Shown: positions 1-64,000 of the stretch, piece after piece
How the letters are laid out: every line of letters starts with the position of its first letter
How positions within the stretch are numbered: the stretch's first letter is position 1
Assembly: GCF_015547515.1 (NCBI RefSeq)
Contig: NZ_JADMVE010000004.1
Location: 372,001 to 436,000, forward strand
Direction: 5' to 3'
DNA: 64,000 nucleotides
From: Eubacterium sp. 1001713B170207_170306_E7
GTDB taxonomy: Bacteria > Bacillota > Clostridia > Eubacteriales > Eubacteriaceae
Notes under the pieces: generated by a model
What the model was told of the DNA's origin: nothing
Database searches by the model: none
Seen by the model: only the letters and a program-made list of their open reading frames with translations
Position numbers and translations under genes: made by a program

Positions 1-190
1 TGGCACCAGCCACTGCCGACAGGCCAAAGCCCTCTGGTGCGAAGATGTCCTGTGTCAAAATCGCTTTGACCCCGGTGTTGATCTCGGCGTCGGTAATGTC
101 CTCCCGCAGGTCTGGAATGGTGAGATTAAAATTCTTGCCGTCTGCGCGTTCATAGGTTACAATCAATTCTTTACTTGTCTTTTCTGCCAT
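1..190 (-). CDS. DUF2922 family protein (partial, 3' end outside window)
   Basis: The first 63 residues are visible, starting MAEKTSKELIVTYERADGKN and running off the left edge without a stop. The pattern (short beta-strand protein, followed by TIPDLREDITDAEINTGVKA) fits DUF2922, a family of about 70-residue Firmicute proteins of unknown function. It lies 14 nt downstream of a DUF1659 gene. These two small families often occur as a pair, which strengthens both calls. The ATG at 190 is preceded by GGAGG (reverse complement of cctcctt at 200-206). No function is known. Confidence 0.7.
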   Translation of the reverse strand, partial: MAEKTSKELIVTYERADGKNFNLTIPDLREDITDAEINTGVKAILTQDIFAPEGFGLSAVAGA

Positions 191-204
191 TTTCTATTTC
201 CTCC

Positions 205-432
205 TTATTCGCCTGTTCTCATCAGTTCTTCGGATACAATTTTTTCCTTTTTCTCCATGATCGGCTCCTGCATCTTGGCGATGGCTTCAGCCGTTGTCAC
301 AAAGGCTTCATCGGTGACGTCTGTTCTCAGATCACCGTAGGTTTTTGTCTTTTTCACAATTCTTCCACCCTCTTCACCGAAGTTCAGGATTGTTTTCATA
401 TCCACCGCACGAATCACTTTCTTAACTGCCAT
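205..432 (-). CDS. DUF1659 family protein
   Basis: A 75-residue protein starting MAVKKVIRAVDMKTILNFGE. The start was chosen over longer in-frame options because AAAGGAGG sits about 10 nt upstream. It resembles DUF1659, a short Firmicute family of unknown function usually next to DUF2922, as here. It is probably co-transcribed with the sigma-factor-like gene upstream (87 nt gap) and the DUF2922 gene downstream. No catalytic residues or membrane segments are visible. Confidence 0.7.
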   Translation of the reverse strand: MAVKKVIRAVDMKTILNFGEEGGRIVKKTKTYGDLRTDVTDEAFVTTAEAIAKMQEPIMEKKEKIVSEELMRTGE

Positions 433-518
433 TTTTTCTGGCCTCCTTTGTTTTATTACCGCTTGCTGCGGCTCATGGTTGTATAATGGCAGGCACCATA
501 AAATCTTACGGTTTCTTT

Positions 519-1163
519 TTAAACTTTTTTCATGAGGCAGGACAGACGCCGCAGTCCCCGGTGAAGCAGCTGGCTCACAGCATTCTCGCTCATCCCCCAC
601 TGGGCTGCCAGATCCGTGACCCGGCGGCCCTCAAGGTAATGTGCCCGGATGGCCCTGCGCTGCCGGGGTGCCAGACATTCCACCAGCGGCTCCAGGCTTT
701 CACTCCGGCGGGCCCGCAGAGCATCGGCCTCCCGGTTCCCGATCACCTCCTCCACGCTGCTTCCGGGCGCGGCAAGCTGTTCCTTCAGCGCAGGGACTTC
801 GCCGCCGGGATCGCTGTCCAGACTCAGAGCTTTCTTCTCTGAATGCCTTTCGGCCTCCTTGGGCTTCTGGACAAAATGGTAAAAGAGCTGGCGTTTGATA
901 TAGGCGGAAAAGTACACGCCTTTTTGGGGCTCGTAACACCTGAGCGCGGTCAGAAGCACCAGGCAGCCCTCCTGCATGGCGTCCTCATAACACGCCCAAT
1001 CGTAGACGTAACGCTTAACCATGCTTTTGATCAGAGGGGTGTAGGCGATAAGCAGCTGTGTCTGGGCTTCGGAATCGCCCAGCTGCCCACGTCTTACCAG
1101 GCTGTTGATCAGGTCATACTGTTCATCTTTCTCGTTTGCACTCACATCTTCAATATCTATCAT
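519..1163 (-). CDS. sigma-70 family RNA polymerase sigma factor
   Basis: 214 residues. Residues about 25-100 look like sigma region 2: an LLIAYTPLIKSMVKRY stretch and the acidic YEDAMQEGCLVLLTAL helix. The C-terminal 60 residues look like region 4, a helix-turn-helix with LAPRQRRAIRAHYLEG and MSENAVSQLLHRGLRRL. The middle is a charged linker, so region 3 is missing, as in ECF/TcdR/phage-type alternative factors. ATG 1161-1163 has AGGAGG about 9 nt upstream. It heads a short operon with the DUF1659 and DUF2922 genes. The target promoters are unknown; they may be island genes (inference). Confidence 0.75.
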   Translation of the reverse strand: MIDIEDVSANEKDEQYDLINSLVRRGQLGDSEAQTQLLIAYTPLIKSMVKRYVYDWACYEDAMQEGCLVLLTALRCYEPQKGVYFSAYIKRQLFYHFVQKPKEAERHSEKKALSLDSDPGGEVPALKEQLAAPGSSVEEVIGNREADALRARRSESLEPLVECLAPRQRRAIRAHYLEGRRVTDLAAQWGMSENAVSQLLHRGLRRLSCLMKKV

Positions 1164-1302
1164 TAATTTGGCCTCCTGATTTATAAAAGAATAATATAGG
1201 TATTGTTAATAAAGTATTTATGGTGGACATCTGTGACCCCCTGTCCGCACCAATTTTGGTCTTTTCAGCCTTTTAGGTGTCTGTGCTGTCCGGCAGTCAA
1301 AT
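1164..1302. other. intergenic region upstream of the sigma-like gene
   Basis: 139 nt between the sigma-like gene and the DnaA-box cluster. It contains the sigma gene RBS and an AT-rich stretch (1180-1220) able to hold its promoter. No RNA gene is recognised. Confidence 0.4.
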
Positions 1303-1343
1303 TTATCCACAGTTATCCACATTATCCACAGCCGTTATCCACA
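1303..1343 (+). repeat. four tandem DnaA boxes (TTATCCACA)
   Basis: Four perfect copies of TTATCCACA, the consensus high-affinity DnaA box, lie in the same orientation at 1303-1311, 1313-1321, 1322-1330 and 1335-1343. The last two encode the C-terminal residues and stop of the replisome-organiser gene. Such clusters mark replication origins of plasmids or phages, or DnaA-titration/regulatory sites. No dnaA, dnaN or other chromosomal-origin gene is nearby. With phage-type replication and antirepressor genes alongside, a relic or functional origin of an integrated element is the simplest reading. Confidence 0.85.
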
Positions 1344-1726
1344 ATCCTGTTGACAATCACATAGACCTCGAGAGGCTGCCCTGAAACCGTGGTGCGGACA
1401 GCGGGCGCGACGTTGTCCGCAAAGGGAATGAGCGTATAAAGGCCCTGGGATTTTCCCTTCACCGCTTTCTGATAACGGATAAGGCCCGCGTCCTCCAGCT
1501 CCTTGCGGTGGCGGGCAATGTTGCGGTAGGTGTTGTCCATGACCTGCTCCAGTTTCTCGGGCCGCACGAAAAACTGTACACGCCAGAGCCAGTCGCCGTT
1601 TGCGGCAAGATAGGCGCAGCGGCTGCACCGGTACAGCAGGTACTGCCACAGGTTTCTGGCCCCCTGGCTGAGCTTGTGTTCTGTGAGCCACTCAAACCAG
1701 GCATTCAGCTCATTAAAGTATTCCAC
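1322..1726 (-). CDS. phage-type replisome organiser / replication initiation protein, short form
   Basis: 134 residues starting (GTG) MEYFNELNAWFEWLTEHKLS. This resembles the N-terminal winged-helix domain of phage replisome organisers, which commonly begin with a MxYFxELN motif. The region RPEKLEQVMDNTYRNIARHR fits the recognition-helix part. The usual C-terminal DnaD-like helicase-loader domain is absent: the protein stops after about 30 extra residues, encoded by the DnaA-box cluster. It is therefore either a short variant or a truncated gene. It starts 8 nt after the antirepressor gene, so the two are probably one transcript. Confidence 0.6.
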   Translation of the reverse strand: MEYFNELNAWFEWLTEHKLSQGARNLWQYLLYRCSRCAYLAANGDWLWRVQFFVRPEKLEQVMDNTYRNIARHRKELEDAGLIRYQKAVKGKSQGLYTLIPFADNVAPAVRTTVSGQPLEVYVIVNRIVDNGCG

Positions 1727-1734
1727 AGGTCTGC

Positions 1735-2502
1735 CTACCGGATGGCTTCCAGGCCTTTTTCCATGAAAAGGCGGATAAAATACGCCTGTCCTTTTGGCGT
1801 CACGCAGGTGGTGTGGTCCAGAAACACCACGCCGGGCTCAGGCTCGAAGATACTCTCGCGCACCTCGAACAGGCCAAGGTCCATGGCCCGCTGGGTAGGG
1901 ATGTTGTTTTCACGCTTGCTGTAGCACAGGTAGCCGTTTCTGCGCATCCAGCTCATGAGGCGCTTCTGCCCAGTATTGATCTTCCGGCCGTTTTCCAGCC
2001 GGATGTTCTGGACCAGCGTGGTGAGCTTTTTCATGGAGATATTGGTCTCAGACATCTGGATTCCACGCGCGAAACGGGCCAGGTCGTTTTGCGCCGCCAG
2101 CGCCTCCTGAAGCTTTACAAGGTTCTGAGTCTGCGACACAAGGGCGTCGGCCAGGCGGTCCTCGTGCAGTTTCTCCGCTCCGCTCATACGCACGGCGGGC
2201 AGCACCTCGTCATAGATCCAGGCCTCAAAGCGTCTGGCGGCTGGCAGCTTGCTGGATACCACCAAGCGGTACAGATCTCCCTCCGGAATAAAGAGCATTT
2301 CCATCTGCTTGTCCGGGCTCTGAGGGTGGGCGGCGAACCGCTTTTCGGCATGCCGGCAGTGACGGCGCACCGCCTCGGACGGACGGGCATATCCCAAGGC
2401 TCTGGCCGCGTCGGCCCCGTTTACCACCACATGTCCTTTTTCGTCGATCACGCGGATCCTGCCAAATTCATCATTCACAAATTCCTGTAACTGTAAATTC
2501 AT
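1735..2502 (-). CDS. phage antirepressor (BRO-N domain plus C-terminal KilAC-type domain)
   Basis: 255 residues. The N-terminal about 110 residues match a BRO-N domain: GRIRVIDEKGHVVVNGADAA, ALGYARPSEAVRRHCRH, and the FIPEGDLYRLVVSSKLPAA and FEAWIYDEVLPAVR motifs typical of phage antirepressors. The C-terminal half (about 150-255) fits an ANT/KilAC domain, with LMSWMRRNGYLCYSKRENNIPTQRAM split across its usual positions and a VTPKGQAYFI end. In phages these proteins bind DNA or repressor to switch lysogeny. ATG 2500-2502 has a GGAGG RBS. It marks the region as phage-derived, although no structural or lysis genes are visible. Confidence 0.85.
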   Translation of the reverse strand: MNLQLQEFVNDEFGRIRVIDEKGHVVVNGADAARALGYARPSEAVRRHCRHAEKRFAAHPQSPDKQMEMLFIPEGDLYRLVVSSKLPAARRFEAWIYDEVLPAVRMSGAEKLHEDRLADALVSQTQNLVKLQEALAAQNDLARFARGIQMSETNISMKKLTTLVQNIRLENGRKINTGQKRLMSWMRRNGYLCYSKRENNIPTQRAMDLGLFEVRESIFEPEPGVVFLDHTTCVTPKGQAYFIRLFMEKGLEAIR

Positions 2503-2730
2503 TTCTTCCTCCGATAATTGGATTTTGAAGCGCTTCCTGTACTTAAGTAATCCCAGTATACAGCAGCCCGCGGTTTGGCGCAGATGTCAAAAAGGCGGTT
2601 CACTGCTTTAAAGGCAGTGCTTTTGGCTTTTTTTACTTCTCATTGTCGTGTTTCCTGCGCAAAAAGCGCTTTATTGAATTTTTTCCGCCATTTTTACCTG
2701 AGCTTTAAAAAAGGCCTAGAAAATTGAAAA
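2503..2730. other. intergenic region with a plus-strand hairpin
   Basis: This gap holds no credible gene. A perfect 6-bp hairpin, CACTGC at 2601-2606 and GCAGTG at 2614-2619, is followed by a T-rich run. It reads as a plus-strand terminator although no plus-strand gene precedes it, so it may be a relic. The antirepressor promoter should lie around 2510-2580. Confidence 0.35.
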
Positions 2731-2759
2731 GCGGTGTACGCCGTTTTGGCGTACACCGC
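2731..2759 (-). terminator. 29-nt palindrome repeat, copy 1 (minus-strand terminator)
   Basis: Perfect 12-bp arms GCGGTGTACGCC (2731-2742) and GGCGTACACCGC (2748-2759) around a 5-nt loop. On the minus strand it follows the 2783-3337 gene and is followed by TTTTCAATTTTC, as expected of an intrinsic terminator. Almost the same sequence recurs at 29161-29191 and 48239-48264. Confidence 0.8.
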
Positions 2760-2782
2760 GATATCCTGTGTTTTTGTGCTGA

Positions 2783-3337
2783 CTATTTCTTTTTATAACA
2801 GAAATGTGCCATTGCTTCTTCAAAGAGCCTCCTGCTCAGGCGCATGAGCCTGCTAAAGCGCTCAGGGTGGCTGTCCTGCTTTCTGGGAAAGAAAAAGCCG
2901 CAGTATTCCAGACCCTTAGCGCTGACCACGCCGCCGCACCTTTCGTACATGGTCGCGTTGTAGCAGCCATAGGCGGTATCCCGGCCCACCTTTTCGGTAC
3001 GGCATTTTGTCTCGACCATCACATCCTCTGTCGCCTGAATATAAAAGGGCAAATGCCCGCCCTTCTCAAGGTGCAGAAGCTTTTTTGTCTTTTCCCGGGC
3101 CAGCTCCCGCGTCATACAGAAATGGGCCAGATAGGCCGGAAGCACCGCATCCCGGTAGGACGCCGTGACCATGACCGGGGCGCGGCCCAGAAAGGCCACG
3201 GCCGTTGCATCGCCATGCCCGTCCTGATAAAGAGGCTGCATGAAAGACACCACATAATCCTCCAGCACCCTGTCAAAGGCCTCTAAATCCATCACCTCAA
3301 TACGGCCCTCTTCAATGAGCGCCATCACATTTTTCAT
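2783..3337 (-). CDS. hypothetical protein, 184 residues, cysteine-rich second half
   Basis: Not recognised. The protein starts MKNVMALIEEGRIEVMDLEA after an AAGGAG ribosome binding site. It has no signal peptide or membrane segment. The second half contains five or six cysteines (VETKCRTEK, YGCYNATMYERCG, LEYCGFFFPRK, AHFCYKKK) and an FFFP motif. A distant similarity in layout to competence-factor ComK crossed my mind but is too weak to assign. It is a single-gene unit between the RiPP operon terminator and the copy-1 palindrome. Confidence 0.6.
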   Translation of the reverse strand: MKNVMALIEEGRIEVMDLEAFDRVLEDYVVSFMQPLYQDGHGDATAVAFLGRAPVMVTASYRDAVLPAYLAHFCMTRELAREKTKKLLHLEKGGHLPFYIQATEDVMVETKCRTEKVGRDTAYGCYNATMYERCGGVVSAKGLEYCGFFFPRKQDSHPERFSRLMRLSRRLFEEAMAHFCYKKK

Positions 3338-3366
3338 AACGATCTCCTTTTAAAAAATATTTACAC

Positions 3367-3406
3367 AAAAAAAGAACAGAAGGGCAGAAAATAGCCCTAC
3401 TGTTCT
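3367..3406 (-). terminator. intrinsic terminator of the RiPP operon
   Basis: On the minus strand an AGAACAG/CTGTTCT plus AGGGC/GCCCT interrupted stem (3373-3385 with 3394-3406) closes an 8-nt loop and is followed by seven T. It lies 80 nt after the nucleotidyltransferase-fold gene and marks the end of the operon. Confidence 0.85.
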
Positions 3407-3485
3407 TCAGGTGTCAGTGCAATTAATCCTGTCGGGGGCACCGGCCCCCTATTCAGTTCGTTCTCTCAGAAAAAACACGCTTTTT

Positions 3486-4697
3486 TTACAGGCGGCTTTT
3501 TTCCTCATGCTCCGGCTCCTGTAAGCCAGACCGCTCATAAAAGCCCTTGGCTGTTGCCACCTCCTGCTCCGAGGTGCTGCGCACTGCCCGCACACGGTGC
3601 AGCGTACGGCCTGGCCGTTTGACCATGGCGCGCACGCCCCGCATCACCCAGGCTGCGGGCAGCAGCACAGGCCTGCCCTCCACCCAGGGAAAGACCATGC
3701 GCATGTGGTCCATGCCCGGAAACAGGGTGCGCCAGAAATAGCGGCGCTGGATGGCCGAGAAGCGCTCCCGCTCATCATAGACACTGGCAAAGGCAGAAAG
3801 TTCCATGTTCTGTGTTGTGCCATAGGTGCCATTGCCCAGAATAAAGCGGCCCATCTCATCAGTGACCGCATCGCCCGGGGGCCCGTCAAACCAGACCTCT
3901 GCCAGGCGGGCAAGGTTATCCCCAAAGGCCTTCAGGCCCATGGTCTCAAGTCCTTGGCCGATTGCCTCCCAGTCCGCCGTCTCTTTGTAAAAGCGCCGGT
4001 ATACCCACAAATCCATAACAGAACGGATGCCGGTGCCGCCCTGGGCGTAATGCTTGGTCAGGTGCGCTACCATGTACAGGTAAAAATCCTCCGGTGTCAT
4101 GGCGTACACACACTGGAAGCCCTCCTTTAGCGCTGCCCGGTCAAAAATATGGTCGAAATACCCGCCGAAGCTGTATTTTTCCGGCAGAATATTGCGGTGT
4201 ATCTCCAGATTCATATAGGGCCTGCGGTAGTAGACATCGTGATTGCCGCCCTCATGCTCGCAGGAAAAGCCCATGCCGGTCAAAATCTGCTTAACCGCCT
4301 TTGTATTGGCGTCGTCCACCAGGATATCCACATCGGCCATGAGCCGCATATCTGGCCTGGGGTATGCGTATTTGAGCACAAAGCCCTTGAGCGGAAGCGC
4401 ACGGATGCCCCGCTGATCAAGGTCTTTGAGCAGTCCGGTCACAGTGACATGCTGGGTGGCCTCCTTGGCAATACCCGAGAGCCTGGCCTGCTTAAACCGC
4501 TGCCGGACGGCCTGCGGGGGCTGCTCCTCCTCCGCAAGCTTTTCCAGCCCGTAGTCGGCCATGCCCGCCACCGAATGCCGTCTGGCTTCTTTATAGATCG
4601 CTTCCCAGTCGCAGCCCGGCTCTAGCGGTTCGGGTTTCCGGTCCTTTAGTACCGCCGCCAACAGCTCTACCACATAACGTTTTTCATCTCTGATCAT
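3486..4697 (-). CDS. nucleotidyltransferase-family protein of RiPP cluster
   Basis: 403 residues with an NTase-fold core: PLKGFVLKYAYPRPDMRLM followed by ADVDILVDDAN (about residues 110-135), where the two acidic residues of the DxD motif would bind metal. This NTP_transf_5-like family occurs in RiPP gene clusters, including lasso-peptide clusters such as that of paeninodin. The role is not firmly established there; peptide or sugar modification is inferred. Its ATG overlaps the ABC exporter stop by 4 nt (ATGA), so translation is coupled. It is last in the operon and as GC-rich as the exporter, unlike the AT-rich modification genes further upstream. Confidence 0.8.
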   Translation of the reverse strand: MIRDEKRYVVELLAAVLKDRKPEPLEPGCDWEAIYKEARRHSVAGMADYGLEKLAEEEQPPQAVRQRFKQARLSGIAKEATQHVTVTGLLKDLDQRGIRALPLKGFVLKYAYPRPDMRLMADVDILVDDANTKAVKQILTGMGFSCEHEGGNHDVYYRRPYMNLEIHRNILPEKYSFGGYFDHIFDRAALKEGFQCVYAMTPEDFYLYMVAHLTKHYAQGGTGIRSVMDLWVYRRFYKETADWEAIGQGLETMGLKAFGDNLARLAEVWFDGPPGDAVTDEMGRFILGNGTYGTTQNMELSAFASVYDERERFSAIQRRYFWRTLFPGMDHMRMVFPWVEGRPVLLPAAWVMRGVRAMVKRPGRTLHRVRAVRSTSEQEVATAKGFYERSGLQEPEHEEKSRL

Positions 4698-6397
4698 TTT
4701 ACTTCTCTCACCCTTTTTTCCATAATTATTTTTCCGTCTGTAATGCGCAGCACCACATCACAGACGGTGAGGGCTGCGGCCTTGTGCGTTACGATGAGGC
4801 AGGTACGGTTTTTGAGACCCTGGATATTTTTAAGCACCCGCTTCTCCGTCTCCCCATCCAGGGCAGAGGTTACCTCGTCCAGCAGCAGCACCGGTGCACC
4901 GCCCAGCAGCGCCCGGGCAATGGCCAGACGCTGAATCTGTCCCTCGGACAGGCCAAGCCCCTTCTCGCCAATGACCGTATCCATTCCCATTGGCAGTTCT
5001 CGGATAAAATCCATGGCACAGCTGTGCTCAGCCGCCTGGATGATCTCCTGCTCTGTGGCTTCAGGGCGGATAAATGCAATATTTTCCCGGATGGTGCCGG
5101 ACAATAGAAAATTGCCCTGAGGCACATAGGCGAAAAGCCCGCGTGTCTGCCGGTCCACCGCGATCCGGAAGCCGTCGTCCATCCTCAGCCCGATATGCCC
5201 CGAGTCCGGCGTGAAAACCCCCAGCAGCAGCTTGAGCAGCGTACTCTTTCCAATGCCCGAAAGCCCCGAAATCACGGCAAAGCTGCCCCGTTCCAGATAC
5301 AGATCTGCCTGATCAAGCACCCTGTCTCTGTCATAGCGGAAGCACACCTGCCGCAGCTCAAGCCCCACCATGTGAGCGTAAAGCGCATCGGCGTCATAGG
5401 GCTGGCTGTCCACGGCCGGTTCGTCCGGCAGAGCCTCGATGTCCATCATCCGCTCCGCCGAGGCCAGCGCCCCGTAATACTGGGGTAGCATGCCCGAAAG
5501 GCCCACAAAAGGCGACTGCACCTGGTTGACCAGCTGCAGCACCGCCGTCAGGGTTCCAAAGCTTATCGTGCCCGCAATCAGCCCCTGACAGCTCCACATC
5601 AGCGCGTACAGGTAGCCCAGATTAAAAATAAAGCCGATGCCCGTATTGGCCGCCACACTGATGGTGTTCTTTCGTATTTTTTCGCTGTAATTGTCCTGCT
5701 GAAGCTGCCGGCCCTTGGCCTCCATGGCCCCCTCCACCTGAAAGGTGCGGATAACCAGAAAGCTCGAAAGCAGCTCCTGCAAAAAGGAGCGCACCTGTCC
5801 ATCAGTCTCCTGAACCCGCTTGTGCAGAGCCTTGAGGCGTTTCCTGAAAAAACGTGTGACCACAAACATGACCGCCCCGGCCAAGGCAAAGATCAGCGAG
5901 AAACGCCAGTCCAGCACACAGAGCACCCAGAAGGCCGACACGATCTTGGTGATGAGCCCGGAAAAGGTCGGTAGCAGCGAGGTCACGCCGTTTGCGATGG
6001 CCTGCACGTCGCTGGTGAGCCGGTTGAGCAGGTCACCGCTGTGGTAAGCCATGACAGCCCGGTAATCCTTTTTTAAAACAGCGGACAAAAACCGCGATTT
6101 AAAGCCCATTTCCAGCTTTCCCTGGATTGCCGCCTGGGCGTGGCGGCAGTAGGCCTGGAGCAGTGCCTGAAGCACGATAATACCAAAGAAAACCGTACTG
6201 CGCCAGACAAGCACCTCCGACCCCTCTGCCGTGGCCCCGTCAATGACGCTCTTTGACGCCAGCGCGAAGGCCACCCCCATACAGGCCAGCCCCACATTGG
6301 CTAAAACCAGCAGCACACAGGCCAAAATCTGCCCTCTGGCATTCTGGTAAAGCCAGGAAAAAACTTCCCGATCAGTGTAAGTGCGTTTGGTATTCAC
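4694..6397 (-). CDS. ABC transporter, fused permease-ATPase (putative peptide exporter)
   Basis: 567 residues. Residues 1-310 form an exporter-type six-helix membrane domain. The C-terminal domain has a Walker A SGLSGIGKSTLLK, a signature LSEGQIQRLAIARALL (LSEGQ instead of LSGGQ) and a Walker B VLLLDEVTSALDGE. There is no N-terminal C39 peptidase domain, so leader removal must be done by another protein, perhaps the S24/S26 peptidase next door. The start is GTG at 6397 after AGGAGA. It follows the peptidase gene across a 103-nt gap holding a long inverted repeat. Inferred role: export of the mature peptide across the membrane. Confidence 0.88.
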   Translation of the reverse strand: MNTKRTYTDREVFSWLYQNARGQILACVLLVLANVGLACMGVAFALASKSVIDGATAEGSEVLVWRSTVFFGIIVLQALLQAYCRHAQAAIQGKLEMGFKSRFLSAVLKKDYRAVMAYHSGDLLNRLTSDVQAIANGVTSLLPTFSGLITKIVSAFWVLCVLDWRFSLIFALAGAVMFVVTRFFRKRLKALHKRVQETDGQVRSFLQELLSSFLVIRTFQVEGAMEAKGRQLQQDNYSEKIRKNTISVAANTGIGFIFNLGYLYALMWSCQGLIAGTISFGTLTAVLQLVNQVQSPFVGLSGMLPQYYGALASAERMMDIEALPDEPAVDSQPYDADALYAHMVGLELRQVCFRYDRDRVLDQADLYLERGSFAVISGLSGIGKSTLLKLLLGVFTPDSGHIGLRMDDGFRIAVDRQTRGLFAYVPQGNFLLSGTIRENIAFIRPEATEQEIIQAAEHSCAMDFIRELPMGMDTVIGEKGLGLSEGQIQRLAIARALLGGAPVLLLDEVTSALDGETEKRVLKNIQGLKNRTCLIVTHKAAALTVCDVVLRITDGKIIMEKRVREVK

Positions 6398-6412
6398 AAA
6401 ATCTCCTGTCTC

Positions 6413-6501
6413 AAAGCCCCAGCCCTCTGCACCCCCGCCATCCCTGAAAGAACGGAATCATCAGAGGTAGAGACATTGAGGGTACAGAGGGCTGGGGCTT
6501 T
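6413..6501 (-). terminator. long inverted repeat between peptidase and exporter genes (attenuator-like)
   Basis: Arms at 6413-6434 and 6480-6501 match at 21 of 22 positions, built around AAAGCCCCAGCCCTCTG, with a 45-nt loop. The right arm touches the stop codon of the peptidase gene. On the minus strand the stem ends in CTTT and then the exporter RBS, so it would be a weak terminator or an mRNA-processing stem setting exporter level. Confidence 0.65.
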
Positions 6502-6968
6502 TATTTAAAACACCGCCGCAAACGGCCGGGCAGCCCCCGCCCCCGCAGCACAACATACCGCACCGGATACAAAAGCCACCATATCCGGCAGTACAGACGG
6601 TACCAGGGGTTTTTGCAGGATATGTAACGGCCATCACGCCAGAAACCCTTGACAAGGCCGATGATCTGGTCGGAACGGATGCCTGTTTCGTTCACAAGCT
6701 GATGATCTCCCCGGAGGGTATACGTTGAATCCGCGTGTACCTTTACCACCCGATGCAATACGTACTGGCCATTGTCTCTGATGTAAAACGGCAGATCGTA
6801 CTTGCGCAGACGGTTCGGTGGTTGTACAATACAGACCTGATCCTTGCGGTCGCGGAGGGTGGGCAGCATACTGGTACCGGCGGAGGTGAAAATGACTTCG
6901 CCGCCTCTGCCAAGCTTTTCCTGCATCAGTGGATGCATATCTTTTAATCTAATTCTTTTTGATTTCAT
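6501..6968 (-). CDS. S24/S26 family peptidase of RiPP cluster
   Basis: 155 residues with the signal-peptidase-like core FTSAGTSMLPTLRDRKDQ; Ser33 of SMLPTL is the expected nucleophile. YVLHRVVKVHADSTYTLRGD corresponds to the conserved region after the catalytic base. A short basic, aromatic C-terminus (WYRLYCRIWWLLYPVRYVV) probably associates with the membrane. This peptidase type is recurrent in clostridial radical-SAM RiPP clusters and is a candidate for leader cleavage, since the exporter lacks a peptidase domain (inference). Its start overlaps the radical SAM gene by 20 nt, implying translational coupling. GC content rises sharply here compared with the genes upstream in the operon. Confidence 0.8.
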   Translation of the reverse strand: MKSKRIRLKDMHPLMQEKLGRGGEVIFTSAGTSMLPTLRDRKDQVCIVQPPNRLRKYDLPFYIRDNGQYVLHRVVKVHADSTYTLRGDHQLVNETGIRSDQIIGLVKGFWRDGRYISCKNPWYRLYCRIWWLLYPVRYVVLRGRGLPGRLRRCFK

Positions 6969-7998
6969 TTAACACACGGTTATTGTGAGCCAGTGCTTTT
7001 AAGTAAGCGCTGCATTTTGCTGTACTGCCTGTTTCAGAATAAAGATTTGCCGGGCATTTCGTGCAGTAAGCATATTCTTCGCAACTCAAACAGTCTTCAC
7101 AGGCCTCAGCATTCTTTACTTTTTGCTTTAACTGCTCCCATGCCACTTCAAAGCCATCCTTAAAAGGTTCGGTATAAAAGCCTGTGAACATGGGACAGGT
7201 TGTCATCTTACCTTCGCTACTCACAAAGAAAGAACTTTTTCCGGCCATGCACCGGAAGCACTGCTCATGACACTCTCTGGTATCCTGCTCTTGTATACCT
7301 ATCAGCCCCTGCTCACAGAATAACTTTTGAAATTTTAAAACCTTCTCGGGCGGTATACGTTTAAAGCTATCCATCTGACCAGGGCAGTCCCTTTCCGGGC
7401 CCATGTATCCGCTAAAACGGAAAGAAAGCCTATGGTCTTTTACATACTCTGCAATCTGCTCATAGTCTCCCGCAAGTGCTGGCAGTGCATTGGTTTTTGT
7501 CTGAACTGGCAAGCCCGCTTTCTGTAAATTATCGATTGCTTCCATGACCCTATAATAGGCATCGCCATTGCCGCAAATTTGCTCGTAACGCTCGGCTGAC
7601 ATTCCATACAAGGTAATATCGATACTGTCTGGGGGGCGTTTTTTGAACAACTGCAAATAGCTGTCGTTTAGAAGGGTACCGTTGGTGAAAACACAAATTT
7701 TGGTTCCCATATCGTAGGTTTTTGTATAGATTTCTTCAAAATCAGGCCGCGTTAAGACTTCACCGCCGGTAAAGTTAATATAAAACACATTATTTTTTAT
7801 GCATTTTGTAATAAACTCTATCCATTCATCTGTTGACTTTTCGTCTAATAAATCTAATTTGTTACGTTCTCCATTCAAATAGCAAAACTCGCACAACAAA
7901 TTACAACGTTTTGTGATTTCTAAAGTGGCACTAAATGCTTTCCCTTTACTCACACTCTCTTTAGCAAGATATTGAATAAATTTTTTATATATACTCAT
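6949..7998 (-). CDS. radical SAM/SPASM peptide-modifying enzyme
   Basis: 349 residues. Cys32, Cys36 and Cys39 in EITKRCNLLCEFCYLNGER form the CxxxCxxC motif that binds the SAM-cleaving iron-sulfur cluster. The C-terminal about 110 residues form a SPASM domain with auxiliary-cluster cysteines (CHEQCFRCMAGKS, GKMTTCPMF, CEDCLSCEEYAYCTKCP). Such enzymes crosslink or epimerise RiPP precursors (sactipeptides, ranthipeptides and relatives). The start overlaps the PqqD stop by 1 nt (TAATG). The partner carrier PqqD and the precursor peptide are encoded just upstream. The product class cannot be told from sequence alone. Confidence 0.92.
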   Translation of the reverse strand: MSIYKKFIQYLAKESVSKGKAFSATLEITKRCNLLCEFCYLNGERNKLDLLDEKSTDEWIEFITKCIKNNVFYINFTGGEVLTRPDFEEIYTKTYDMGTKICVFTNGTLLNDSYLQLFKKRPPDSIDITLYGMSAERYEQICGNGDAYYRVMEAIDNLQKAGLPVQTKTNALPALAGDYEQIAEYVKDHRLSFRFSGYMGPERDCPGQMDSFKRIPPEKVLKFQKLFCEQGLIGIQEQDTRECHEQCFRCMAGKSSFFVSSEGKMTTCPMFTGFYTEPFKDGFEVAWEQLKQKVKNAEACEDCLSCEEYAYCTKCPANLYSETGSTAKCSAYLKALAHNNRVLNEIKKN

Positions 7999-8261
7999 TA
8001 ATCTAAGAATCCAGCTTCATCAATTTTTTTTATAAATTCTTCAACATCTACTTTTGCGTTTTTCTCAGAGACATCATAATTTTCCAATATTTTTTTCACC
8101 AAATCTTCTTCCGATATAGCAGTTTGCATATTCTCCCAGAGAAAAGCAGCTACTTCATTTAGATTAATGATCCCGTTTAAATCAAAAGCATTTTCTCCAA
8201 CTGGTATTACTATATGCTCATCTGCGATATTTCTTAATATAAAACCATCTTTAATTTTCAT
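7998..8261 (-). CDS. PqqD family RiPP recognition protein
   Basis: 87 residues; a PqqD fold is indicated by ILRNIADEHIVIPVGENAFD, then LNEVAAFLWENMQTAISEED and a C-terminal winged-helix-like half ending VEEFIKKIDEAGFLD. PqqD proteins bind the leader of a RiPP precursor and present it to a radical SAM enzyme, which is encoded directly downstream. The ATG at 8261 is preferred to the longer start at 8285 because GGAGG lies 5 nt upstream of it. That RBS overlaps the end of the HPr-kinase-like gene. Confidence 0.9.
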   Translation of the reverse strand: MKIKDGFILRNIADEHIVIPVGENAFDLNGIINLNEVAAFLWENMQTAISEEDLVKKILENYDVSEKNAKVDVEEFIKKIDEAGFLD

Positions 8262-8262
8262 T

Positions 8263-9135
8263 TTATCCTCCAAATACTGCTTCATAAACAGTTTTCACTG
8301 CATCATTATCAATCCTACACCTCATTTCATATACTGGAATCTTTCTTATTATTTGATCAATAATGCAGAGTATTTTATCCACTTTTTCATTATTATATTT
8401 AGGTATAATTGCTTGAAAAAATAACTGGTTAACAGCCTCTTTATTACTTAATTTTCGTATCGTATTTTTCTCACCCTGTTTCAAAAAAACAATAGCCGCA
8501 ATTGGTGCTTTTATATTCGAATTTATTCTGCTTGATCCTGCCCATGGTGTTCCATATGCATAAAACTTATCAATTACTTGACGAATAGCTGGTGTATCAT
8601 CATTAAAAATATTCACTCTATCTTTTCCAAAGTACTGTAACCATAAGTTGGTATGCGTCGTTTTTCCAGTTCCGCTCGGAGCTGAAAAAAGTATTGCTTT
8701 ATTATTTACTGATATTGCCGAAGCATGGAGGCAAAATCCATTATACTCTACCAATGCTTTTGAAAAGACATAGCCGGTTTGATTGTATTCCCAATCTTCC
8801 AATGTCATATTAGGCTCCTTTTTTGTTCTTCCTGATAAAAAGATTTTTGTATCGTTGCTCTTTTTATCAAATTCAATATTTAAAATACACTTTTTATTTT
8901 CTTTATAAAAAAAGCTAATGGTGTCATTATTTTCCATAATATAAGTATCTATAATTGAATCCGGTTTAAGTACTATATTATTCTCTGGTATTATTATATT
9001 TTGAACTTTCTGAGAAATAATTGTAAAGTCTTTATTATCTAAATAACCATCTTTATATTTTTCTAGTTCACTCTTTAGTATTTTACCAAAACAATCTATC
9101 TCTATTGATATGTCTGCAATTTTATATTTATTCAT
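8263..9135 (-). CDS. HPr kinase/phosphorylase-like protein of RiPP cluster
   Basis: 290 residues. The C-terminal half resembles the HprK fold: GFCLHASAISVNNKAILFSA, Walker A SAPSGTGKTTHTN (151-163), the acidic INFND-like stretch VNIFNDDTPAI (175-183) and AGSSRIN. The N-terminal half is unassigned. HprK-like proteins without the HPr-kinase N domain occur in RiPP clusters, where some phosphorylate a residue of the peptide, as in paeninodin-type lasso clusters. Here the substrate is unknown. The start codon lacks a good Shine-Dalgarno sequence and lies downstream of a strong hairpin, so expression should be well below that of the precursor. Confidence 0.82.
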   Translation of the reverse strand: MNKYKIADISIEIDCFGKILKSELEKYKDGYLDNKDFTIISQKVQNIIIPENNIVLKPDSIIDTYIMENNDTISFFYKENKKCILNIEFDKKSNDTKIFLSGRTKKEPNMTLEDWEYNQTGYVFSKALVEYNGFCLHASAISVNNKAILFSAPSGTGKTTHTNLWLQYFGKDRVNIFNDDTPAIRQVIDKFYAYGTPWAGSSRINSNIKAPIAAIVFLKQGEKNTIRKLSNKEAVNQLFFQAIIPKYNNEKVDKILCIIDQIIRKIPVYEMRCRIDNDAVKTVYEAVFGG

Positions 9136-9148
9136 ATTAAGCTAGTGT

Positions 9149-9179
9149 TTAAGAGGGCAATTATGAATTGCCCTCTTAA
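9149..9179 (-). terminator. perfect 14-bp hairpin after the precursor gene
   Basis: Arms TTAAGAGGGCAATT (9149-9162) and AATTGCCCTCTTAA (9166-9179) enclose a 3-nt loop, 6 nt after the precursor stop. On the minus strand no T-run follows. It is therefore more likely a leaky terminator or 3'-end stabilising/processing stem that makes the precursor transcript more abundant than the enzyme transcript, a common RiPP arrangement. Confidence 0.8.
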
Positions 9180-9185
9180 GAATTT

Positions 9186-9299
9186 TTAACCTACAATGCA
9201 AGAATCATCACAACTTGTGAATTGCAGATTAGAAGCTGCAATAGATTCAACTATTTCAAATTCTACTATTTCTATTTCAGGTTTAATATATTTTTTCAT
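9186..9299 (-). CDS. RiPP precursor peptide (37 residues)
   Basis: Too short for ordinary ORF calling but well supported. ATG 9297-9299 has AGGAGG 8 nt upstream, and the reading frame ends at TAA 9186-9188. The peptide begins MKKYIKPEIEIVEFEIVES, an acidic leader of the KKxYxxPExExxxF type common in clostridial RiPP precursors. It ends SNLQFTSCDDSCIVG, a short core with two cysteines spaced CxxxC. The neighbours are an HprK-like protein, PqqD, radical SAM/SPASM, peptidase and exporter. Likely product: a small peptide with a radical-SAM-installed crosslink, perhaps cysteine-based (inference). It starts only 29 nt after the stop of the giant surface protein. Confidence 0.85.
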   Translation of the reverse strand: MKKYIKPEIEIVEFEIVESIAASNLQFTSCDDSCIVG

Positions 9300-9328
9300 T
9301 TGCCGCACCTCCTTTCAAATTAGAACAT

Positions 9329-12300
9329 TTATTTCTGTTGTTGTACTGTAATGCTGCTGTATGTTGTTTTGATTTGTCCGTTTGCAATATCTTCATAAGT
9401 TAAATATGCACGAATTGTCGCACCACTGTTTTGGGAAATACCGCCTAACATAATAGATGTCGTTCCACTTTCGGATATTGACTGTAATTTTCTCGTCGTC
9501 ACGTTTTCTCCATCAATGACAAACTGGCTTTCATCAGGACTTATTATAAATTCTTTTTTATAAATAAATCCAGCCTCTACAAATTTAAATCTAGTTGTAT
9601 CTACTAAATTATTTGTAGCTGTAAATCCTAATATTCCATTACCTGGAGAAACAAGCACAGTACTTAAGCTGACAGTAGGTTCATCTATAACTGGTTTTTC
9701 ATTCTGATAAACCGCATACAAATGTGTATCCTGTGTTACTGTGAAGTTATATTCAAGGTTATATCCTACATAATCGCTTGTGGCTTCTGTCTCATTACCA
9801 AATTTCCATCCGGCAAATATCTGATTCGCTTTCGTTTCTTCGGCAATGGCTGTTACCTGATCTTTATAAACCACTTCGCGTGTTGTTTCATCTGTACCTT
9901 TAAATTTAGCATCATGCAATGTCACGGTATAATTACTCTGCTGTTTTTCAAAGACTGGATAAATGTCCATATCACATTTTACAACAGTATCTTTAGTAAC
10001 CAGAACCGGTGTACCATTTTGATCGTAGTACCAGCCTTTAAAATCATATCCTGATAATACCTGAGCTGCTGGGAAGTCAGTTATTGTACTGCTCGCTTCA
10101 GTGAGGTAAGCTTTGTTATAAATAACCGTATTATAAGCATCTCTGAAAGTTACCGAAGCAAGTTCCGGATCTGGCGTATAGAAAACAGCGGCTAAATTGA
10201 TCGCACTGCTACCTGCTGTAAATTCATAATCTAAATTTTCAGAGACAATTCTGTTGCTTGTCGTATCATACCAATATTTAAATTGTGTATTGACTGCTGT
10301 TGCATTGACACTAGCTCTCAATTTTACGGTATCACCAATATTGACAGATGTTAAACCTGCTATACTTGGCGCCGCAAACAATTCATATTTGGTTCCGTTA
10401 AATTTATAGACTTTTCCACCGGTTCCATTGAGATTAACAGATAACTGAACCTTTGGTTTTGCAGAGAATGTAGCCTTAATTATAGTATTGTCATTTGCAA
10501 CTTTGATGGCTTTAGTTATACGATTATTATCCTCAAACGTTTTTTCATTAATATACCAGCTATCAAAGGTATAATCCTTTGTTGGCGCTGCTGTTACTGT
10601 TACAGTATCGCCTGCATAGATATGACCATCTTCTGGTTTCGTCATTGTTACAGTTCCCTGCGCTTCATTACCGCTGACAGCTGTCACATTCGTGAGTGGT
10701 GTGATAATGCTAGTCGGTGCCTCCCATTGTAACTGTGGATAAGTATTACCTTCGGCGTTTGGTACATAGGTCCAGTTTGGTGATTCTGCCGGTTCTTCAC
10801 TGCCCGGATTGCTGCCATCTAAGATCATGGCGAAGCGCGCTTTTTGCATATCAGCTGCGGATACAACGTGATTTGTGTAATCGGTGGTTGTGCCCTGGTA
10901 GTATGTGTTGGTTAATGTGCCTGGAAAACTTCCATCATTGGGCACGATTCCGTTATGAATTGTATAACAGTTTTCATATGTTCCATTACCTATTGCATAG
11001 GCACTTAGTGTGCCGTTCGTATAACAATTTTGCGCTGTGCCCTTATTGATTTCGATCAATCCTGATCCCAATGCCGTTAAATCTGAACTTTGATTTACAT
11101 AGCTTATCTGTTTAACAAGACCGTTATTATATCTAACCAACGGACGCGGCGAGACAAATTCAAGGTCTTTGATGAATGAATTCTGTCCAATTTGTTCAAA
11201 TAATGCGTTAGTCTGGTTTGAACTCATAGTGATGGTGTGCTTATTACCATTAAAGGTACCCGTAAAACCATTTGACCAAGAATCATCTGAATTTTTATAG
11301 TTCACCCCAATGCCGTTTTTTCCATTTTTATCTGCAATAATCATTTCTTCTGGCAATGTCAAATCTGCTACCAGTACATAATGTTTGTCAGCATGAATTG
11401 AATCTGCCATGTTTACTTTATCACAGAGTAACTTGAGCTGTTCTGGCGTCGCGATCTGGTACGGGGCTTCTAGGGAACCATCACCTACATCGAAAGTGTC
11501 AGTACGATGGGTTGCGGTCCAAATGTTGTAGTCTGATTCGGTTGTTGCTGCTTTGTATTCAAAGGTCGCGTTGCTGCCTTTTACAAAAGAATTCTGATCC
11601 GACAGATTGTTTTTTGCCTTAATGATAGACTGATTTTCGCCATCGTTGACACCACTGCCGTCTAACTGCACGGTAACATAATGTTTTACATCGCCGTCGA
11701 AGGTTTCTGTCTCACCAACGGGCACGACGAGTTTCCCTTTTGTGCTGCCTGCAAAACTTCCTGTAAAGACGACATCGCCGTCGGTTTTAATGTTGATACC
11801 ATTGATGGAGATATCCTTGGTATCTAGTTCATATGGTTGACCAATTGTGCTCATGTCAATATTCTCTGTAATCACTGCACCATCCGGAATCACCAGAGTG
11901 TCTCCACTTTCTGGTTTAACATTTAACTCAGCATAAGGTTTATAATCCTTTCCGCCGTTAGGATCCATGTATTCTTTTTTATAAAGTGCATTGGCCACAG
12001 AATTAGCCGCATTTTTAATTGTTCCATTTTCATCCACTACTTTTATACATGCTTTCCAATCTGGACTATCATTGGTTCCAGCATTGTAAACTGTTTGTAC
12101 GTTTGATCCGATAACAAGTGCACCTCTGCCAGTATCCTGTTCCTGCCGACAAGCCGTACCTGTTGTCGTATCTGCGGGTATTTCCATTTTTCCTGCATTC
12201 ATTGTAAAAGAAGAAGTGCTGTCACTGCGCATATCAACCAAATATTGTAAACTTTTTGCTCCATTTACATATTCAGTGCTAAGAACACTGTCTACACCGT

Positions 12301-15300
12301 CAACAATTACATGATTATTTTGGGCTGATCGGTCGAATACGATTGTTCCATAACTATTGTAACCAGTTCCTTCTTCAAAAGATGTACGTCCAATCAATGT
12401 TGAGTTCATAACATTGATTGTTTTATTATCTCCTTTGATATTCATTGCAGCATAACCCGTCAATTTAGAGCGGTCAACAGTTAATTCTCCAGCGTTGCTT
12501 GCATTTCCGTAGAAATTCAGCGCATAATACTTGGTATCAATTTCTGTATTTTCTATTGCAGATAAAATACCCTCGGCTGCATACAGAATACCTCTGTCGT
12601 AAAAGTTATCAGATAATATTTTTGAATTACTCATATTTACAACGACATTATCCGCATTTGCAACAATACCAAGATGTCCTTTTTCTCCATCTAATTTAAT
12701 ATAGCTATTTGTTACATTTAATGCTGTACCTTGCGCTGAGCTTTTTAACCAAATGCCATTGGAACGCTTGTTAAATTCATTAGTTGTGTCATTCCCATTT
12801 GTTCCTTCGCCATTTTGGTATAAATAACAATTATCTAACTTTATTGCAATAGCTGGCGTATCAGTTGATACTAAAGCCGTAGCTACAGCGCCATTATCTT
12901 TAATTGTTAATCCCTTCAAAGTAGAATTTGCCTGTACTTCTATTTTTCCATTGATTACCACGCCGGTTTCCTGTCCTATAGCTTCGACAGCTTCCGGCTG
13001 TTCTTCTTCGTTCACAGATGCGTTAACTAGAACCGTATCATCTGTCAGACCATTGATCATCAGTTCCTTGTCGATTGTCAGGCTATCGGCTAGTGTGTAT
13101 TCGTTCGCGGCCAGATTGACAATCCCCTTTTCACCAACTAAGTCTTTAACTGCGGCTAATATTTTGCCATTTTCTGTTGGGTCTTTCTCTCCATAGATGG
13201 TTGCTTCTGTCTGGTTGTCATAGTTCGTTGATGTCAGTTTATTATCTGTTTTATAGGGTCCACCATAATAGATCCCCTGGAATACAATGTTATTGCATCC
13301 CGGTGCATATTCTAAGTCTCCTTTAAATCCAACCTTAGATGTATTATTTTCACCCAAAACAGTGGCTGTTCCTTCATAGCTGCCAATAATACCACCAAAA
13401 TTCAAGTTTTTATCTTTACGGTTTTGTGCTGTTACCTTTTCAATTGTCACGTCTGCATTACAATTACTAATGCTTACATTATTGGCAATACCAATGATAC
13501 CGCCGATATCGCGGGCGCCTTTGACTGTAGAATTTTCAACAAAACAGCTTGTGATGCTTGCCTGTGTCGACCACATTGCTTGTCCCACAATACCGCCTGC
13601 TTTGTCTCCATTACCGCCTGTTGCGATATCGTTATTAACGGATTCAATCGTTGTGCCATTTACCCGACAGCCGCTAATACTTACTTTCGCTGTACCCTGG
13701 ATCACTTGACCCAAAATACCCGCTACGCGGCCATATCCGGTTACTTGGCCAGCATTGACTGTAATCCCGGAAATATTAATATCTTTGCCTGCTCCCGCAA
13801 CGGTACCGCCGACTAAAGCTCCAACATTTTTGCCCAGTGGGTTGGGATCCGGGCTGTCAGTAACAGCTGCTGAAATGGCTGTTACATGAGGCTGATCTAA
13901 TATAACACGGCTGATTTCAGCCCCTGCTCCAATGGCTCCAAAGAGGCCTAAATAATTTTGTCCATCTTGACCGGTTACGCTCAACTTGGATAATTCATAG
14001 CCTTGACCGTCGAATTTTCCAGTAAACGGATGATCTTTCGTGCCAATCGGTGTCCAATTTCCAATACTGCTTAAATCAATATCATTTTTAAGTTTTATGG
14101 TTGCGTTGCCGTCTGCAAGCACCTTGCCAGTATCTCCTCCGATATTTACAATTTCTGCAACCCGCTGCAGCTCTTCTGCTGTTGCAATTTCGATTGTAAT
14201 ATCGGTACCGGATGGGTCTAGAACAGTCCAAGTGATATCCTGCTCTGTCAGAATATTTGCTTCTGTGCTTGTATTATTAAAGACAAATGTATCGACGTCT
14301 TCGCCGCCCATCAGTTCACGCGCTATAATCTTCGGCGCTGCTCCGTTATCCACTGTGTTTGCTGCGACATCTGTTAATGTGATTGTGTTTCGATAAGCGT
14401 TATTTTCGTAAGGCTTAACTTGTTCCTGATATCCTTTTACCTGATTGTCAATGCAGTTGATAACTGTCGCATCGGCACACATATTAAAGGTACAATTCGT
14501 CAATGTCACTGCACTTGGATATGGCCGAATATCAATACCATTTTCTGTGGTACCATCAGCTGCTGCTCTTTTGTCAGTTGTGAACGTTGTGTTTGATGCT
14601 TCAAAGCTGACTTTTTCGTAGTTTTCCTGCAGCGCAACAATAGCATATCCTTCAACTTGATAGTTGTTGTCTTTTGCGATGCCTGTTAATTTTGAATCTT
14701 TTACTGTAATATGTGTGTTTGTATCGACTGCAATTTCTTTACCGCCATTCAACTCATTATATAAAGTTCCGGCAGATGTCATAATGGCTGCCCAGCCAGT
14801 TATTTCGCTATTATTTTGTACAATTAGCTCCTGTTCGATATGGCGTAAGCCAATCCCGTAGGCGGTGGCAGTTATTTTTGCATTATCAATTGTAACTTTA
14901 TCGCCTTTTCCTTCTAGTCGAATACCCGCTTCATAGCTGTAATTCGTGTTGTCTTTATTGGATAGATTCTCAATCGCGGCGTTTTTATAGGTTAAACTTG
15001 ATCCATTCTTTGTAACGACAGCGCCACTTCCGGTGATGTCTTTTCTGACAGAAACGCCATCCATTACAACGTCTTTCGCACCGTCAATGGTCACCTGACC
15101 GTTGATCTTGGCGGTGCCCTGTGCCCCTGCCGAATTTGCCACTTCAATGGTGATGCCGTCGCGGATGCTCAGATCACCGTTGTAGGTATAGCCATTCTCG
15201 GTATAAGGTATGGTGACCGTGCCGCCATTGCCCACTTCGTTGATGGCGGTCTGCAGGTTATCGTAGAGCTTGGTGGTGCCGCCGCTTGTTTTTCCGATAA

Positions 15301-18300
15301 TCGGGGCATCGGTTTTCACATAGGGGTGTCCCGCTGTGGCGGTGTTATCATAGGTTGTGTAGATAACAGTTCCTTCTCCTAAAGCGCCCTGTAATCTCAG
15401 GGTTGCCAGATTATTATGAACGCGCTTCATGTTTACGTTGTAGACTGGCAGCTCTGCACTATCGGCAGTGTGGGTGTTTTCGGAAACGGTTGGCATAAAG
15501 CCTTCCTGCATGATGGCTGGCAATGCCTGTACCTTGGAATTCATACGAATTGGCAGGATACGGATTAAGGCATCGGTGCCATTGATATTTTTGGTGGTTA
15601 AGGTGTTACCACTAATAACACTCTCGTACTGGATATTGGTCCAGGTCGAGCCAACAGCCATCAGGTCTGCCAGGCAGGCGTCATCGGCTGTCAGGCTAGC
15701 TGTGTTGTCGCTGATGTCATAAGCGCCGGTAATCTGGCTCAGCACAGCGCTGAAATTGCCAGTTATGGTGTTTCCTGTAAAGGTCAGCTTACCTGCCAAT
15801 GTTTTCTGTTTGCTGATATCTCCTGAGTAAACAGTCCACGCCTTTGCTTCTGAAGTAAAGGTGGAGTCTGTGATGGTTACAGTGGCGTCTGCTGGCAATG
15901 TGTTGGTATCAAAGATATAATAATTGTCATTGACACTTCCCGCCACATTTACGGTACAGTTTTCCATGGCAAAGCCTGGCTTGTATACCGAGAACGCGGC
16001 ACTGGAACCTGTGCGGTTTGGCTTGGTGACCTCAAAGGTAATGTTTTTAAGCTTTGTAGCCACACCGGTAATGATGGTACCGCTTTTTTCGATGCTGCCA
16101 CTTCCATTGCTTCCGTTATAGTCTAAGGACACAACAGATGCCTTAGCTCCTGTCCCCTGGATGGTGATGTTATCTGGCAGGGTAACGTCATAGCCAATGC
16201 TAAAGCTGTTGTTATCCGTGCTTTCACCCAGGTAGATGGTGCCGCCGTTTGTCAAAGTTGTAACGGCGTCTTCGATGGAGCCGTAAATGGTAGCGATTTG
16301 ATTATCGTCTAAGGTATAAACCTTATTGGTCAGGTCTGATGTGACCGACCAGACCGTGATGTTGCCCATTTTGGTGGCAACATAGGGAGCGTCCGCTGCC
16401 GTTGTCGCCGCTACTGTTACATCTTCTGCATTTTCCGAATAAATCGGCGCCGCCTCGGTCAAGTTGCTGTCACCGCTTAAAGTAAATTTCGCTGAATTGT
16501 CCGTTTTTTTGTCAACATTGACGCCGCCCCAGGCGTTTCCGCTGGTTTGCAGGTCGGTCGCTGTCACGCTTGAGCTGTTGACAATGACGCCTGCGGCTGC
16601 GTTGTTTGTGGAGATTACCTTGTCTAATGTGATATTATCTGAATTATAGATATTGATCCCACTGCCGGAGGCTTTTTTGGTGCTGTCAACCATGATATTT
16701 TCTGCTCCCTTAACCGTCAGGTTTTTCAGGGTAACATTCTTTGTATTCTCAATACTCACGAGCATCGCGTCGCTGCCATCACCGGTTGATACCCAGGCTG
16801 CTTCACCTTTTGTGATGATCACAGCACCAACCCCTTCTAAGGTTAGAGGCTTGGTGATGTTCAGTTTTGAATCGAGGGTGTAGGTGTCTTCAGCCACTTT
16901 AACCGTGCTGTTTTCATCCTTGACGCCATCCACTGCTTTTTGCAGGCTATATGCCTGGGCATTATCACCTGCAACAGCCACCGCCAATGTTCGATCGATC
17001 ACAAAAGTGCCGTCTTTTGCCAGCGTGCGGTCCAGTTGATTTTCGACTACTGCGCCGTTGTTGTCCGCGCTTAATTGGCCGGCATCATAATGGGTTGATG
17101 TCTGGCTGTTTTCAATAATCGCAATATCAACGGCATTGCCTTCTTCAGTGCCAAAGGTGCCAAAGGTATTTCCGCTCATTACATAATTGGAGTTTGCGGT
17201 AATGACAAATCCTTTGGTTCCTTTTACCGTGTTGCCGCTTAAGGTACCGGTACCTTCAAAATAGCCCGGCTGACGAATATTGGTAAAGGTACAGTTTATA
17301 ACGTTTAAGCCCTGGTTGTCGGCGTTTGGCACGACACCGCGAGTAACTTCATTGAAGCCTGTCTGATAGTGCCCTGTTACCGTGCAGTTTTCAATGGTCA
17401 CATTTTCTCCTGCAACTTCAAAAGCGGTTAAATTGCGGGCACTGTTATCTTCTGCTCCTGTAAACTGTATGTTTAAGTCTGTCAGTTTTACACTGGCTGC
17501 ATTTATTTTGAATAACGCGGCGGCCGTTTCCGTATTTGTACTGATGGTGACCTCCGCTGCCGCCGTAATGGTCATGGGTTTGTCGACCTGAATGGCGCCA
17601 CCGGCTGCTGCATCAACGATAATATTATCATTGATGGTAACCGTTCCGTTATCCTGCGCATTTGATACAGCTTCGGCCAGTGATGAATACTGAGTTGTAG
17701 TTTCTCCATTTTTAACAGATATTGGCGCATTGCCGTTTTCTCCGCTTGCTTTTTTAAATGGATAAACCTGAATCTGTGTGCTTGATGCTTTGTTGCTGCC
17801 AGCATCTATATACACATTAAGTATAGTGTCGAAAGCTGGTGAATCACTATTCCAGTAATTATTGGTCAGGTTCACGGTATTATTTCCGACACCTGTAATT
17901 TTTACGATATCTTGGTCTTCTGTGTTTTCTGAGTAGTCTTCTTTTGTACATTTGTTTTCTGTAATGGTAAAGACCTTACTATCTGGGCTTGGCCCGTCAA
18001 TTCCTTGTGTGTCAATACGAATGGCTCTTCCGCCTTCTTTGTCGTTGTTCGCATCCCAGTTTGTAACTGTATTATTGGTTACAATAACCTTTCCGCTATG
18101 GGCATTATAATTTGCGCCACCACTTACTTTAGCCAACTGAAATAAGATCCCGTTATGGTTCACATTCGCAATGCTGTTGCCTGTCACTTCGGCATCGTAT
18201 GGATTTCTTAAATTGATGCCAGCTGAGCCGGCGCCATCAATTATATTATTTTTAACAATTACGCTGCCGCCAGGTGTCGTTGTTCCATAGGTATCTCCAA

Positions 18301-19570
18301 GCTGGTCAAGCACAGCAATGGCGTTATCTTCTACATTATAAAATTTATTATTTTCGATCGTGACTGTCTTTTCATCTGCCACGGTCAAACCAGTATTTTT
18401 AAAGGTAATTCCTTTAATCGAAATGGTGTTGTCTCTTGTTTTGGAATCGTCATAGCCAATATACATCCCTTTGGTTAATACTGATTCTCCTTTAACAAGT
18501 GCGCTTGCATCAGCCGCACCTACGATGTTTACCGATTTTTCCTGATTATGCGATGAATTTGGAAAGGGCTTTACTGCTTCATCATAGGTACCAGGCGCCA
18601 AATAGACGGTTCCTCCTTTTTCAACTGCTTGAATTGCAGCCGTAATAGAGGTATAAAGTGTTTTGACATTATTGGAAACCGTGTAAGCAGTATCTGAAAT
18701 GGGCGTGTTACTCCAACGCTGAGCAGTCCGATTATCTGCGCTGACATAGGTATAATTTTCATATCCACTGGCGTTGACCGTGACATCCCCCTTATCAGAT
18801 TGTATCTGTATAGCATCCCCCAGCACACTGTCACTGCTCATGGTAAAATTGCCAGCATAAGTATCGGATTTTTCGACATTGACCGAATACCATCCGTTAT
18901 CCGCAGTCATCAGATACTGGGCGTCTACAGTAGAACCATTGACGATCAGACCGGCGCCGCTGTTGTCGGTACTGAAAATATTATTTAGGGTAACACTATT
19001 GGAACGGTACACATTGATGCCGTGGCCATAGGCCGTGCCGTTGTTTTCAAGGCTAATATCGCGTGCGCCACTAACCGTCATATTTTCAAGATTGACCGCG
19101 CCATTTTCAACACCTTTAACAACGATCAGAGACGCTGAAGATTTATCACCGTCTGCTGCCCATGTATCCGCGTTTTTCGCGATGATGGTGCCAAACATGT
19201 CGGAGCCGCGCAGGGTAATGGCTTTATCAATCACTAATGAGTTTGACAACTCAATATAGCCATCAATCTCAATGACTGCCCCTGGATCTGCAGCTGCAAT
19301 AGCGTTGCGCAATGATTGCTCATCTGTTATGACTGTATTTGCTACTGCTTTGCTTGATCGCAGCCCGGGAACCTGCACTTCTTCTGTATCCTGACTGTTG
19401 ACCGCCGACGGGTTGTCCGCCGTGGTATCCGTCAGATTGTCTGTTGTAATTTCCTGTTCGGTTTGCGTAGTCGTTAATTCTTCCGCAAACACTGAGAAAT
19501 TCATGGACATGAATACCATCAATACTGTTAGCAGCATTGACAGGGTTTGTTTTAATTTAGACTTTCTCAC
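9329..19570 (-). CDS. giant secreted parallel beta-helix surface protein (3,413 residues)
   Basis: The GTG at 19570 is preferred because AGGAGG lies 10 nt upstream and it begins a canonical signal peptide (RKSKLKQTL, hydrophobic core, cleavage near SVFAEE). Most of the protein is right-handed beta-helix repeats rich in N/G/T, with ITLRG, NITLDKV and TIENNKF strands. A unit of about 250 residues occurs twice (about 85-330 and 850-1100). Two GLUG-like segments lie near nt 14.1-13.9 kb (GNWTPIGTKDHPFTGKFDGQ) and 11.4-11.1 kb. InlB-type B-repeats lie near 10.6-9.9 kb (FDSWYINEKTFED; FKGWYYDQNG). No LPxTG or other C-terminal anchor is visible, so attachment is unclear. Likely role: adhesin or cell-surface interaction. 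It probably shares a transcript with the RiPP precursor. Confidence 0.88.
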   Translation of the reverse strand: MRKSKLKQTLSMLLTVLMVFMSMNFSVFAEELTTTQTEQEITTDNLTDTTADNPSAVNSQDTEEVQVPGLRSSKAVANTVITDEQSLRNAIAAADPGAVIEIDGYIELSNSLVIDKAITLRGSDMFGTIIAKNADTWAADGDKSSASLIVVKGVENGAVNLENMTVSGARDISLENNGTAYGHGINVYRSNSVTLNNIFSTDNSGAGLIVNGSTVDAQYLMTADNGWYSVNVEKSDTYAGNFTMSSDSVLGDAIQIQSDKGDVTVNASGYENYTYVSADNRTAQRWSNTPISDTAYTVSNNVKTLYTSITAAIQAVEKGGTVYLAPGTYDEAVKPFPNSSHNQEKSVNIVGAADASALVKGESVLTKGMYIGYDDSKTRDNTISIKGITFKNTGLTVADEKTVTIENNKFYNVEDNAIAVLDQLGDTYGTTTPGGSVIVKNNIIDGAGSAGINLRNPYDAEVTGNSIANVNHNGILFQLAKVSGGANYNAHSGKVIVTNNTVTNWDANNDKEGGRAIRIDTQGIDGPSPDSKVFTITENKCTKEDYSENTEDQDIVKITGVGNNTVNLTNNYWNSDSPAFDTILNVYIDAGSNKASSTQIQVYPFKKASGENGNAPISVKNGETTTQYSSLAEAVSNAQDNGTVTINDNIIVDAAAGGAIQVDKPMTITAAAEVTISTNTETAAALFKINAASVKLTDLNIQFTGAEDNSARNLTAFEVAGENVTIENCTVTGHYQTGFNEVTRGVVPNADNQGLNVINCTFTNIRQPGYFEGTGTLSGNTVKGTKGFVITANSNYVMSGNTFGTFGTEEGNAVDIAIIENSQTSTHYDAGQLSADNNGAVVENQLDRTLAKDGTFVIDRTLAVAVAGDNAQAYSLQKAVDGVKDENSTVKVAEDTYTLDSKLNITKPLTLEGVGAVIITKGEAAWVSTGDGSDAMLVSIENTKNVTLKNLTVKGAENIMVDSTKKASGSGINIYNSDNITLDKVISTNNAAAGVIVNSSSVTATDLQTSGNAWGGVNVDKKTDNSAKFTLSGDSNLTEAAPIYSENAEDVTVAATTAADAPYVATKMGNITVWSVTSDLTNKVYTLDDNQIATIYGSIEDAVTTLTNGGTIYLGESTDNNSFSIGYDVTLPDNITIQGTGAKASVVSLDYNGSNGSGSIEKSGTIITGVATKLKNITFEVTKPNRTGSSAAFSVYKPGFAMENCTVNVAGSVNDNYYIFDTNTLPADATVTITDSTFTSEAKAWTVYSGDISKQKTLAGKLTFTGNTITGNFSAVLSQITGAYDISDNTASLTADDACLADLMAVGSTWTNIQYESVISGNTLTTKNINGTDALIRILPIRMNSKVQALPAIMQEGFMPTVSENTHTADSAELPVYNVNMKRVHNNLATLRLQGALGEGTVIYTTYDNTATAGHPYVKTDAPIIGKTSGGTTKLYDNLQTAINEVGNGGTVTIPYTENGYTYNGDLSIRDGITIEVANSAGAQGTAKINGQVTIDGAKDVVMDGVSVRKDITGSGAVVTKNGSSLTYKNAAIENLSNKDNTNYSYEAGIRLEGKGDKVTIDNAKITATAYGIGLRHIEQELIVQNNSEITGWAAIMTSAGTLYNELNGGKEIAVDTNTHITVKDSKLTGIAKDNNYQVEGYAIVALQENYEKVSFEASNTTFTTDKRAAADGTTENGIDIRPYPSAVTLTNCTFNMCADATVINCIDNQVKGYQEQVKPYENNAYRNTITLTDVAANTVDNGAAPKIIARELMGGEDVDTFVFNNTSTEANILTEQDITWTVLDPSGTDITIEIATAEELQRVAEIVNIGGDTGKVLADGNATIKLKNDIDLSSIGNWTPIGTKDHPFTGKFDGQGYELSKLSVTGQDGQNYLGLFGAIGAGAEISRVILDQPHVTAISAAVTDSPDPNPLGKNVGALVGGTVAGAGKDINISGITVNAGQVTGYGRVAGILGQVIQGTAKVSISGCRVNGTTIESVNNDIATGGNGDKAGGIVGQAMWSTQASITSCFVENSTVKGARDIGGIIGIANNVSISNCNADVTIEKVTAQNRKDKNLNFGGIIGSYEGTATVLGENNTSKVGFKGDLEYAPGCNNIVFQGIYYGGPYKTDNKLTSTNYDNQTEATIYGEKDPTENGKILAAVKDLVGEKGIVNLAANEYTLADSLTIDKELMINGLTDDTVLVNASVNEEEQPEAVEAIGQETGVVINGKIEVQANSTLKGLTIKDNGAVATALVSTDTPAIAIKLDNCYLYQNGEGTNGNDTTNEFNKRSNGIWLKSSAQGTALNVTNSYIKLDGEKGHLGIVANADNVVVNMSNSKILSDNFYDRGILYAAEGILSAIENTEIDTKYYALNFYGNASNAGELTVDRSKLTGYAAMNIKGDNKTINVMNSTLIGRTSFEEGTGYNSYGTIVFDRSAQNNHVIVDGVDSVLSTEYVNGAKSLQYLVDMRSDSTSSFTMNAGKMEIPADTTTGTACRQEQDTGRGALVIGSNVQTVYNAGTNDSPDWKACIKVVDENGTIKNAANSVANALYKKEYMDPNGGKDYKPYAELNVKPESGDTLVIPDGAVITENIDMSTIGQPYELDTKDISINGINIKTDGDVVFTGSFAGSTKGKLVVPVGETETFDGDVKHYVTVQLDGSGVNDGENQSIIKAKNNLSDQNSFVKGSNATFEYKAATTESDYNIWTATHRTDTFDVGDGSLEAPYQIATPEQLKLLCDKVNMADSIHADKHYVLVADLTLPEEMIIADKNGKNGIGVNYKNSDDSWSNGFTGTFNGNKHTITMSSNQTNALFEQIGQNSFIKDLEFVSPRPLVRYNNGLVKQISYVNQSSDLTALGSGLIEINKGTAQNCYTNGTLSAYAIGNGTYENCYTIHNGIVPNDGSFPGTLTNTYYQGTTTDYTNHVVSAADMQKARFAMILDGSNPGSEEPAESPNWTYVPNAEGNTYPQLQWEAPTSIITPLTNVTAVSGNEAQGTVTMTKPEDGHIYAGDTVTVTAAPTKDYTFDSWYINEKTFEDNNRITKAIKVANDNTIIKATFSAKPKVQLSVNLNGTGGKVYKFNGTKYELFAAPSIAGLTSVNIGDTVKLRASVNATAVNTQFKYWYDTTSNRIVSENLDYEFTAGSSAINLAAVFYTPDPELASVTFRDAYNTVIYNKAYLTEASSTITDFPAAQVLSGYDFKGWYYDQNGTPVLVTKDTVVKCDMDIYPVFEKQQSNYTVTLHDAKFKGTDETTREVVYKDQVTAIAEETKANQIFAGWKFGNETEATSDYVGYNLEYNFTVTQDTHLYAVYQNEKPVIDEPTVSLSTVLVSPGNGILGFTATNNLVDTTRFKFVEAGFIYKKEFIISPDESQFVIDGENVTTRKLQSISESGTTSIMLGGISQNSGATIRAYLTYEDIANGQIKTTYSSITVQQQK

Positions 19571-19825
19571 TTTCTTTTTCCTCCTGTTTGAATCCCTGAT
19601 CCCATAGACTTCCACACATTCCTGTTTTTGGCTCCACCTCTCTCTTTATATTAAAGTAAATTTAATTTTTATATCGTACACTATGTACGATTTGGGCTAA
19701 GAAATGGGCGGAGGAATAGGCGCCTCCTCCGCGATTACAAAAAGCTTTATATTCATGAGCACACAGCTCCGAATACCGTGATTAAAGGGTCATTTATGTG
19801 CAAAGCAAAGAAGTCGTGAATGTAT
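19571..19825. promoter_or_regulatory. leader/control region of the surface protein with two palindromes
   Basis: No gene. ATCGTACA (19673-19680) and TGTACGAT (19684-19691) form a perfect 8-bp operator-like palindrome adjoining a minus-strand TATAAA. GCGGAGGA (19708-19715) and TCCTCCGC (19725-19732) form a second stem without a T-run. No good -35 hexamer is apparent, so a promoter here would need activation, or transcription may enter from upstream. A lone TCGTGAA at 19814-19820 resembles one arm of the neighbouring recombinase-type site. Confidence 0.5.
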
Positions 19826-19849
19826 TCGTGAAATCGTACCATTTCACGA
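19826..19849 (+). repeat. left inverted repeat, recombinase core-like site
   Basis: 9-bp arms TCGTGAAAT and ATTTCACGA surround the asymmetric 6-bp spacer CGTACC. The whole 24-bp sequence occurs again in exact reverse complement at 21350-21373, on the other side of the recombinase gene. Two inverted binding arms around a 6-8-bp crossover spacer is the usual design of tyrosine-recombinase core sites. Opposed orientation of the two spacers would give inversion, not excision. Confidence 0.85.
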
Positions 19850-19915
19850 ATTTTAGACTCTAAACTGCTTATTTAAACCAATCAAACAAAATGCGACCAC
19901 TTTTCTGACCACTTT

Positions 19916-21145
19916 CTATTCACCTTTATCTATTGGAAATTCTGATATTTTATTCATTTCGATACGGTCTTGCTCTGTAAGTGGATGGATATAACGTTTT
20001 AACGTTATTGCTATATTGGCGTGCCCCAGAATTCTGCTCAGAACTGAAATTTGCATATTTTTGCCTGCGGCTCTTGTGGCGAAAGTATGCCTTAAAATAT
20101 GAAAATTTCTTTTTCTTATACCAGCGGTTTCTAAAATATGCGCAAAATAGGCCTGGTAAACTCTCGGATCAATGAATGACCCTTTCATATTTGAAAAAAC
20201 AAACGCACTTTTTTCACTGAGATTTATTTCATAATCTTTCAGCAAAGAGTGAATTTCGTCGTTCATCGGAATAATTCTTTCAGAATAATAGGATTTTGTC
20301 CCTTCAAAAATCATTTCCGTTTTCTTAAGATTTTCTCCCGACGTATTGACACGGTGTACTGCATCGCGAATCATAACAGTCTTTTCCTCAAAATCAATAT
20401 CCTGCCACCTCAGCGCTGCCAATTCTCCAAGTCGTATACCGGTCTTTAGCGCCAGCAAAACAGCGGTTGCCTTTATGCTGTCAGAATCCTTTTTTAGAAT
20501 CATCTCAAGCTTCCGGCACTCCGCTTTGTCAAAAACGTCTGCTGCCTTTTTTCTTGTTGTGGGAATTTTCACCTCCTGACAGGGATAGGAGGCAATCATT
20601 TCCAGCCGAGCTGCCTCTTTTAATGCGGAGGATAATATTGCAATGTGCCGCTTAACGGTTGCACCTGACAATTTGTCCTGTCTTATTTTGTTCTGCACAT
20701 ACGTCTGAACGGTTTCGTTATCCAGTTCACACAGACGGTAGCCGCCTATCTCTGGAATTAAATGGTTTTGAATCACACTGCAATACTGTGTATAGGAAGA
20801 TCTTTTAAGCTCCGCTTTTTTACTGTTTTCCAGCCATTCCACCAGCCATTCCTGCAAAAACAGTGAACTCCCCTCTGAGTTTATAATTTTCGACTTTTTT
20901 AGTTTTTCAGTGATGACGCCCTCACTCTTTTTATGTTTTTTATTTTTTCTTAAAACTCTTTGAAGCTCAACTTCTTCAAAATTTTCTTTTTCACAACATT
21001 CTAATTTTTCAACTACCTTCTGGTAGGTTTTAGCATACAAATACCGATAGACCGCTTTGCCGTAAATATTGTTATAACCCACAATACACCGCGCTTCATA
21101 ACGCCCGTCCGCTCTTTTTCGTACATTTTTTCGGTAATGCTTCAT
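19916..21145 (-). CDS. tyrosine recombinase/integrase
   Basis: 409 residues from the ATG at 21145, chosen because AGGGAGG lies 9 nt upstream (a longer in-frame start at 21184 lacks one). The N-terminal region (KHYRKNVRKRADGRYEARCI) resembles the arm-binding domain of Tn916-like integrases, followed by a SAM-like core-binding domain. The catalytic domain shows the Arg of TGIRLGELAALRWQDID, HILRHTFATRA, LGHANIAITLKRYIH with GH and the Tyr nucleophile. It is complete and probably active. No excisionase or other mobile-element genes accompany it. A perfect 24-bp inverted repeat flanks it, so it may invert its own segment and thereby switch the adjacent surface-protein operon (inference). Confidence 0.9.
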   Translation of the reverse strand: MKHYRKNVRKRADGRYEARCIVGYNNIYGKAVYRYLYAKTYQKVVEKLECCEKENFEEVELQRVLRKNKKHKKSEGVITEKLKKSKIINSEGSSLFLQEWLVEWLENSKKAELKRSSYTQYCSVIQNHLIPEIGGYRLCELDNETVQTYVQNKIRQDKLSGATVKRHIAILSSALKEAARLEMIASYPCQEVKIPTTRKKAADVFDKAECRKLEMILKKDSDSIKATAVLLALKTGIRLGELAALRWQDIDFEEKTVMIRDAVHRVNTSGENLKKTEMIFEGTKSYYSERIIPMNDEIHSLLKDYEINLSEKSAFVFSNMKGSFIDPRVYQAYFAHILETAGIRKRNFHILRHTFATRAAGKNMQISVLSRILGHANIAITLKRYIHPLTEQDRIEMNKISEFPIDKGE

Positions 21146-21285
21146 TCTTTTTTCCTCCCTTGGTACGACCATTTTTTTGACCATACTTTTGTTAATTATA
21201 TCTAAAACAAAGGGTAAGAAATGGAATTATATGGTATTTTTTTTATTTAGCATGTAAAAAAGTGCGTGCAATCACTCGCCAAAGA

Positions 21286-21294
21286 TGATATAAT
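21286..21294 (+). promoter_or_regulatory. outward-facing extended -10 promoter inside the flanked segment
   Basis: TGATATAAT is an extended -10 (TGnTATAAT); the -35 region 17 nt upstream is weak (GTGCAA at 21266-21271). It points right, across the right inverted repeat. If the segment were inverted it would point at the surface-protein operon. Confidence 0.5.
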
Positions 21295-21349
21295 ATCTTC
21301 AATTCATAATTCTAATAGTGTTTTTATCAGAATCAGAAGTATCTGGCAC

Positions 21350-21373
21350 TCGTGAAATGGTACGATTTCACGA
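21350..21373 (-). repeat. right inverted repeat, recombinase core-like site with terminator-like tail
   Basis: Exact reverse complement of 19826-19849: arms TCGTGAAAT/ATTTCACGA with spacer GGTACG. On this side the palindrome is followed by a T-run (21375-21386), so for rightward transcription it should also terminate. The left copy lacks such a T-run on its outer side. Confidence 0.85.
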
Positions 21374-21651
21374 GTTTTTTCTTTTTCCAACAGAATCGTT
21401 AATCAATAAAATGCCTGATTCTGCAACAACTCTGTGGAGTGCTTATCAGCTAAAAAGATGGCTGGCTTTCCGGTATACGCCTGCATTGATGAATTTATTC
21501 TGTATTCCATTACCCCTTTTATAATAGTTCCTTTCATATACTCTATCCCTATACTTTTGTTGTATTGCCCACGCTCTTTTACCTTGATATAATATAACAA
21601 AAGCCGCATTCGGCACGCTGCACGACGCTTCCCAAAAACGGAGGAACTCCA
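21374..21651 (+). promoter_or_regulatory. intergenic region with promoter of the sigma-54 activator gene
   Basis: No convincing gene in this 278-nt gap. A plus-strand promoter is visible: TTGCCC (21565-21570), 17-nt spacer, extended -10 TGATATAAT ending at 21593. It should drive the activator gene at 21652. Confidence 0.6.
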
Positions 21652-23100
21652 ATGTATAAAAATGATACTCTGCTCTATCGTGAATTAGAAGAAGTCACCA
21701 CTATTGGCATTCAGATCGTTAACATCCATAACAAGGTGATCTGCTATTCAAAAGGATGTGAGCTGATTGAGGGGTATAAAAGAAAAGATGTCCTGGGAGA
21801 GGACCTGAATTCTCTGTATAATCAGAGGCAGGAACTGAAAAACAACTCAAGCCGTTCGGTTATTGTGGATACTTTTTCTAAAAAAAAGCCTTTGAAAGAT
21901 ATTTTTGTTTCTTACACCACCAAAAACAGTGATAAGATTATCAATGTTCTTTGTGACACTTACCTGCTTTATGATGATAATGACCGTATTAAGTCTGTTA
22001 TTTGTGTCTATAGAGATATCTCGGATTACCTTAACCTGATTAGTTTAGTGAATCGTCTCAACGCCGAATTAAATTCAAAAAATGCCAGCTTAAATAATGA
22101 TACACAATATACGTTCGATCATCTCATTGGCGCCAGTCCTAATTTCATTGATGTTATTGAGCAGGCAAAGCGCATCGCGGACTGTGATGAATCGGTATTG
22201 ATCATCGGGGAAACCGGAACAGGAAAAGAGCTTTTTGCTCAGAGCATTCATAATGCCAGCAAACGGAGCAGCAACCATTTTGTCGCTCTTAACTGCAGCG
22301 CTCTGCCTGAAAATCTTATGGAAAGCACGTTATTTGGTACCTGCAAAGGCGCTTTTACAGGCGCGCTTAATCAGAAGGGGCTGTTAGAGGAAGCCGATGG
22401 CAGTACTTTATTTCTCGATGAGATCAACTCCATGGATATCGGTCTCCAGGCAAAGCTCCTTCGCGTGCTTGAAACGAAACGTTACCGCAAAGTGGGCAGT
22501 AACCGTGAACAAAGCTGCAATATCCGGTTTATCTGCGCGATGAATCAAGCGCCTCAGAAAGCCATCTCCGAAAAGACGATCCGCCTTGACCTTTATTTTC
22601 GCATTGCTGCTTTTTCATTGTCCATCCCTCCTCTCAGAGAGCGTAAAGGCGATATTCTTTATTTATCGAACTATTTTATAAAAACACTTGTGCCGCCATC
22701 TGGTAAAAAAATATCTGGTTTATCTCAAAAGACTAAAAAATTATTTGAAAATTATGCCTGGCAGGGCAATGTGCGGGAGCTTAAACACGTTATCATGCAA
22801 AGTATCTATTCTGCTAAAGAAAATGAAAGTCTTATTGAACCCAGGCATCTTCAGAATCACTCTTTTGAAAATATTCTGTCACACCCTGTGAAAGGTGACT
22901 TTCTCATTTCTGCTGCTTCTTCATCGGAAAGTGATTTAGCCAAAAATATTAACGCGTATGAGAAAAAGCTAATCCAACACGCTCTTGTAAAAAATGACTA
23001 TAACATCTCAAAAACGGCTGAATACTTAAATATAACGCGACAATCACTTCACGGAAAAATAAAAAAGCATTCTATCATTACGAAAAAGACTAAAATTTAA
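21652..23100 (+). CDS. PAS-containing sigma-54-dependent transcriptional activator
   Basis: 482 residues. Order: N-terminal PAS-like sensor (about 10-130), AAA+ domain with Walker A GETGTGKE (186-193), the sigma-54 contact loop GAFTGA (233-238) and Walker B STLFLDEINS, then a C-terminal Fis-type helix-turn-helix (YNISKTAEYLNITRQSLHGK). GGAGG precedes the ATG. It is followed by its own terminator and then by a perfect -24/-12 promoter driving mttB-MFS-mttB-BCCT, so that operon is the likely target. The PAS domain may sense the substrate or redox state (unknown). A paralogue lies at 62693 beside the second such operon. Confidence 0.92.
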   Translation: MYKNDTLLYRELEEVTTIGIQIVNIHNKVICYSKGCELIEGYKRKDVLGEDLNSLYNQRQELKNNSSRSVIVDTFSKKKPLKDIFVSYTTKNSDKIINVLCDTYLLYDDNDRIKSVICVYRDISDYLNLISLVNRLNAELNSKNASLNNDTQYTFDHLIGASPNFIDVIEQAKRIADCDESVLIIGETGTGKELFAQSIHNASKRSSNHFVALNCSALPENLMESTLFGTCKGAFTGALNQKGLLEEADGSTLFLDEINSMDIGLQAKLLRVLETKRYRKVGSNREQSCNIRFICAMNQAPQKAISEKTIRLDLYFRIAAFSLSIPPLRERKGDILYLSNYFIKTLVPPSGKKISGLSQKTKKLFENYAWQGNVRELKHVIMQSIYSAKENESLIEPRHLQNHSFENILSHPVKGDFLISAASSSESDLAKNINAYEKKLIQHALVKNDYNISKTAEYLNITRQSLHGKIKKHSIITKKTKI

Positions 23101-23113
23101 AGTATTTTATATA

Positions 23114-23134
23114 TTTTACAAAAATACTGTAAAA
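23114..23134. promoter_or_regulatory. candidate upstream activator site, TTTTACA-N7-TGTAAAA
   Basis: A perfect 7-bp inverted repeat 150 nt before the sigma-54 promoter, a usual distance for enhancer-binding proteins. A related looser repeat (TGTAAAAAA ... TTTTTTTTACA) lies at 23182-23215, and a similar GTAAAATA-N7-TATTTTAC palindrome precedes the second sigma-54 promoter at 59696-59718. Confidence 0.5.
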
Positions 23135-23223
23135 TTTTCTGACTATTCCCTAAATCACCTGTTTTATCCCTCTATATCCTATGTAAAAAAAGCTGACACT
23201 GTCGATTTTTTTTACAATAATTG

Positions 23224-23272
23224 AAAGAATTATTGGCAAAATCCTGTTTTTTTGCGAATAATTCTTTTTTTT
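23224..23272 (+). terminator. terminator of the sigma-54 activator gene
   Basis: An imperfect stem of AAAGAATTATT with AATAATTCTTT (closed by a GCAAAA/TTTTGC part) is followed by a run of T. It separates the activator gene from the sigma-54 promoter downstream. Confidence 0.65.
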
Positions 23273-23283
23273 ACGGCTTATTT

Positions 23284-23300
23284 TTGGCATTTATCTTGCT
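23284..23300 (+). promoter_or_regulatory. sigma-54 (-24/-12) promoter of the mttB-MFS-mttB-BCCT operon
   Basis: TTGGCA (23284-23289), six nucleotides, TTGCT (23296-23300): matches the consensus YTGGCACGrNNNTTGCW with the GG and GC at the correct spacing. It lies 50 nt before the first mttB start and just downstream of the cognate activator gene. Confidence 0.9.
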
Positions 23301-23349
23301 TTAGATTTAGTTATCCATTGCGCATTGAGTAAACACTAAGGAGGTTTGT

Positions 23350-24777
23350 ATGCATTCTTATGAAAAATTCATTTCACTGAATGATATCGAAAAAATTCAT
23401 CATGAATCTTTGCATATCTTGCAGGAAATCGGTATAAGATTTGAACATCCCCAAATCATTGAAATCTTTAAAAAGCACGGGATGCAAATTGATGGAAATA
23501 CGGTTTTCTTTGATGAAAAAACACTGGCGAAATATTTGGCGCTTATTCCCAAATGTTTTACAATCCGTTCGTCAAAGGGCGATTCCGTCTATGGCAAGGG
23601 CATCTGCCACAAAATGCCTGCTGCTGGAAATATCTATATTCAGGATAACGGCACTGTTAGGAAAATGACAAATACGGATGTCATTAATCAGTTTAAGCTC
23701 TCTGACACCAGTGACTTGACGGATACGAACTACATGAACATTTTTTTAGAGAATAAAGACTTTACAAAAGAACAAAGAATTTATGCTGAATTGGCAATGC
23801 ATCTAAAGTATTCGAACAAGGCAGGCCCCTATGTGCTGCCAAACACTTTTCAAATAGACAACATTCATGATTCATATGTCAAAGGCTTGCGTCTTATAAA
23901 AAATTTTGAGGCCATCCAAAACGATTATGTCTGTATCATTTCAATTAACACGCTTTCTCCTTTATGTTATGACCATGATCCGCTTGAAAAGATGTTAATT
24001 GCCGGTGAGGAAAACCAGCCCATCTGGATTTCACCCTGTGCCATGCCGCTTCTTACAGCTCCTCCCTCAGTGATGAGCATGATGGCTATGACGAATGCTG
24101 AAACACTTGCCGGGCTTGTTTTATCACAAATGATCAAGCCAGGCTTACCCTGTGTATACGGAAATACTTCAGGCTCGACCAACTTAAAAACCATACAGCT
24201 GAGCATTGGCTCTCCTGAAAGTGTTTTAGTCACTTACGTCACTAAAGCGTTAGCTGACTTTTATGGTCTTCCGTGCCGGGCCGGGGGCGCCTTAAGCGAC
24301 TCAAAAGATTTTGATTTTCAGGCTGGCGGTGAATCCATGATGATGATTTACGCTTCATTAGATGCAAACCCCGACCTGTTATTTCATGCCTGCGGGATCA
24401 TCGGAAGCTTTAATATCGTAAGCTTCGAGAAGTTTCTTGCCGATGAGGAAATGTATCATATGTGCAGCCGAATCCTAAATGGCGTAGACTGCAGCCCTGA
24501 AAAGGAATGCTTTGACCTCATTTCAAAAACCGGGCCGCGCGGAATCTTTTTAAAGGGTCGTACCCCGAAGATTTATCGTGATGAATTTTTTATGCCTAAG
24601 CTTTTTAACAAGGATGACCCCAACCAGTGGCAGCAGCACGGTTCTGTGTCTCTGAGGGATTCTATTCAAAAGAAAGTGGAACAACGGATTCTGTCTTACC
24701 AGCCTCCTGAAATCACGCAAGAACAGAGTTCACTTTTAAAACCTTATCTGCCGCAAAAATATATCGAAAAAATCTAA
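23350..24777 (+). CDS. MttB-superfamily (non-pyrrolysine) methylamine/quaternary-amine:corrinoid methyltransferase 1
   Basis: 475 residues, COG5598/MttB-like over the whole length. Diagnostic stretches are LHILQEIGIRFEHPQ, LSPLCYDHDPLEKM, SPCAMPLLTAPPS, GLPCVYGNTSGSTN and GGALSDSKDFDFQAGGES. True trimethylamine MttB is read through an in-frame amber codon as pyrrolysine; here the frame is open without TAG, so this is the MtgB/MtpB/MtcB/MtyB type that demethylates quaternary amines and passes the methyl group to a corrinoid protein. The exact substrate cannot be read from sequence. AAGGAGG lies just before ATG. It is first in a sigma-54 operon with an MFS transporter, a second MttB and a BCCT transporter. 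About as close to the paralogues at 26081 and 59931 as these are to each other, by motif comparison. Confidence 0.92.
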   Translation: MHSYEKFISLNDIEKIHHESLHILQEIGIRFEHPQIIEIFKKHGMQIDGNTVFFDEKTLAKYLALIPKCFTIRSSKGDSVYGKGICHKMPAAGNIYIQDNGTVRKMTNTDVINQFKLSDTSDLTDTNYMNIFLENKDFTKEQRIYAELAMHLKYSNKAGPYVLPNTFQIDNIHDSYVKGLRLIKNFEAIQNDYVCIISINTLSPLCYDHDPLEKMLIAGEENQPIWISPCAMPLLTAPPSVMSMMAMTNAETLAGLVLSQMIKPGLPCVYGNTSGSTNLKTIQLSIGSPESVLVTYVTKALADFYGLPCRAGGALSDSKDFDFQAGGESMMMIYASLDANPDLLFHACGIIGSFNIVSFEKFLADEEMYHMCSRILNGVDCSPEKECFDLISKTGPRGIFLKGRTPKIYRDEFFMPKLFNKDDPNQWQQHGSVSLRDSIQKKVEQRILSYQPPEITQEQSSLLKPYLPQKYIEKI

Positions 24778-24794
24778 GAAAAAGGAGAAACAAA

Positions 24795-26084
24795 ATGGCT
24801 GCTTCTATGTCAAAAGGAAAAAGAAATTTTTTGGTCTTTCTGATCAGTATTATGTGTCAGTTGATTTATATTGTGCCTTATATTCGGTTCTATTTTTATG
24901 ACCAATACGTCACAGCCTATGAATTAACCAATCTTCAATTAGGGAATCTTGGGTCGATTTACGGACTTGTAGCTTTGTTCAGCTACTTTATCGGTGGCTT
25001 TTTTGCTGACCGCTTCAGCATTCGGAGTCTGATGGCTCTATCCTTTACGGTCTGCGCCGGACTTGCCTTTTGGGAGGCAATGTATCCATCCTACTCCTCA
25101 TTGATTATTATTTACTCTCTGTTTGCTTTCTTTAATTCTGCCACAATGTGGCCGGCCTATATTAAGTTCCTGCGCGGTCTTGGCAGCGATGACGAGCAAA
25201 GCCGGCTCTATGGAACAAGCGAAGCTTTAAGAGGCGTTCTTGGCTGTGCCGCGGGACTTGGCTTATTGGCGCTTGTCGTTCAGTTTTCGGAAATCAAGGT
25301 TGGCGTTCAGACAATCATCATCACACTTGGCGTTTCATATATTGTTTTTGCTGTTTTGAGTCTTATTTTTCTTCCTAAATCAGATTCTGCCGAAAGAAAA
25401 GGGGCTCCTGCAGCGAAAAAAGATAAACAATCTACCTGGAATAACTTCATTGCGACGATCAAGCTTCCTGAAACATGGATACTGTCAATCTTTATGTTTG
25501 CCTGTTACTGCACATTTATGGCCGGTGTTAATTATTTAGGGACTTACACAACGCAAATCCTGGGAATTTCTGCTGAAATCTCAAGCGGCCTGGGAATTAT
25601 CCGAAACTATGGCATTTTGGTCATTGCGGGTCTGTTAGGCGGCGTTCTGGCGGATAAAGCGAAGTCGAGGCTGATTTTTATTGTCTATCTTTTAATTGCT
25701 GTTATCATTCTTGCTGTCGTGATGCCGCTGTCAAGTGGCATGGTTACACTTTGTCTGATCATCAGCATGATTTTACCCTTATTCTATTATGGTATTAAAG
25801 CGGTATATTTTTCTGTTTTGGGTGATGCCGGCATACCGATGGCACTGACGGGAATGGCCTCTGGTCTTATTTCGTTCATCGCGCTGTCACCTGATGCTTT
25901 TATGACCACCATCATGGGGTCCTGGCTTGACAAAGACCCTGTAACAGGCTTTAACATGATCTTTGGATGGATGGTTGTCTGGGCAATTATCGCGATCGTT
26001 TTTGCTGTTATTCTTTATAAACGCGGAAAAAACAGAGCATTAAAATCTGAAACCACATTACAAAATCAAGGAGAAGTTTTATGA
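24795..26084 (+). CDS. MFS transporter (paired with MttB)
   Basis: 429 residues, 12 hydrophobic helices, with the MFS loop-2/3 motif GGFFADRFSIRS and its counterpart GGVLADKAKSR in the second half. AAGGAG precedes the ATG, 17 nt after mttB 1. It overlaps mttB 2 by 4 nt (ATGA). Closely similar in layout to the transporter at 61424, which also follows an mttB: both begin with KRNFLV, and both share IPYIRF/VPYIRF and LGNLGSIYGL. Likely role: uptake of the methylated amine or exchange for its demethylated product (inference). Confidence 0.88.
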   Translation: MAASMSKGKRNFLVFLISIMCQLIYIVPYIRFYFYDQYVTAYELTNLQLGNLGSIYGLVALFSYFIGGFFADRFSIRSLMALSFTVCAGLAFWEAMYPSYSSLIIIYSLFAFFNSATMWPAYIKFLRGLGSDDEQSRLYGTSEALRGVLGCAAGLGLLALVVQFSEIKVGVQTIIITLGVSYIVFAVLSLIFLPKSDSAERKGAPAAKKDKQSTWNNFIATIKLPETWILSIFMFACYCTFMAGVNYLGTYTTQILGISAEISSGLGIIRNYGILVIAGLLGGVLADKAKSRLIFIVYLLIAVIILAVVMPLSSGMVTLCLIISMILPLFYYGIKAVYFSVLGDAGIPMALTGMASGLISFIALSPDAFMTTIMGSWLDKDPVTGFNMIFGWMVVWAIIAIVFAVILYKRGKNRALKSETTLQNQGEVL

Positions 26085-27523
26085 GCACAAAAAAATATAG
26101 TCACTATGTGTCACAGGAGATCATTAATAAAATTCACGAAAATTCTTTGGTTCTTCTGGAGGAAGTTGGCGTTTTGTTTGAAAATGAACGCGCACTTGCT
26201 CTATTTCGCCAAAACGGCTTTAGAATTGAAGGTGAAAAAGTTTTCTTTGATCGAAACACCGTTGAAACCATTTTGAAGCAGCTGCCGGAAAGCTTTGAAT
26301 TAACCTCAAGCAAGGGTAACCTCACCATCGGAAACGCCAGCCGCATCACAATGCCCAGTGGCGGTCCGGTTTACATTTCGGATCAGGGCAGGGTGCGGAA
26401 AACCACGAATGAAGATATCATCAATATCTTTAAAATCTGCTGTACCAGCAAGGAACTAAAATATAACAGACTGGAATATCTGCCGGATACCACCGGATTC
26501 GATAAAAAGCAGCTTATCCACTACCATACCGCTATGAGCCTAAAGTACAGCACCCTTACATCCTTTATGCTGGTAAATACCTTTAATCTTGACAAACATG
26601 AAATCTATCAGCACACTTTAGATGATATTGAAATCATCAGACGCTATGAAGGCGTAACGGACAAGCAAAAACATGTTAATACTTTCTGCGTTAACTCCCT
26701 TTCTCCGCTGTGCTACGATCATGACCCATTGGAACGTGTTTTTGCCTACGCAGAATCCAACCAGCCACTGTGGTTCTCCCCTTGCGCAATGCCCGTGTTA
26801 ACAGCGCCTTACAGCGTAATCTCCACGATGATTCTCGCGAACGCTGAAATTCTTGCCGGTATTGTTCTTGCCCAGCTGATACAGCCTGGACTGCCCTGTA
26901 TTTATGGCAATACCTCCACGGGCACAAACCTGAAAACGCTGCTCCTGACCTTTGGCGCTCCTGAAACCATGTTGATGATCTATGCTTCAAACGCTATGGC
27001 TGATTTTTATAAAATCCCCTGCCGTACTGGCGGTGGCCAGTCTGATGCCAAGGATGTCGATTATCAGGCAGGACTTGAGTCCATGTTTATGATACAGTCA
27101 ACAATGGAGGCCGGTACCGACTTGATTTTTCACGCTACCGGCATGATGGGCAGCATGAACCTGTTCAGCTATGAAAAATTTATTCTGGATGAAGAAGCCG
27201 TTGCTTTTGCGAGAAGAATGGTCGATGGTATCGACGGCTCAGATGAAAAGCTCTGTATGGACACTTTACGAAAAGCCGGCCCCAGAGGCTCTTTCTTAAC
27301 AGGAAAAACGCCTAAAATGTATCGGCAGGAATTTTATATGACAAAATATCTTAATAAAGAGGATGTCAACACCTGGCAAAACGAGGGTTCAATTTCCATT
27401 CTGGAAACGGCCCAGAAAGAAGTGCAGCGCAGGATCTCATCTTATGCCGCTCCGGAAATTACCAAAGAGCAAAATAAACTCCTTATGCCTTACCTGCCTC
27501 CTCAGTACCAGGATACTATTTGA
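26081..27523 (+). CDS. MttB-superfamily (non-pyrrolysine) methyltransferase 2
   Basis: 480 residues with the same hallmarks as the first: SLSPLCYDHDPLERVF, FSPCAMPVLTAP, GLPCIYGNTSTGTN, GGGQSDAKDVDYQAG and a C-terminal EITKEQNKLLMPYLPPQY. There is no in-frame amber codon, so it is not a pyrrolysine enzyme. It is translationally coupled to the MFS gene before it. Two MttB enzymes in one operon could act on different substrates or on successive steps of one pathway; sequence alone does not decide. No corrinoid protein is encoded in this operon, so it must use one encoded elsewhere. Confidence 0.92.
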   Translation: MSTKKYSHYVSQEIINKIHENSLVLLEEVGVLFENERALALFRQNGFRIEGEKVFFDRNTVETILKQLPESFELTSSKGNLTIGNASRITMPSGGPVYISDQGRVRKTTNEDIINIFKICCTSKELKYNRLEYLPDTTGFDKKQLIHYHTAMSLKYSTLTSFMLVNTFNLDKHEIYQHTLDDIEIIRRYEGVTDKQKHVNTFCVNSLSPLCYDHDPLERVFAYAESNQPLWFSPCAMPVLTAPYSVISTMILANAEILAGIVLAQLIQPGLPCIYGNTSTGTNLKTLLLTFGAPETMLMIYASNAMADFYKIPCRTGGGQSDAKDVDYQAGLESMFMIQSTMEAGTDLIFHATGMMGSMNLFSYEKFILDEEAVAFARRMVDGIDGSDEKLCMDTLRKAGPRGSFLTGKTPKMYRQEFYMTKYLNKEDVNTWQNEGSISILETAQKEVQRRISSYAAPEITKEQNKLLMPYLPPQYQDTI

Positions 27524-27539
27524 TTAAATAACGAAGCGG

Positions 27540-27578
27540 CCTCCCGCAAATTAAGCTGAAGCTTTTTATTGCGGGAGG
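27540..27578 (+). other. intergenic stem-loop between mttB 2 and BCCT gene
   Basis: CCTCCCGCAA (27540-27549) pairs with TTGCGGGAGG (27569-27578). There is no T-run after it, so it is more likely an mRNA-processing or stability element than a full terminator. It could lower BCCT expression relative to the methyltransferases. Confidence 0.55.
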
Positions 27579-27616
27579 TAACCTTCTATCAAGGTTTTTA
27601 TTTAAGCGAGGCGAAC

Positions 27617-29149
27617 ATGAAAAAGAAAAAAGTAAATTCTATTGTTTTTGTGCCGGCAATTATTCTATTCTGCTGTTGTATCTTTTTAGCTTTTTATAAC
27701 AACAATATTTTTTCCATGTTAACCAGCAGCCTTTACTCATGGATACTCGATCAATTTGGCTGGCTATTCATTCTGACAACAATGGCCGTGTTTGTAGCCT
27801 GCATCGCTCTCTACTTTTCTCCGCTTGGTCACATCAGAATCGGCGGTAAAAAAGCAAAACCGACCCTCTCAACCTGGAACTGGTTCTCCATTACGCTCTG
27901 CACAACGGTTGGCTCGGGGATCGTTTTTTGGGGCGCTGCCGAACCTGTTCAGCATATGCTGTATCCTCCCGTATCTTCTGGTATTGAAGCGCTGTCTCCC
28001 GACGCCGCTGTTTTCGCAATGTCGACGGTGTTCCGCCACTGGACACTACTGCCTTACGGCCTTTACACACTCATGACGGTTGTTTTTGCCTTTGTCTATT
28101 ATAATATGAAAAAGCCCTTTTCTCTGGGCTCGGTTATTTCACCAATCACTTCGGAAAAGCATGAAAAATCAATAGGCAATATCATTGATTTTATCTGCGT
28201 ATTCTCTTTGGTCTTTGGTTTATCCGCGTCGCTATACACTGCCGTTTTAAGCATCAATGGCGGTTTAAATAAAATTTGGGGTGTTGATTCAGATCTTCTT
28301 ACCTGGGGAATTATTATTGCCATCATCAGCTGTATAACACTTACAAGCGCCGTTTCGGGTATTAACAAAGGCATTAAATACCTTTCTAATATTAATGTCT
28401 ATATTTTCTTTATTATTCTGGCTGTTATTTTGATTTTTGGCGGAACCACTTTTATCTTTGGTTTTGCGGTTGAAAGTCTCGGCGATTTTATCGTTACGTT
28501 TTTTAAAAACTCTCTGTTTACCGGTACTGCCGCAAACGACCCTTGGGCAAAAAGCTGGACAATGTACTACTTTGCCAACTGGATGGCCTGGACGCCCATT
28601 ACCGCTGTTTTTTTAGGCCGCATATGCTATGGACGAAAAATAAAGGAAATCATCCTGATGAATCTTCTTGTCACTTCCTTATTTGGTATTCTCTGGTTCA
28701 CCATTATTTCCGGAGCTACTGTCAACAGTTTGATGAACAATCCTTCTTCCGGCTTAATCGATGCATTTAACACTGGTTATGAAAATGTAATTTACCAGCT
28801 ATTTAACAATTTACATCTTGATACCTTCCTGGTCCCTCTTTATCTGGTCGCGGTGCTCATTTCACTTGTCACAGCATCGGATTCTACGACACTGGCAATT
28901 TCCAGCCTTTGCAGCAGCGGCATTTCCCCGGACTCACTAGAACCGCCGAAGTTTTTGATTGTAATTTGGGTAGCTGTTGTAGGAATTGTAACATGGATTA
29001 TGATGTCCATAAGCGAAGGGATTACTGGTATAAAAATGCTCTCAAACATTGGTGGTTTACCTGCAATGTTTTTAATTATCCTAGTAATTGTGTGTGCTGT
29101 TAAAATCGCCATCTCTCCCCAAAAATACAACGATATCGACCATGAGTAA
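27617..29149 (+). CDS. BCCT family betaine/carnitine/choline transporter
   Basis: 510 residues from ATG 27617 (GAGGCGAAC before it; the longer start at 27569 has no RBS and lies inside the stem-loop). The BCCT signature is clear: GSGIVFWGAAEPVQHML in the substrate-binding segment and WTMYYFANWMAWTPITAVFLGR in the later helices. BCCT proteins import quaternary ammonium compounds such as glycine betaine, carnitine and choline. Its place after two MttB genes is the best evidence that the operon handles quaternary amines. A bidirectional terminator follows. Confidence 0.92.
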   Translation: MKKKKVNSIVFVPAIILFCCCIFLAFYNNNIFSMLTSSLYSWILDQFGWLFILTTMAVFVACIALYFSPLGHIRIGGKKAKPTLSTWNWFSITLCTTVGSGIVFWGAAEPVQHMLYPPVSSGIEALSPDAAVFAMSTVFRHWTLLPYGLYTLMTVVFAFVYYNMKKPFSLGSVISPITSEKHEKSIGNIIDFICVFSLVFGLSASLYTAVLSINGGLNKIWGVDSDLLTWGIIIAIISCITLTSAVSGINKGIKYLSNINVYIFFIILAVILIFGGTTFIFGFAVESLGDFIVTFFKNSLFTGTAANDPWAKSWTMYYFANWMAWTPITAVFLGRICYGRKIKEIILMNLLVTSLFGILWFTIISGATVNSLMNNPSSGLIDAFNTGYENVIYQLFNNLHLDTFLVPLYLVAVLISLVTASDSTTLAISSLCSSGISPDSLEPPKFLIVIWVAVVGIVTWIMMSISEGITGIKMLSNIGGLPAMFLIILVIVCAVKIAISPQKYNDIDHE

Positions 29150-29154
29150 TAACA

Positions 29155-29197
29155 CAAAAAAGCGGTATACGCCGAAACAGCGTATACCGCTTTTTTC
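29155..29197. terminator. bidirectional terminator containing palindrome repeat, copy 2
   Basis: Arms AGCGGTATACGC (29161-29172) and GCGTATACCGCT (29180-29191) with A- and T-runs on the two sides. It serves the BCCT gene on the plus strand and the GntR gene on the minus strand. The core is nearly identical to copies at 2731 and 48239. Confidence 0.88.
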
Positions 29198-29227
29198 TAC
29201 TTTTTTACATTAGAAATACACCTTTCC

Positions 29228-29926
29228 TCACACCCCATTCCGGCTCGTTGCCACCACCTGTATGCTGTCGGCAATGGTGTAGGTCTGGCCCACGGCCACC
29301 AGCTGGTCGTATTTGTCGTAGTACTTTTGCTTGAAGTAAAACACTGGCGTGCTCTCCGAGATACTCAGGGCGTTGATAATGTCCTGCGTTGGGCGGATCA
29401 TGCGTATCTCGAGGGTTTTGTTGATTTCCTTTTCCAGAAAATAGTCGATCCGGCGCAGGTTGTCGTAATAAAACATTTTCTTGGTGTCGCCGCTGAAATG
29501 GTGCAGGAGGTACTTAATATCATAGGACACCGGCGCGTCCAGATAGGAGTTGAAGGTGCGCCGGATTTTAATGGTCTGGATATGCTCGCTGTTCTGGCTG
29601 TCAAATTCCTCCAGACCATTAAAGTCAAAAATCTGGGAGATGCTCAGGATTTTGGTGTCCAGAATGGTCTCCTTGATGTTGGTGATCTCATTAAAAAACA
29701 TGTGAAACAGGTCGTTTTCGCTCTCCTTCACATAGCAGCCGGAGCGCTCCCGGGTTTCGATATAGCCCTCATTGGACAGGATGGACAGGCTGTTGCGCAC
29801 CGTGATGCTGCTCACATTGTAGATTTTGGTCATTTCCTTGATGGAGGGAAGCTTGTCCCCGGCCACCAGTTCATTATTGATGATCTTGTTCTTAATGTCC
29901 TCGACAATGTTTTCATACTCTTTCAC
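29228..29926 (-). CDS. GntR family regulator with UTRA domain (second of a tandem pair)
   Basis: 232 residues. An N-terminal winged helix (ELVAGDKLPSIKEMTKIYNV, then TVRNSLSILSNEGYIETRER) is followed by a UTRA ligand-binding domain (about 90-230; IRRTFNSYLDAPVSYDIKYL, FYFKQKYYDKYDQLVAVGQT). Start GTG 29926 with AGGAGG upstream. It lies 12 nt after another GntR/UTRA gene and in one operon with a corrinoid protein, so it probably regulates the neighbouring methyltransferase and transporter genes in response to a substrate (inference). Confidence 0.88.
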   Translation of the reverse strand: MKEYENIVEDIKNKIINNELVAGDKLPSIKEMTKIYNVSSITVRNSLSILSNEGYIETRERSGCYVKESENDLFHMFFNEITNIKETILDTKILSISQIFDFNGLEEFDSQNSEHIQTIKIRRTFNSYLDAPVSYDIKYLLHHFSGDTKKMFYYDNLRRIDYFLEKEINKTLEIRMIRPTQDIINALSISESTPVFYFKQKYYDKYDQLVAVGQTYTIADSIQVVATSRNGV

Positions 29927-29938
29927 AGGTACCGCCTC

Positions 29939-30643
29939 CTATTCTGTCCTGGCAAAAAAACGCGTTTTATCCGGCAGGATATAAAGCTTGCCCCAGCCAA
30001 AGGGCAGGCCGCTCTGGTCATAGACGTTTAGCTCGACAAGCATCAGAATACTGCCTGCGGGTATGCGAAGTTTTTCGGCCACATCGGCATCCGCATTGAC
30101 GCCCTTGATCCTCAAGTCCTGATACATTTCGTACACGGAAATTTTGTTCTTGACAAGGTCTGAGAAGTCCTTGTATTTCAGGCTTTTTTCTGAGATATTG
30201 ATCCCGGCAAAGTAGGGCAGATACTTTTCATCGTAGGCGATGGGCAGGCCATCCTCATAGATCAGCCATTTTAAGGCCACGACTCTTTCGTTGGGCGCGA
30301 TGTTCAGATTATAAACCATGTAAACATCCGGTGTTACCAGGCTTGAGGAGATCAGCTTGGCTTCGTCATAGCCATTGTTAAAAATGGTTTTACAGCTGTA
30401 ACGCATGGAAAACTTGTTTTTCTTAACGTTTTTGATATAATTCCCCTTCCCCTGGATGGAGTAAAGGTGCCCCTCTGAAAGAAGAACGGAGATGGCCTTT
30501 CGGACGGTGATCCGGCTGGCACCATACTCGGCGCAGAGGGCCGTCTCCGAGGGCAGCGGGTCGTTATCCTTATAAATATTGGTGGATATTTTATGTTTGA
30601 TGCTCTCAATGATTTCCTCGTACTTAAATTTAGAATTACTCAT
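29939..30643 (-). CDS. GntR family regulator with UTRA domain (first of a tandem pair)
   Basis: 234 residues: winged helix (DPLPSETALCAEYGASRITV, then RKAISVLLSEGHLYSIQGKG) and UTRA domain. Its ATG overlaps the stop of the corrinoid-protein gene by 4 nt, so the two are translationally coupled. The second GntR gene follows after 12 nt. Two tandem, non-identical UTRA regulators in one operon are uncommon and could form a heterodimer or read two related ligands. Confidence 0.88.
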   Translation of the reverse strand: MSNSKFKYEEIIESIKHKISTNIYKDNDPLPSETALCAEYGASRITVRKAISVLLSEGHLYSIQGKGNYIKNVKKNKFSMRYSCKTIFNNGYDEAKLISSSLVTPDVYMVYNLNIAPNERVVALKWLIYEDGLPIAYDEKYLPYFAGINISEKSLKYKDFSDLVKNKISVYEMYQDLRIKGVNADADVAEKLRIPAGSILMLVELNVYDQSGLPFGWGKLYILPDKTRFFARTE

Positions 30644-31305
30644 TGCTTCTGATCCTGTCTTTTTTCATTAAACTGCTTTTTCAGCCGGATACACTCGGTT
30701 ACACCTGCTTTGGCGGTCTTGGCAAAGGCGTCAGCCCCGGAGATGGCCGCGATGTCAATATTGACCATGGCGCCGCCGATAATGGTGGTAATATCCCTTG
30801 TTTCGGGATCATTCTTCAGCAGGTCTATGGCCCGCTGGATGGCTCCCACCGTGTTGGTCAGCACCGCGCTGATTCCGATAATGCTGGGGTGGCAGCGCTT
30901 TGCTTCCTCCACAAAGCGTTCGGCCGGCACGTCCACCCCCAGGTCGATGACGTTAAAGCCAACTGAAACCGCCAGGGAGTGGAAGATCGTCTTTCCGATA
31001 TCGTGAATATCGCCTTCGATGGTGCCCAGCAGAATGGTGTCTGCAAAGACCTCTGCCTGCTGGCTTGCCGGAAACTGCATCCCCTCCATGTTCAGAATAT
31101 CCTCAAAAATAACGCCGGCCATCATCAAATCCGAGATGCTGTATTCCCCGCGCTCGTAAAGCAGTCCCACCTTGTCCAGGCCGTCGTTGACGGCATTGAC
31201 AATTTCCATAGGGGCAGCCCCGAGATCCAGCGCCCGTTCTACAATCCGGGTCACCATTTCATCTTCCAGCTCTACGACTTTTTCGGTCAATGCTGCTAAG
31301 TTCAT
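30640..31305 (-). CDS. corrinoid protein of the MttC/MtqC type (methyl carrier)
   Basis: 221 residues. The N-terminal four-helix cap (about 1-90) has LMMAGVIFEDILNMEG. The cobalamin-binding Rossmann domain shows the DxHxxG motif in GTIEGDIHDIGKTIFHSLAV, where the His ligates cobalt, then SAVLTNTVG and a GG near the end. These proteins accept a methyl group from an MttB-type enzyme and deliver it to a methyl-corrinoid:tetrahydrofolate methyltransferase. It is the only corrinoid protein in the window, so it may serve several MttB enzymes. First gene of an operon with two GntR regulators; AGGAGG before ATG. Neither the tetrahydrofolate methyltransferase nor the reductive activator (RamA/RamQ type) is nearby. 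Confidence 0.92.
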   Translation of the reverse strand: MNLAALTEKVVELEDEMVTRIVERALDLGAAPMEIVNAVNDGLDKVGLLYERGEYSISDLMMAGVIFEDILNMEGMQFPASQQAEVFADTILLGTIEGDIHDIGKTIFHSLAVSVGFNVIDLGVDVPAERFVEEAKRCHPSIIGISAVLTNTVGAIQRAIDLLKNDPETRDITTIIGGAMVNIDIAAISGADAFAKTAKAGVTECIRLKKQFNEKRQDQKQ

Positions 31306-31325
31306 TTGCTTGCCTCCTGTATCTC

Positions 31326-31341
31326 ATATTATATGCTCAAA
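31326..31341 (-). promoter_or_regulatory. promoter motif of the corrinoid operon, shared with the EamA gene
   Basis: Minus strand TTTGAGCATATAATAT, 20 nt before the start codon, including a -10 TATAAT but no good -35. The same motif (TTTGAACATATAATAT, 15 of 16 matching) precedes the EamA gene at 32396-32411. It looks like a co-regulated, activator-dependent or repressor-overlapped promoter pair. Confidence 0.55.
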
Positions 31342-31432
31342 TTTCTTCTTTATTTTACTGATTATATCATAATTTAAAATCTATTGACACGGTAAAGCCC
31401 TTTCGGCCACTCTGGCCCTGTCCTTTCCGGTT

Positions 31433-32362
31433 TTACCCTTCGCCCTTGCTCTCGATATACTGCATGTAGACAATCGCGCTGACGGATATGACCATCCCGA
31501 TGATCTGAACAGTGGAAAGCCCCTGTCCATAGAGAAAGAACCCCGCGGCGGCCGCAACGGTTGGTTCCAGAACATAGGTCATGGAGGTGTAGGACGCGTC
31601 GATAAAGTTATAGGCCGCTGTGGTGGCGCCGTATGAAATGGCGACATTGATAAAGTACAGCAGCAGTACCAGCCACAGCGCAGCGCCGTGCTGGACGGTC
31701 ATACTGCCAAGCTCCCTAAAAAGATCCAAAACCGAGTAATTAAAGGAGTAGACGATCATGGCGCCCAGACAGGTATAGGTCTGGACCACATAAAAGGGAA
31801 TCTCTTTCTGTATATGAAAGTAGTCGATGGTATAGGCAAAGGCCAGACTGACGGTTACGGAAACGCCCCACAAAATGCCGATTGTCGTGATCGTGTTATC
31901 CCCTCCTGAGAAGATCTCAAGCACAAAGAGGATTCCGACCAGACTGAGCAGACAGCAGATAATTTTTTTAGCGGTAATTTTCTCTTTAAAGAACAAGCGC
32001 ATCAGAAAGACCAGCACCACAGCGTTGGAAAAGTTAAACAGTGAGGTGATCGCCAGAGGCAGACTCTCGATTGCTTTTACATAGGTAAAATTGTAGGTGG
32101 CATACAGAATACCCCCGCTCACACAGATGGTTGTCAGATATAAAAGCTTATTTTTTAAAATCAGGCTTTTAGGATTCTTGATCAACGCTACCGAGAAAAA
32201 GCACATAAAAACGAAAAAGGGCGTTAAAATTGTTCGTCCGCTTTCGCTGAGGCCAATGAAATCAAAATAGTTGAAAAAGATTCCAAAGATGCCGGTTGTA
32301 ACAGCGCCAGCGCAGCCCAAGAGAATCCCAATCATCGGTTTCCTGTTTTTAAAAAGCTCCAT
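31433..32362 (-). CDS. EamA/DMT family transporter 1
   Basis: 309 residues, ten predicted hydrophobic helices in two EamA halves; LPLAITSLFNFSNAVVLVFL and YTSMTYVLEPTVAAAAGFFL are typical EamA stretches. Very similar in layout to the two transporters at 34126 and 35177 on the other side of the mttB gene (shared TTGIFGIFFNYFDFIGLSES-type N-terminus and IVYMQY end). It probably exports or imports a small metabolite linked to the methyltransferase locus, for example the demethylated amine. It is transcribed alone, divergent from mttB 3. Confidence 0.85.
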   Translation of the reverse strand: MELFKNRKPMIGILLGCAGAVTTGIFGIFFNYFDFIGLSESGRTILTPFFVFMCFFSVALIKNPKSLILKNKLLYLTTICVSGGILYATYNFTYVKAIESLPLAITSLFNFSNAVVLVFLMRLFFKEKITAKKIICCLLSLVGILFVLEIFSGGDNTITTIGILWGVSVTVSLAFAYTIDYFHIQKEIPFYVVQTYTCLGAMIVYSFNYSVLDLFRELGSMTVQHGAALWLVLLLYFINVAISYGATTAAYNFIDASYTSMTYVLEPTVAAAAGFFLYGQGLSTVQIIGMVISVSAIVYMQYIESKGEG

Positions 32363-32395
32363 TTCTTCACCTTATCCGCACATCTTCTGTGCATA

Positions 32396-32411
32396 ATATT
32401 ATATGTTCAAA
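32396..32411 (-). promoter_or_regulatory. promoter motif of EamA transporter 1
   Basis: Minus strand TTTGAACATATAATAT with -10 TATAAT; matches the motif before the corrinoid operon (31326-31341) except at one base. Confidence 0.5.
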
Positions 32412-32566
32412 ACATATTTTTGGTTGATTCCGCTTTTTTAAATTTTGTTTATTATAACATGATTTTACTCGCGATCACAACAAAAAGTTTTTTTTGGGTT
32501 TAAAGCCTCTATTTTAAAGGTTTTCTTAGCTTTTTATTTGTAAATAGAAAATATTTAAGATTTTTC

Positions 32567-32615
32567 TTGACAAAGCTTTAGGAACGTATTAGAATACAGG
32601 TACAGTGTATAACAC
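32567..32615 (+). promoter_or_regulatory. sigma-A promoter and operator-like palindrome of mttB 3
   Basis: TTGACA (32567-32572), 17-nt spacer, TAGAAT (32590-32595) is a strong vegetative promoter. Ten nt downstream the palindrome GTGT-ATA-ACAC (32605-32615) sits at the transcript start, where a repressor such as a neighbouring GntR protein could act. Unlike the other two mttB operons there is no sigma-54 promoter. Confidence 0.75.
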
Positions 32616-32645
32616 AATATGCACAAAATTAGGAGGAAAGAAAAA

Positions 32646-34055
32646 ATGAATTTTACTTACGAACCCCTTACACAAAAACAGATCGAAGACGTTCATCAGG
32701 CTACCCTGGATGTGCTGGAAAAATGCGGCGTCGAAATGTGTGACGAACGAGCCCATGAAATTTTCAAAAAACACGGCGCCACCGTTGACGGCAACATTAT
32801 CAAAATTCCGCCGAAGGTGGTTGAAGACTGTATGAAGCTTGCTCCGAGATCCTTCATACTGGACGCGGCCAATCCGGACCGCTCGGTCAACATCGGCGCG
32901 ACAGACCGTCCGCTCATCGCCCCCAACGCCACATCCCCCTTTATCATTGACGATGAGTTCAAACGCCGCAAAGTCAATTTTGACGACATGCGCAATTTCT
33001 TCAAGCTGTCCCAGAGCAGCAGCTGTGTGGACATCGGCGGTCAGCTCATTGTGTTCCCGACCGACAACTGTACTTACAAGGAAGGCGTTATCACTGCGAT
33101 CTACGAGTATTTCCTGCACATGGACAAGCCCATGAACCTCTGCTCGGTTGACCGCAATACCATCGACATGACCATGGAAATGATGCACCTGCTCACTGAA
33201 AAGGATGGCGGCTATCCTCTCTTTGCTTCTCTGTCTCCGATTTCACCGCTCCGTTTTGACGAGGATCTGCTGGACGGCCTCTTTTACGCAGCTGAAAAGA
33301 ATCAGGTCATGGAGGTTACGCCCTGTTCCGCAGCCGGCCTGACCGGACCAATCACAGGGATCGACAACGTGGTGCTGACCAACGCGGAAAACGTGGCGAT
33401 GTTTACGCTCATTCAGCTCATTAACCCGGGACTGCCAGTGGTTTATTCGACCTATACCTGTATCACGGACATGCGTACCTTACAGCTCTGTACCGGCGCT
33501 GCCGAAAGCATTAAAATGTGCGCCATGGCACGCCAGATGGCCGGATACTATGAAGTGCCCTTTGACATGCCCTCCGGCAGCACCGACGCCAAAAACTGCG
33601 ACGTTCAGGCAGCGCTTGAAGCCACAGCCGCGATCATGAACGCTTTTGCCGCCAAGCTGGACATCGCCATGTTTATGCTGGGCAGCCTGGACAGCTTTAA
33701 CAGCGCCAACTACCGCAAGTTTATCCTGGACGAAGAAATCATCAAGCACGTTCAGGCTTACATTAAGCCGGCCAAGGATATGGACATTAACAAAACGGTT
33801 GATCTGATCACTGAAGTCGGCCAGCACGGCACGTATGTCAAGCATAAAAACACACTGCGCAACTACCGCAAGGAACACAGCTTCCCGGATTTCGGTGTCC
33901 GCAGCACTTACGAGGAATATGTCATCGAGAACAAGGATATCACCCAGCGCATCGACGCTCAGCTGAAAAAACGGATGGACGCTTACGTTGCGCCTGAAAT
34001 TCCGGAAGACAAAAAAGTTAAGATGAAAGAAATCTTTGACAAATATCTGCATTAA
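32646..34055 (+). CDS. MttB-superfamily (non-pyrrolysine) methyltransferase 3, divergent branch
   Basis: 469 residues from ATG 32646 (AGGAGG 9 nt upstream; a longer in-frame start at 32619 precedes that RBS). The fold is MttB-like (TLDVLEKCGVEMCDERAHEI, SPISPLRFDEDLLDGL, TPCSAAGLTGPITG, GLPVVYSTYTCITDMR, GSTDAKNCDVQAALEA). It lacks the PLCYDHDPLE and SPCAMP.LTAP stretches of the three sigma-54-linked paralogues, so it belongs to a different branch and probably has a different substrate. No in-frame amber codon. It is flanked by EamA transporters and divergent from the corrinoid/GntR operon, making a self-contained methyl-transfer locus. Confidence 0.9.
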   Translation: MNFTYEPLTQKQIEDVHQATLDVLEKCGVEMCDERAHEIFKKHGATVDGNIIKIPPKVVEDCMKLAPRSFILDAANPDRSVNIGATDRPLIAPNATSPFIIDDEFKRRKVNFDDMRNFFKLSQSSSCVDIGGQLIVFPTDNCTYKEGVITAIYEYFLHMDKPMNLCSVDRNTIDMTMEMMHLLTEKDGGYPLFASLSPISPLRFDEDLLDGLFYAAEKNQVMEVTPCSAAGLTGPITGIDNVVLTNAENVAMFTLIQLINPGLPVVYSTYTCITDMRTLQLCTGAAESIKMCAMARQMAGYYEVPFDMPSGSTDAKNCDVQAALEATAAIMNAFAAKLDIAMFMLGSLDSFNSANYRKFILDEEIIKHVQAYIKPAKDMDINKTVDLITEVGQHGTYVKHKNTLRNYRKEHSFPDFGVRSTYEEYVIENKDITQRIDAQLKKRMDAYVAPEIPEDKKVKMKEIFDKYLH

Positions 34056-34125
34056 ATTTTTTCGGGAGCTCTGGACTGGGCTCCCTTCCCTGCCTGTTTT
34101 ATAGATTATATTTAAGGAGAGAAAA

Positions 34126-35154
34126 ATGGACGCAACGAAAAAAAGGGGCGTAGGTTTTGGCATCTTTCTGGCCTGCAGCTCTGCTGTGGCTACCGGTACC
34201 TTCGGCATTTTCCTGCATTACCTGTCGGTATTCGGCCTCAGTGATGATACCGTCACCCTTATCGGCCCTGTCTTTATGTTTATTGCTTTTTTACTCATCG
34301 CGCTTGTCAAGGACCGCAGGCTGCTCCTTGCCCCGAAGAAGCTGTATTATTTTACAATGATTGCGGTCAGCGGTTTTGTGCTGTATCCGCTTTATAATTT
34401 TACCTATGTGCGCGTATTCGCCAACCTGCCAATGGCCATCGCTTCCTTATTCCACTTCTCGAACGCCATTGTTCTGGTATTTCTGATGCGGATTCTGTTC
34501 AAGCAGAAGATTACCAAGGAAAAGTTGATCTGCTGTATCCTGGCCATTGCCGGTATTATGCTGGTACTTCAGATTATCACCTTTGGCGCGGTGGCTCCGG
34601 AGGACAGTGTTCCGATCACTGCCATGGGCATTTTCTGGGGTGTTGCAGTGGCCTGCGCTCTGGCGCTTGTCTACTCCATCGACTATTTTCACATCAGCCA
34701 CGATGTGCCGGTAATCACCACTCAGATCTATGCCTGCCTGTGCAGCTCCATCATTCTGCTGATTACCTCAAATCCGGCAGCAGTCGGCCAGAATATTATG
34801 GAATCAATCTCCGCCAACGGCCCCATCGTCATCGTGGTGTCCCTGATTTACTGCGCGGTGCTCATGTGGTCCTATTATTCCATCACAGCCTGCTACAACT
34901 ACATCGACGCCTCCTACGGCGCGCTGACCTTTGTGCTGGAGCCCAGTGTCGCGGCTGTTTTAGGCTTTATCATCCTGCATGAAACCCTGACCCCGCTTCA
35001 GATGCTGGGGATCGCCATTGCGGTCTGTGCCATTGTATTTATGCAGTACTCTGAAGGCAAACGGGAAAAAGCTGAGCTGGCCGCCCAGGCCCAGTCGGCC
35101 GGCAGCACCGACCAGGATTCCAAAGGCGCCAATCCTGAAGTTGACGTCGAATAG
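34126..35154 (+). CDS. EamA/DMT family transporter 2
   Basis: 342 residues with ten hydrophobic helices and EamA motifs (LPMAIASLFHFSNAIVLVFL; YGALTFVLEPSVAAVLGFII). A hydrophilic tail of about 35 residues follows the last helix. AAGGAG precedes ATG. It lies 70 nt after mttB 3 across a small GGGAGC/GCTCCC stem-loop (34064-34085), probably on the same transcript, and 22 nt before a paralogous transporter. Confidence 0.85.
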   Translation: MDATKKRGVGFGIFLACSSAVATGTFGIFLHYLSVFGLSDDTVTLIGPVFMFIAFLLIALVKDRRLLLAPKKLYYFTMIAVSGFVLYPLYNFTYVRVFANLPMAIASLFHFSNAIVLVFLMRILFKQKITKEKLICCILAIAGIMLVLQIITFGAVAPEDSVPITAMGIFWGVAVACALALVYSIDYFHISHDVPVITTQIYACLCSSIILLITSNPAAVGQNIMESISANGPIVIVVSLIYCAVLMWSYYSITACYNYIDASYGALTFVLEPSVAAVLGFIILHETLTPLQMLGIAIAVCAIVFMQYSEGKREKAELAAQAQSAGSTDQDSKGANPEVDVE

Positions 35155-35176
35155 CCCAATGCCTGAAGGAGTGTGA

Positions 35177-36157
35177 ATGACCATGCCACTGCTCAAACAT
35201 AAGGGAACCGCTTACGGTATTCTGTTAGCCGGTTCTTCTGCTGTAGCGACCGGAACCTTCGGCCTGTTTTTAAACTACTTTGACAGCCTTGGCATTTCCG
35301 AAAACGCCATGTCGACCTTTACGCCGTTAGCTGTCCTGGTTTTTTACCTCATCTATACCCTGGTCACCCAGCCAAAGGTTCTCAGGCTGCCCAGAAAGCG
35401 CTTCTATTTTACCCTCATCGTGTGCAGCGGAATGATCGCCTCGCCGCTTTATATCTATACGTCGATCCGTTCCTTTAACGCGCTGCCCATCGCCGTGGCC
35501 TCACTGCTTGACTTTTCCAACGCGATTGTTCTGGTTTTTCTGATGCGCCTTTTCTTTAAATCAAAGATCACAAAAGAAAAGCTTATTTCCTGCGCCATTG
35601 CTGTTTTCGGTATGGTGCTGGTGCTTAACCTCCTGGGAACACATGTCAGCGATCTCACGACCATCGGTATTTTCTGGGGGCTGGCCAACTGCTTTAGCTT
35701 AGCCGTTGCCTATCTTTTTGATTATTACCACATCACCAACGGCGTTTCCTATCTGGCTTACCTGGTTTATTCCAACGCCATGGGACTCCTTGTCTTCTCC
35801 TTTAAGGCAACGCCGCTTCAGGTATTCAGGGAATTTGTGGCCGCTGCCCCTTCCGGCGGCCTGACGATGTGGCTCATGCTCCTCGGCTATTTTGCCGTTC
35901 TGGTCATATCCTATGGAACCATCGCGGTTTCCTACAACTATATCGAAGCCTCCACGGCTTCTCTGGCCTTTGTGCTTGAGCCCACCACGGCCGCGCTCCT
36001 CGGCTTCTTTGCCCTGAGCCAGCATCTCGGTTCCCTCCAAATCGTCGGGATGATCATCGCCGTGGCCGCCATTGTCTATATGCAGTACACCGGCAGCAAG
36101 GCCGACGAAGCCGCCGTAAAAACGAATGAAAAGAAAAAAGTGGTTCAGAACGAGTGA
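35177..36157 (+). CDS. EamA/DMT family transporter 3
   Basis: 326 residues, ten helices, EamA motifs (LPIAVASLLDFSNAIVLVFL; TASLAFVLEPTTAALLGFFA). Third close relative of the same transporter around mttB 3. Tandem EamA genes may form a heterodimer, as some small DMT proteins do, but at this ten-helix length each half-pair is normally self-sufficient; different substrates are equally possible. GAAGGAG precedes ATG. Confidence 0.85.
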   Translation: MTMPLLKHKGTAYGILLAGSSAVATGTFGLFLNYFDSLGISENAMSTFTPLAVLVFYLIYTLVTQPKVLRLPRKRFYFTLIVCSGMIASPLYIYTSIRSFNALPIAVASLLDFSNAIVLVFLMRLFFKSKITKEKLISCAIAVFGMVLVLNLLGTHVSDLTTIGIFWGLANCFSLAVAYLFDYYHITNGVSYLAYLVYSNAMGLLVFSFKATPLQVFREFVAAAPSGGLTMWLMLLGYFAVLVISYGTIAVSYNYIEASTASLAFVLEPTTAALLGFFALSQHLGSLQIVGMIIAVAAIVYMQYTGSKADEAAVKTNEKKKVVQNE

Positions 36158-36171
36158 TAAATATGGGAATG

Positions 36172-36216
36172 AAAAAATAGCAGCCGTCCCCATCAGGGTA
36201 CAGACTGCTATTTTTT
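36172..36216. terminator. bidirectional terminator
   Basis: AAAAAATAGCAG (36172-36183) and CTGCTATTTTTT (36205-36216) form a perfect stem with A/T runs. It ends the mttB 3-EamA-EamA transcript and, on the minus strand, the MNT-HEPN gene. Confidence 0.8.
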
Positions 36217-36880
36217 ATGCTATTTTTTGATAAAGTTTCTCAAAAACATCAGTATAGCTCATGGTGATCCGCTCACATATTTTAGCGGCTGCTTCATCAC
36301 TATAGAGATGTGAGGTAGCATTGCGGTCATTGAGTATCTGTAACCAGAGTGCTTCGTCCTCTATGAGCCCATCGGCAAAGGCTTCCCGCATGGTTGCTTT
36401 AGGACTGTTAAATCCGCTATAGCCCTGGTCAAGGAGATACTCTCTTGTCGTTTTCCAGGCGAGCTCTGTTGTGAATTCAAAGCGCTGAATCACACCATCG
36501 CGCATGGTTTTATTGCCGCCGCTGGCTTCAAAATCTGCAATGGCTTCTTTTAAACGAGCGATCGCCAGACCGAAGTTCTCCTTTTTCGTCCCTAGTTTAT
36601 CCATAATGACTTTTCCTTCTTTATAAATATTATCAAGCAGTGCCGGCTCTGTATCATTATCCACAAAAACAAGGTCAAACTTTTTTAGTGAAGCAAGATT
36701 TAAGATATCCTCTGTAAATTGTGTCTGCTCTCTGAGGTTTTCTCCTTTTGTAAAAATGGCGAGATCAATATCGCTGTTTTCTCTGGCGTCTCCCCGCGCA
36801 GTTGAACCAAACAGAATTATTTTAACGATCTCCGAATACTTGCTGCCAACCACTGCAATGGCATCCATAAGCTGCTGCAT
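36215..36880 (-). CDS. fused MNT nucleotidyltransferase - HEPN (HI0074-like) protein
   Basis: 221 residues. Residues 1-95 are a minimal nucleotidyltransferase: GSTARGDARENSDIDLAIF carries the GSxxRG and DxD motifs. Residues about 105-215 are an HI0074/HepT-like helical bundle, with FEFTTELAWKTTREYLLD and NDRNATSHLYS; RNATSH fits the HEPN RNase motif Rx4-6H. MNT and HEPN are normally separate antitoxin and toxin genes (MntA-HepT), where the MNT protein AMPylates the HEPN toxin. Here both are on one chain, so any toxin would be tethered to its own antitoxin. It is a single gene between terminator and promoter. Toxicity is not shown by sequence. Confidence 0.88.
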   Translation of the reverse strand: MQQLMDAIAVVGSKYSEIVKIILFGSTARGDARENSDIDLAIFTKGENLREQTQFTEDILNLASLKKFDLVFVDNDTEPALLDNIYKEGKVIMDKLGTKKENFGLAIARLKEAIADFEASGGNKTMRDGVIQRFEFTTELAWKTTREYLLDQGYSGFNSPKATMREAFADGLIEDEALWLQILNDRNATSHLYSDEAAAKICERITMSYTDVFEKLYQKIA

Positions 36881-37035
36881 TCTCTCACTCCTTTGTGTCT
36901 ATTATACCCTACAGGCCCTGTTTTTGCAAAAAACGCAATTTATTTTTTCTTCACCTAAAATTCTTAAAAACATCATAAATTCATCACATTTGTAATGTAA
37001 AATTTTTGTAAAGTTTGAAATGAAAGGAAAAACAC

Positions 37036-37770
37036 ATGAACACATTATCACAAAACAACAGCGTTTTTCAGCGGATTGAGAAAAAATACCGTCTGTCCGG
37101 TGAAAAGTACTGGACGCTGATTCAGGCTTTGAAGCCTTACATACAGATGGATGAATACGGACGCCACACCATCTGCAATATTTATTATGATACCGAGCAC
37201 TTTGACCTGATCCGGCATTCCATCGAAAAGCCGCCCTATAAGGAAAAGCTGCGGCTGCGCAGCTACGGCGTTCCGGGGCCGCAGGATACGGTTTATATCG
37301 AAATTAAGAAAAAGTGGCGGCGTACGGTTTACAAGCGCCGCACCGCCATGACCCTCACCCAGGCCCAGGCCTACCTTAACCACGGAATACGTCCGGAAAT
37401 GGACAGCCAGATTCTCCGGGAGATCGACTATTTTCTGAATTTTTACCGGCCTGTCCCCAGGCTCTTTCTGGCCTACGACCGCATCGCCTGCTACGGCATT
37501 CAGGACGATGACATCCGGATTACCTTTGACGCAAACATCCGAAGCCGCGAGAATGACCTGAAGCTTGCCAGCGGCGACGCCGGCACAGCGCTTCTTGAAA
37601 GCCAGGAGGTACTCATGGAAATTAAAATTCCCAACGCCATGCCGCTGTGGCTGACGCGCATCCTCTCTGAGCTTCAGATATACCCAACTTCTTTTTCAAA
37701 ATACGGAAACATCTACAAGCACAGCCTCGTGCAGGAAAGGAGAACAAGACTTTGTTCACAACAATCATAG
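37036..37770 (+). CDS. VTC domain polyphosphate polymerase-like protein
   Basis: 244 residues matching the VTC catalytic tunnel domain: RIEKKYRLSGEKYW, CNIYYDTEHFDL, KEKLRLRSYG, YIEIKKKWRRTVYKRR, RLFLAYDRIACYG and VLMEIKIPNAMPLW, with alternating basic residues and the metal-binding Glu at the expected strands. The yeast relative makes polyphosphate. Bacterial members usually sit beside DUF4956 membrane proteins and CotH or Cthe_2159-like proteins, as here. The downstream gene starts inside its last 19 nt. Confidence 0.85.
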   Translation: MNTLSQNNSVFQRIEKKYRLSGEKYWTLIQALKPYIQMDEYGRHTICNIYYDTEHFDLIRHSIEKPPYKEKLRLRSYGVPGPQDTVYIEIKKKWRRTVYKRRTAMTLTQAQAYLNHGIRPEMDSQILREIDYFLNFYRPVPRLFLAYDRIACYGIQDDDIRITFDANIRSRENDLKLASGDAGTALLESQEVLMEIKIPNAMPLWLTRILSELQIYPTSFSKYGNIYKHSLVQERRTRLCSQQS

Positions 37771-38429
37771 ATACCGCCACCACCGGCCAGATGACCATCA
37801 GCACTGCGCTGATCTGCACCTTTGTCTCTCTGGCGCTGGGATTTGTCATCGCCATCGTTTATATGGCACACGGCACCTATTCCAAAAACTTTGTCATCAC
37901 ACTGGCGCTGCTGCCCGCCATGGTGCAGATCGTTATCATGCTGGTCAACGGCAATCTGGGCACCAGTGTCGCGGTTCTCGGGGCTTTCAGTCTTATCCGT
38001 TTCCGGTCTGTACCGGGCAGCTCCCGGGAGATCAGCAGCATCTTCTTCTCCATGGCGGTCGGTCTGGCCACCGGCACGGGCTATGTGGTCTTCGCGGCTG
38101 TTATCACCGTGATTATCAGCCTGGTAATGCTGGTTCTCTGCCGTTCTCCCTTTGGCGAGCGCAAGCCGCTGGATAAGGAGCTGCGCATCACCATTCCCGA
38201 AAATTTGGATTACTCTGAAATTTTTGACGATATCTTTGAAGTCTATACCAAGAAAGTCTCGCTGGAACAGGTCAAAACCACAAACCTCGGCAGCATGTAC
38301 GAGCTTTCATATCACATTGTGCTGAAACGGGCCGGGGACGAAAAGGCCTTTATTGACGCTATCCGCTGCCGCAACGGCAATCTGACCGTGGTCTGCGGAC
38401 GGCCCCAGACCATTTCGGAGGCCCTTTAG
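37752..38429 (+). CDS. DUF4956 family membrane protein
   Basis: 225 residues. The start is TTG at 37752, overlapping the VTC gene end by 19 nt, with GGAAAGGAGA upstream. Four membrane helices (residues about 10-130; LGFVIAIVYMAHGTYSKNF, LGAFSLIRFRSVPGSSREIS) precede a soluble C-terminal domain of about 85 residues. The family has no fixed function but regularly partners with VTC-domain proteins, so it may be the membrane anchor or channel of that system. Confidence 0.82.
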   Translation: MFTTIIDTATTGQMTISTALICTFVSLALGFVIAIVYMAHGTYSKNFVITLALLPAMVQIVIMLVNGNLGTSVAVLGAFSLIRFRSVPGSSREISSIFFSMAVGLATGTGYVVFAAVITVIISLVMLVLCRSPFGERKPLDKELRITIPENLDYSEIFDDIFEVYTKKVSLEQVKTTNLGSMYELSYHIVLKRAGDEKAFIDAIRCRNGNLTVVCGRPQTISEAL

Positions 38430-38439
38430 GAGATAAACC

Positions 38440-40341
38440 ATGAAAAAGACAAGCTTTTTACTTTTAGCCTTTATACCACTTTTTATAGCACTGCTATTGT
38501 TTACTGCTGGCTGTTCCGCGGCCAAAACCGACAGCGCATCAGCCACCGGCAGCACCCCCAGCACCGGCTATGACGCCGAGGATTACGACACCGACTACAG
38601 CGATGAAAACCCACAGTCCGTCACCCTGAACGGTAGCACCATCGACTTTTCCGGTGACGGCGCGACCGTAAACGGCAGCACCCTGACCATCACAGGTGCC
38701 GGCGCCTATGTGCTCTCAGGCACCCTGAACGATGGCAGTATTATCGTGGACGCTGATAAAAATGCCACGGTCCGCCTGGTACTTAAGGACGCGAACATCA
38801 CCTCAGGCACCGGTGCGGCCATCTACAGTAAACAGGCCGGAAAAACCCTGATCACCCTGGAGTCTGGTACTCAAAACAGCCTGAGTGACGGCGCGGCGCG
38901 GGACGCGGCGGACACCGAAGCACCCACCGCTGCCCTCTACGTCCAGGATGACCTGACCATCAACGGTGACGGTGCGCTGTCTGTCACTGGCAATTATAAC
39001 GACGCCATCACCTCAAAGGACGACCTTAAAATCATGTCGGGCAGTATCACCATTCCTTCCTCTGTGGATGACGGCATTGTGGGGCGTGACGCCACCAAAA
39101 TCGCCGGCGGCACCCTGAATATCAGCGCCACCGGCGACGGAATCAAGGCAACCAACGACCAGGACGCCGCAAAAGGCACCATCCAGATTGATGGCGGCAC
39201 CATCGACATCACAGCCGGCGCCGATGCTGTCCAGGCTGAAACCACCCTGACGGTAAATGGCGGTTCCTTCAAGCTGAACACCGGCGGCGGCAGTGCCAAC
39301 AGCAGTGACAAGGCCGGAACCGCCGGCAACACCTGGGGGAACTGGCAGCAGGCGCCGCAGACCGCGGCCGACGACACCAGCGACGCAACCCAGAGCGCCA
39401 AGGCGCTGAAGGCCGGCAGTGCCATCACCATCAGCGGCGGCACCTTCGACATCGACTCCTCTGACGACTCGATCCACTCAAACGGCACCATCGACATCAA
39501 GGACGGAACCTTTAACCTGAGCTCTGGCGATGACGGTATCCATGCCGACACCGCGCTGACCATCGACGGCGGCACCTTTGACATTGCCAAATGCTACGAG
39601 GGGCTTGAAAGCATGAGCATTACCTTAAACGGCGGCAAGGGCAGTATTGTGGCCAGCGATGACGGCATCAACGCGGCGGGCGGTGACGGCTCCTCCCAGA
39701 ACGGCCGGCCGGGCCAGAACCCGATGGAAACCGCCAGCGTGGATGACGGCTCCATTGTGCTGAACATTAACGGCGGCGACTGGGCCATCAACGCCGGAGG
39801 CGACGGCCTGGATTCCAACGCCTCCATCAACCAGACCGGCGGCACCGTCACCATCGACGGCCCGACCGACAGCGGCAACGGCGCTCTGGACTATGACGGC
39901 ACCTATAACCTGACTGGCGGTACCCTGATCGCAGCCGGCAGCTCCGGCATGCTCCAGACACCGTCCACCAGCTCCAGCCAGAACAGCATTTCGCTGACCT
40001 TCACTTCGTCACAGGCAGCTGGCACAGCCATCAGCCTGAAAAATGACAGCGGTCAGGAAATCGCAAGCTACACCCCCTCAAAGGCGTTCCAGAACATCAT
40101 CATCAGCACGCCGGATATCCAGACGGGTACGACCTATACCCTGACCAAAGGCGGGGCTGACCTCACCACTGTAACGTCCTCCTCTTCCGTCACAAGCATT
40201 GGCGAGGACGGCAGTACTTATAGCGGCGGCATGGACGGCGGTCCCGGCAATATGGGCGGCCCTGGCGGCACCCAGCCCGGCGGCAGCGCTCCGCAGGATA
40301 TGCAGGGTGGACAGCCGCCGCAGGGTGGTCCCGGCAATTAA
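38440..40341 (+). CDS. Cthe_2159-like carbohydrate-binding beta-helix lipoprotein
   Basis: 633 residues. A lipoprotein-like signal (LLFTAGCSAAK) is followed by NGSTIDFSGDGATVNGSTLT and many short beta-helix repeats of the GGTLNISATGDGIKATN and GGTFDIDSSDDSIHSNG type with conserved DDGI/DDSIH turns. This fits the DUF4353/Cthe_2159 family, whose clostridial member binds cellulose and acidic sugars and calcium. The last 45 residues are a G/P/Q/M-rich tail. Third gene of the operon, 10 nt after DUF4956. Likely role: wall- or membrane-associated polysaccharide binding. The link to polyphosphate metabolism is by neighbourhood only. Confidence 0.85.
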   Translation: MKKTSFLLLAFIPLFIALLLFTAGCSAAKTDSASATGSTPSTGYDAEDYDTDYSDENPQSVTLNGSTIDFSGDGATVNGSTLTITGAGAYVLSGTLNDGSIIVDADKNATVRLVLKDANITSGTGAAIYSKQAGKTLITLESGTQNSLSDGAARDAADTEAPTAALYVQDDLTINGDGALSVTGNYNDAITSKDDLKIMSGSITIPSSVDDGIVGRDATKIAGGTLNISATGDGIKATNDQDAAKGTIQIDGGTIDITAGADAVQAETTLTVNGGSFKLNTGGGSANSSDKAGTAGNTWGNWQQAPQTAADDTSDATQSAKALKAGSAITISGGTFDIDSSDDSIHSNGTIDIKDGTFNLSSGDDGIHADTALTIDGGTFDIAKCYEGLESMSITLNGGKGSIVASDDGINAAGGDGSSQNGRPGQNPMETASVDDGSIVLNINGGDWAINAGGDGLDSNASINQTGGTVTIDGPTDSGNGALDYDGTYNLTGGTLIAAGSSGMLQTPSTSSSQNSISLTFTSSQAAGTAISLKNDSGQEIASYTPSKAFQNIIISTPDIQTGTTYTLTKGGADLTTVTSSSSVTSIGEDGSTYSGGMDGGPGNMGGPGGTQPGGSAPQDMQGGQPPQGGPGN

Positions 40342-40346
40342 GCATC

Positions 40347-40378
40347 AAAAAGAGCTGCATCGCAATGCAGCTCTTTTT
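40347..40378. terminator. bidirectional terminator
   Basis: AAAAAGAGCTGCAT (40347-40360) and ATGCAGCTCTTTTT (40365-40378) with a 4-nt loop. It ends the VTC/DUF4956/Cthe_2159-like operon and the convergent EAL gene, whose stop codon it touches. Confidence 0.88.
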
Positions 40379-42501
40379 TAGATGGTTTTATTCATAAATC
40401 GTTTTTCAAATTCCTCTACCGGCATCGGCCTGGAATAATAAAAGCCCTGGGCCGCGAGACAGCCGCATTCATTCAGGAATCCCGCCTGGTCGCCAGTTTC
40501 CACGCCCTCCGCGATAACCTGAAGCTGCAGGTCATTAATCATGCCGATGGTATGCTCAATGATGGTCTTGCCCTTCTCGGTTGCCACGCTTTCGTTAAAG
40601 AACTCGCGGTCCAGCTTGATGGTGTTGACCGGCACATTTTTGAGCATATTGAGCGAGGAATAGCCTGAACCAAAATCGTCCATTGAGAAGGAGATGCCCT
40701 CCTCACTGAGCCGCTCCATGCCGTGGTACAGATCCACCGTGTTCTCCACAAAGCTGCTCTCTGTCAGCTCAACCTCCAGCAGCTCCTTGGGAATATCGTA
40801 GCGTCTTATGATGTGCAGCAGCTTTTTATAAAAATTCGGGTTATACACCTGCACTCTGGACACATTGACTGATACCGGAACCGCTTCCATTCCCCTGTCC
40901 AGCCAGGATTTTATCATTCGGCAGGTTTCCTCCCAAACGTATTCGTCCAGCTTGATAATAAAGCCATTGCGCTCAAAAAGCGGGATAAAACGGTAAGGTG
41001 TCAGGAATCCCCTTTCGGGATGATCCCAGCGTACCAGCGCTTCCGCACCGATCACTTCGCCTGTCTGCACATTGTGCTTGGGCTGGAGATACACCTTAAA
41101 CTGGCCCTTCTTCAGCGCGTCATCCATCTCGTTTTCAATCCGCTGCTCCTCAAGCTGCTTGGCCCTCAGCTTTTTATCATAAAAGGCCCACTGTTTGATC
41201 AGACTCCCCTTTATGGTCTTCTGGGCCAGATTTGCCCAGTCACAGAGAATACTGATCTGGACGCTCCGGTCCCTCACAATGCAGATACCGCAGGAGGGCA
41301 TCACCTGATAGGTTTCTGAATACCGGTTGATTTCTTCGAGTATCTTCTGGATACGCGCAAGCAGAGGCCTGCCGGAGCCGTAGGACACACAGAGGCAGAA
41401 CACGTCGCTGTTCATGCGCCCAAAGGCGTCCAGCGGGCCCATATGAGACGAAATAACCGTTGCCATAAAACGGAGCAGCCGGTTGCCCTCCTCACGCCCG
41501 TACAGATCGTTAATAAACTTAAACCGGTTAACATCCAGGCGCACCACGGCATACTTCTGCTCTGGGTGCTCCTGGATCAGCTTTTCTGCCTGAGTGTAGA
41601 AGGTGTTGATGTTATAGATACCGGTCAGCATATCAAATTCTGCCCGGTACTTCAGCGTCTCGTGGGCGCGTTTGGACTCGTCGATGTTGTTCAGAGTGCC
41701 GATCACCCGGTTAAGTCCGCCGCCTTCGTTGTACAGCACATTAAATACGATCTTGCACCAGACATAGCGGCCCTTTTTATTGCAAAGGCGGATTTCCAGC
41801 TCTACCTGCCCATTGCTGATGGCGTCCATGCTCATTTTCTGCTTTAATGTCTTAATGTCCTCGGGATGGACGACTCCGTCGTTCAGCCAGATTATTTTGA
41901 TATCCCGGCCATCATAGCGGCCCATAAAATTTTGCGAAAACTCCGGTGCGTAATAGCGCTTACCGGTCTCAATGTTCCACTCAAACACCAGGGTGTTTGT
42001 CTGACCCACGACCAGACGGTAGCGCTCGTCGTCCACCTGCTTTTTCTGGAGCGTTTCGTTTTCCTTCTCCACGGCCTCCAGCTGCTTTTTATATTCAATG
42101 TCCATGATAAAGCAGAGCAGGATCTCATCCTGCTCGCCCTCAATTTCTGCCGGAAAAACCGTCAGCGAAGCCCAGTGATAAACGCCGTCCACCCACAGCT
42201 TTCTAAACTCTCCGATGACACTGGTTTTTCCGGAATCCAAAACCGCGTGTATTTTGTCAATATCAAAAAAATCCAAAAAACGTCTCGAATCCTCCGGATG
42301 GATCATGTGAGCAGCCACATCGGCAATGCCGTCTGATAAAGCCCCGTCTTTTGCCGGGATGACGTATTTACCCTCGACATGATAGATGAGCCGATAACGA
42401 TTTTTGGTCACATTCAGTTCATAGAGCTCGTCGTAAATATTGCGCAAAGCTACACTATAAACATTATTTTCAATGGTTTCATTTGTCTTTTTCCCTGCCA
42501 T
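40378..42501 (-). CDS. PAS-GGDEF-EAL protein, probable c-di-GMP phosphodiesterase
   Basis: 707 residues without membrane segments. Two PAS-like domains (about 30-145 and 160-280) precede a GGDEF domain (about 285-440) and an EAL domain (about 455-700). The GGDEF signature reads GRMNSDVF, so cyclase activity is unlikely. The EAL part keeps its catalytic residues: GAEALVRWDH, VSVNVSRV, EVELTESSF, MDDFGSGYSSLNM, KLDREF and IAEGVETGDQ. So it should hydrolyse c-di-GMP, with the degenerate GGDEF perhaps sensing GTP. Single gene. The PAS domains may link the activity to redox or a small ligand. Confidence 0.88.
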   Translation of the reverse strand: MAGKKTNETIENNVYSVALRNIYDELYELNVTKNRYRLIYHVEGKYVIPAKDGALSDGIADVAAHMIHPEDSRRFLDFFDIDKIHAVLDSGKTSVIGEFRKLWVDGVYHWASLTVFPAEIEGEQDEILLCFIMDIEYKKQLEAVEKENETLQKKQVDDERYRLVVGQTNTLVFEWNIETGKRYYAPEFSQNFMGRYDGRDIKIIWLNDGVVHPEDIKTLKQKMSMDAISNGQVELEIRLCNKKGRYVWCKIVFNVLYNEGGGLNRVIGTLNNIDESKRAHETLKYRAEFDMLTGIYNINTFYTQAEKLIQEHPEQKYAVVRLDVNRFKFINDLYGREEGNRLLRFMATVISSHMGPLDAFGRMNSDVFCLCVSYGSGRPLLARIQKILEEINRYSETYQVMPSCGICIVRDRSVQISILCDWANLAQKTIKGSLIKQWAFYDKKLRAKQLEEQRIENEMDDALKKGQFKVYLQPKHNVQTGEVIGAEALVRWDHPERGFLTPYRFIPLFERNGFIIKLDEYVWEETCRMIKSWLDRGMEAVPVSVNVSRVQVYNPNFYKKLLHIIRRYDIPKELLEVELTESSFVENTVDLYHGMERLSEEGISFSMDDFGSGYSSLNMLKNVPVNTIKLDREFFNESVATEKGKTIIEHTIGMINDLQLQVIAEGVETGDQAGFLNECGCLAAQGFYYSRPMPVEEFEKRFMNKTI

Positions 42502-42673
42502 TTCACAGCTCCTATTATGGGTTTAACTGCAGCTGGCTGCCCTACAGTATATCTGTTTAGGCCCTGTAGCTTTGCGTCTCTGTTTTTCAGCAGATTTGCC
42601 CTAGTATTAGTTTCGTTTATATTTCATTCTATTATATAATAATTATTTTTGAAACACAACTCCTATTTTTTAC
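42502..42673. other. intergenic region
   Basis: Upstream region of the EAL gene. AT-rich stretch 42610-42660 could hold its promoter; no gene or structured RNA is recognised. Confidence 0.35.
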
Positions 42674-42696
42674 AAAAAAAGCAGGCGTAAGCCTGC
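42674..42696 (-). terminator. terminator of rex
   Basis: GCAGGC (42681-42686), GTAA loop, GCCTGC (42691-42696); on the minus strand followed by seven T. Confidence 0.85.
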
Positions 42697-42707
42697 TGTA
42701 TTTCGCT

Positions 42708-43352
42708 TTATTCGCTGTCATCCTCTTCGTTAATCAGATAGGTTAATGTAAACAGGCTGTCGGTGATGTTCACACTCTCAACCACCACATCATCCGGCAC
42801 TGTCAGGTCCAGAGGCACGAAGTTCAAAATAGCCTTGATTCCGAGCTCTACAACATGGTCTGTGGTTTCCTGCCCAACCTGCTGCGGTACACTCAGGATA
42901 CAGATGTCAATCTTGTGATGCGCCACAAAGGCGTCGAGATCGTCCATGTGGTATACGGTCACATTGCCCACCTTTTTACCGATCTGATCCGGATCCACGT
43001 CAAACATGGCCTTGAAATGAATGCCCTCTTCCTTAAAGCGCTCGTAATTGACAATGGCATGGCCCAGGTTCCCAGAACCGATGATAATGCAGTTATACTG
43101 GAGGTCCAACCCCAGAATCTTGCGGATAGCTTCCTTCAGCTCTTTTACCTTATAGCCGTACCCCTGCTGACCGTACGCGCCGAAGGAATTCAAATCCTGA
43201 CGGATCTGCGAGGCGGTCAGCCCCATCATAGCCGCCAGCTCCTTAGACGAGATTTTTTCAATATGTTGATCCTGTAAATCGGTTAAATACTGGTAATACT
43301 TGGGCAGACGCTTAACAACTGTCATCGATACCCTTTTTGAAAAAGTTTGCAT
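42708..43352 (-). CDS. rex: redox-sensing transcriptional repressor Rex
   Basis: 214 residues. N-terminal winged helix (SKELAAMMGLTASQIRQDLN) and a Rossmann NAD(H) domain (IIGSGNLGHAIVNYERF, FDVDPDQIGKKVG, ILSVPQQVGQ), full length for the family. Rex represses fermentation and respiration genes and is released by high NADH. In the upstream gap a half-match to the Rex operator, TTGTTAA at 43400-43406, might allow self-regulation, but its partner half is poor. Single-gene unit ended by the hairpin at 42674. Confidence 0.95.
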   Translation of the reverse strand: MQTFSKRVSMTVVKRLPKYYQYLTDLQDQHIEKISSKELAAMMGLTASQIRQDLNSFGAYGQQGYGYKVKELKEAIRKILGLDLQYNCIIIGSGNLGHAIVNYERFKEEGIHFKAMFDVDPDQIGKKVGNVTVYHMDDLDAFVAHHKIDICILSVPQQVGQETTDHVVELGIKAILNFVPLDLTVPDDVVVESVNITDSLFTLTYLINEEDDSE

Positions 43353-43511
43353 TCTGCACTCCCCTCCTGCGTCGTACTTATCCTTTTTATTATATCAAGT
43401 TGTTAAAAAAACGTCAATTTTTATGACCGAATTAATTAAAAATTTGTCAAAGTTTTTTGATTCCTTCAGAAATCCCGCAAACAAATGCCTTTGCAGTGTC
43501 TTGAAAAGCAA

Positions 43512-43862
43512 TTAATCGGTGATGTCGGACATCAGATTAAGATGCGGACTGCCGATCACCTTGGCCACATCCAGCACAAAGGCGATGCCCATACCCGGCT
43601 TGTCGATTTCAATTTTTTTCTGAATCGAGCAGAGCACCGCCTTTCGGATCGCCGCGTCCACCAGAATCAGGACAATCTCCTTTTCCGGCTCAATGGTAAT
43701 GCCAAAAAACCGCGCGTTTTCATGGATACCGGACCCGCGCCCGTACATGACGGTCGCGCCGTCGGCCCCGCCCTGCTTGGCGGCGTCGATGACCTCGCCG
43801 GACATATCCTTTTCCACAATCACCACAATCAGCTCGGTCTTAATTTTATTTCTGTCTTCCAT
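43512..43862 (-). CDS. P-II family regulator-like protein linked to DUF1538 transporters
   Basis: 116 residues from ATG 43862, chosen because GGAGG lies 5 nt upstream. It has the P-II ferredoxin-like layout: KTELIVVIVEKDMSGEVIDA, GGADGATVMYGRG (T-loop region), EKEIVLILVDAAIRKAVLCS and a short C-terminal strand. The uridylylated Tyr of classical GlnB is not placed as usual, so it is more of a P-II-like transporter-associated protein. It follows two DUF1538 membrane genes, suggesting it gates them as GlnK gates AmtB (inference). Confidence 0.82.
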   Translation of the reverse strand: MEDRNKIKTELIVVIVEKDMSGEVIDAAKQGGADGATVMYGRGSGIHENARFFGITIEPEKEIVLILVDAAIRKAVLCSIQKKIEIDKPGMGIAFVLDVAKVIGSPHLNLMSDITD

Positions 43863-43929
43863 TTTTTCCTCCATCATTCGCTAAGTAATCTACATATTAT
43901 ATATGATTAAAATCTTATGTCAATACGGG

Positions 43930-44694
43930 TTAAGCATCACGGGCCTGCTTTTCACACTGCCTTTTTCTGTAGGCCTCCTTCTGCCTGTAAAAAAAGCCCA
44001 GCAGCAGGGTTGTCAGAATGGGTGCGAGGGCGATCAGCGCCACCACGCCAAAGCCGTCCAGCAGCGGATCGCGCCCCGGCGTCGCACCTGCCACAGCTAC
44101 TGAAAGCGACAGGATAAAGGTCGAGCACATGGGCCCTGTGGCCACTCCGCCGTTGTCAAAGGCCATGGCCAGAAAATTCGGCTCTACAAAGCGGCCGAGA
44201 ATAAAGGCCAGGATATAGCCAGGAATCAGAATCCACCACAGCGAAATGCCCACCAGCAGCCGGATCATGGCTGTCATAACCGCCAGCGCCACCCCCAGCG
44301 AGATGGCCAGCAGCATGACCCGCGCCTTGATGGCGCCGCTGGTCATTTCCTCAACCTGCTTGACCATGACCTGGACGGCCGGCTCGGCAAAGGCCACCAG
44401 AAAGCCGATGGCAAAGCCCAGCGGAATAAGGATCCAGCTGTACTCAAGCTCCGCGAGGGCCGCGCCTAAAAACTCACCTGCGGGCACAAAGGCGATATGT
44501 ACTCCCTGGAGAAAAAGCACCAGTCCCAGGTAGGTTACCACAAAGCCGCCGATAATCCGCTTAATGACCGGCGGCCGCAGCCGCAGTCCAATGGCGTTCA
44601 AAAACAAAAAAATCAGGACGATGGGCAGAATGGCCAGGAAAACCTCCCATGCCACCTCTGTTATACCATCCAATAAATGACTGATCAGGTTCAT
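43930..44694 (-). CDS. DUF1538 family membrane protein (second of pair)
   Basis: 254 residues with six to seven hydrophobic helices. The motifs GAALAELEYSWILIPLGFAI, VAFAEPAVQVMVKQVEEMTS and AFDNGGVATGPMCSTFILSL match DUF1538, a transporter-like family of unknown substrate. Its start overlaps the first DUF1538 gene by 4 nt. The short hydrophilic tail (YRQKEAYRKRQCEKQ) is cytoplasmic. Forms one operon with its paralogue and the P-II-like gene. Confidence 0.82.
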   Translation of the reverse strand: MNLISHLLDGITEVAWEVFLAILPIVLIFLFLNAIGLRLRPPVIKRIIGGFVVTYLGLVLFLQGVHIAFVPAGEFLGAALAELEYSWILIPLGFAIGFLVAFAEPAVQVMVKQVEEMTSGAIKARVMLLAISLGVALAVMTAMIRLLVGISLWWILIPGYILAFILGRFVEPNFLAMAFDNGGVATGPMCSTFILSLSVAVAGATPGRDPLLDGFGVVALIALAPILTTLLLGFFYRQKEAYRKRQCEKQARDA

Positions 44695-45386
44695 CTGAAG
44701 ATCACCCCCAAAATCATGACGGCCAGCACCGGCCCCAGAGAGGACAGGGCGACCATGCCAAAGCTGTCTGTTCCTTCCCTGCTGGTTCTTACACCGCTGG
44801 TGATCCCGCTGCCCAGACTCAGGATAAAGGGCACCGTAATGGGACCTGTGGTCACGCCGCCAGAATCAAAGGCGACAGGGGCCATCTCAGGGTTTGTAAA
44901 AAAGGACAGGGCAAAAACAGCAATATACCCAATGATCAGAATATGATACAGCTTCATCTGAAAAACAAAACGGAGCAGCGCGATGACCAGAAATACACCA
45001 ACCCCGACACCGACCACAGCGATGAGCATCGTCCGGTTGATCGTCCCATCCGAAACCGCTGCTACCTGGCCGGCCAGCACCTGCACATCCGGCTCGGCGA
45101 TGGTCACAAACATGCCCACAAAAAAGCCCGCGGCAACGAGTATTTTCAGGCTTCTTCTGGATACCAGATAATTTCCCACACGCTCGCCCACCTCCATCAT
45201 GGAGATATCTGCGCCGAACAAAAAAAGTGCCATGCCGATCATCATCATGACAGCGCCGCCGATAAAGGATACAAGCATTTCTGGCGTAAAGGGCGCCCAG
45301 ATACCGCTGATGATTAAAATCAGAACGGTCATCGGTAAAATTGATACAAGGACTTCTTTAAAGCTATTAAGCAGTTTTTTCATCAA
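44691..45386 (-). CDS. DUF1538 family membrane protein (first of pair)
   Basis: 231 residues, six to seven helices, with FVTIAEPDVQVLAGQVAAVS and AFDSGGVTTGPITVPFILSL closely matching the same positions in the downstream gene. The two look like the halves of a transporter that in other bacteria is one long DUF1538 protein. GAGGAGG before ATG. Head of the DUF1538-DUF1538-P-II operon. Confidence 0.82.
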   Translation of the reverse strand: MMKKLLNSFKEVLVSILPMTVLILIISGIWAPFTPEMLVSFIGGAVMMMIGMALFLFGADISMMEVGERVGNYLVSRRSLKILVAAGFFVGMFVTIAEPDVQVLAGQVAAVSDGTINRTMLIAVVGVGVGVFLVIALLRFVFQMKLYHILIIGYIAVFALSFFTNPEMAPVAFDSGGVTTGPITVPFILSLGSGITSGVRTSREGTDSFGMVALSSLGPVLAVMILGVIFR

Positions 45387-45549
45387 ACCTCCTCCTCATG
45401 TTGTAATTTATTCTTTTATACCCATTTAGATGCAAAATATTCATCATTTTGCAAATTTCTTTTTCCTGCCGCTGTCCGCAGTCGACACACCTCCTCTTTT
45501 TTGGTATCATATATAAGGAATACTATGGAAAGAACAGGCAGAAAACCCT
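45387..45549. promoter_or_regulatory. divergent promoter region, DUF1538 operon and ABC-F gene
   Basis: 163 nt. TATCATATATAAGGAATACT at 45506-45525 offers a plus-strand -10-like stretch for the ABC-F gene. No further element is recognised. Confidence 0.35.
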
Positions 45550-47487
45550 ATGCTTATAAATATTGAAAATCTTAGTTTTAGTTACGGCATCAATGAAATC
45601 TTTAACCAGCTGAGCCTCTCCATACAGGAAAAGGAGATGATCGGCCTGGTGGGGCGCAACGGCTCAGGTAAGTCCACCTTTCTCCGGCTGCTCGCCGGCA
45701 GCCTCACGCCCGACAGCGGCGTCATCAGCAAAAAATCCAGTTTATCCATCGGCTATCTGGCCCAGGAGGCCGATTTTCCGGCAGACACCACCCTGAATAC
45801 CCTTTTCCTCTCTGTCTTTGATCCGCTCATCAAAATGGAGGAGCGTCTGCGTCAGCTGGAGCACCAGATCGGTGAAACAAGCGGTCCGGAGCAGGAAAAG
45901 GTCATGAAAACCTACGGCGAGCTGCAGGACCGCTTCGCAGAGCAAAAGGGCTACGAATACCCCAGCCGTATCCGCGGCATTGCCAAGGGCCTCGGCTTTA
46001 CCGATGAGGATATGGCAAAGCCCTTTGGCGTTTTGTCCGGCGGTGAAAAGACACGGGCCGCCCTGGGGCGCAACCTGCTTCAGGAGCCTGAGCTGCTGCT
46101 GCTCGATGAGCCCACCAACTACCTGGATATCGACTCCCTCCAGTGGCTGGAGCAGTTTTTAAAGGCCTATGACGGCGCTTTTGTCATCATCTCCCACGAC
46201 CGTTACTTTCTGGATAAGGTCTGCGGCCGTATTCTGGAAGTCTCCCGCCATTCGCTGGACAGCTACATTGGCAACTACACCACCTATGTGGAGAAAAAGG
46301 AAAAACAGCTCATGGACCTGGACCACCAGTATGCCCAGCAGATGCGCGAGATTAAACGCCAGCAGGAAATGATCGCCCGCTTCCGCCGCTACAACTCTGT
46401 GCACAGCTCCAAACGCGCCGCCAGCCGGGAGAAGGCTCTGGCTAAAATGGAGGTGGTGGAAAAAGTACAGACCGAATCCGACGCCCATTTTAACTTCAAG
46501 CCCCGTATCCAGAGCGGCAAGGATGTCCTGACCGTCCGCGATGTGTCAAAGTCCTTTGACGGACAGCCCCTTTTCCAAAATATCTCCTTCGATATCCACC
46601 GCGGCGACAAGGTGGGCATCATCGGCGCCAACGGTATCGGCAAAACGACCCTGTTCCGCATTATCCAGGACAAGGTTTCCCGGGACAGCGGTGTCATTGA
46701 ATACGGACATAAGGTCCATGTTGGTTATTATGACCAGGAAAATAACGACCTTAAGCAGTTTTACAACGAGAACCTGCTGGAGGCCCTGTGGGACATTGAC
46801 ATCCATTTTACCGAGGGCGAGCTGCGCAGCATTCTGGCCGCTTTCCTGTTTACCGGCGACGATGTGTTCAAAGCGGTCAGCTCGCTGTCCGGCGGCGAAA
46901 AGGCCCGTCTTCTGCTGGCGCGCCTGATGCTGTCCCAGTCCAACTTTCTGCTCATGGACGAGCCCACCAACCATATCGACATGCGCACTAAGGAGATTCT
47001 CGAAAACGCCCTGATCGCTTATCAGGGAACACTCCTGTTCATCTCCCATGACCGATACTTCCTCAACCGGGTGGCGACTAAAATATACAACTTCACCCCA
47101 ACCGGTATTGAGGTCACGCTGGGGAATTATGATGACTATATCCATTACAAGGACGAAGCCGCCCTGCGTCAGGCCCTGGAGGCTGAGAAAAACCGGACCG
47201 TGGTCACCAAAACCCAGCAGAAAGCAGACCGTAAAAAACAGAAGGAGCAGGAAGCCGCATTCCGCAGTAAAAAGAAAGAGCTGAAAACCGTGGAGGCAGA
47301 TATCGAGCGCCTGGAAAACGAAATCGCCGCCTGTGAAAGCGAGATGTGTCAAAACGATTTTTACGACGATATGGACCGGGTAAGCGCCGTAACAGCTGCC
47401 TACAATACCGCCAGAGAGGCTGTGGCCGGCCTGACCGACCGCTGGGAGGAGCTGCTGCTCGAGATTGAGGAATGGGAAGAACAATAA
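45550..47487 (+). CDS. ABC-F family ATPase (Uup/YfmR-like, ribosome-associated)
   Basis: 645 residues with two ABC domains and no membrane segment: Walker A GRNGSGKSTFLRLL and GANGIGKTTLFRII; signatures LSGGEKTRAALG and LSGGEKARLLLA; Walker B LLLLDEPTNYLD and FLLMDEPTNHID. An arm/linker of about 80 residues rich in basic side chains (KEKQLMDLDHQYAQQMREIK) and a C-terminal coiled coil (about 545-645) fit the Uup/YfmR branch. These proteins relieve stalled ribosomes by acting at the E site. Antibiotic resistance is possible for ABC-F but not suggested by anything here. Confidence 0.92.
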   Translation: MLINIENLSFSYGINEIFNQLSLSIQEKEMIGLVGRNGSGKSTFLRLLAGSLTPDSGVISKKSSLSIGYLAQEADFPADTTLNTLFLSVFDPLIKMEERLRQLEHQIGETSGPEQEKVMKTYGELQDRFAEQKGYEYPSRIRGIAKGLGFTDEDMAKPFGVLSGGEKTRAALGRNLLQEPELLLLDEPTNYLDIDSLQWLEQFLKAYDGAFVIISHDRYFLDKVCGRILEVSRHSLDSYIGNYTTYVEKKEKQLMDLDHQYAQQMREIKRQQEMIARFRRYNSVHSSKRAASREKALAKMEVVEKVQTESDAHFNFKPRIQSGKDVLTVRDVSKSFDGQPLFQNISFDIHRGDKVGIIGANGIGKTTLFRIIQDKVSRDSGVIEYGHKVHVGYYDQENNDLKQFYNENLLEALWDIDIHFTEGELRSILAAFLFTGDDVFKAVSSLSGGEKARLLLARLMLSQSNFLLMDEPTNHIDMRTKEILENALIAYQGTLLFISHDRYFLNRVATKIYNFTPTGIEVTLGNYDDYIHYKDEAALRQALEAEKNRTVVTKTQQKADRKKQKEQEAAFRSKKKELKTVEADIERLENEIAACESEMCQNDFYDDMDRVSAVTAAYNTAREAVAGLTDRWEELLLEIEEWEEQ

Positions 47488-47575
47488 TATTCTTCATATC
47501 CCGCCAGATAATCTCTTGATTGTCATGGGATAATTGTTATAATAATCTAAAAACAGAAACCAAGGGGATAAAAAT

Positions 47576-47806
47576 ATGAAATTAAACGAACAGGAAAAAA
47601 GAGTCCTGAACAGTCTGTTCAGCGGCATCACAGGAACGACCCGAAACGAGATGCTCTGTGCGCTTTACGCTGCCAAGCCGGCCAACGACGGCACTGTGGA
47701 TTCCCAGGAGATTATCACGCTGGTCAACGGGCTCATCTTGAAAATTTACAACGCAGAACCGGAGGAAATGCAGGAGGTATTCGCCGGCATTCCGTACGAG
47801 GTTTAG
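47576..47806 (+). CDS. small hypothetical protein, 76 residues
   Basis: Not recognised. It begins MKLNEQEKRVLNSLFSGITG after AAGGGG (8 nt upstream), is acidic, predicted helical and has no membrane segment. A good RBS, its own terminator and normal codon use support it as real. 88 nt after the ABC-F gene. Confidence 0.65.
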   Translation: MKLNEQEKRVLNSLFSGITGTTRNEMLCALYAAKPANDGTVDSQEIITLVNGLILKIYNAEPEEMQEVFAGIPYEV

Positions 47807-47807
47807 A

Positions 47808-47847
47808 AAAAAAGCTGCATGGCCATGCACAGGTCATACAGCTTTTT
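47808..47847. terminator. bidirectional terminator
   Basis: AAAAAAGCTG and CAGCTTTTTT arms with an inner CATGGCCATG palindrome, between two convergent genes. Confidence 0.75.
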
Positions 47848-47849
47848 TA

Positions 47850-48137
47850 TTATTCCGCCTTAACGCTCCATTTCATGAGCTCATTATAGTCCGGGTACGC
47901 ACCCTTTTTCCAGATCTCACCGCCGACGACGGTGATGGGCATCGCTTCGACACCCTCCTGCAGCAGCACCTGCTCCACAGGACGGACCTCTGTCATCAAG
48001 CTCGGATTGTCCCAGATATTAAACACGTTAATGGTGATCCCGGCATTCTGGAAAGCCTTCAGAAGCACATCAAAATCAATGACTCCCTGCTCACCGTTAT
48101 GATTTAATGTCGTTTCATAAATATTAATTTCTGCCAT
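47850..48137 (-). CDS. ArsD-like thioredoxin-fold protein lacking the metal-binding cysteines
   Basis: 95 residues from ATG 48137 (the longer ORF start at 48203 has no RBS). It matches the layout of the arsenic metallochaperone ArsD: MAEINIYE strand, FDVLLKAFQNAGITINVFNI, then VLLQEGVEAMPITVVGGEIW and KKGAYPDYNELMKW. The diagnostic Cys pair after the first strand of ArsD and every other cysteine are missing, so it cannot bind As(III) in the known way. No arsR, arsA or arsB is nearby. Function unknown. Confidence 0.72.
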   Translation of the reverse strand: MAEINIYETTLNHNGEQGVIDFDVLLKAFQNAGITINVFNIWDNPSLMTEVRPVEQVLLQEGVEAMPITVVGGEIWKKGAYPDYNELMKWSVKAE

Positions 48138-48230
48138 CGCCCAAACCTGCTTTCTTTCGTTTTTATCATTATAACACAAACCGCCGCGGCAGGTTAATGG
48201 CAATATCTGTCCTCAAAGAGAAAAATATCG

Positions 48231-48264
48231 AAAAAAACGGTATACGCCAAAACGACGTACACCG
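48231..48264 (-). terminator. terminator of glutamate dehydrogenase gene containing palindrome repeat, copy 3
   Basis: On the minus strand ACGGTGTACGTC, GTTTT loop, GGCGTATACCGT pairs throughout with two G-U pairs and runs into seven T. The sequence is close to the palindromes at 2731 and 29161. Confidence 0.82.
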
Positions 48265-48376
48265 TATTATTTTATCCCATTTTTCAGCATTCAGCGCGAG
48301 AGAGCATATTTTTTATTATGTGACCGAGCTCAGAACACACGGCAACACAGCAGTTCAGGCGTTTTTGACGCCAGAA

Positions 48377-49627
48377 TTAGTACCAGCCTTTAAGTTTCAT
48401 AGCCTTGGCGATTTTTTTGATGGCGTAGTTGAAGGCCGCGGTACGCATGTTGGAAGCTTTTTCATTGACCAGCACGTCGTATACGCCGTTGAAGGCTTTG
48501 ACGATCAGGTCTTCTTCTTTTTCAAAAACTTCTTCCTTGCTCCAGTAATAGCCCTGAAGGTTCTGAACCCATTCAAAGTAGGATACAGTTACCCCGCCGC
48601 TGTTGGCCAAAATATCCGGCACGATGAACACGCCCTTGTTAATTAAAATTTCGTCTGCTTCTGGCGTTAAAGGTCCGTTGGCGCCTTCGCTGATGATTTT
48701 TGTCTTAATTTTATCCGCGTTGTCCTTGGTGATGGCTCCGCCCAGACCGCAGGGCAGGAGGATGTCACATTCGATTGAGAAGATTTCGTCCTTATCAAAT
48801 GGTTTTGCATCTGGGTAACCTGCCAGATCGTTGCCGTTTTCTTCGTAGTATTTCATTAAGGCCGGGATGTTCATACCTTCAGCGTCGTATAAACCATTAC
48901 GGCTGTTGGCAATGGCGATGATCTTGCAGCCCTGCTTGTAGAGCCATTCTGCCGCAAAGCTGCCGACATTTCCAAAGCCCTGGAGTACGACGGTCGCGCC
49001 CTTAAGATCCAGACCGATTTTAGCGGCTGCTTCACGTACAGTAAAGCCTACGCCGTAGCCGGTAGCTTCAGTTCTGCCCAGGGAGCCGCCCAGCTCCAGC
49101 GGTTTACCGGTGAACACACCGATATTCTGACTTCTGGTAATGGCATTGTACTCATCAATCATCCAGGACATGATCTGGCCGTTTGTGTTAACGTCCGGCG
49201 CCGGAATATCAAATTTTTCTCCGAATGCCGGGTGCATTGCTTTTACAAAGCCTCTTGTCAGGTTTTCAAGCTCACGTTCAGAGAGCTTTTTCGGGTCAAC
49301 GGTGATACCGCCTTTACCGCCGCCGTAAGGGATACCGGCTACAGCACACTTCATTGACATCCATGCAGATAATGCCTTGACCTCGCCTTCATCCACGCCT
49401 GGATGGAATCTCAAACCACCCTTTGTTGGTCCAAGTGCGGAATTATGCTGTGAACGGTAGCCCTTAAAGACCTTTTTGCTTCCATCGTCCATCTGGACCG
49501 GGAAAGATACTTCATAAAAGCGGTTTACCTCGCTCAAAAGATCATATACGGCTTCCTTATTATCCAGTTCCATTTCATCAATCGCGTTGCGCAATTGCTG
49601 TCGGTACATTTCAAATTCACTCATCAT
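48377..49627 (-). CDS. glutamate dehydrogenase
   Basis: 416 residues, full length for the hexameric Glu/Leu/Phe/Val dehydrogenase family. KGGLRFHPGVDEGEVKALSA and CAVAGIPYGGGKGGITVDPK carry the substrate-binding and catalytic lysines. The NAD-binding domain shows VVLQGFGNVGSFAAEWLYKQ, and LLPCGLGGAITKDNADKI follows. It interconverts glutamate with 2-oxoglutarate and ammonium in the cytoplasm; coenzyme preference cannot be fixed by eye. AGGAGG precedes ATG 49627. Single gene ended by the palindrome terminator. Confidence 0.95.
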   Translation of the reverse strand: MMSEFEMYRQQLRNAIDEMELDNKEAVYDLLSEVNRFYEVSFPVQMDDGSKKVFKGYRSQHNSALGPTKGGLRFHPGVDEGEVKALSAWMSMKCAVAGIPYGGGKGGITVDPKKLSERELENLTRGFVKAMHPAFGEKFDIPAPDVNTNGQIMSWMIDEYNAITRSQNIGVFTGKPLELGGSLGRTEATGYGVGFTVREAAAKIGLDLKGATVVLQGFGNVGSFAAEWLYKQGCKIIAIANSRNGLYDAEGMNIPALMKYYEENGNDLAGYPDAKPFDKDEIFSIECDILLPCGLGGAITKDNADKIKTKIISEGANGPLTPEADEILINKGVFIVPDILANSGGVTVSYFEWVQNLQGYYWSKEEVFEKEEDLIVKAFNGVYDVLVNEKASNMRTAAFNYAIKKIAKAMKLKGWY

Positions 49628-49752
49628 TTTACGTGTTCCTCCTACGTATTGTTTTAAGTTGTTGCTTCCTTGATAAACATTATAATATTAATGTATACAT
49701 TAGACAATATTTTTTTGCTAATCTTTGGTTTTTTTTTAATACACTAAAGCAA
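49628..49752 (-). promoter_or_regulatory. upstream region of the glutamate dehydrogenase gene
   Basis: AT-rich; minus-strand TATAAT-like bases around 49680-49690. No other element seen. Confidence 0.35.
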
Positions 49753-49781
49753 AAGGCCGAATCCCGGACGGATTCGGCCTT
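49753..49781 (-). terminator. terminator of surface-protein gene 49788-50717
   Basis: AAGGCCGAATCC (49753-49764) and GGATTCGGCCTT (49770-49781) form a perfect 12-bp stem; on the minus strand TTTT follows. Confidence 0.85.
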
Positions 49782-49787
49782 GATTTT

Positions 49788-50717
49788 TTAATTCAATGTT
49801 TTTCTGGACCACAGTGTGACGCCTGCGATCATCAGTGTGCATAAAAACAGCGGGATAAGGTCAATCGTATCCTCGATCCCCGTGGACGGCGCTTCAGATG
49901 TTTCTGAAATCTCCGGCTGTTCTTCCGGAGACTGCTCACCCGCAGCATTATCGGCGGTTTCCACAATACCTGCCGCTGACTCCAGCTTTTCCTCACTGTT
50001 TACAATGGTCTGCTTGTTAATATTGTCAGACGCCGTCGATGTGGTAAAGCTCTGGGCCTCATCACTGGTGTTTTCCTCACTGTTGCCAAAGAAAACAGCG
50101 CCTGAAATTCCCTCGGCATTTTCCGGCATCTGGTAATCCTGGGCATTACCCTCATTGCCAAGGGGTTCGATGGCTGTCACAGCGCCATCCTTGGTTTTAA
50201 CCATCATGTTGACAGACATGAGCTCACTGCCTTCGGCCGGCTCTGTGATCATACGAAAACGGGCCCCTGCCGGTATCACCGCAAGGACCTTGTTGCCAGG
50301 GCCGCTGACAATTTCATCCTCCAGCTCAATGCTGATGGTGCTGTTCAGGGCATTGGAATCCACAAAGACCTCCGCCAGGTTTTCCGGTTCTGCCGGAACC
50401 GCTGCTTCATCTTCTGGTTCCTGAACCGCTGTCTCCGGCGTTGGCGTTTCGTCTTCCGCCTGCTCCGGTGTGCCTGCCGGCGGCTTATCCGCTTCGGTAT
50501 TTTCCTCCTGCGCCTCTGTCTCCGGCGTCACTGTCACAGCCGTATCCGGCGTTGCCAGCGGTTCCTGCACAGAGGGTGTTGTCTGAGATTCAACCGTCGT
50601 CGACGGCTCTGTTGTCAAGGTCGTTTGCTTTGGCGTCGTTTCCTCTGCCAAAACAGGGAGGCAAACGAATACCAGTAGGCCCGTCAGGACAAATAACATC
50701 TTCTTAATACTGTTCAT
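49788..50717 (-). CDS. Thr/Glu/Pro-rich surface protein with sorting-signal-like C-terminus
   Basis: 309 residues. A signal peptide (SIKKMLFVLTGLLVFVCLPV) leads into a low-complexity T/E/P region (about 25-115), then a folded-looking part of about 90 residues (VFVDSNALNSTISIELEDEI and onwards) and another acidic linker. The C-terminus, EAPSTGIED followed by a hydrophobic stretch (LIPLFLCTLMIAGVTLW) and SRKTLN, has the layout of an LPxTG sorting signal with Ala in place of Leu. Either a sortase substrate or a membrane-anchored protein. Function unknown. Confidence 0.72.
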   Translation of the reverse strand: MNSIKKMLFVLTGLLVFVCLPVLAEETTPKQTTLTTEPSTTVESQTTPSVQEPLATPDTAVTVTPETEAQEENTEADKPPAGTPEQAEDETPTPETAVQEPEDEAAVPAEPENLAEVFVDSNALNSTISIELEDEIVSGPGNKVLAVIPAGARFRMITEPAEGSELMSVNMMVKTKDGAVTAIEPLGNEGNAQDYQMPENAEGISGAVFFGNSEENTSDEAQSFTTSTASDNINKQTIVNSEEKLESAAGIVETADNAAGEQSPEEQPEISETSEAPSTGIEDTIDLIPLFLCTLMIAGVTLWSRKTLN

Positions 50718-50869
50718 TGCTCCTCCTATCTTTTTCCTTTTTAAAATTCTTAGTCATTATACCACAAGCCTGTTTTTTTGAAAAGTCATTTAAGCTGATC
50801 CTTCTTCCACAGCACAAAAGCACTGTGTTCCAGAGACCGAAGCGCTGTCTGAAACGCTCCTGAGCATAC
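50718..50869. other. intergenic region between histidine kinase and surface-protein genes
   Basis: 152 nt. Contains the RBS (GAGGAGC) and presumably the promoter of the surface protein; no clear terminator for the histidine kinase. Confidence 0.35.
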
Positions 50870-52882
50870 TTAAAGGGTTTTAAGCCGGATGGTGAAGACC
50901 GTTCCCTCACCCATCTCCGATACCGCGTCGATGGTTCCGCCGTGAGCCTTGATGGTGTACCGGACAATAAAGAGTCCAAGCCCCTGCGAGCCACTGCCCT
51001 CACCGCGCGTGGTGAAAAAACGGTCAAAAATTTTGGGCAGAATATCCGGCGGTATTCCCGCGCCGTTATCTGAAAACCGTATGACTGCCCAGCCCTGCTC
51101 CAATGTGAGCTCAACCACAATCCTGCCATTCATGGGTGTGAAGCTCATGGCATTATAGAACAGGTTTTCAAACACACGGTAGATCAGTTCCCGATTGCCC
51201 ATCATCTCGATGGGCTTCCCAGGTTTGATCACACTGAAGCCTACACCGTTAGCCTCCGCGTCGGGCCAGTTATTCTCATAAAAGTCATCCAGCAGTCTGC
51301 CGAGATCCATTTTCTCTTTTTTCATGACAGCCTCATCCTGGCTGGTGAACTCCTGGAGGCTGCGCACCTTTGTCTGTACCTCGTTGGATTTCTGATTGAT
51401 CACTTCAAGGTAGCGCTGGATTTCATCGTCCACCTGCACGTTGCCGTATTTCACCAGCTCGATAAAGCCCTGAATGGCTGATACCGGCGCTTTGAGGTCG
51501 TGGGCCAGATCCGAGAGAAATTTTTTACGCTCGTTCATCAGAGTCGTCAGCTCTCTGGTCCGCGCGGCCACCTCCTCCTCAAGATGCGCTGTGAGGCGCT
51601 TGTTTTCATTTAAAACCTGCCGGTAGTAAAAGACCATCATACCGCCAAAGATCAATACCAGAATAAAACCGCAGTACTCGCTCTGCCAGCCGGTATAGAT
51701 GGGCTCAAAGGCATTGCTGCTGGTGATCTGGACCAGCAGGCTGATACCGAACACCGCGTTGGCCGCCATGAGAAAATAGGCCTTTACCTCCCTCTGCTTA
51801 AGGGCCAGAACCGCGGCGGCCATCAGATAGACAAAGACCAAAAGCTGGTAAAAATCCAGAAAACCGCCATAGGCACTGACCAGCCAGGGCGCGCCCGGCA
51901 GCACCAGCAGGGGCACCACCACCGAGACCACACACAGGGTGGCAGAAAGCGGCAGGATGAAAGCCCGGTAGATGCTTTTCCGGCTCACCTGTGATATAAT
52001 ACTGCTGATAGCAACCACACACAGCAGCATGACGTAGTAGGCGCAGTCCTCAAGGGCATAGAGTGATCCGGTCAGAGGCACGCCGATCCACCGCAGCGGC
52101 TGGTAAGCCACGTGCAGCCCAAAGGCCAGCGTCATGAGGCCATAGTAGAAAAAGAGCCGGTCTCTCTTCGGTGACATCCAGACCACCAGCGTAAAAAGCG
52201 CGATGACCAGACTGGCAATACACAAAAACGCATAGAACAGCTGATTCATAAAAATCAGGTGGCTGATCTCTGAAGCTTCCCCCAAAATTGGCGGATAATA
52301 GATACCGCTGTAATAATGGCTGAAATTGGCGGTGTTAATGAGAATATCTGTTTCTGCCCCTGCCTCAAAGCTGACGACCGTATTTTTTATATAAGGCTTA
52401 TAGGCCTGGGGATCGGTAACCCCCAGGGATTCCACAAGCTCGCCGTTTATCCAGATATCTGCGCTCGAAAAGATTTCCTGAAAGGCGATGCTTAAAACAG
52501 CTGGCTGGCCCTCGTTGATAATTTTCAGATGGTAGGCGCCGGTTCCATAGGGTGAATGCTCACGCCCACCCATGGAGAAATCCGGATATTGACCGATATA
52601 GACATATTCTGCCGGCTCAGGCTGCTCAGATCCATCCGTCGCAAAATCCACCGGATTCAGGTGTTTTCCCTGAAAAAAAGCCCAGCCGTCCACCAGACAT
52701 AACAGCTTGTCTTTAGAAAGAGTATCCGCCGTCAGTGTCAGAACGCCGTTCTCTGCCTGAGGCGTGGTCTGGGTGTACTTATTGTCCACCCGGTAGAGCC
52801 ACTGTATGAGCGCCAGGCACAGGGCCGCAGAAATGATTAAAATTATCAGCCCGAGTGTAATAGCATTGAATTTCTTTTTCAT
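50870..52882 (-). CDS. membrane sensor histidine kinase with 7TM-DISM sensor
   Basis: 670 residues. One N-terminal helix, an extracytoplasmic domain (about 35-210, with [20 protein letters not shown] and [13 protein letters not shown]), then seven helices (about 215-410) in the 7TMR-DISM layout. The kinase core has [19 protein letters not shown] with the phospho-accepting His, N-box region [36 protein letters not shown] and [16 protein letters not shown]. No response regulator is adjacent in the same operon; the nearest is at 54663, beyond a divergent surface-protein gene, and is the likely partner. Only 38 nt separate its start from that divergent gene. Confidence 0.92.
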
Positions 52883-52920
52883 TTTGTCATTCCATTTCGA
52901 TTATTGATAAGGAGAACCCT

Positions 52921-54645
52921 ATGTCCGCGATTCGTTCGGTAAAATACTTCATTTTGTTTGTGCTCCTCCTTCTTTTCTTGGGAGCCCTGCCCCGCGAAGC
53001 CAGCGCGATGATCCTCGGTCCGACGACTCCGCCCGCGGAGGAATCCCCCAGCTGCGACGCCTTTCAGGCCTGGCTGGACGAAAATCAGGATACCGGCGGA
53101 ACCTATGTGCTGGACGAGGATCTTGTCATTACCGACTATCTGAGCGTCTACCTGCCCCAGGTGCCCATCATCATCGAAGCCGGACCACACCACATTTACG
53201 TTAAGGATACTGCACTGCTCGAGATCATCGGCGGCAATATCACGATCACAGGGGCGGGCGGCGCAGAAGGGCTGATCCGCATATCGCCCATGGGCACCCT
53301 TCTCTTTGAAGCCTGCCGCATGACGGCCGAAAATGGCACTGCGCTCTTTTACGAGGGCGGCGATCCCACAAACTGGTCCATTTATGTTGGAGCCTCACTG
53401 AATGGGCCCACCACCATTCAGGCTTACGGCGAAAACGCCCGCGGAATTGTCTGCGAACAGCCCGATCCCCTTGTTCTGGCCAACCTGTTCGTCGACACAG
53501 ACGGTGCGGGCAGCGCCGGGGTTTCCTCAGTTTCGGATATCTCCATGACAAATTGCAGCGTCACGGCCACAGGCCTCAATGCCGCCTCTGTTATTTCACA
53601 GAACGGCAGCGTCACAGGAACTCTGTGCCGCCTTATACCGGAAGCTCCTCAGTTTTCCTGTGACAATACCCGTTGGGTCATCACCGGGCTCGACCCGCTA
53701 AATTTTGTCCTGCGGCCCTTTACCGCTTTCGAGGAAAGCGGGCTGCCGGATTATGTGACCGTCAGCATCACGAACAGCGAGGATCCATACGACACCGGGC
53801 ACATTTCGCTGGCTGTCCGCTGGGACCGGGCCGCCTATGACGCCGGCCTTGAAAAAAACGAGCCTTTTACGCTTTTCGGCACCCTGGAGTCCCGCGATGA
53901 CATTCTTACCGATACTGCCCGGGTGCCCACAGCGGCCATCTCCTTTAAAGAGGCCAGTCCCATTAATGACCTGAGCGTCACAACCACGCCCGATGTCCGG
54001 ATGTGCAGGCTTGCCTTTGATTTTACGCCACCCGCGGGCGCCTCCTTTGTCAAGCTTCAAAAGTCAGTTGATGACGGCAACAGCTGGATCAGTGAGGATA
54101 TCACCCAGGCCTACAGTCTGAACGCCGCGGGTAAAGCCTGTTATGAGGATATTCTCAAAGAACCCGGTGCTGTGCTGTACCGGCTGAAGGTAATCGGTTC
54201 AGCCTACGCGGGCTATTCCAACACGGTCGCCTGTACCTTTGAATCCCTGCCCCTCACCGGAGAGGAGCCTGAGGATATTGACGGCAGCCGCGGCGGCGGC
54301 GGAAGAAGCGAGGCCAGCCGTGACCCCGGCAGCAATATTTTTGAGAACATTCTCCGTTATACACCATTCAGCAGCTCCTCCGGCAGCGGTTCGGACGGTT
54401 CGGGGGGCATCGGGAATCTGAACGCTCCGGTCCCCGCCAGAGGCCCCGATGACATGCTGCGGCAAAACACAGCTTCTTCTGCCACAGGCGCAGACGATTC
54501 CTCCGGAGGCCAAAGCCATCCCCAGGCCTCCACTGCTGCTTACACCGCCTGGGCGGTGCTGGGGCTGCTGCTTGTCCTTTTGTTTTTCATCGGCGCGGTT
54601 CTCTGGCTGAATCCTGCCTTCCGTTCCCGTTTCTTCAAAAAATAA
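52921..54645 (+). CDS. secreted, membrane-anchored surface protein with beta-helix-like N-terminal region
   Basis: 574 residues. A signal peptide (KYFILFVLLLLFLGALP, cleaved near EASA) is followed by a parallel beta-helix-like region (about 45-240: LEIIGGNITITGAGGAEGLI), a beta-sandwich-like part (about 250-430) and a G/S/D-rich linker. The C-terminus has one transmembrane helix (AAYTAWAVLGLLLVLLFFIG) and a basic tail, so it stays in the membrane. LPLTGEE occurs before the Gly-rich linker but is followed by hydrophilic sequence, so it is not a sorting signal. It sits between a histidine kinase and a response regulator, which may control or sense it (inference). Confidence 0.75.
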   Translation: MSAIRSVKYFILFVLLLLFLGALPREASAMILGPTTPPAEESPSCDAFQAWLDENQDTGGTYVLDEDLVITDYLSVYLPQVPIIIEAGPHHIYVKDTALLEIIGGNITITGAGGAEGLIRISPMGTLLFEACRMTAENGTALFYEGGDPTNWSIYVGASLNGPTTIQAYGENARGIVCEQPDPLVLANLFVDTDGAGSAGVSSVSDISMTNCSVTATGLNAASVISQNGSVTGTLCRLIPEAPQFSCDNTRWVITGLDPLNFVLRPFTAFEESGLPDYVTVSITNSEDPYDTGHISLAVRWDRAAYDAGLEKNEPFTLFGTLESRDDILTDTARVPTAAISFKEASPINDLSVTTTPDVRMCRLAFDFTPPAGASFVKLQKSVDDGNSWISEDITQAYSLNAAGKACYEDILKEPGAVLYRLKVIGSAYAGYSNTVACTFESLPLTGEEPEDIDGSRGGGGRSEASRDPGSNIFENILRYTPFSSSSGSGSDGSGGIGNLNAPVPARGPDDMLRQNTASSATGADDSSGGQSHPQASTAAYTAWAVLGLLLVLLFFIGAVLWLNPAFRSRFFKK

Positions 54646-54650
54646 GTTTA

Positions 54651-54681
54651 AAGCTGAGGCCTCTACACCTCAGCTTTTTTT
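54651..54681 (+). terminator. terminator of surface-protein gene
   Basis: AAGCTGAGG (54651-54659) and CCTCAGCTT (54668-54676) followed by T-run; overlaps the stop of the convergent response-regulator gene. Confidence 0.82.
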
Positions 54682-55358
54682 GTCGCCACAAATTTATAAC
54701 CTTTTCCCCAGACCGTCTGAATATACTGGTGTTCCTTTGAAAAGGAATTGAGTTTTCTCCTGATCTGCGCCACATGAACCTGAACCGTGTGCGCGTTTCC
54801 CAGATCGGGCAGCTTCCATACTCTTTCAAAAATATTTCTCTGGGAAAATACCTGATTCTCATGATTCGCCAGAAAAAACAGGATGTCAAACTCCGCCGCA
54901 GTCAGTGAAATCGTCTCACCCTCATAGGATACGCTCCGCGCCGCCTCGTTGATGCTCAGCTTTCCAAAATCCAGGGCTTCGCAGCATTTTGTTATGCCCT
55001 CCTGCTGGCGTATGCGCGCGCAGATACGCAGCTCAAGCTCTCTCAGGCTGAAGGGCTTGATGACATAATCATCGCCGCCGGAAACAAAGCCGTTAATCCG
55101 CTTGTCCTCCTCTGCGTAGTTTGACACAAAAATAATCGGGACATTCGTACGTTTTTTTACTGCTTCACACACCTCAAAGCCATCCATATCCGGCAGCGCC
55201 ACATCCAGCACAATGCAGTCCAGGGGAATGTGCGCCGCTGTTTTCAGGCACTCTCCGGCGTTTGGGGCCGTATAAACCTTATAGCCTCGGCCTGTAAAAT
55301 AAATCCGCGTTACTTCCAGTATCGAAGCATCGTCGTCTACTATCAATATATTATACAT
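54663..55358 (-). CDS. OmpR/PhoB family response regulator
   Basis: 231 residues. Receiver domain: acidic pocket LIVDDD, phospho-acceptor Asp52 in IVLDVALPDMDG, switch Ser near FVSNY and Lys in DDYVIKPFSLREL. DNA-binding winged helix (about 130-228): LTAAEFDILFFLANHENQVF and HVAQIRRKLNSF. Likely partner of the orphan-like histidine kinase at 50870. Its promoter region (55359-55422) is short and unremarkable. Confidence 0.93.
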   Translation of the reverse strand: MYNILIVDDDASILEVTRIYFTGRGYKVYTAPNAGECLKTAAHIPLDCIVLDVALPDMDGFEVCEAVKKRTNVPIIFVSNYAEEDKRINGFVSGGDDYVIKPFSLRELELRICARIRQQEGITKCCEALDFGKLSINEAARSVSYEGETISLTAAEFDILFFLANHENQVFSQRNIFERVWKLPDLGNAHTVQVHVAQIRRKLNSFSKEHQYIQTVWGKGYKFVATKKAEV

Positions 55359-55422
55359 TTTGCTCTCTCCTGCCTAAGCTCCAATAAAGCCATTATACAT
55401 AAAAATGTCCCTTTTGAAAACT

Positions 55423-55460
55423 AAAAAAGCGGGATATTAAGTTTTTACTTAATATCCCGC
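55423..55460 (-). terminator. terminator of groESL
   Basis: GCGGGATATTAAG (55429-55441) and CTTAATATCCCGC (55448-55460), 6-nt loop, six T following on the minus strand. Confidence 0.9.
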
Positions 55461-55500
55461 CTGTTTTAAAATCATATCATTCTATTTATATTGGTTTTTA

Positions 55501-57156
<1,656 letters not shown>

Positions 57157-57178
57157 CTATTAAATGTGGTTTTCTGAA

Positions 57179-57463
57179 TTATTCAACAATTGCTAAGATG
57201 TCAGACTGTTTCAAAATCAAGAATTCTTCTTCACCGACCTTTACTTCAGAGCCAGCGTATTTAGAATAAATAACTTCGTCGCCTTCCTTGACATCCAACG
57301 GCACTTTTTTGCCATCTACGATTTCGCCGGAGCCTACAGCGACAACGGTTCCCTGCTGTGGTTTTTCCTGTGCAGAACCTGGTAACACAATACCGCTAGA
57401 AGTCGTTACTTCTTCTTCTTTAACTTTGATTACAACCTTGTCTCCCAATGGTTTTAAACTCAT
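57179..57463 (-). CDS. groS: co-chaperonin GroES
   Basis: 94 residues from ATG 57463, preferred because GGAGG lies 8 nt upstream (the ATG at 57478 would put that RBS inside the gene). [20 protein letters not shown], the mobile loop [20 protein letters not shown] and [19 protein letters not shown] are typical. Caps the GroEL ring. First gene of groESL. Confidence 0.98.
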
Positions 57464-57514
57464 TTTTGATTCCTCCATTTTTAATGATTTATGATTTTTA
57501 TTATTTTCTTCTTG

Positions 57515-57541
57515 TTAGCACTCATTACCTCTGAGTGCTAA
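57515..57541. promoter_or_regulatory. CIRCE operator of groESL (HrcA-binding site)
   Basis: TTAGCACTC (57515-57523), nine nucleotides, GAGTGCTAA (57533-57541): an exact CIRCE inverted repeat. The minus-strand -10 TATAAT lies just upstream of it. HrcA repression at normal temperature is the expected control; hrcA itself is not in the window. Confidence 0.96.
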
Positions 57542-57669
57542 CATTATATTAAACCATTCTCTCAAAATTTGCAAGACCTTTTTAATAAATTTAATGACTT
57601 TTTTCAGGATTTCAGGATTGTTTAATATTTTTTTGCAAATAATCTTCTTTCAGGCACTTCCAGACTGCA

Positions 57670-58464
57670 TTATTCCTGCTGCCACCTAAAAACAGCCAGC
57701 CGGTTGTTGAGCTTTGCACTTAGAATACCGATAATTTTACTGATCAGCGTCGATTTCCTCAGCTGTTCCGCAAAACTCTTTTCACTGATCAGCTTTATTT
57801 TAGCGTCCAGCGCCTCAAATTCCCTTCCGGATTTTGTGCCCCATCCAAACTTAGCGTCGGTGTGCTTGACGGTTTCGTGCTTTTTCTCATCCATCATGGA
57901 CGGATTCATCATTTCCACCACGAGGAATCCCTTATCAAAAAATGTGGTCAGATTATTGATAATTGTCTTAGTCTGTTCCCTGCTGAAATACATAAACAAT
58001 CCCTCCGCAATAACAATCACAGGGTTTGTGCCCGCCGCTGTTTTTACCGCCTCTATCCAATCTGTATCAATGACGCTTGCGCCGATCATTCTGCGGCGCT
58101 TCGTTTCCTCATACACGCTTTTCCTCACCTTTATTGAAGCTGGAAGGTCCACGTCAAACCAGATCGTCCGCCCGTTATCTACCCTCTGGAATCGGTCGTC
58201 CAGACCGCACCCCATATTTACACATACGCCGTCAGGATATTTTTTCAGCAGCTTTTCAACTGCGTTATCAAACATAATCGTTCTGGCGATTACACATTCA
58301 TGGGTAAACAGCTTGTCGTAATCCTTTGTGTCAATATCAAGCATCCTGATGATTTCCACTGCTTTTTCATCTCTGATGCGGGGATGCTTCCTCAATGTTT
58401 CGCTCGCCCTGTTTGAAAGCGGAATCAGCGCTGTTACCCCGACATCACCTAACTGTAGTTCCAT
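57670..58464 (-). CDS. SAM-dependent methyltransferase, LCMT/PPM1-like class
   Basis: 264 residues. DGVCVNMGCGLDDRFQRVDN holds the SAM-binding glycines, WFDVDLPASIKVR the acidic residue after strand 2, and PVIVIAEGLFMYFSREQTKT the region typical of the leucine-carboxyl/O-methyltransferase (TcmP/Omt) family. The substrate is unknown. GGAGG precedes ATG. A perfect 16-bp palindrome lies 65 nt upstream, but no regulator gene is adjacent. Confidence 0.85.
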   Translation of the reverse strand: MELQLGDVGVTALIPLSNRASETLRKHPRIRDEKAVEIIRMLDIDTKDYDKLFTHECVIARTIMFDNAVEKLLKKYPDGVCVNMGCGLDDRFQRVDNGRTIWFDVDLPASIKVRKSVYEETKRRRMIGASVIDTDWIEAVKTAAGTNPVIVIAEGLFMYFSREQTKTIINNLTTFFDKGFLVVEMMNPSMMDEKKHETVKHTDAKFGWGTKSGREFEALDAKIKLISEKSFAEQLRKSTLISKIIGILSAKLNNRLAVFRWQQE

Positions 58465-58529
58465 TACAAGCTACCTCCAAATTGAAATTAGTCATATCAG
58501 TATTCTTTCTGGTTATCCTTATTTAAAAA

Positions 58530-58545
58530 GTTAGTTTAAACTAAC
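58530..58545. promoter_or_regulatory. operator-like perfect palindrome upstream of the methyltransferase
   Basis: GTTAGTTTAAACTAAC, a perfect 16-bp palindrome 65 nt before the start codon. The size and symmetry suit a TetR- or MarR-family operator. No matching regulator lies next to it. Confidence 0.6.
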
Positions 58546-58640
58546 CAAAGAATATCATTGAAGCAGCCATCTGTCAAGATAATCCTGCGCTGCCTTTATC
58601 TTCCTGATTATTTCAATCCAAAGTCAGGAATATCTCAAAT

Positions 58641-58673
58641 AAAAAAGCACAAATGCCTGTCAAGCATCTGCGC
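58641..58673 (-). terminator. terminator of the DJ-1/PfpI gene
   Basis: On the minus strand GCGCAGATGC pairs with GCATTTGTGC (two G-U pairs) around a 7-nt loop, followed by TTTTTT. Confidence 0.8.
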
Positions 58674-58710
58674 ATTTTTACTAAGACGTTCTGTATCCTC
58701 ACCATAAACA

Positions 58711-59412
58711 TCATAACCGGGTCTGGCCCTCGCCTAAGCTTTTCAGCAGGCATTTTGCCACAGCCTGTCCCGACATGGGATTCTGCCCTGTTATCAGGTG
58801 ACCGTCCTGTACCGCAAAAGAACTAAAAGCGCGTTTCTTCACAAATTTTGCTCCGCGCTTCCTGGCCTCTTTCTCAGTACCAAAAGGCACCAATCTGTTT
58901 TTTCCGCTCAGAATTTCTTCCGTTTCTGTAAAGCCAGTAATGGTTTTACCCGATATGAGATAGTTGCCATCTGAATTTTTTATATTCAAAAGCCCTGCCA
59001 ATCCATGGCACACAGAGGTTACATAACCGCCTGCTTCGTAAATCTCCCGGCTGATTGCCTGCAAAGCTTTATTATCCGGGAAATCCCAGACCACCCCATG
59101 GCCGCCTGTATAGTAGATCGCCGTATAATCGGAAGCATTGATATCCGATGGCTCAAGGGATTGTGCCAGTGCCCTGTTCTGGAAATCCTCTGAATTATAA
59201 AAAGCAAACACGTCCGCATTGACATAAGCGTTTTTCAGACTGCGAGGGTCGATTGGCACATAGCCTCCCCTCGGGCTGACATAATCAATTCCATAACCAG
59301 CACGTACCAGCTCCTTCACAAACTCAGTCGCTTCGGACAGCCATAGGCCAGTTGCCTCATTTTTTGCTCCATATTTTGCTGTATTGGTCAAAACTACTAA
59401 GATCTTTTTCAT
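58711..59412 (-). CDS. DJ-1/PfpI family (Hsp31-like) class I glutamine amidotransferase-fold protein
   Basis: 233 residues. YTAIYYTGGHGVVWDFPDNK and GGYVTSVCHGLAGLLNIKNS match the family; the Cys in VCHG is the nucleophile at the elbow, followed by the catalytic His, as in Hsp31/YajL-type glyoxalase III and protein deglycase enzymes. Glu of the triad is plausibly in LSEATEFVKELVRAG. Likely detoxifies reactive carbonyls such as methylglyoxal. GGAGG before ATG; single-gene unit. Confidence 0.88.
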   Translation of the reverse strand: MKKILVVLTNTAKYGAKNEATGLWLSEATEFVKELVRAGYGIDYVSPRGGYVPIDPRSLKNAYVNADVFAFYNSEDFQNRALAQSLEPSDINASDYTAIYYTGGHGVVWDFPDNKALQAISREIYEAGGYVTSVCHGLAGLLNIKNSDGNYLISGKTITGFTETEEILSGKNRLVPFGTEKEARKRGAKFVKKRAFSSFAVQDGHLITGQNPMSGQAVAKCLLKSLGEGQTRL

Positions 59413-59860
59413 TTTTGCCTCCGTTACATCGCAAGTTCTAGTGGATCACTGCAACTTATATACCTTTTTAGATAAAATCTAAACATCTAATCAGGCCGCC
59501 TGCAGACCACCAGATCACTTTTCAGATTACGCCTGCCATAAATATGAAAAAGCAGTTCTCGCTCAATACCGATTGAAAGCTTCTGGTCACTGGCATCATA
59601 ATAATCAATGCTGGTGCATCTTGACAAACTGACTCATAGATAAAAACAAAATTTTTAATACAGCTTCTTTATTTTAGTAATATTTTCTTTTTTACGTAAA
59701 ATAGACAAATTATTTTACACTTTTCTTCAAAACATAGCCTACTCGGAAGACATAAACTGTATATTTTTTTGTCACTGACAATTACCTTTACGCTTTTTAT
59801 TCTTTTTACGCTTGGCAACGCTTTAAAACAGACTAAATACTCCAAATTTTCATATTATTT
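59413..59860 (+). promoter_or_regulatory. long intergenic region with candidate activator sites for the second mttB operon
   Basis: About 450 nt without a gene. GTAAAATA (59696-59703), 7-nt spacer, TATTTTAC (59711-59718) form a palindrome 143 nt before the sigma-54 promoter, the same layout and distance as the TTTTACA-N7-TGTAAAA site before the first sigma-54 operon. The left third (59413-59640) belongs to the DJ-1 gene control region and shows nothing clear. Confidence 0.5.
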
Positions 59861-59877
59861 TTGGCATATTCCTTGCT
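59861..59877 (+). promoter_or_regulatory. sigma-54 (-24/-12) promoter of the second mttB-MFS operon
   Basis: TTGGCA (59861-59866), six nucleotides, TTGCT (59873-59877): same sequence at both boxes as the promoter at 23284 and correct spacing. It lies 54 nt before the mttB start codon. Confidence 0.9.
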
Positions 59878-59930
59878 TTATATAAACATAAAGTAAATGG
59901 CGCCATACAAAATTATTGAGGAGAATATCG

Positions 59931-61364
59931 ATGAAAGCATACGAAAAATATATTTCTAAGGCAGATATTGAAAAAATACACGCGCATACGCTCACTATTT
60001 TAAAAAAGGTAGGCGTAAAATTTGAACACGAAGAGGCTTTATCTGTTTTTAAAGCGCATGGAGCAAGAATTGAAGGTGACAAGGTTTATATCGAAGAAAA
60101 AATGCTTGAGGAAGCTTTAAAAACCGTACCAAAGAAGTTTACAATCTATTCGTCAAAGGGCGACGTTCGCATCGGCGGCCACAGTTATGTAAAGCTTCCG
60201 GTGTCCGGTTCTGCTTATTTACAGGATGGCAACCGAATAAGAACTTTTACAAACAAAGATATTATTGACTGGGTTAAGCTTTCGGATACAAGTCCTGTTC
60301 TAGATTGTGTGATGACGAATCCCTGTTTTACCTCCAAAAAATTTACACAAAATGAGACTGAGCTTGGGTTTTTGGCTTTACTTTTAAAATATGCCAATAA
60401 GCCAGTCCCTTTTGCAAACCCAAATACCGCGACGGTTGCAAAAGGCCGGCTCCGCGAGGCCTACAGAAGAGGAATCCGCCTTGTTCAGGATTATGAAGGT
60501 ATTTACGACAAGGTTGTCGGCTCACACGGCTTTAACCCTATTACACCTCTGTGCTATGACCATGATCCGCTTGAAAGGATGTTTGCAGTCTGTGAGGAAA
60601 GACAGGGCGTTTGGTTTGCCACCTGCGCGATGCCTGTGCTCACCGCCCCATTTTCTGTCATCAGTCTGCTGACCGTGGCCAATGCCGAGCTTCTCGCTGG
60701 TATTGTTTTATCTCAATTAATTCAGCCTGGCACACCCATTATATATGCCAATGTTTCAGGTTCAACGGATTTGCGTTCTGTACAGCTTTGTATGGGAAAT
60801 CCCGAAGCTGCGCTTATTTTTTACGCCACTGCCGGCATCGCAGACTATTATGGTATCCCTTTCAGAACCGGAGGCGCTTTTAGCGACGCAAAGGAACTGG
60901 ATTATCAGGCAGGTATGGAAGCCATGTTATCCATTCGGACAACTTCTGAGGTAAAACCAGATATGGTTTTTCACGCTTTGGGCACAATGGGGACATACAA
61001 TGTTACTTGCTTTGAAAAATTTATTCTGGACGAGGAAATTTATAATTTCACTGAACGTCTCAATTCTGGTATTGATGCCTCAGAAGAAAAATTCTGTATG
61101 GACATTGTCGAAAAAACAGGGTCTCGCGGCAATTTTCTTACCGGGCGCACCCCCAAAATGTTTCGTGAAGAATTCTACGTTACAAAATATCTGAACAAAC
61201 TCGATCCTAATGAATGGCAAAATCACGGCTCACTTTCTCTGAAAGAAAAAATGCAGGGAGAAGTGAAAAAACGTATTGATTCCTTCAAACCTACGCCTGT
61301 CACAAAAGAACAGGAAAAACTGTTAAATCAATATATTCCGATCGAATATCGTAATGGATTATAA
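59931..61364 (+). CDS. MttB-superfamily (non-pyrrolysine) methyltransferase 4
   Basis: 477 residues from ATG 59931 (GAGGAG 8 nt upstream; the ORF extends to 59916 without RBS). It carries the same signature set as the 23350 and 26081 genes: PLCYDHDPLERMF, TCAMPVLTAPFS, GTPIIYANVSGSTDLR, GGAFSDAKELDYQAGMEAM. No in-frame amber codon. It belongs to the quaternary-amine demethylating group; the substrate is unknown. It heads a sigma-54-dependent operon with an MFS transporter. Confidence 0.92.
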   Translation: MKAYEKYISKADIEKIHAHTLTILKKVGVKFEHEEALSVFKAHGARIEGDKVYIEEKMLEEALKTVPKKFTIYSSKGDVRIGGHSYVKLPVSGSAYLQDGNRIRTFTNKDIIDWVKLSDTSPVLDCVMTNPCFTSKKFTQNETELGFLALLLKYANKPVPFANPNTATVAKGRLREAYRRGIRLVQDYEGIYDKVVGSHGFNPITPLCYDHDPLERMFAVCEERQGVWFATCAMPVLTAPFSVISLLTVANAELLAGIVLSQLIQPGTPIIYANVSGSTDLRSVQLCMGNPEAALIFYATAGIADYYGIPFRTGGAFSDAKELDYQAGMEAMLSIRTTSEVKPDMVFHALGTMGTYNVTCFEKFILDEEIYNFTERLNSGIDASEEKFCMDIVEKTGSRGNFLTGRTPKMFREEFYVTKYLNKLDPNEWQNHGSLSLKEKMQGEVKKRIDSFKPTPVTKEQEKLLNQYIPIEYRNGL

Positions 61365-61423
61365 AATATATTTTGCCGCAGAGACTGATGTCTGTTCTCT
61401 GCGGCTGCATTAAGGAGTTTATC

Positions 61424-62665
61424 ATGTCTAAGATAAAACGTAACTTTTTAGTCGGATTAATCAGTATAATGGTCGGGCTAATCTATTTTATTCCCTATAT
61501 TCGCTTTTCTTTTTATGATCAGTTTGTCACTGCTTTTCAGCTGACAAACTTTGAGTTTGGTAATTTAGGATCAATCTATGGGCTGGTTTCACTTTTCTGT
61601 TACCCGATCGGCGGCGTCCTGGCTGATAAATTCAGCTCTCGTGTAATGCTGGCGGCTTCCTTCTTTGCCAGTATGGCTCTGACTTTCTGGGAAGCTTCAT
61701 TTCCTGATTATACTTCCCTGGTCATTATCAGCGCACTCTTTGCAGTTTTTAACGCCGGTACCATGTGGGCCGCTTATATTAAACTGCTGCGAAGCCTAGG
61801 AAATGAGAACGAACAGGGTAAAATCTTTGGAACAAGCGAGGCTTTACGCGGCATTATCAGTGCCATTGTCGGCTTTATCTTTCTGGGACTGCTGAGCCTT
61901 TTTACCAGCCAAATCTCAGGTATGCGTATGATTTTGCTATCATTTGGCGTTATCTATGGCCTTTTCGGTGTTTTAAGCATCATCTTTCTTCCAAAAACCG
62001 AAAAAAAGCAGAACGAATTGTCAACGGATACTGAGGACGCTGCGAAGGAATCCAGTATACTCTGTAAAATCAGCAGAGTGCTCAAACTTCCTGGAACCTG
62101 GCTGCTCTCCATTTTCATGTTCAGCTGCTATTGTGTCATCATGTCTGGTGTAAACTATCTGGGAACATATGCCACCCAAATTTTAGGAATTTCTGAGGAA
62201 CTTTCGGCGGGACTCGCTATTTTCAGAAACTATATTGTCGTGGTGCTGGCCGGTATACTTGGCGGTATTTTAGCTGATAAAGCAAAATCAAAATTGATTT
62301 TTATTATTTACCTGTTCTGTGGAATCGTAATCTGCTCTGGACTCAGTCCTTTCCTGACATCTGTGGTAATACTTTCTATTGCCGTCTCAATGATATTAGC
62401 CTTTTTATACTATAGTGTAAAATCCATATACTTTTCAGTTATGGGTGAAGGTGGAATTCCACTGGAATTAACCGGCATCGCAACAGGTATTATATCCTTT
62501 ATTGCGTTTATTCCTGACGCATTCATGACTTCGCTCATGGGCTCCTGGATTGACGCCGACCCAGTCAGCGGCTTTAACAAAATATTTATATGGATGGTTG
62601 CCTGGTCCATTATTGCCGCTGTATTTGCCTTTATTATTTATCGAAAAGGAAGAAAAAACAGTTGA
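61424..62665 (+). CDS. MFS transporter (paired with MttB), second copy
   Basis: 413 residues from ATG 61424 (AAGGAG before it; an upstream in-frame start at 61373 has no RBS). Twelve helices; MFS loop motifs GGVLADKFSSR and GGILADKAKSK. Paralogue of the transporter at 24795, with the same order mttB then MFS. Likely moves the MttB substrate or its product. Confidence 0.88.
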   Translation: MSKIKRNFLVGLISIMVGLIYFIPYIRFSFYDQFVTAFQLTNFEFGNLGSIYGLVSLFCYPIGGVLADKFSSRVMLAASFFASMALTFWEASFPDYTSLVIISALFAVFNAGTMWAAYIKLLRSLGNENEQGKIFGTSEALRGIISAIVGFIFLGLLSLFTSQISGMRMILLSFGVIYGLFGVLSIIFLPKTEKKQNELSTDTEDAAKESSILCKISRVLKLPGTWLLSIFMFSCYCVIMSGVNYLGTYATQILGISEELSAGLAIFRNYIVVVLAGILGGILADKAKSKLIFIIYLFCGIVICSGLSPFLTSVVILSIAVSMILAFLYYSVKSIYFSVMGEGGIPLELTGIATGIISFIAFIPDAFMTSLMGSWIDADPVSGFNKIFIWMVAWSIIAAVFAFIIYRKGRKNS

Positions 62666-62674
62666 GCATTACAA

Positions 62675-62705
62675 AAAGGCTCTCTAAAAAATTTAGAGAG
62701 CCTTT
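62675..62705. terminator. bidirectional terminator between MFS and activator genes
   Basis: AAAGGCTCTCTAAA (62675-62688) and TTTAGAGAGCCTTT (62692-62705), 3-nt loop; includes the stop codon of the activator gene. Confidence 0.85.
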
Positions 62706-64000
62706 AGTTCATATTTGTTGATTTTATGATGCAGTGACTGCCTGGTTATATTAAGCGTCTCTGCCGTTCTTGTAATATTGAAGTTATTTTTTACTAATGC
62801 CGCTTCGATCAAATCTTTTTCATATTGATCCAATGTATTTTTCAAGTCCATATTTTCATGTATAACCATTTTTCCAGAAAAATGGTAACTACTTTCAAAC
62901 GATTGTATATATTCAGGCAAATGTTCCTCATCCAAAACCAGATCATTGTTTTTCATCATACAAATACTCTGATGCAGCACGTGTCTGAGTTCTCTTACAT
63001 TACCCGGCCAGGAGTACTCTGAAAACTTTTTTCCCACTTCTGGTGAAATACTTGTCACCTTTTTACCCAACACTGGTCCCAGTGTTTCCAGAAAAAAGGC
63101 CGTTAGTATTTTTATATCCTGTACTCGTTCTCTTAAAGCTGGAAGATTAATATCAAAGACTGCCAAGCGATAGTATAAATCCGCTCTTAATTTAGCCTCC
63201 TGAATTAATTTTTGTGGCTCCCTGTTGACTGCGCTAATAATTCGCACGCTGCAGCTTCTCTCCTCTGTTTCGCCGACTCTCCGGTATTTACCAGTTTCCA
63301 GAACACGCAAAAATTTAGACTGCATTCGTATATCCATCGAATTGAGCTCATCTAAGAACAAGGTGCTGCCTTCCGCTTCATACAAGAGGCCCTTTGTATC
63401 CAAAGCCCCTGTAAAAGAGCCTTTACGCGTGCCAAAAAGAGTGGACTCCAGTAAATTTTCCGGAATGGCGGCACAGTTTACTGCTACAAAATTTTTCTTG
63501 TAATACACACTGGCGTTATGAATACTCTGCGCAAACAGCTCTTTTCCAGTCCCGGTTTTACCATATATCAGAATAGGTTCCAATGTTTTCGATGCAATTT
63601 TTGCCTGTTCGATACACTTTTTTATTTTTGGGCTTTCTCCAACAATACTTTCAAAAACATATTTTGTACCATTGTGATATTCAAAATCTTCACTGCTTTT
63701 CAGCTCGATCTTTTGTTTGTTTATGACTGAAACCATATTTAAATAATCAGAAATTTCCCTGTACACACACAACACCAGACGAAGTTTTTGCTCTTGGTCA
63801 AATAAAGGATAGGTGCTGCAAACCGACGTTATTTTCTGATGATGATTCGTCTCATAAACATTGATTACATTTTTAAGCGATTTTCCTGTTCTCAGTGTTT
63901 CCATAATAAGAGATTTCGACTTCTCCTCTTTTCGCGTCTTTGCTTTATGGTACAAATCATTTGGTTTTTTACCAAGAACCTCCCCGTGGTCATAACCTTC
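62693..64000 (-). CDS. PAS-containing sigma-54-dependent activator (partial, 5' end outside window)
   Basis: The frame stays open to the right edge: the 15 codons before 63955 continue the PAS domain (EGYDHGEVLGKKPND, matching EGYKRKDVLGEDLNS in the 21652 paralogue). So this is not a 420-residue gene but one cut by the window. Domains: PAS, AAA+ (Walker A YGKTGTGKE; sigma-54 loop GSFTGA instead of GAFTGA; Walker B TLFLDELNSMD), Fis-type HTH (NFNITRTAETLNITRQSLHH). Convergent to the mttB-MFS operon, which it probably controls from the sigma-54 promoter at 59861. Confidence 0.92.
   Translation of the reverse strand, partial: EGYDHGEVLGKKPNDLYHKAKTRKEEKSKSLIMETLRTGKSLKNVINVYETNHHQKITSVCSTYPLFDQEQKLRLVLCVYREISDYLNMVSVINKQKIELKSSEDFEYHNGTKYVFESIVGESPKIKKCIEQAKIASKTLEPILIYGKTGTGKELFAQSIHNASVYYKKNFVAVNCAAIPENLLESTLFGTRKGSFTGALDTKGLLYEAEGSTLFLDELNSMDIRMQSKFLRVLETGKYRRVGETEERSCSVRIISAVNREPQKLIQEAKLRADLYYRLAVFDINLPALRERVQDIKILTAFFLETLGPVLGKKVTSISPEVGKKFSEYSWPGNVRELRHVLHQSICMMKNNDLVLDEEHLPEYIQSFESSYHFSGKMVIHENMDLKNTLDQYEKDLIEAALVKNNFNITRTAETLNITRQSLHHKINKYELKAL

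Follow-up and report, generated by a model that had tools for sequence, protein, structure and literature searches.

In the E. coli fimS / FimB-FimE and UpaE-type switches, as is proposed for the locus described here, a promoter that is inverted by a tyrosine recombinase controls a surface structure. The recombinases of these switches are encoded outside the invertible segment and are of the short FimB/FimE type, unlike the enzyme considered below. A recombinase gene within the segment that it inverts is an occasional arrangement, with Hin as an example (PMC5903667). Hin, described as a serine invertase with a Fis enhancer (PMC3798978), acts in flagellar phase variation in Salmonella, where the H-segment likewise holds both the recombinase gene and an outward promoter. 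In Clostridioides difficile cwpV/RecV, a Clostridium-type host inverts a segment before a large surface protein by means of a tyrosine recombinase; an intrinsic terminator decides the OFF state, and neither the promoter nor the gene for RecV is part of the 195-bp segment (PMC2784873). Tyrosine recombinases associated with invertons in Clostridia are further represented by inverton group 139 with invertase group 35, for which two examples with coordinates span ~230-260 bp with the invertase nearby (PMC11892184). A search of open-licence papers returned no description of such a cassette in Eubacterium, or of a self-encoded tyrosine-invertase cassette design. Large inversions between repeats require mate-pair libraries (PMC5903667), and therefore short-read inversion scans can miss segments of ~1.5 kb.

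Here we describe a locus in a 64,000-nucleotide stretch of a Eubacterium genome (the whole stretch analysed, hereafter the window). In its proposed function it comes nearest to Hin, by the recombinase gene inside the segment, and to cwpV, by its terminator logic, but it belongs to neither class: it uses a tyrosine recombinase of the transposon-integrase type, with promoter and enzyme both inside the segment. Specifically, it differs from Hin (and from Hin/Gin/Cin serine invertases as a class) in its Tn1549-like tyrosine recombinase, its candidate arm sites, a promoter at the 5′ end of the recombinase gene and a site that is also a terminator stem, and from cwpV/RecV in that neither promoter nor enzyme is found outside the segment. 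Tn916/Tn1549 integrases provide its nearest structure, Tn1549 Int, and share an N-terminal domain of the arm-binding type, but the window has no conjugative element and no excisionase, and inverted sites at both ends of a single gene take the place of the direct-repeat ends of such elements. We consider it likely, from the sequence and its relatives, that the 1.5-kb segment is a self-contained invertible-promoter cassette controlling a surface gene and a RiPP precursor. The Hin-like design built on a transposon-type tyrosine recombinase is probably new, as is the family behind the window cassette.

Recombination sites and recombinase

The sites, the recombinase gene and the promoter and terminator anatomy can be read directly from the DNA (Table 1). 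As an earlier, sequence-only reading had it, the two 24-bp sites are exact reverse complements and the recombinase gene lies in the 1500 nt between them, as in the self-encoded segment of Hin; the chance expectation for such a pair in the window is 0.00. The sequence TCGTGAAATCGTACCATTTCACGA has no further copy in the 4.27-Mb genome when up to three mismatches are allowed, and a scan of IMG/VR for the site returned one contig, with a single site. The same reading had described each site as a core site with inverted arms and an asymmetric spacer. Arms and spacer are indeed present, in the form TCGTGAAAT-CGTACC-ATTTCACGA, but the spacer is nearly symmetric and the whole site almost a palindrome, its symmetry broken only by the outer spacer bases (one C:C mismatch). 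Because each site is nearly palindromic, the inverted orientation of the pair hangs on a single asymmetric spacer pair, and ‘inverted’ and ‘direct’ pairing differ at two positions only. Near-palindromic sites could in principle allow excision as well, which we count against the switch reading. The spacer is more asymmetric in the paralog that was seen inverted (see below) than in the window sites.

Table 1. Features of the cassette and of the neighbouring surface and RiPP genes (window positions)
Feature	Position	Strand	Remarks
Left 24-bp recombination site TCGTGAAATCGTACCATTTCACGA	19826-19849	.	Recombinase-3′ side, towards surface gene; without outside T-run
Right 24-bp recombination site	21350-21373	.	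Recombinase-5′ side; exact reverse complement of left site
Tyrosine recombinase, Tn1549 Int-like	19916..21145	-	Pfam, PDB sequence search, AlphaFold + Foldseek, catalytic residues
Paired TGGTC direct repeats	21167..21184	-	Recombinase 5′ end; candidate arm-type sites / autorepression
Paired TGGTC direct repeats	19895..19912	-	Just past recombinase gene; putative function
Outward promoter P_out, extended -10 TGATATAAT	21286..21294	+	55 bp from right site, all four species
T-run GTTTTTTCTTT	21374..21384	+	Completes terminator; fixed to non-target flank
Giant secreted beta-helix/InlB-repeat surface protein, ~3,413 aa	9329..19570	-	Presumed target
Palindrome ATCGTACATAGTGTACGAT in surface-gene leader	19673..19691	.	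Invariant in four species
Leader hairpin GCGGAGGA...TCCTCCGC	19708..19732	-	Strong, conserved
RiPP precursor MKKYIKPEIEIVEFEIVESIAASNLQFTSCDDSCIVG	9186..9299	-	29 nt past surface-gene stop; good ribosome-binding site
RiPP-type maturation genes	3486..9135	-	ScmC/HprK-like kinase, PqqD, radical SAM, S26 signal peptidase, ABC exporter, NTP_transf_5

That the enclosed gene encodes a tyrosine recombinase was borne out by several lines of evidence. The open reading frame at 19916-21184 (minus strand) matches Phage_integrase in Pfam at 3e-29, and the residues R251, K297, H362-x-x-R365, H388 and Y398, invariant in 10 and in 40 relatives, supply the R-K-H/R-H-Y set that, with the fold, places the protein in the Phage_integrase superfamily. 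The nearest solved structure is Tn1549 Int (E 2e-17 in the PDB sequence search; TM 0.77 by target in Foldseek), and the AlphaFold model (mean pLDDT 85) has a three-strand sheet and a helix at the N-terminus, as expected of an arm-binding domain. Translation probably starts at the ATG at 21145, with GGGAGG shortly upstream, rather than at 21184, and the gene has a TATAAT of its own. The TGGTC repeats on the 3′ side lie 49-51 and 60-62 bp from the 3′ site and are both found in 11 of 12 Eubacterium cassettes, the exception (L049) having only the outer TGGTC on that side; the repeats may be arm-type sites, and possibly also serve to repress the recombinase's own promoter. We infer that the recombinase is active on the window sites.

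Outward promoter and one-sided terminator

An extended -10 promoter pointing out of the segment, already noticed in the sequence-only reading, was recovered at the same place and its position is conserved in four species. The palindrome of the right site and the T-run outside it form a predicted intrinsic terminator for rightward transcription; its stem has 11 bp (-14.9 kcal/mol), and eight of the ten bases after it are U. The tail scores (5.4 at the right site, 1.2 at the left) agree with the earlier observation that a T-run follows the right site only; once inverted, P_out would meet the same site and then ATACATTCAC. Because P_out would fire into the right-site hairpin and U-run, the orientation in the window is read as OFF. 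The sequence-only reading had left the ON state open; the family-wide evidence given below suggests that the window orientation is probably OFF and that ON is the state in which P_out faces the surface gene. A generic sigma-70 scan of the region gave promoter matches no commoner than in shuffles; in its place, extended -10 motifs were compared across loci against dinucleotide shuffles. An Rfam scan of the region yielded nothing credible.

The surface gene and the RiPP locus

The surface gene, which probably starts at the GTG at 19570, adjoins the cassette in four species of the limosum group and in E. barkeri. The palindrome ATCGTACATAGTGTACGAT in its leader, a single copy in the genome with up to two mismatches allowed, is a possible operator, and the hairpin formed by GCGGAGGA and TCCTCCGC a possible attenuator or RNA-stability element. 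The leader may therefore have its own promoter or operator, a point that we count against the switch reading.

By gene content (short precursor, PqqD, radical SAM, ABC transporter) the genes beyond the surface gene make up a predicted RiPP cluster. The proposed link between switch and RiPP genes proved to be real in the sense that precursor and maturation genes by the surface gene are conserved in five species. In the other four, the surface gene is followed by a similar precursor (KDYLKPGLDIQEFEVEDIM... or KYEKPEMEIQEFEIEDIM...), together with PqqD and later genes, so that the switch is conserved as one block with the surface gene and the RiPP genes. The precursor is separated from the maturase genes by a strong hairpin that has no U-run in the direction of the operon, which makes partial coupling of the maturase genes possible. 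Two features are peculiar to the window genome among the five: the radical SAM gene (6949-7998), which had no match in the others, and a core peptide containing Cys, where the other four have an acidic core, e.g. DSSGEEDL.

Orthologs of the window locus

Conservation of the locus was observed directly. The same surface gene and RiPP-like genes follow the cassette in four Eubacterium species (the window and three genomes labelled G001, G002, taken as E. limosum ATCC 8486, and G003, taken as E. callanderi FD), and a related cassette has the same context in a fifth (G018, taken as E. barkeri). Recombinase identity is 73-77% in G001, G002 and G003, whose sites are perfect 28-bp inverted repeats with A/T in the spacer, in both copies, where the window has C/G. 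A paralogous cassette, locus C, likewise shows concerted change of the spacer (AATGTA, CCTGTC, AATGTC). Such mirrored substitutions are what recombination between the two copies of a pair would leave. In the limosum group, perfect sites occur only as pairs that enclose a recombinase, and an empty locus with a single site was not found there; in E. barkeri one perfect copy is kept and its partner has decayed.

The neighbourhood on the right varies between species, while the T-run and all that lies inward of it are conserved. In the window, a divergent sigma-54 regulator, two MttB-like methyltransferases and MFS and BCCT transporters lie to the right of the switch (21652-29149), a block that is rearranged or missing in relatives such as E. 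callanderi.

Paralogous cassettes seen in both orientations

Besides the window locus (locus A), the genus Eubacterium has paralogous cassettes at loci B and C. Locus B has as its target a von Willebrand-A/signal-peptidase/TasA-like operon (judged by eye from the sequence), and locus C a giant lipoprotein-like protein. At locus B, G001 and G003 align over ~16 kb at ~99.5% identity with the segment exactly reversed from site to site, the G003 copy coming from a 30-contig draft. Over a 5.5-kb stretch, identity rises from 84.5% as is to 99.4% when the segment alone is reversed, and the flanks of the two copies match only when swapped, with the breakpoints at the sites; G002 has the state of G001. 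The U-tract does not move with the flipping segment but stays on its flank. Among more distant relatives, two further groups of orthologous loci were also found in opposite states, L107/L123 against L130 and L114 against L132, all of them from metagenome bins.

Both orientations were thus observed directly in a paralogous cassette and in two ortholog groups, and these, with the recurring promoter and terminator, support the invertible switch that had been proposed from the sequence. The comparison of related genomes suggested at the time gave the inverted state at paralog B and in the two ortholog groups, but at the window locus the orientation is the same in 4/4 species. The comparative support is accordingly strongest for the family and indirect for the window locus itself.

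In the window genome, locus B (surface operon and cassette, ~7.3 kb) is missing as one block (L154 3890-12561, C4 of the same genome, against L053); its flanks abut with a 36-bp overlap, and a similar ~36-bp sequence is found elsewhere on the contig. Not every relative is a cassette, since the recombinases of a fourth locus, D (L059-L062; G000 C1:481835 and orthologs), have no palindromic sites. There, a conserved recombinase of the same family precedes a gene with a sodium/amino-acid symporter-like product, and the locus is possibly a fixed relic.

A wider family

Relatives were taken from a scan of 84,980 species genomes. In 51 of 79 testable related loci, the recombinase lies between inverted repeats scoring at least 20, compared with shuffle maxima of 10-15 (for the 30 loci listed). 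The sites usually lie ~200 bp before and ~75 bp after the recombinase gene; their sequences vary between loci and are identical or nearly so inside one locus. Uncultured Clostridia and Bacilli are represented, as are Ruminococcus and Enterococcus. Of 48 cassettes tested, 27 carry a perfect outward TGnTATAAT, against a mean of 0.8 and a maximum of 5 in shuffles; a TTGACA-like -35 often accompanies it, and within a locus family its distance from the site is fixed. Among the 37 loci that could be assigned, 28 have the U-tract directly beyond the site on the flank away from the target gene (Wilcoxon p = 0.0006), and P_out points towards the target in 10 of these loci and away from it in 27, counts and a p-value that overstate the evidence somewhat because homologous loci are non-independent samples. 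The automatic tally of target sides returned the window and its orthologs as ‘ambiguous’, since there are open frames starting outward on the right as well; their target side was set by hand, and they stand outside the 27/10 count. The recurrence of P_out and of the one-sided terminator across the family supports the invertible-switch reading. Judged by eye from N-terminal sequence, frequent targets are secreted or surface proteins, signal-peptide-bearing operons and response regulators.

Related cassettes are also carried by Enterococcus raffinosus megaplasmids (L156-L160); in strain CX012922 the cassette lies upstream of a regulator and accessory SecA2/SecY2, and in strain Er676 it has unrelated flanks. 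No strain-to-strain flips of these megaplasmid cassettes were seen, the compared copies sharing one orientation. At L112, an 81-nt inverted repeat pair surrounds the recombinase, and the matching sequence runs on outside at both sides, which has the look of a gene end that was duplicated and not of a recombination site.

Alternative explanations

The switch may be real and its present orientation ON, in which case inversion would turn the surface gene off. Since the left site has no T-run and thus no terminator, the recombinase transcript, for which the gene's own TATAAT is available, could, as the segment now lies, run across that site into the surface gene. However, full 8/8 matches to the extended -10, frequent in the outward direction (27/48), are found in only 4/48 cassettes in the sense of the recombinase, and in the ON-like relative L130 a ribosome-binding site and start codon lie directly past the site faced by the outward promoter, so we regard this assignment as unlikely. 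We think it similarly improbable that a former switch is now locked at the window locus, with its sites kept by conversion or chance. While the single orientation in all four species and the decayed partner site in E. barkeri would fit such a history, the recombinase is intact and the site pairs stay identical despite the substitutions between species.

The resemblance of the enzyme to the Tn1549 integrase, and the origin of such integrases in mobile elements, could also point to a minimal mobile element, an integrase-only transposon that moves by excision and insertion and is no dedicated promoter switch. We find this very unlikely and have rejected it: the end sites are inverted and not direct, there is no cargo and no empty locus in the limosum group, the target gene and the flank-fixed terminator are the same across species, and the natural events that were seen are inversions. 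Coincidental bidirectional terminators around an ordinary integrase gene are scarcely conceivable; the palindromes do form a terminator on one side, but exact inverted identity over 24-28 bp in four species, with mirrored substitutions, is not what coincidence would give, and the inverted paralogs contradict it, so this candidate was likewise rejected.

Proposed mechanism and implications

The segment, then, probably switches the surface protein and the small-peptide operon by means of its own recombinase and an outward promoter between inverted sites. In the mechanism that we propose, the recombinase would bind both 24-bp core sites, with the TGGTC repeats as probable arm sites, and would invert the segment that holds its own gene, at the 5′ end of which a strong outward extended -10 promoter is placed. 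In the present orientation, that of the window and the three orthologs, P_out would run into the terminator formed by the right site and T-run (OFF). After inversion, P_out would read across the T-run-less left site into the leader of the surface gene (ON), and transcription would be expected to continue to the RiPP precursor, as no terminator is predicted in that direction.

Beyond this locus, we lean slightly towards regarding these loci as a widespread, previously undefined class of cassette in Clostridia and Bacilli. Each would combine a domesticated Tn1549-type integrase with arm-type sites; the recombination site would also be the terminator stem, while the U-run would come from the flank and not from the segment. 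In Eubacterium, such a cassette would place a surface protein and a RiPP locus under one bet-hedging switch. If this is true, a one-gene cassette would give independent on/off control of secreted adhesins, pili and regulators in many gut and rumen Firmicutes, each cassette with its own enzyme and site specificity, and here with a peptide-natural-product locus included. The family would then be a source of orthogonal, self-contained tyrosine invertases, and the window locus a testable example of a phase-variable RiPP locus in a harmless acetogen.
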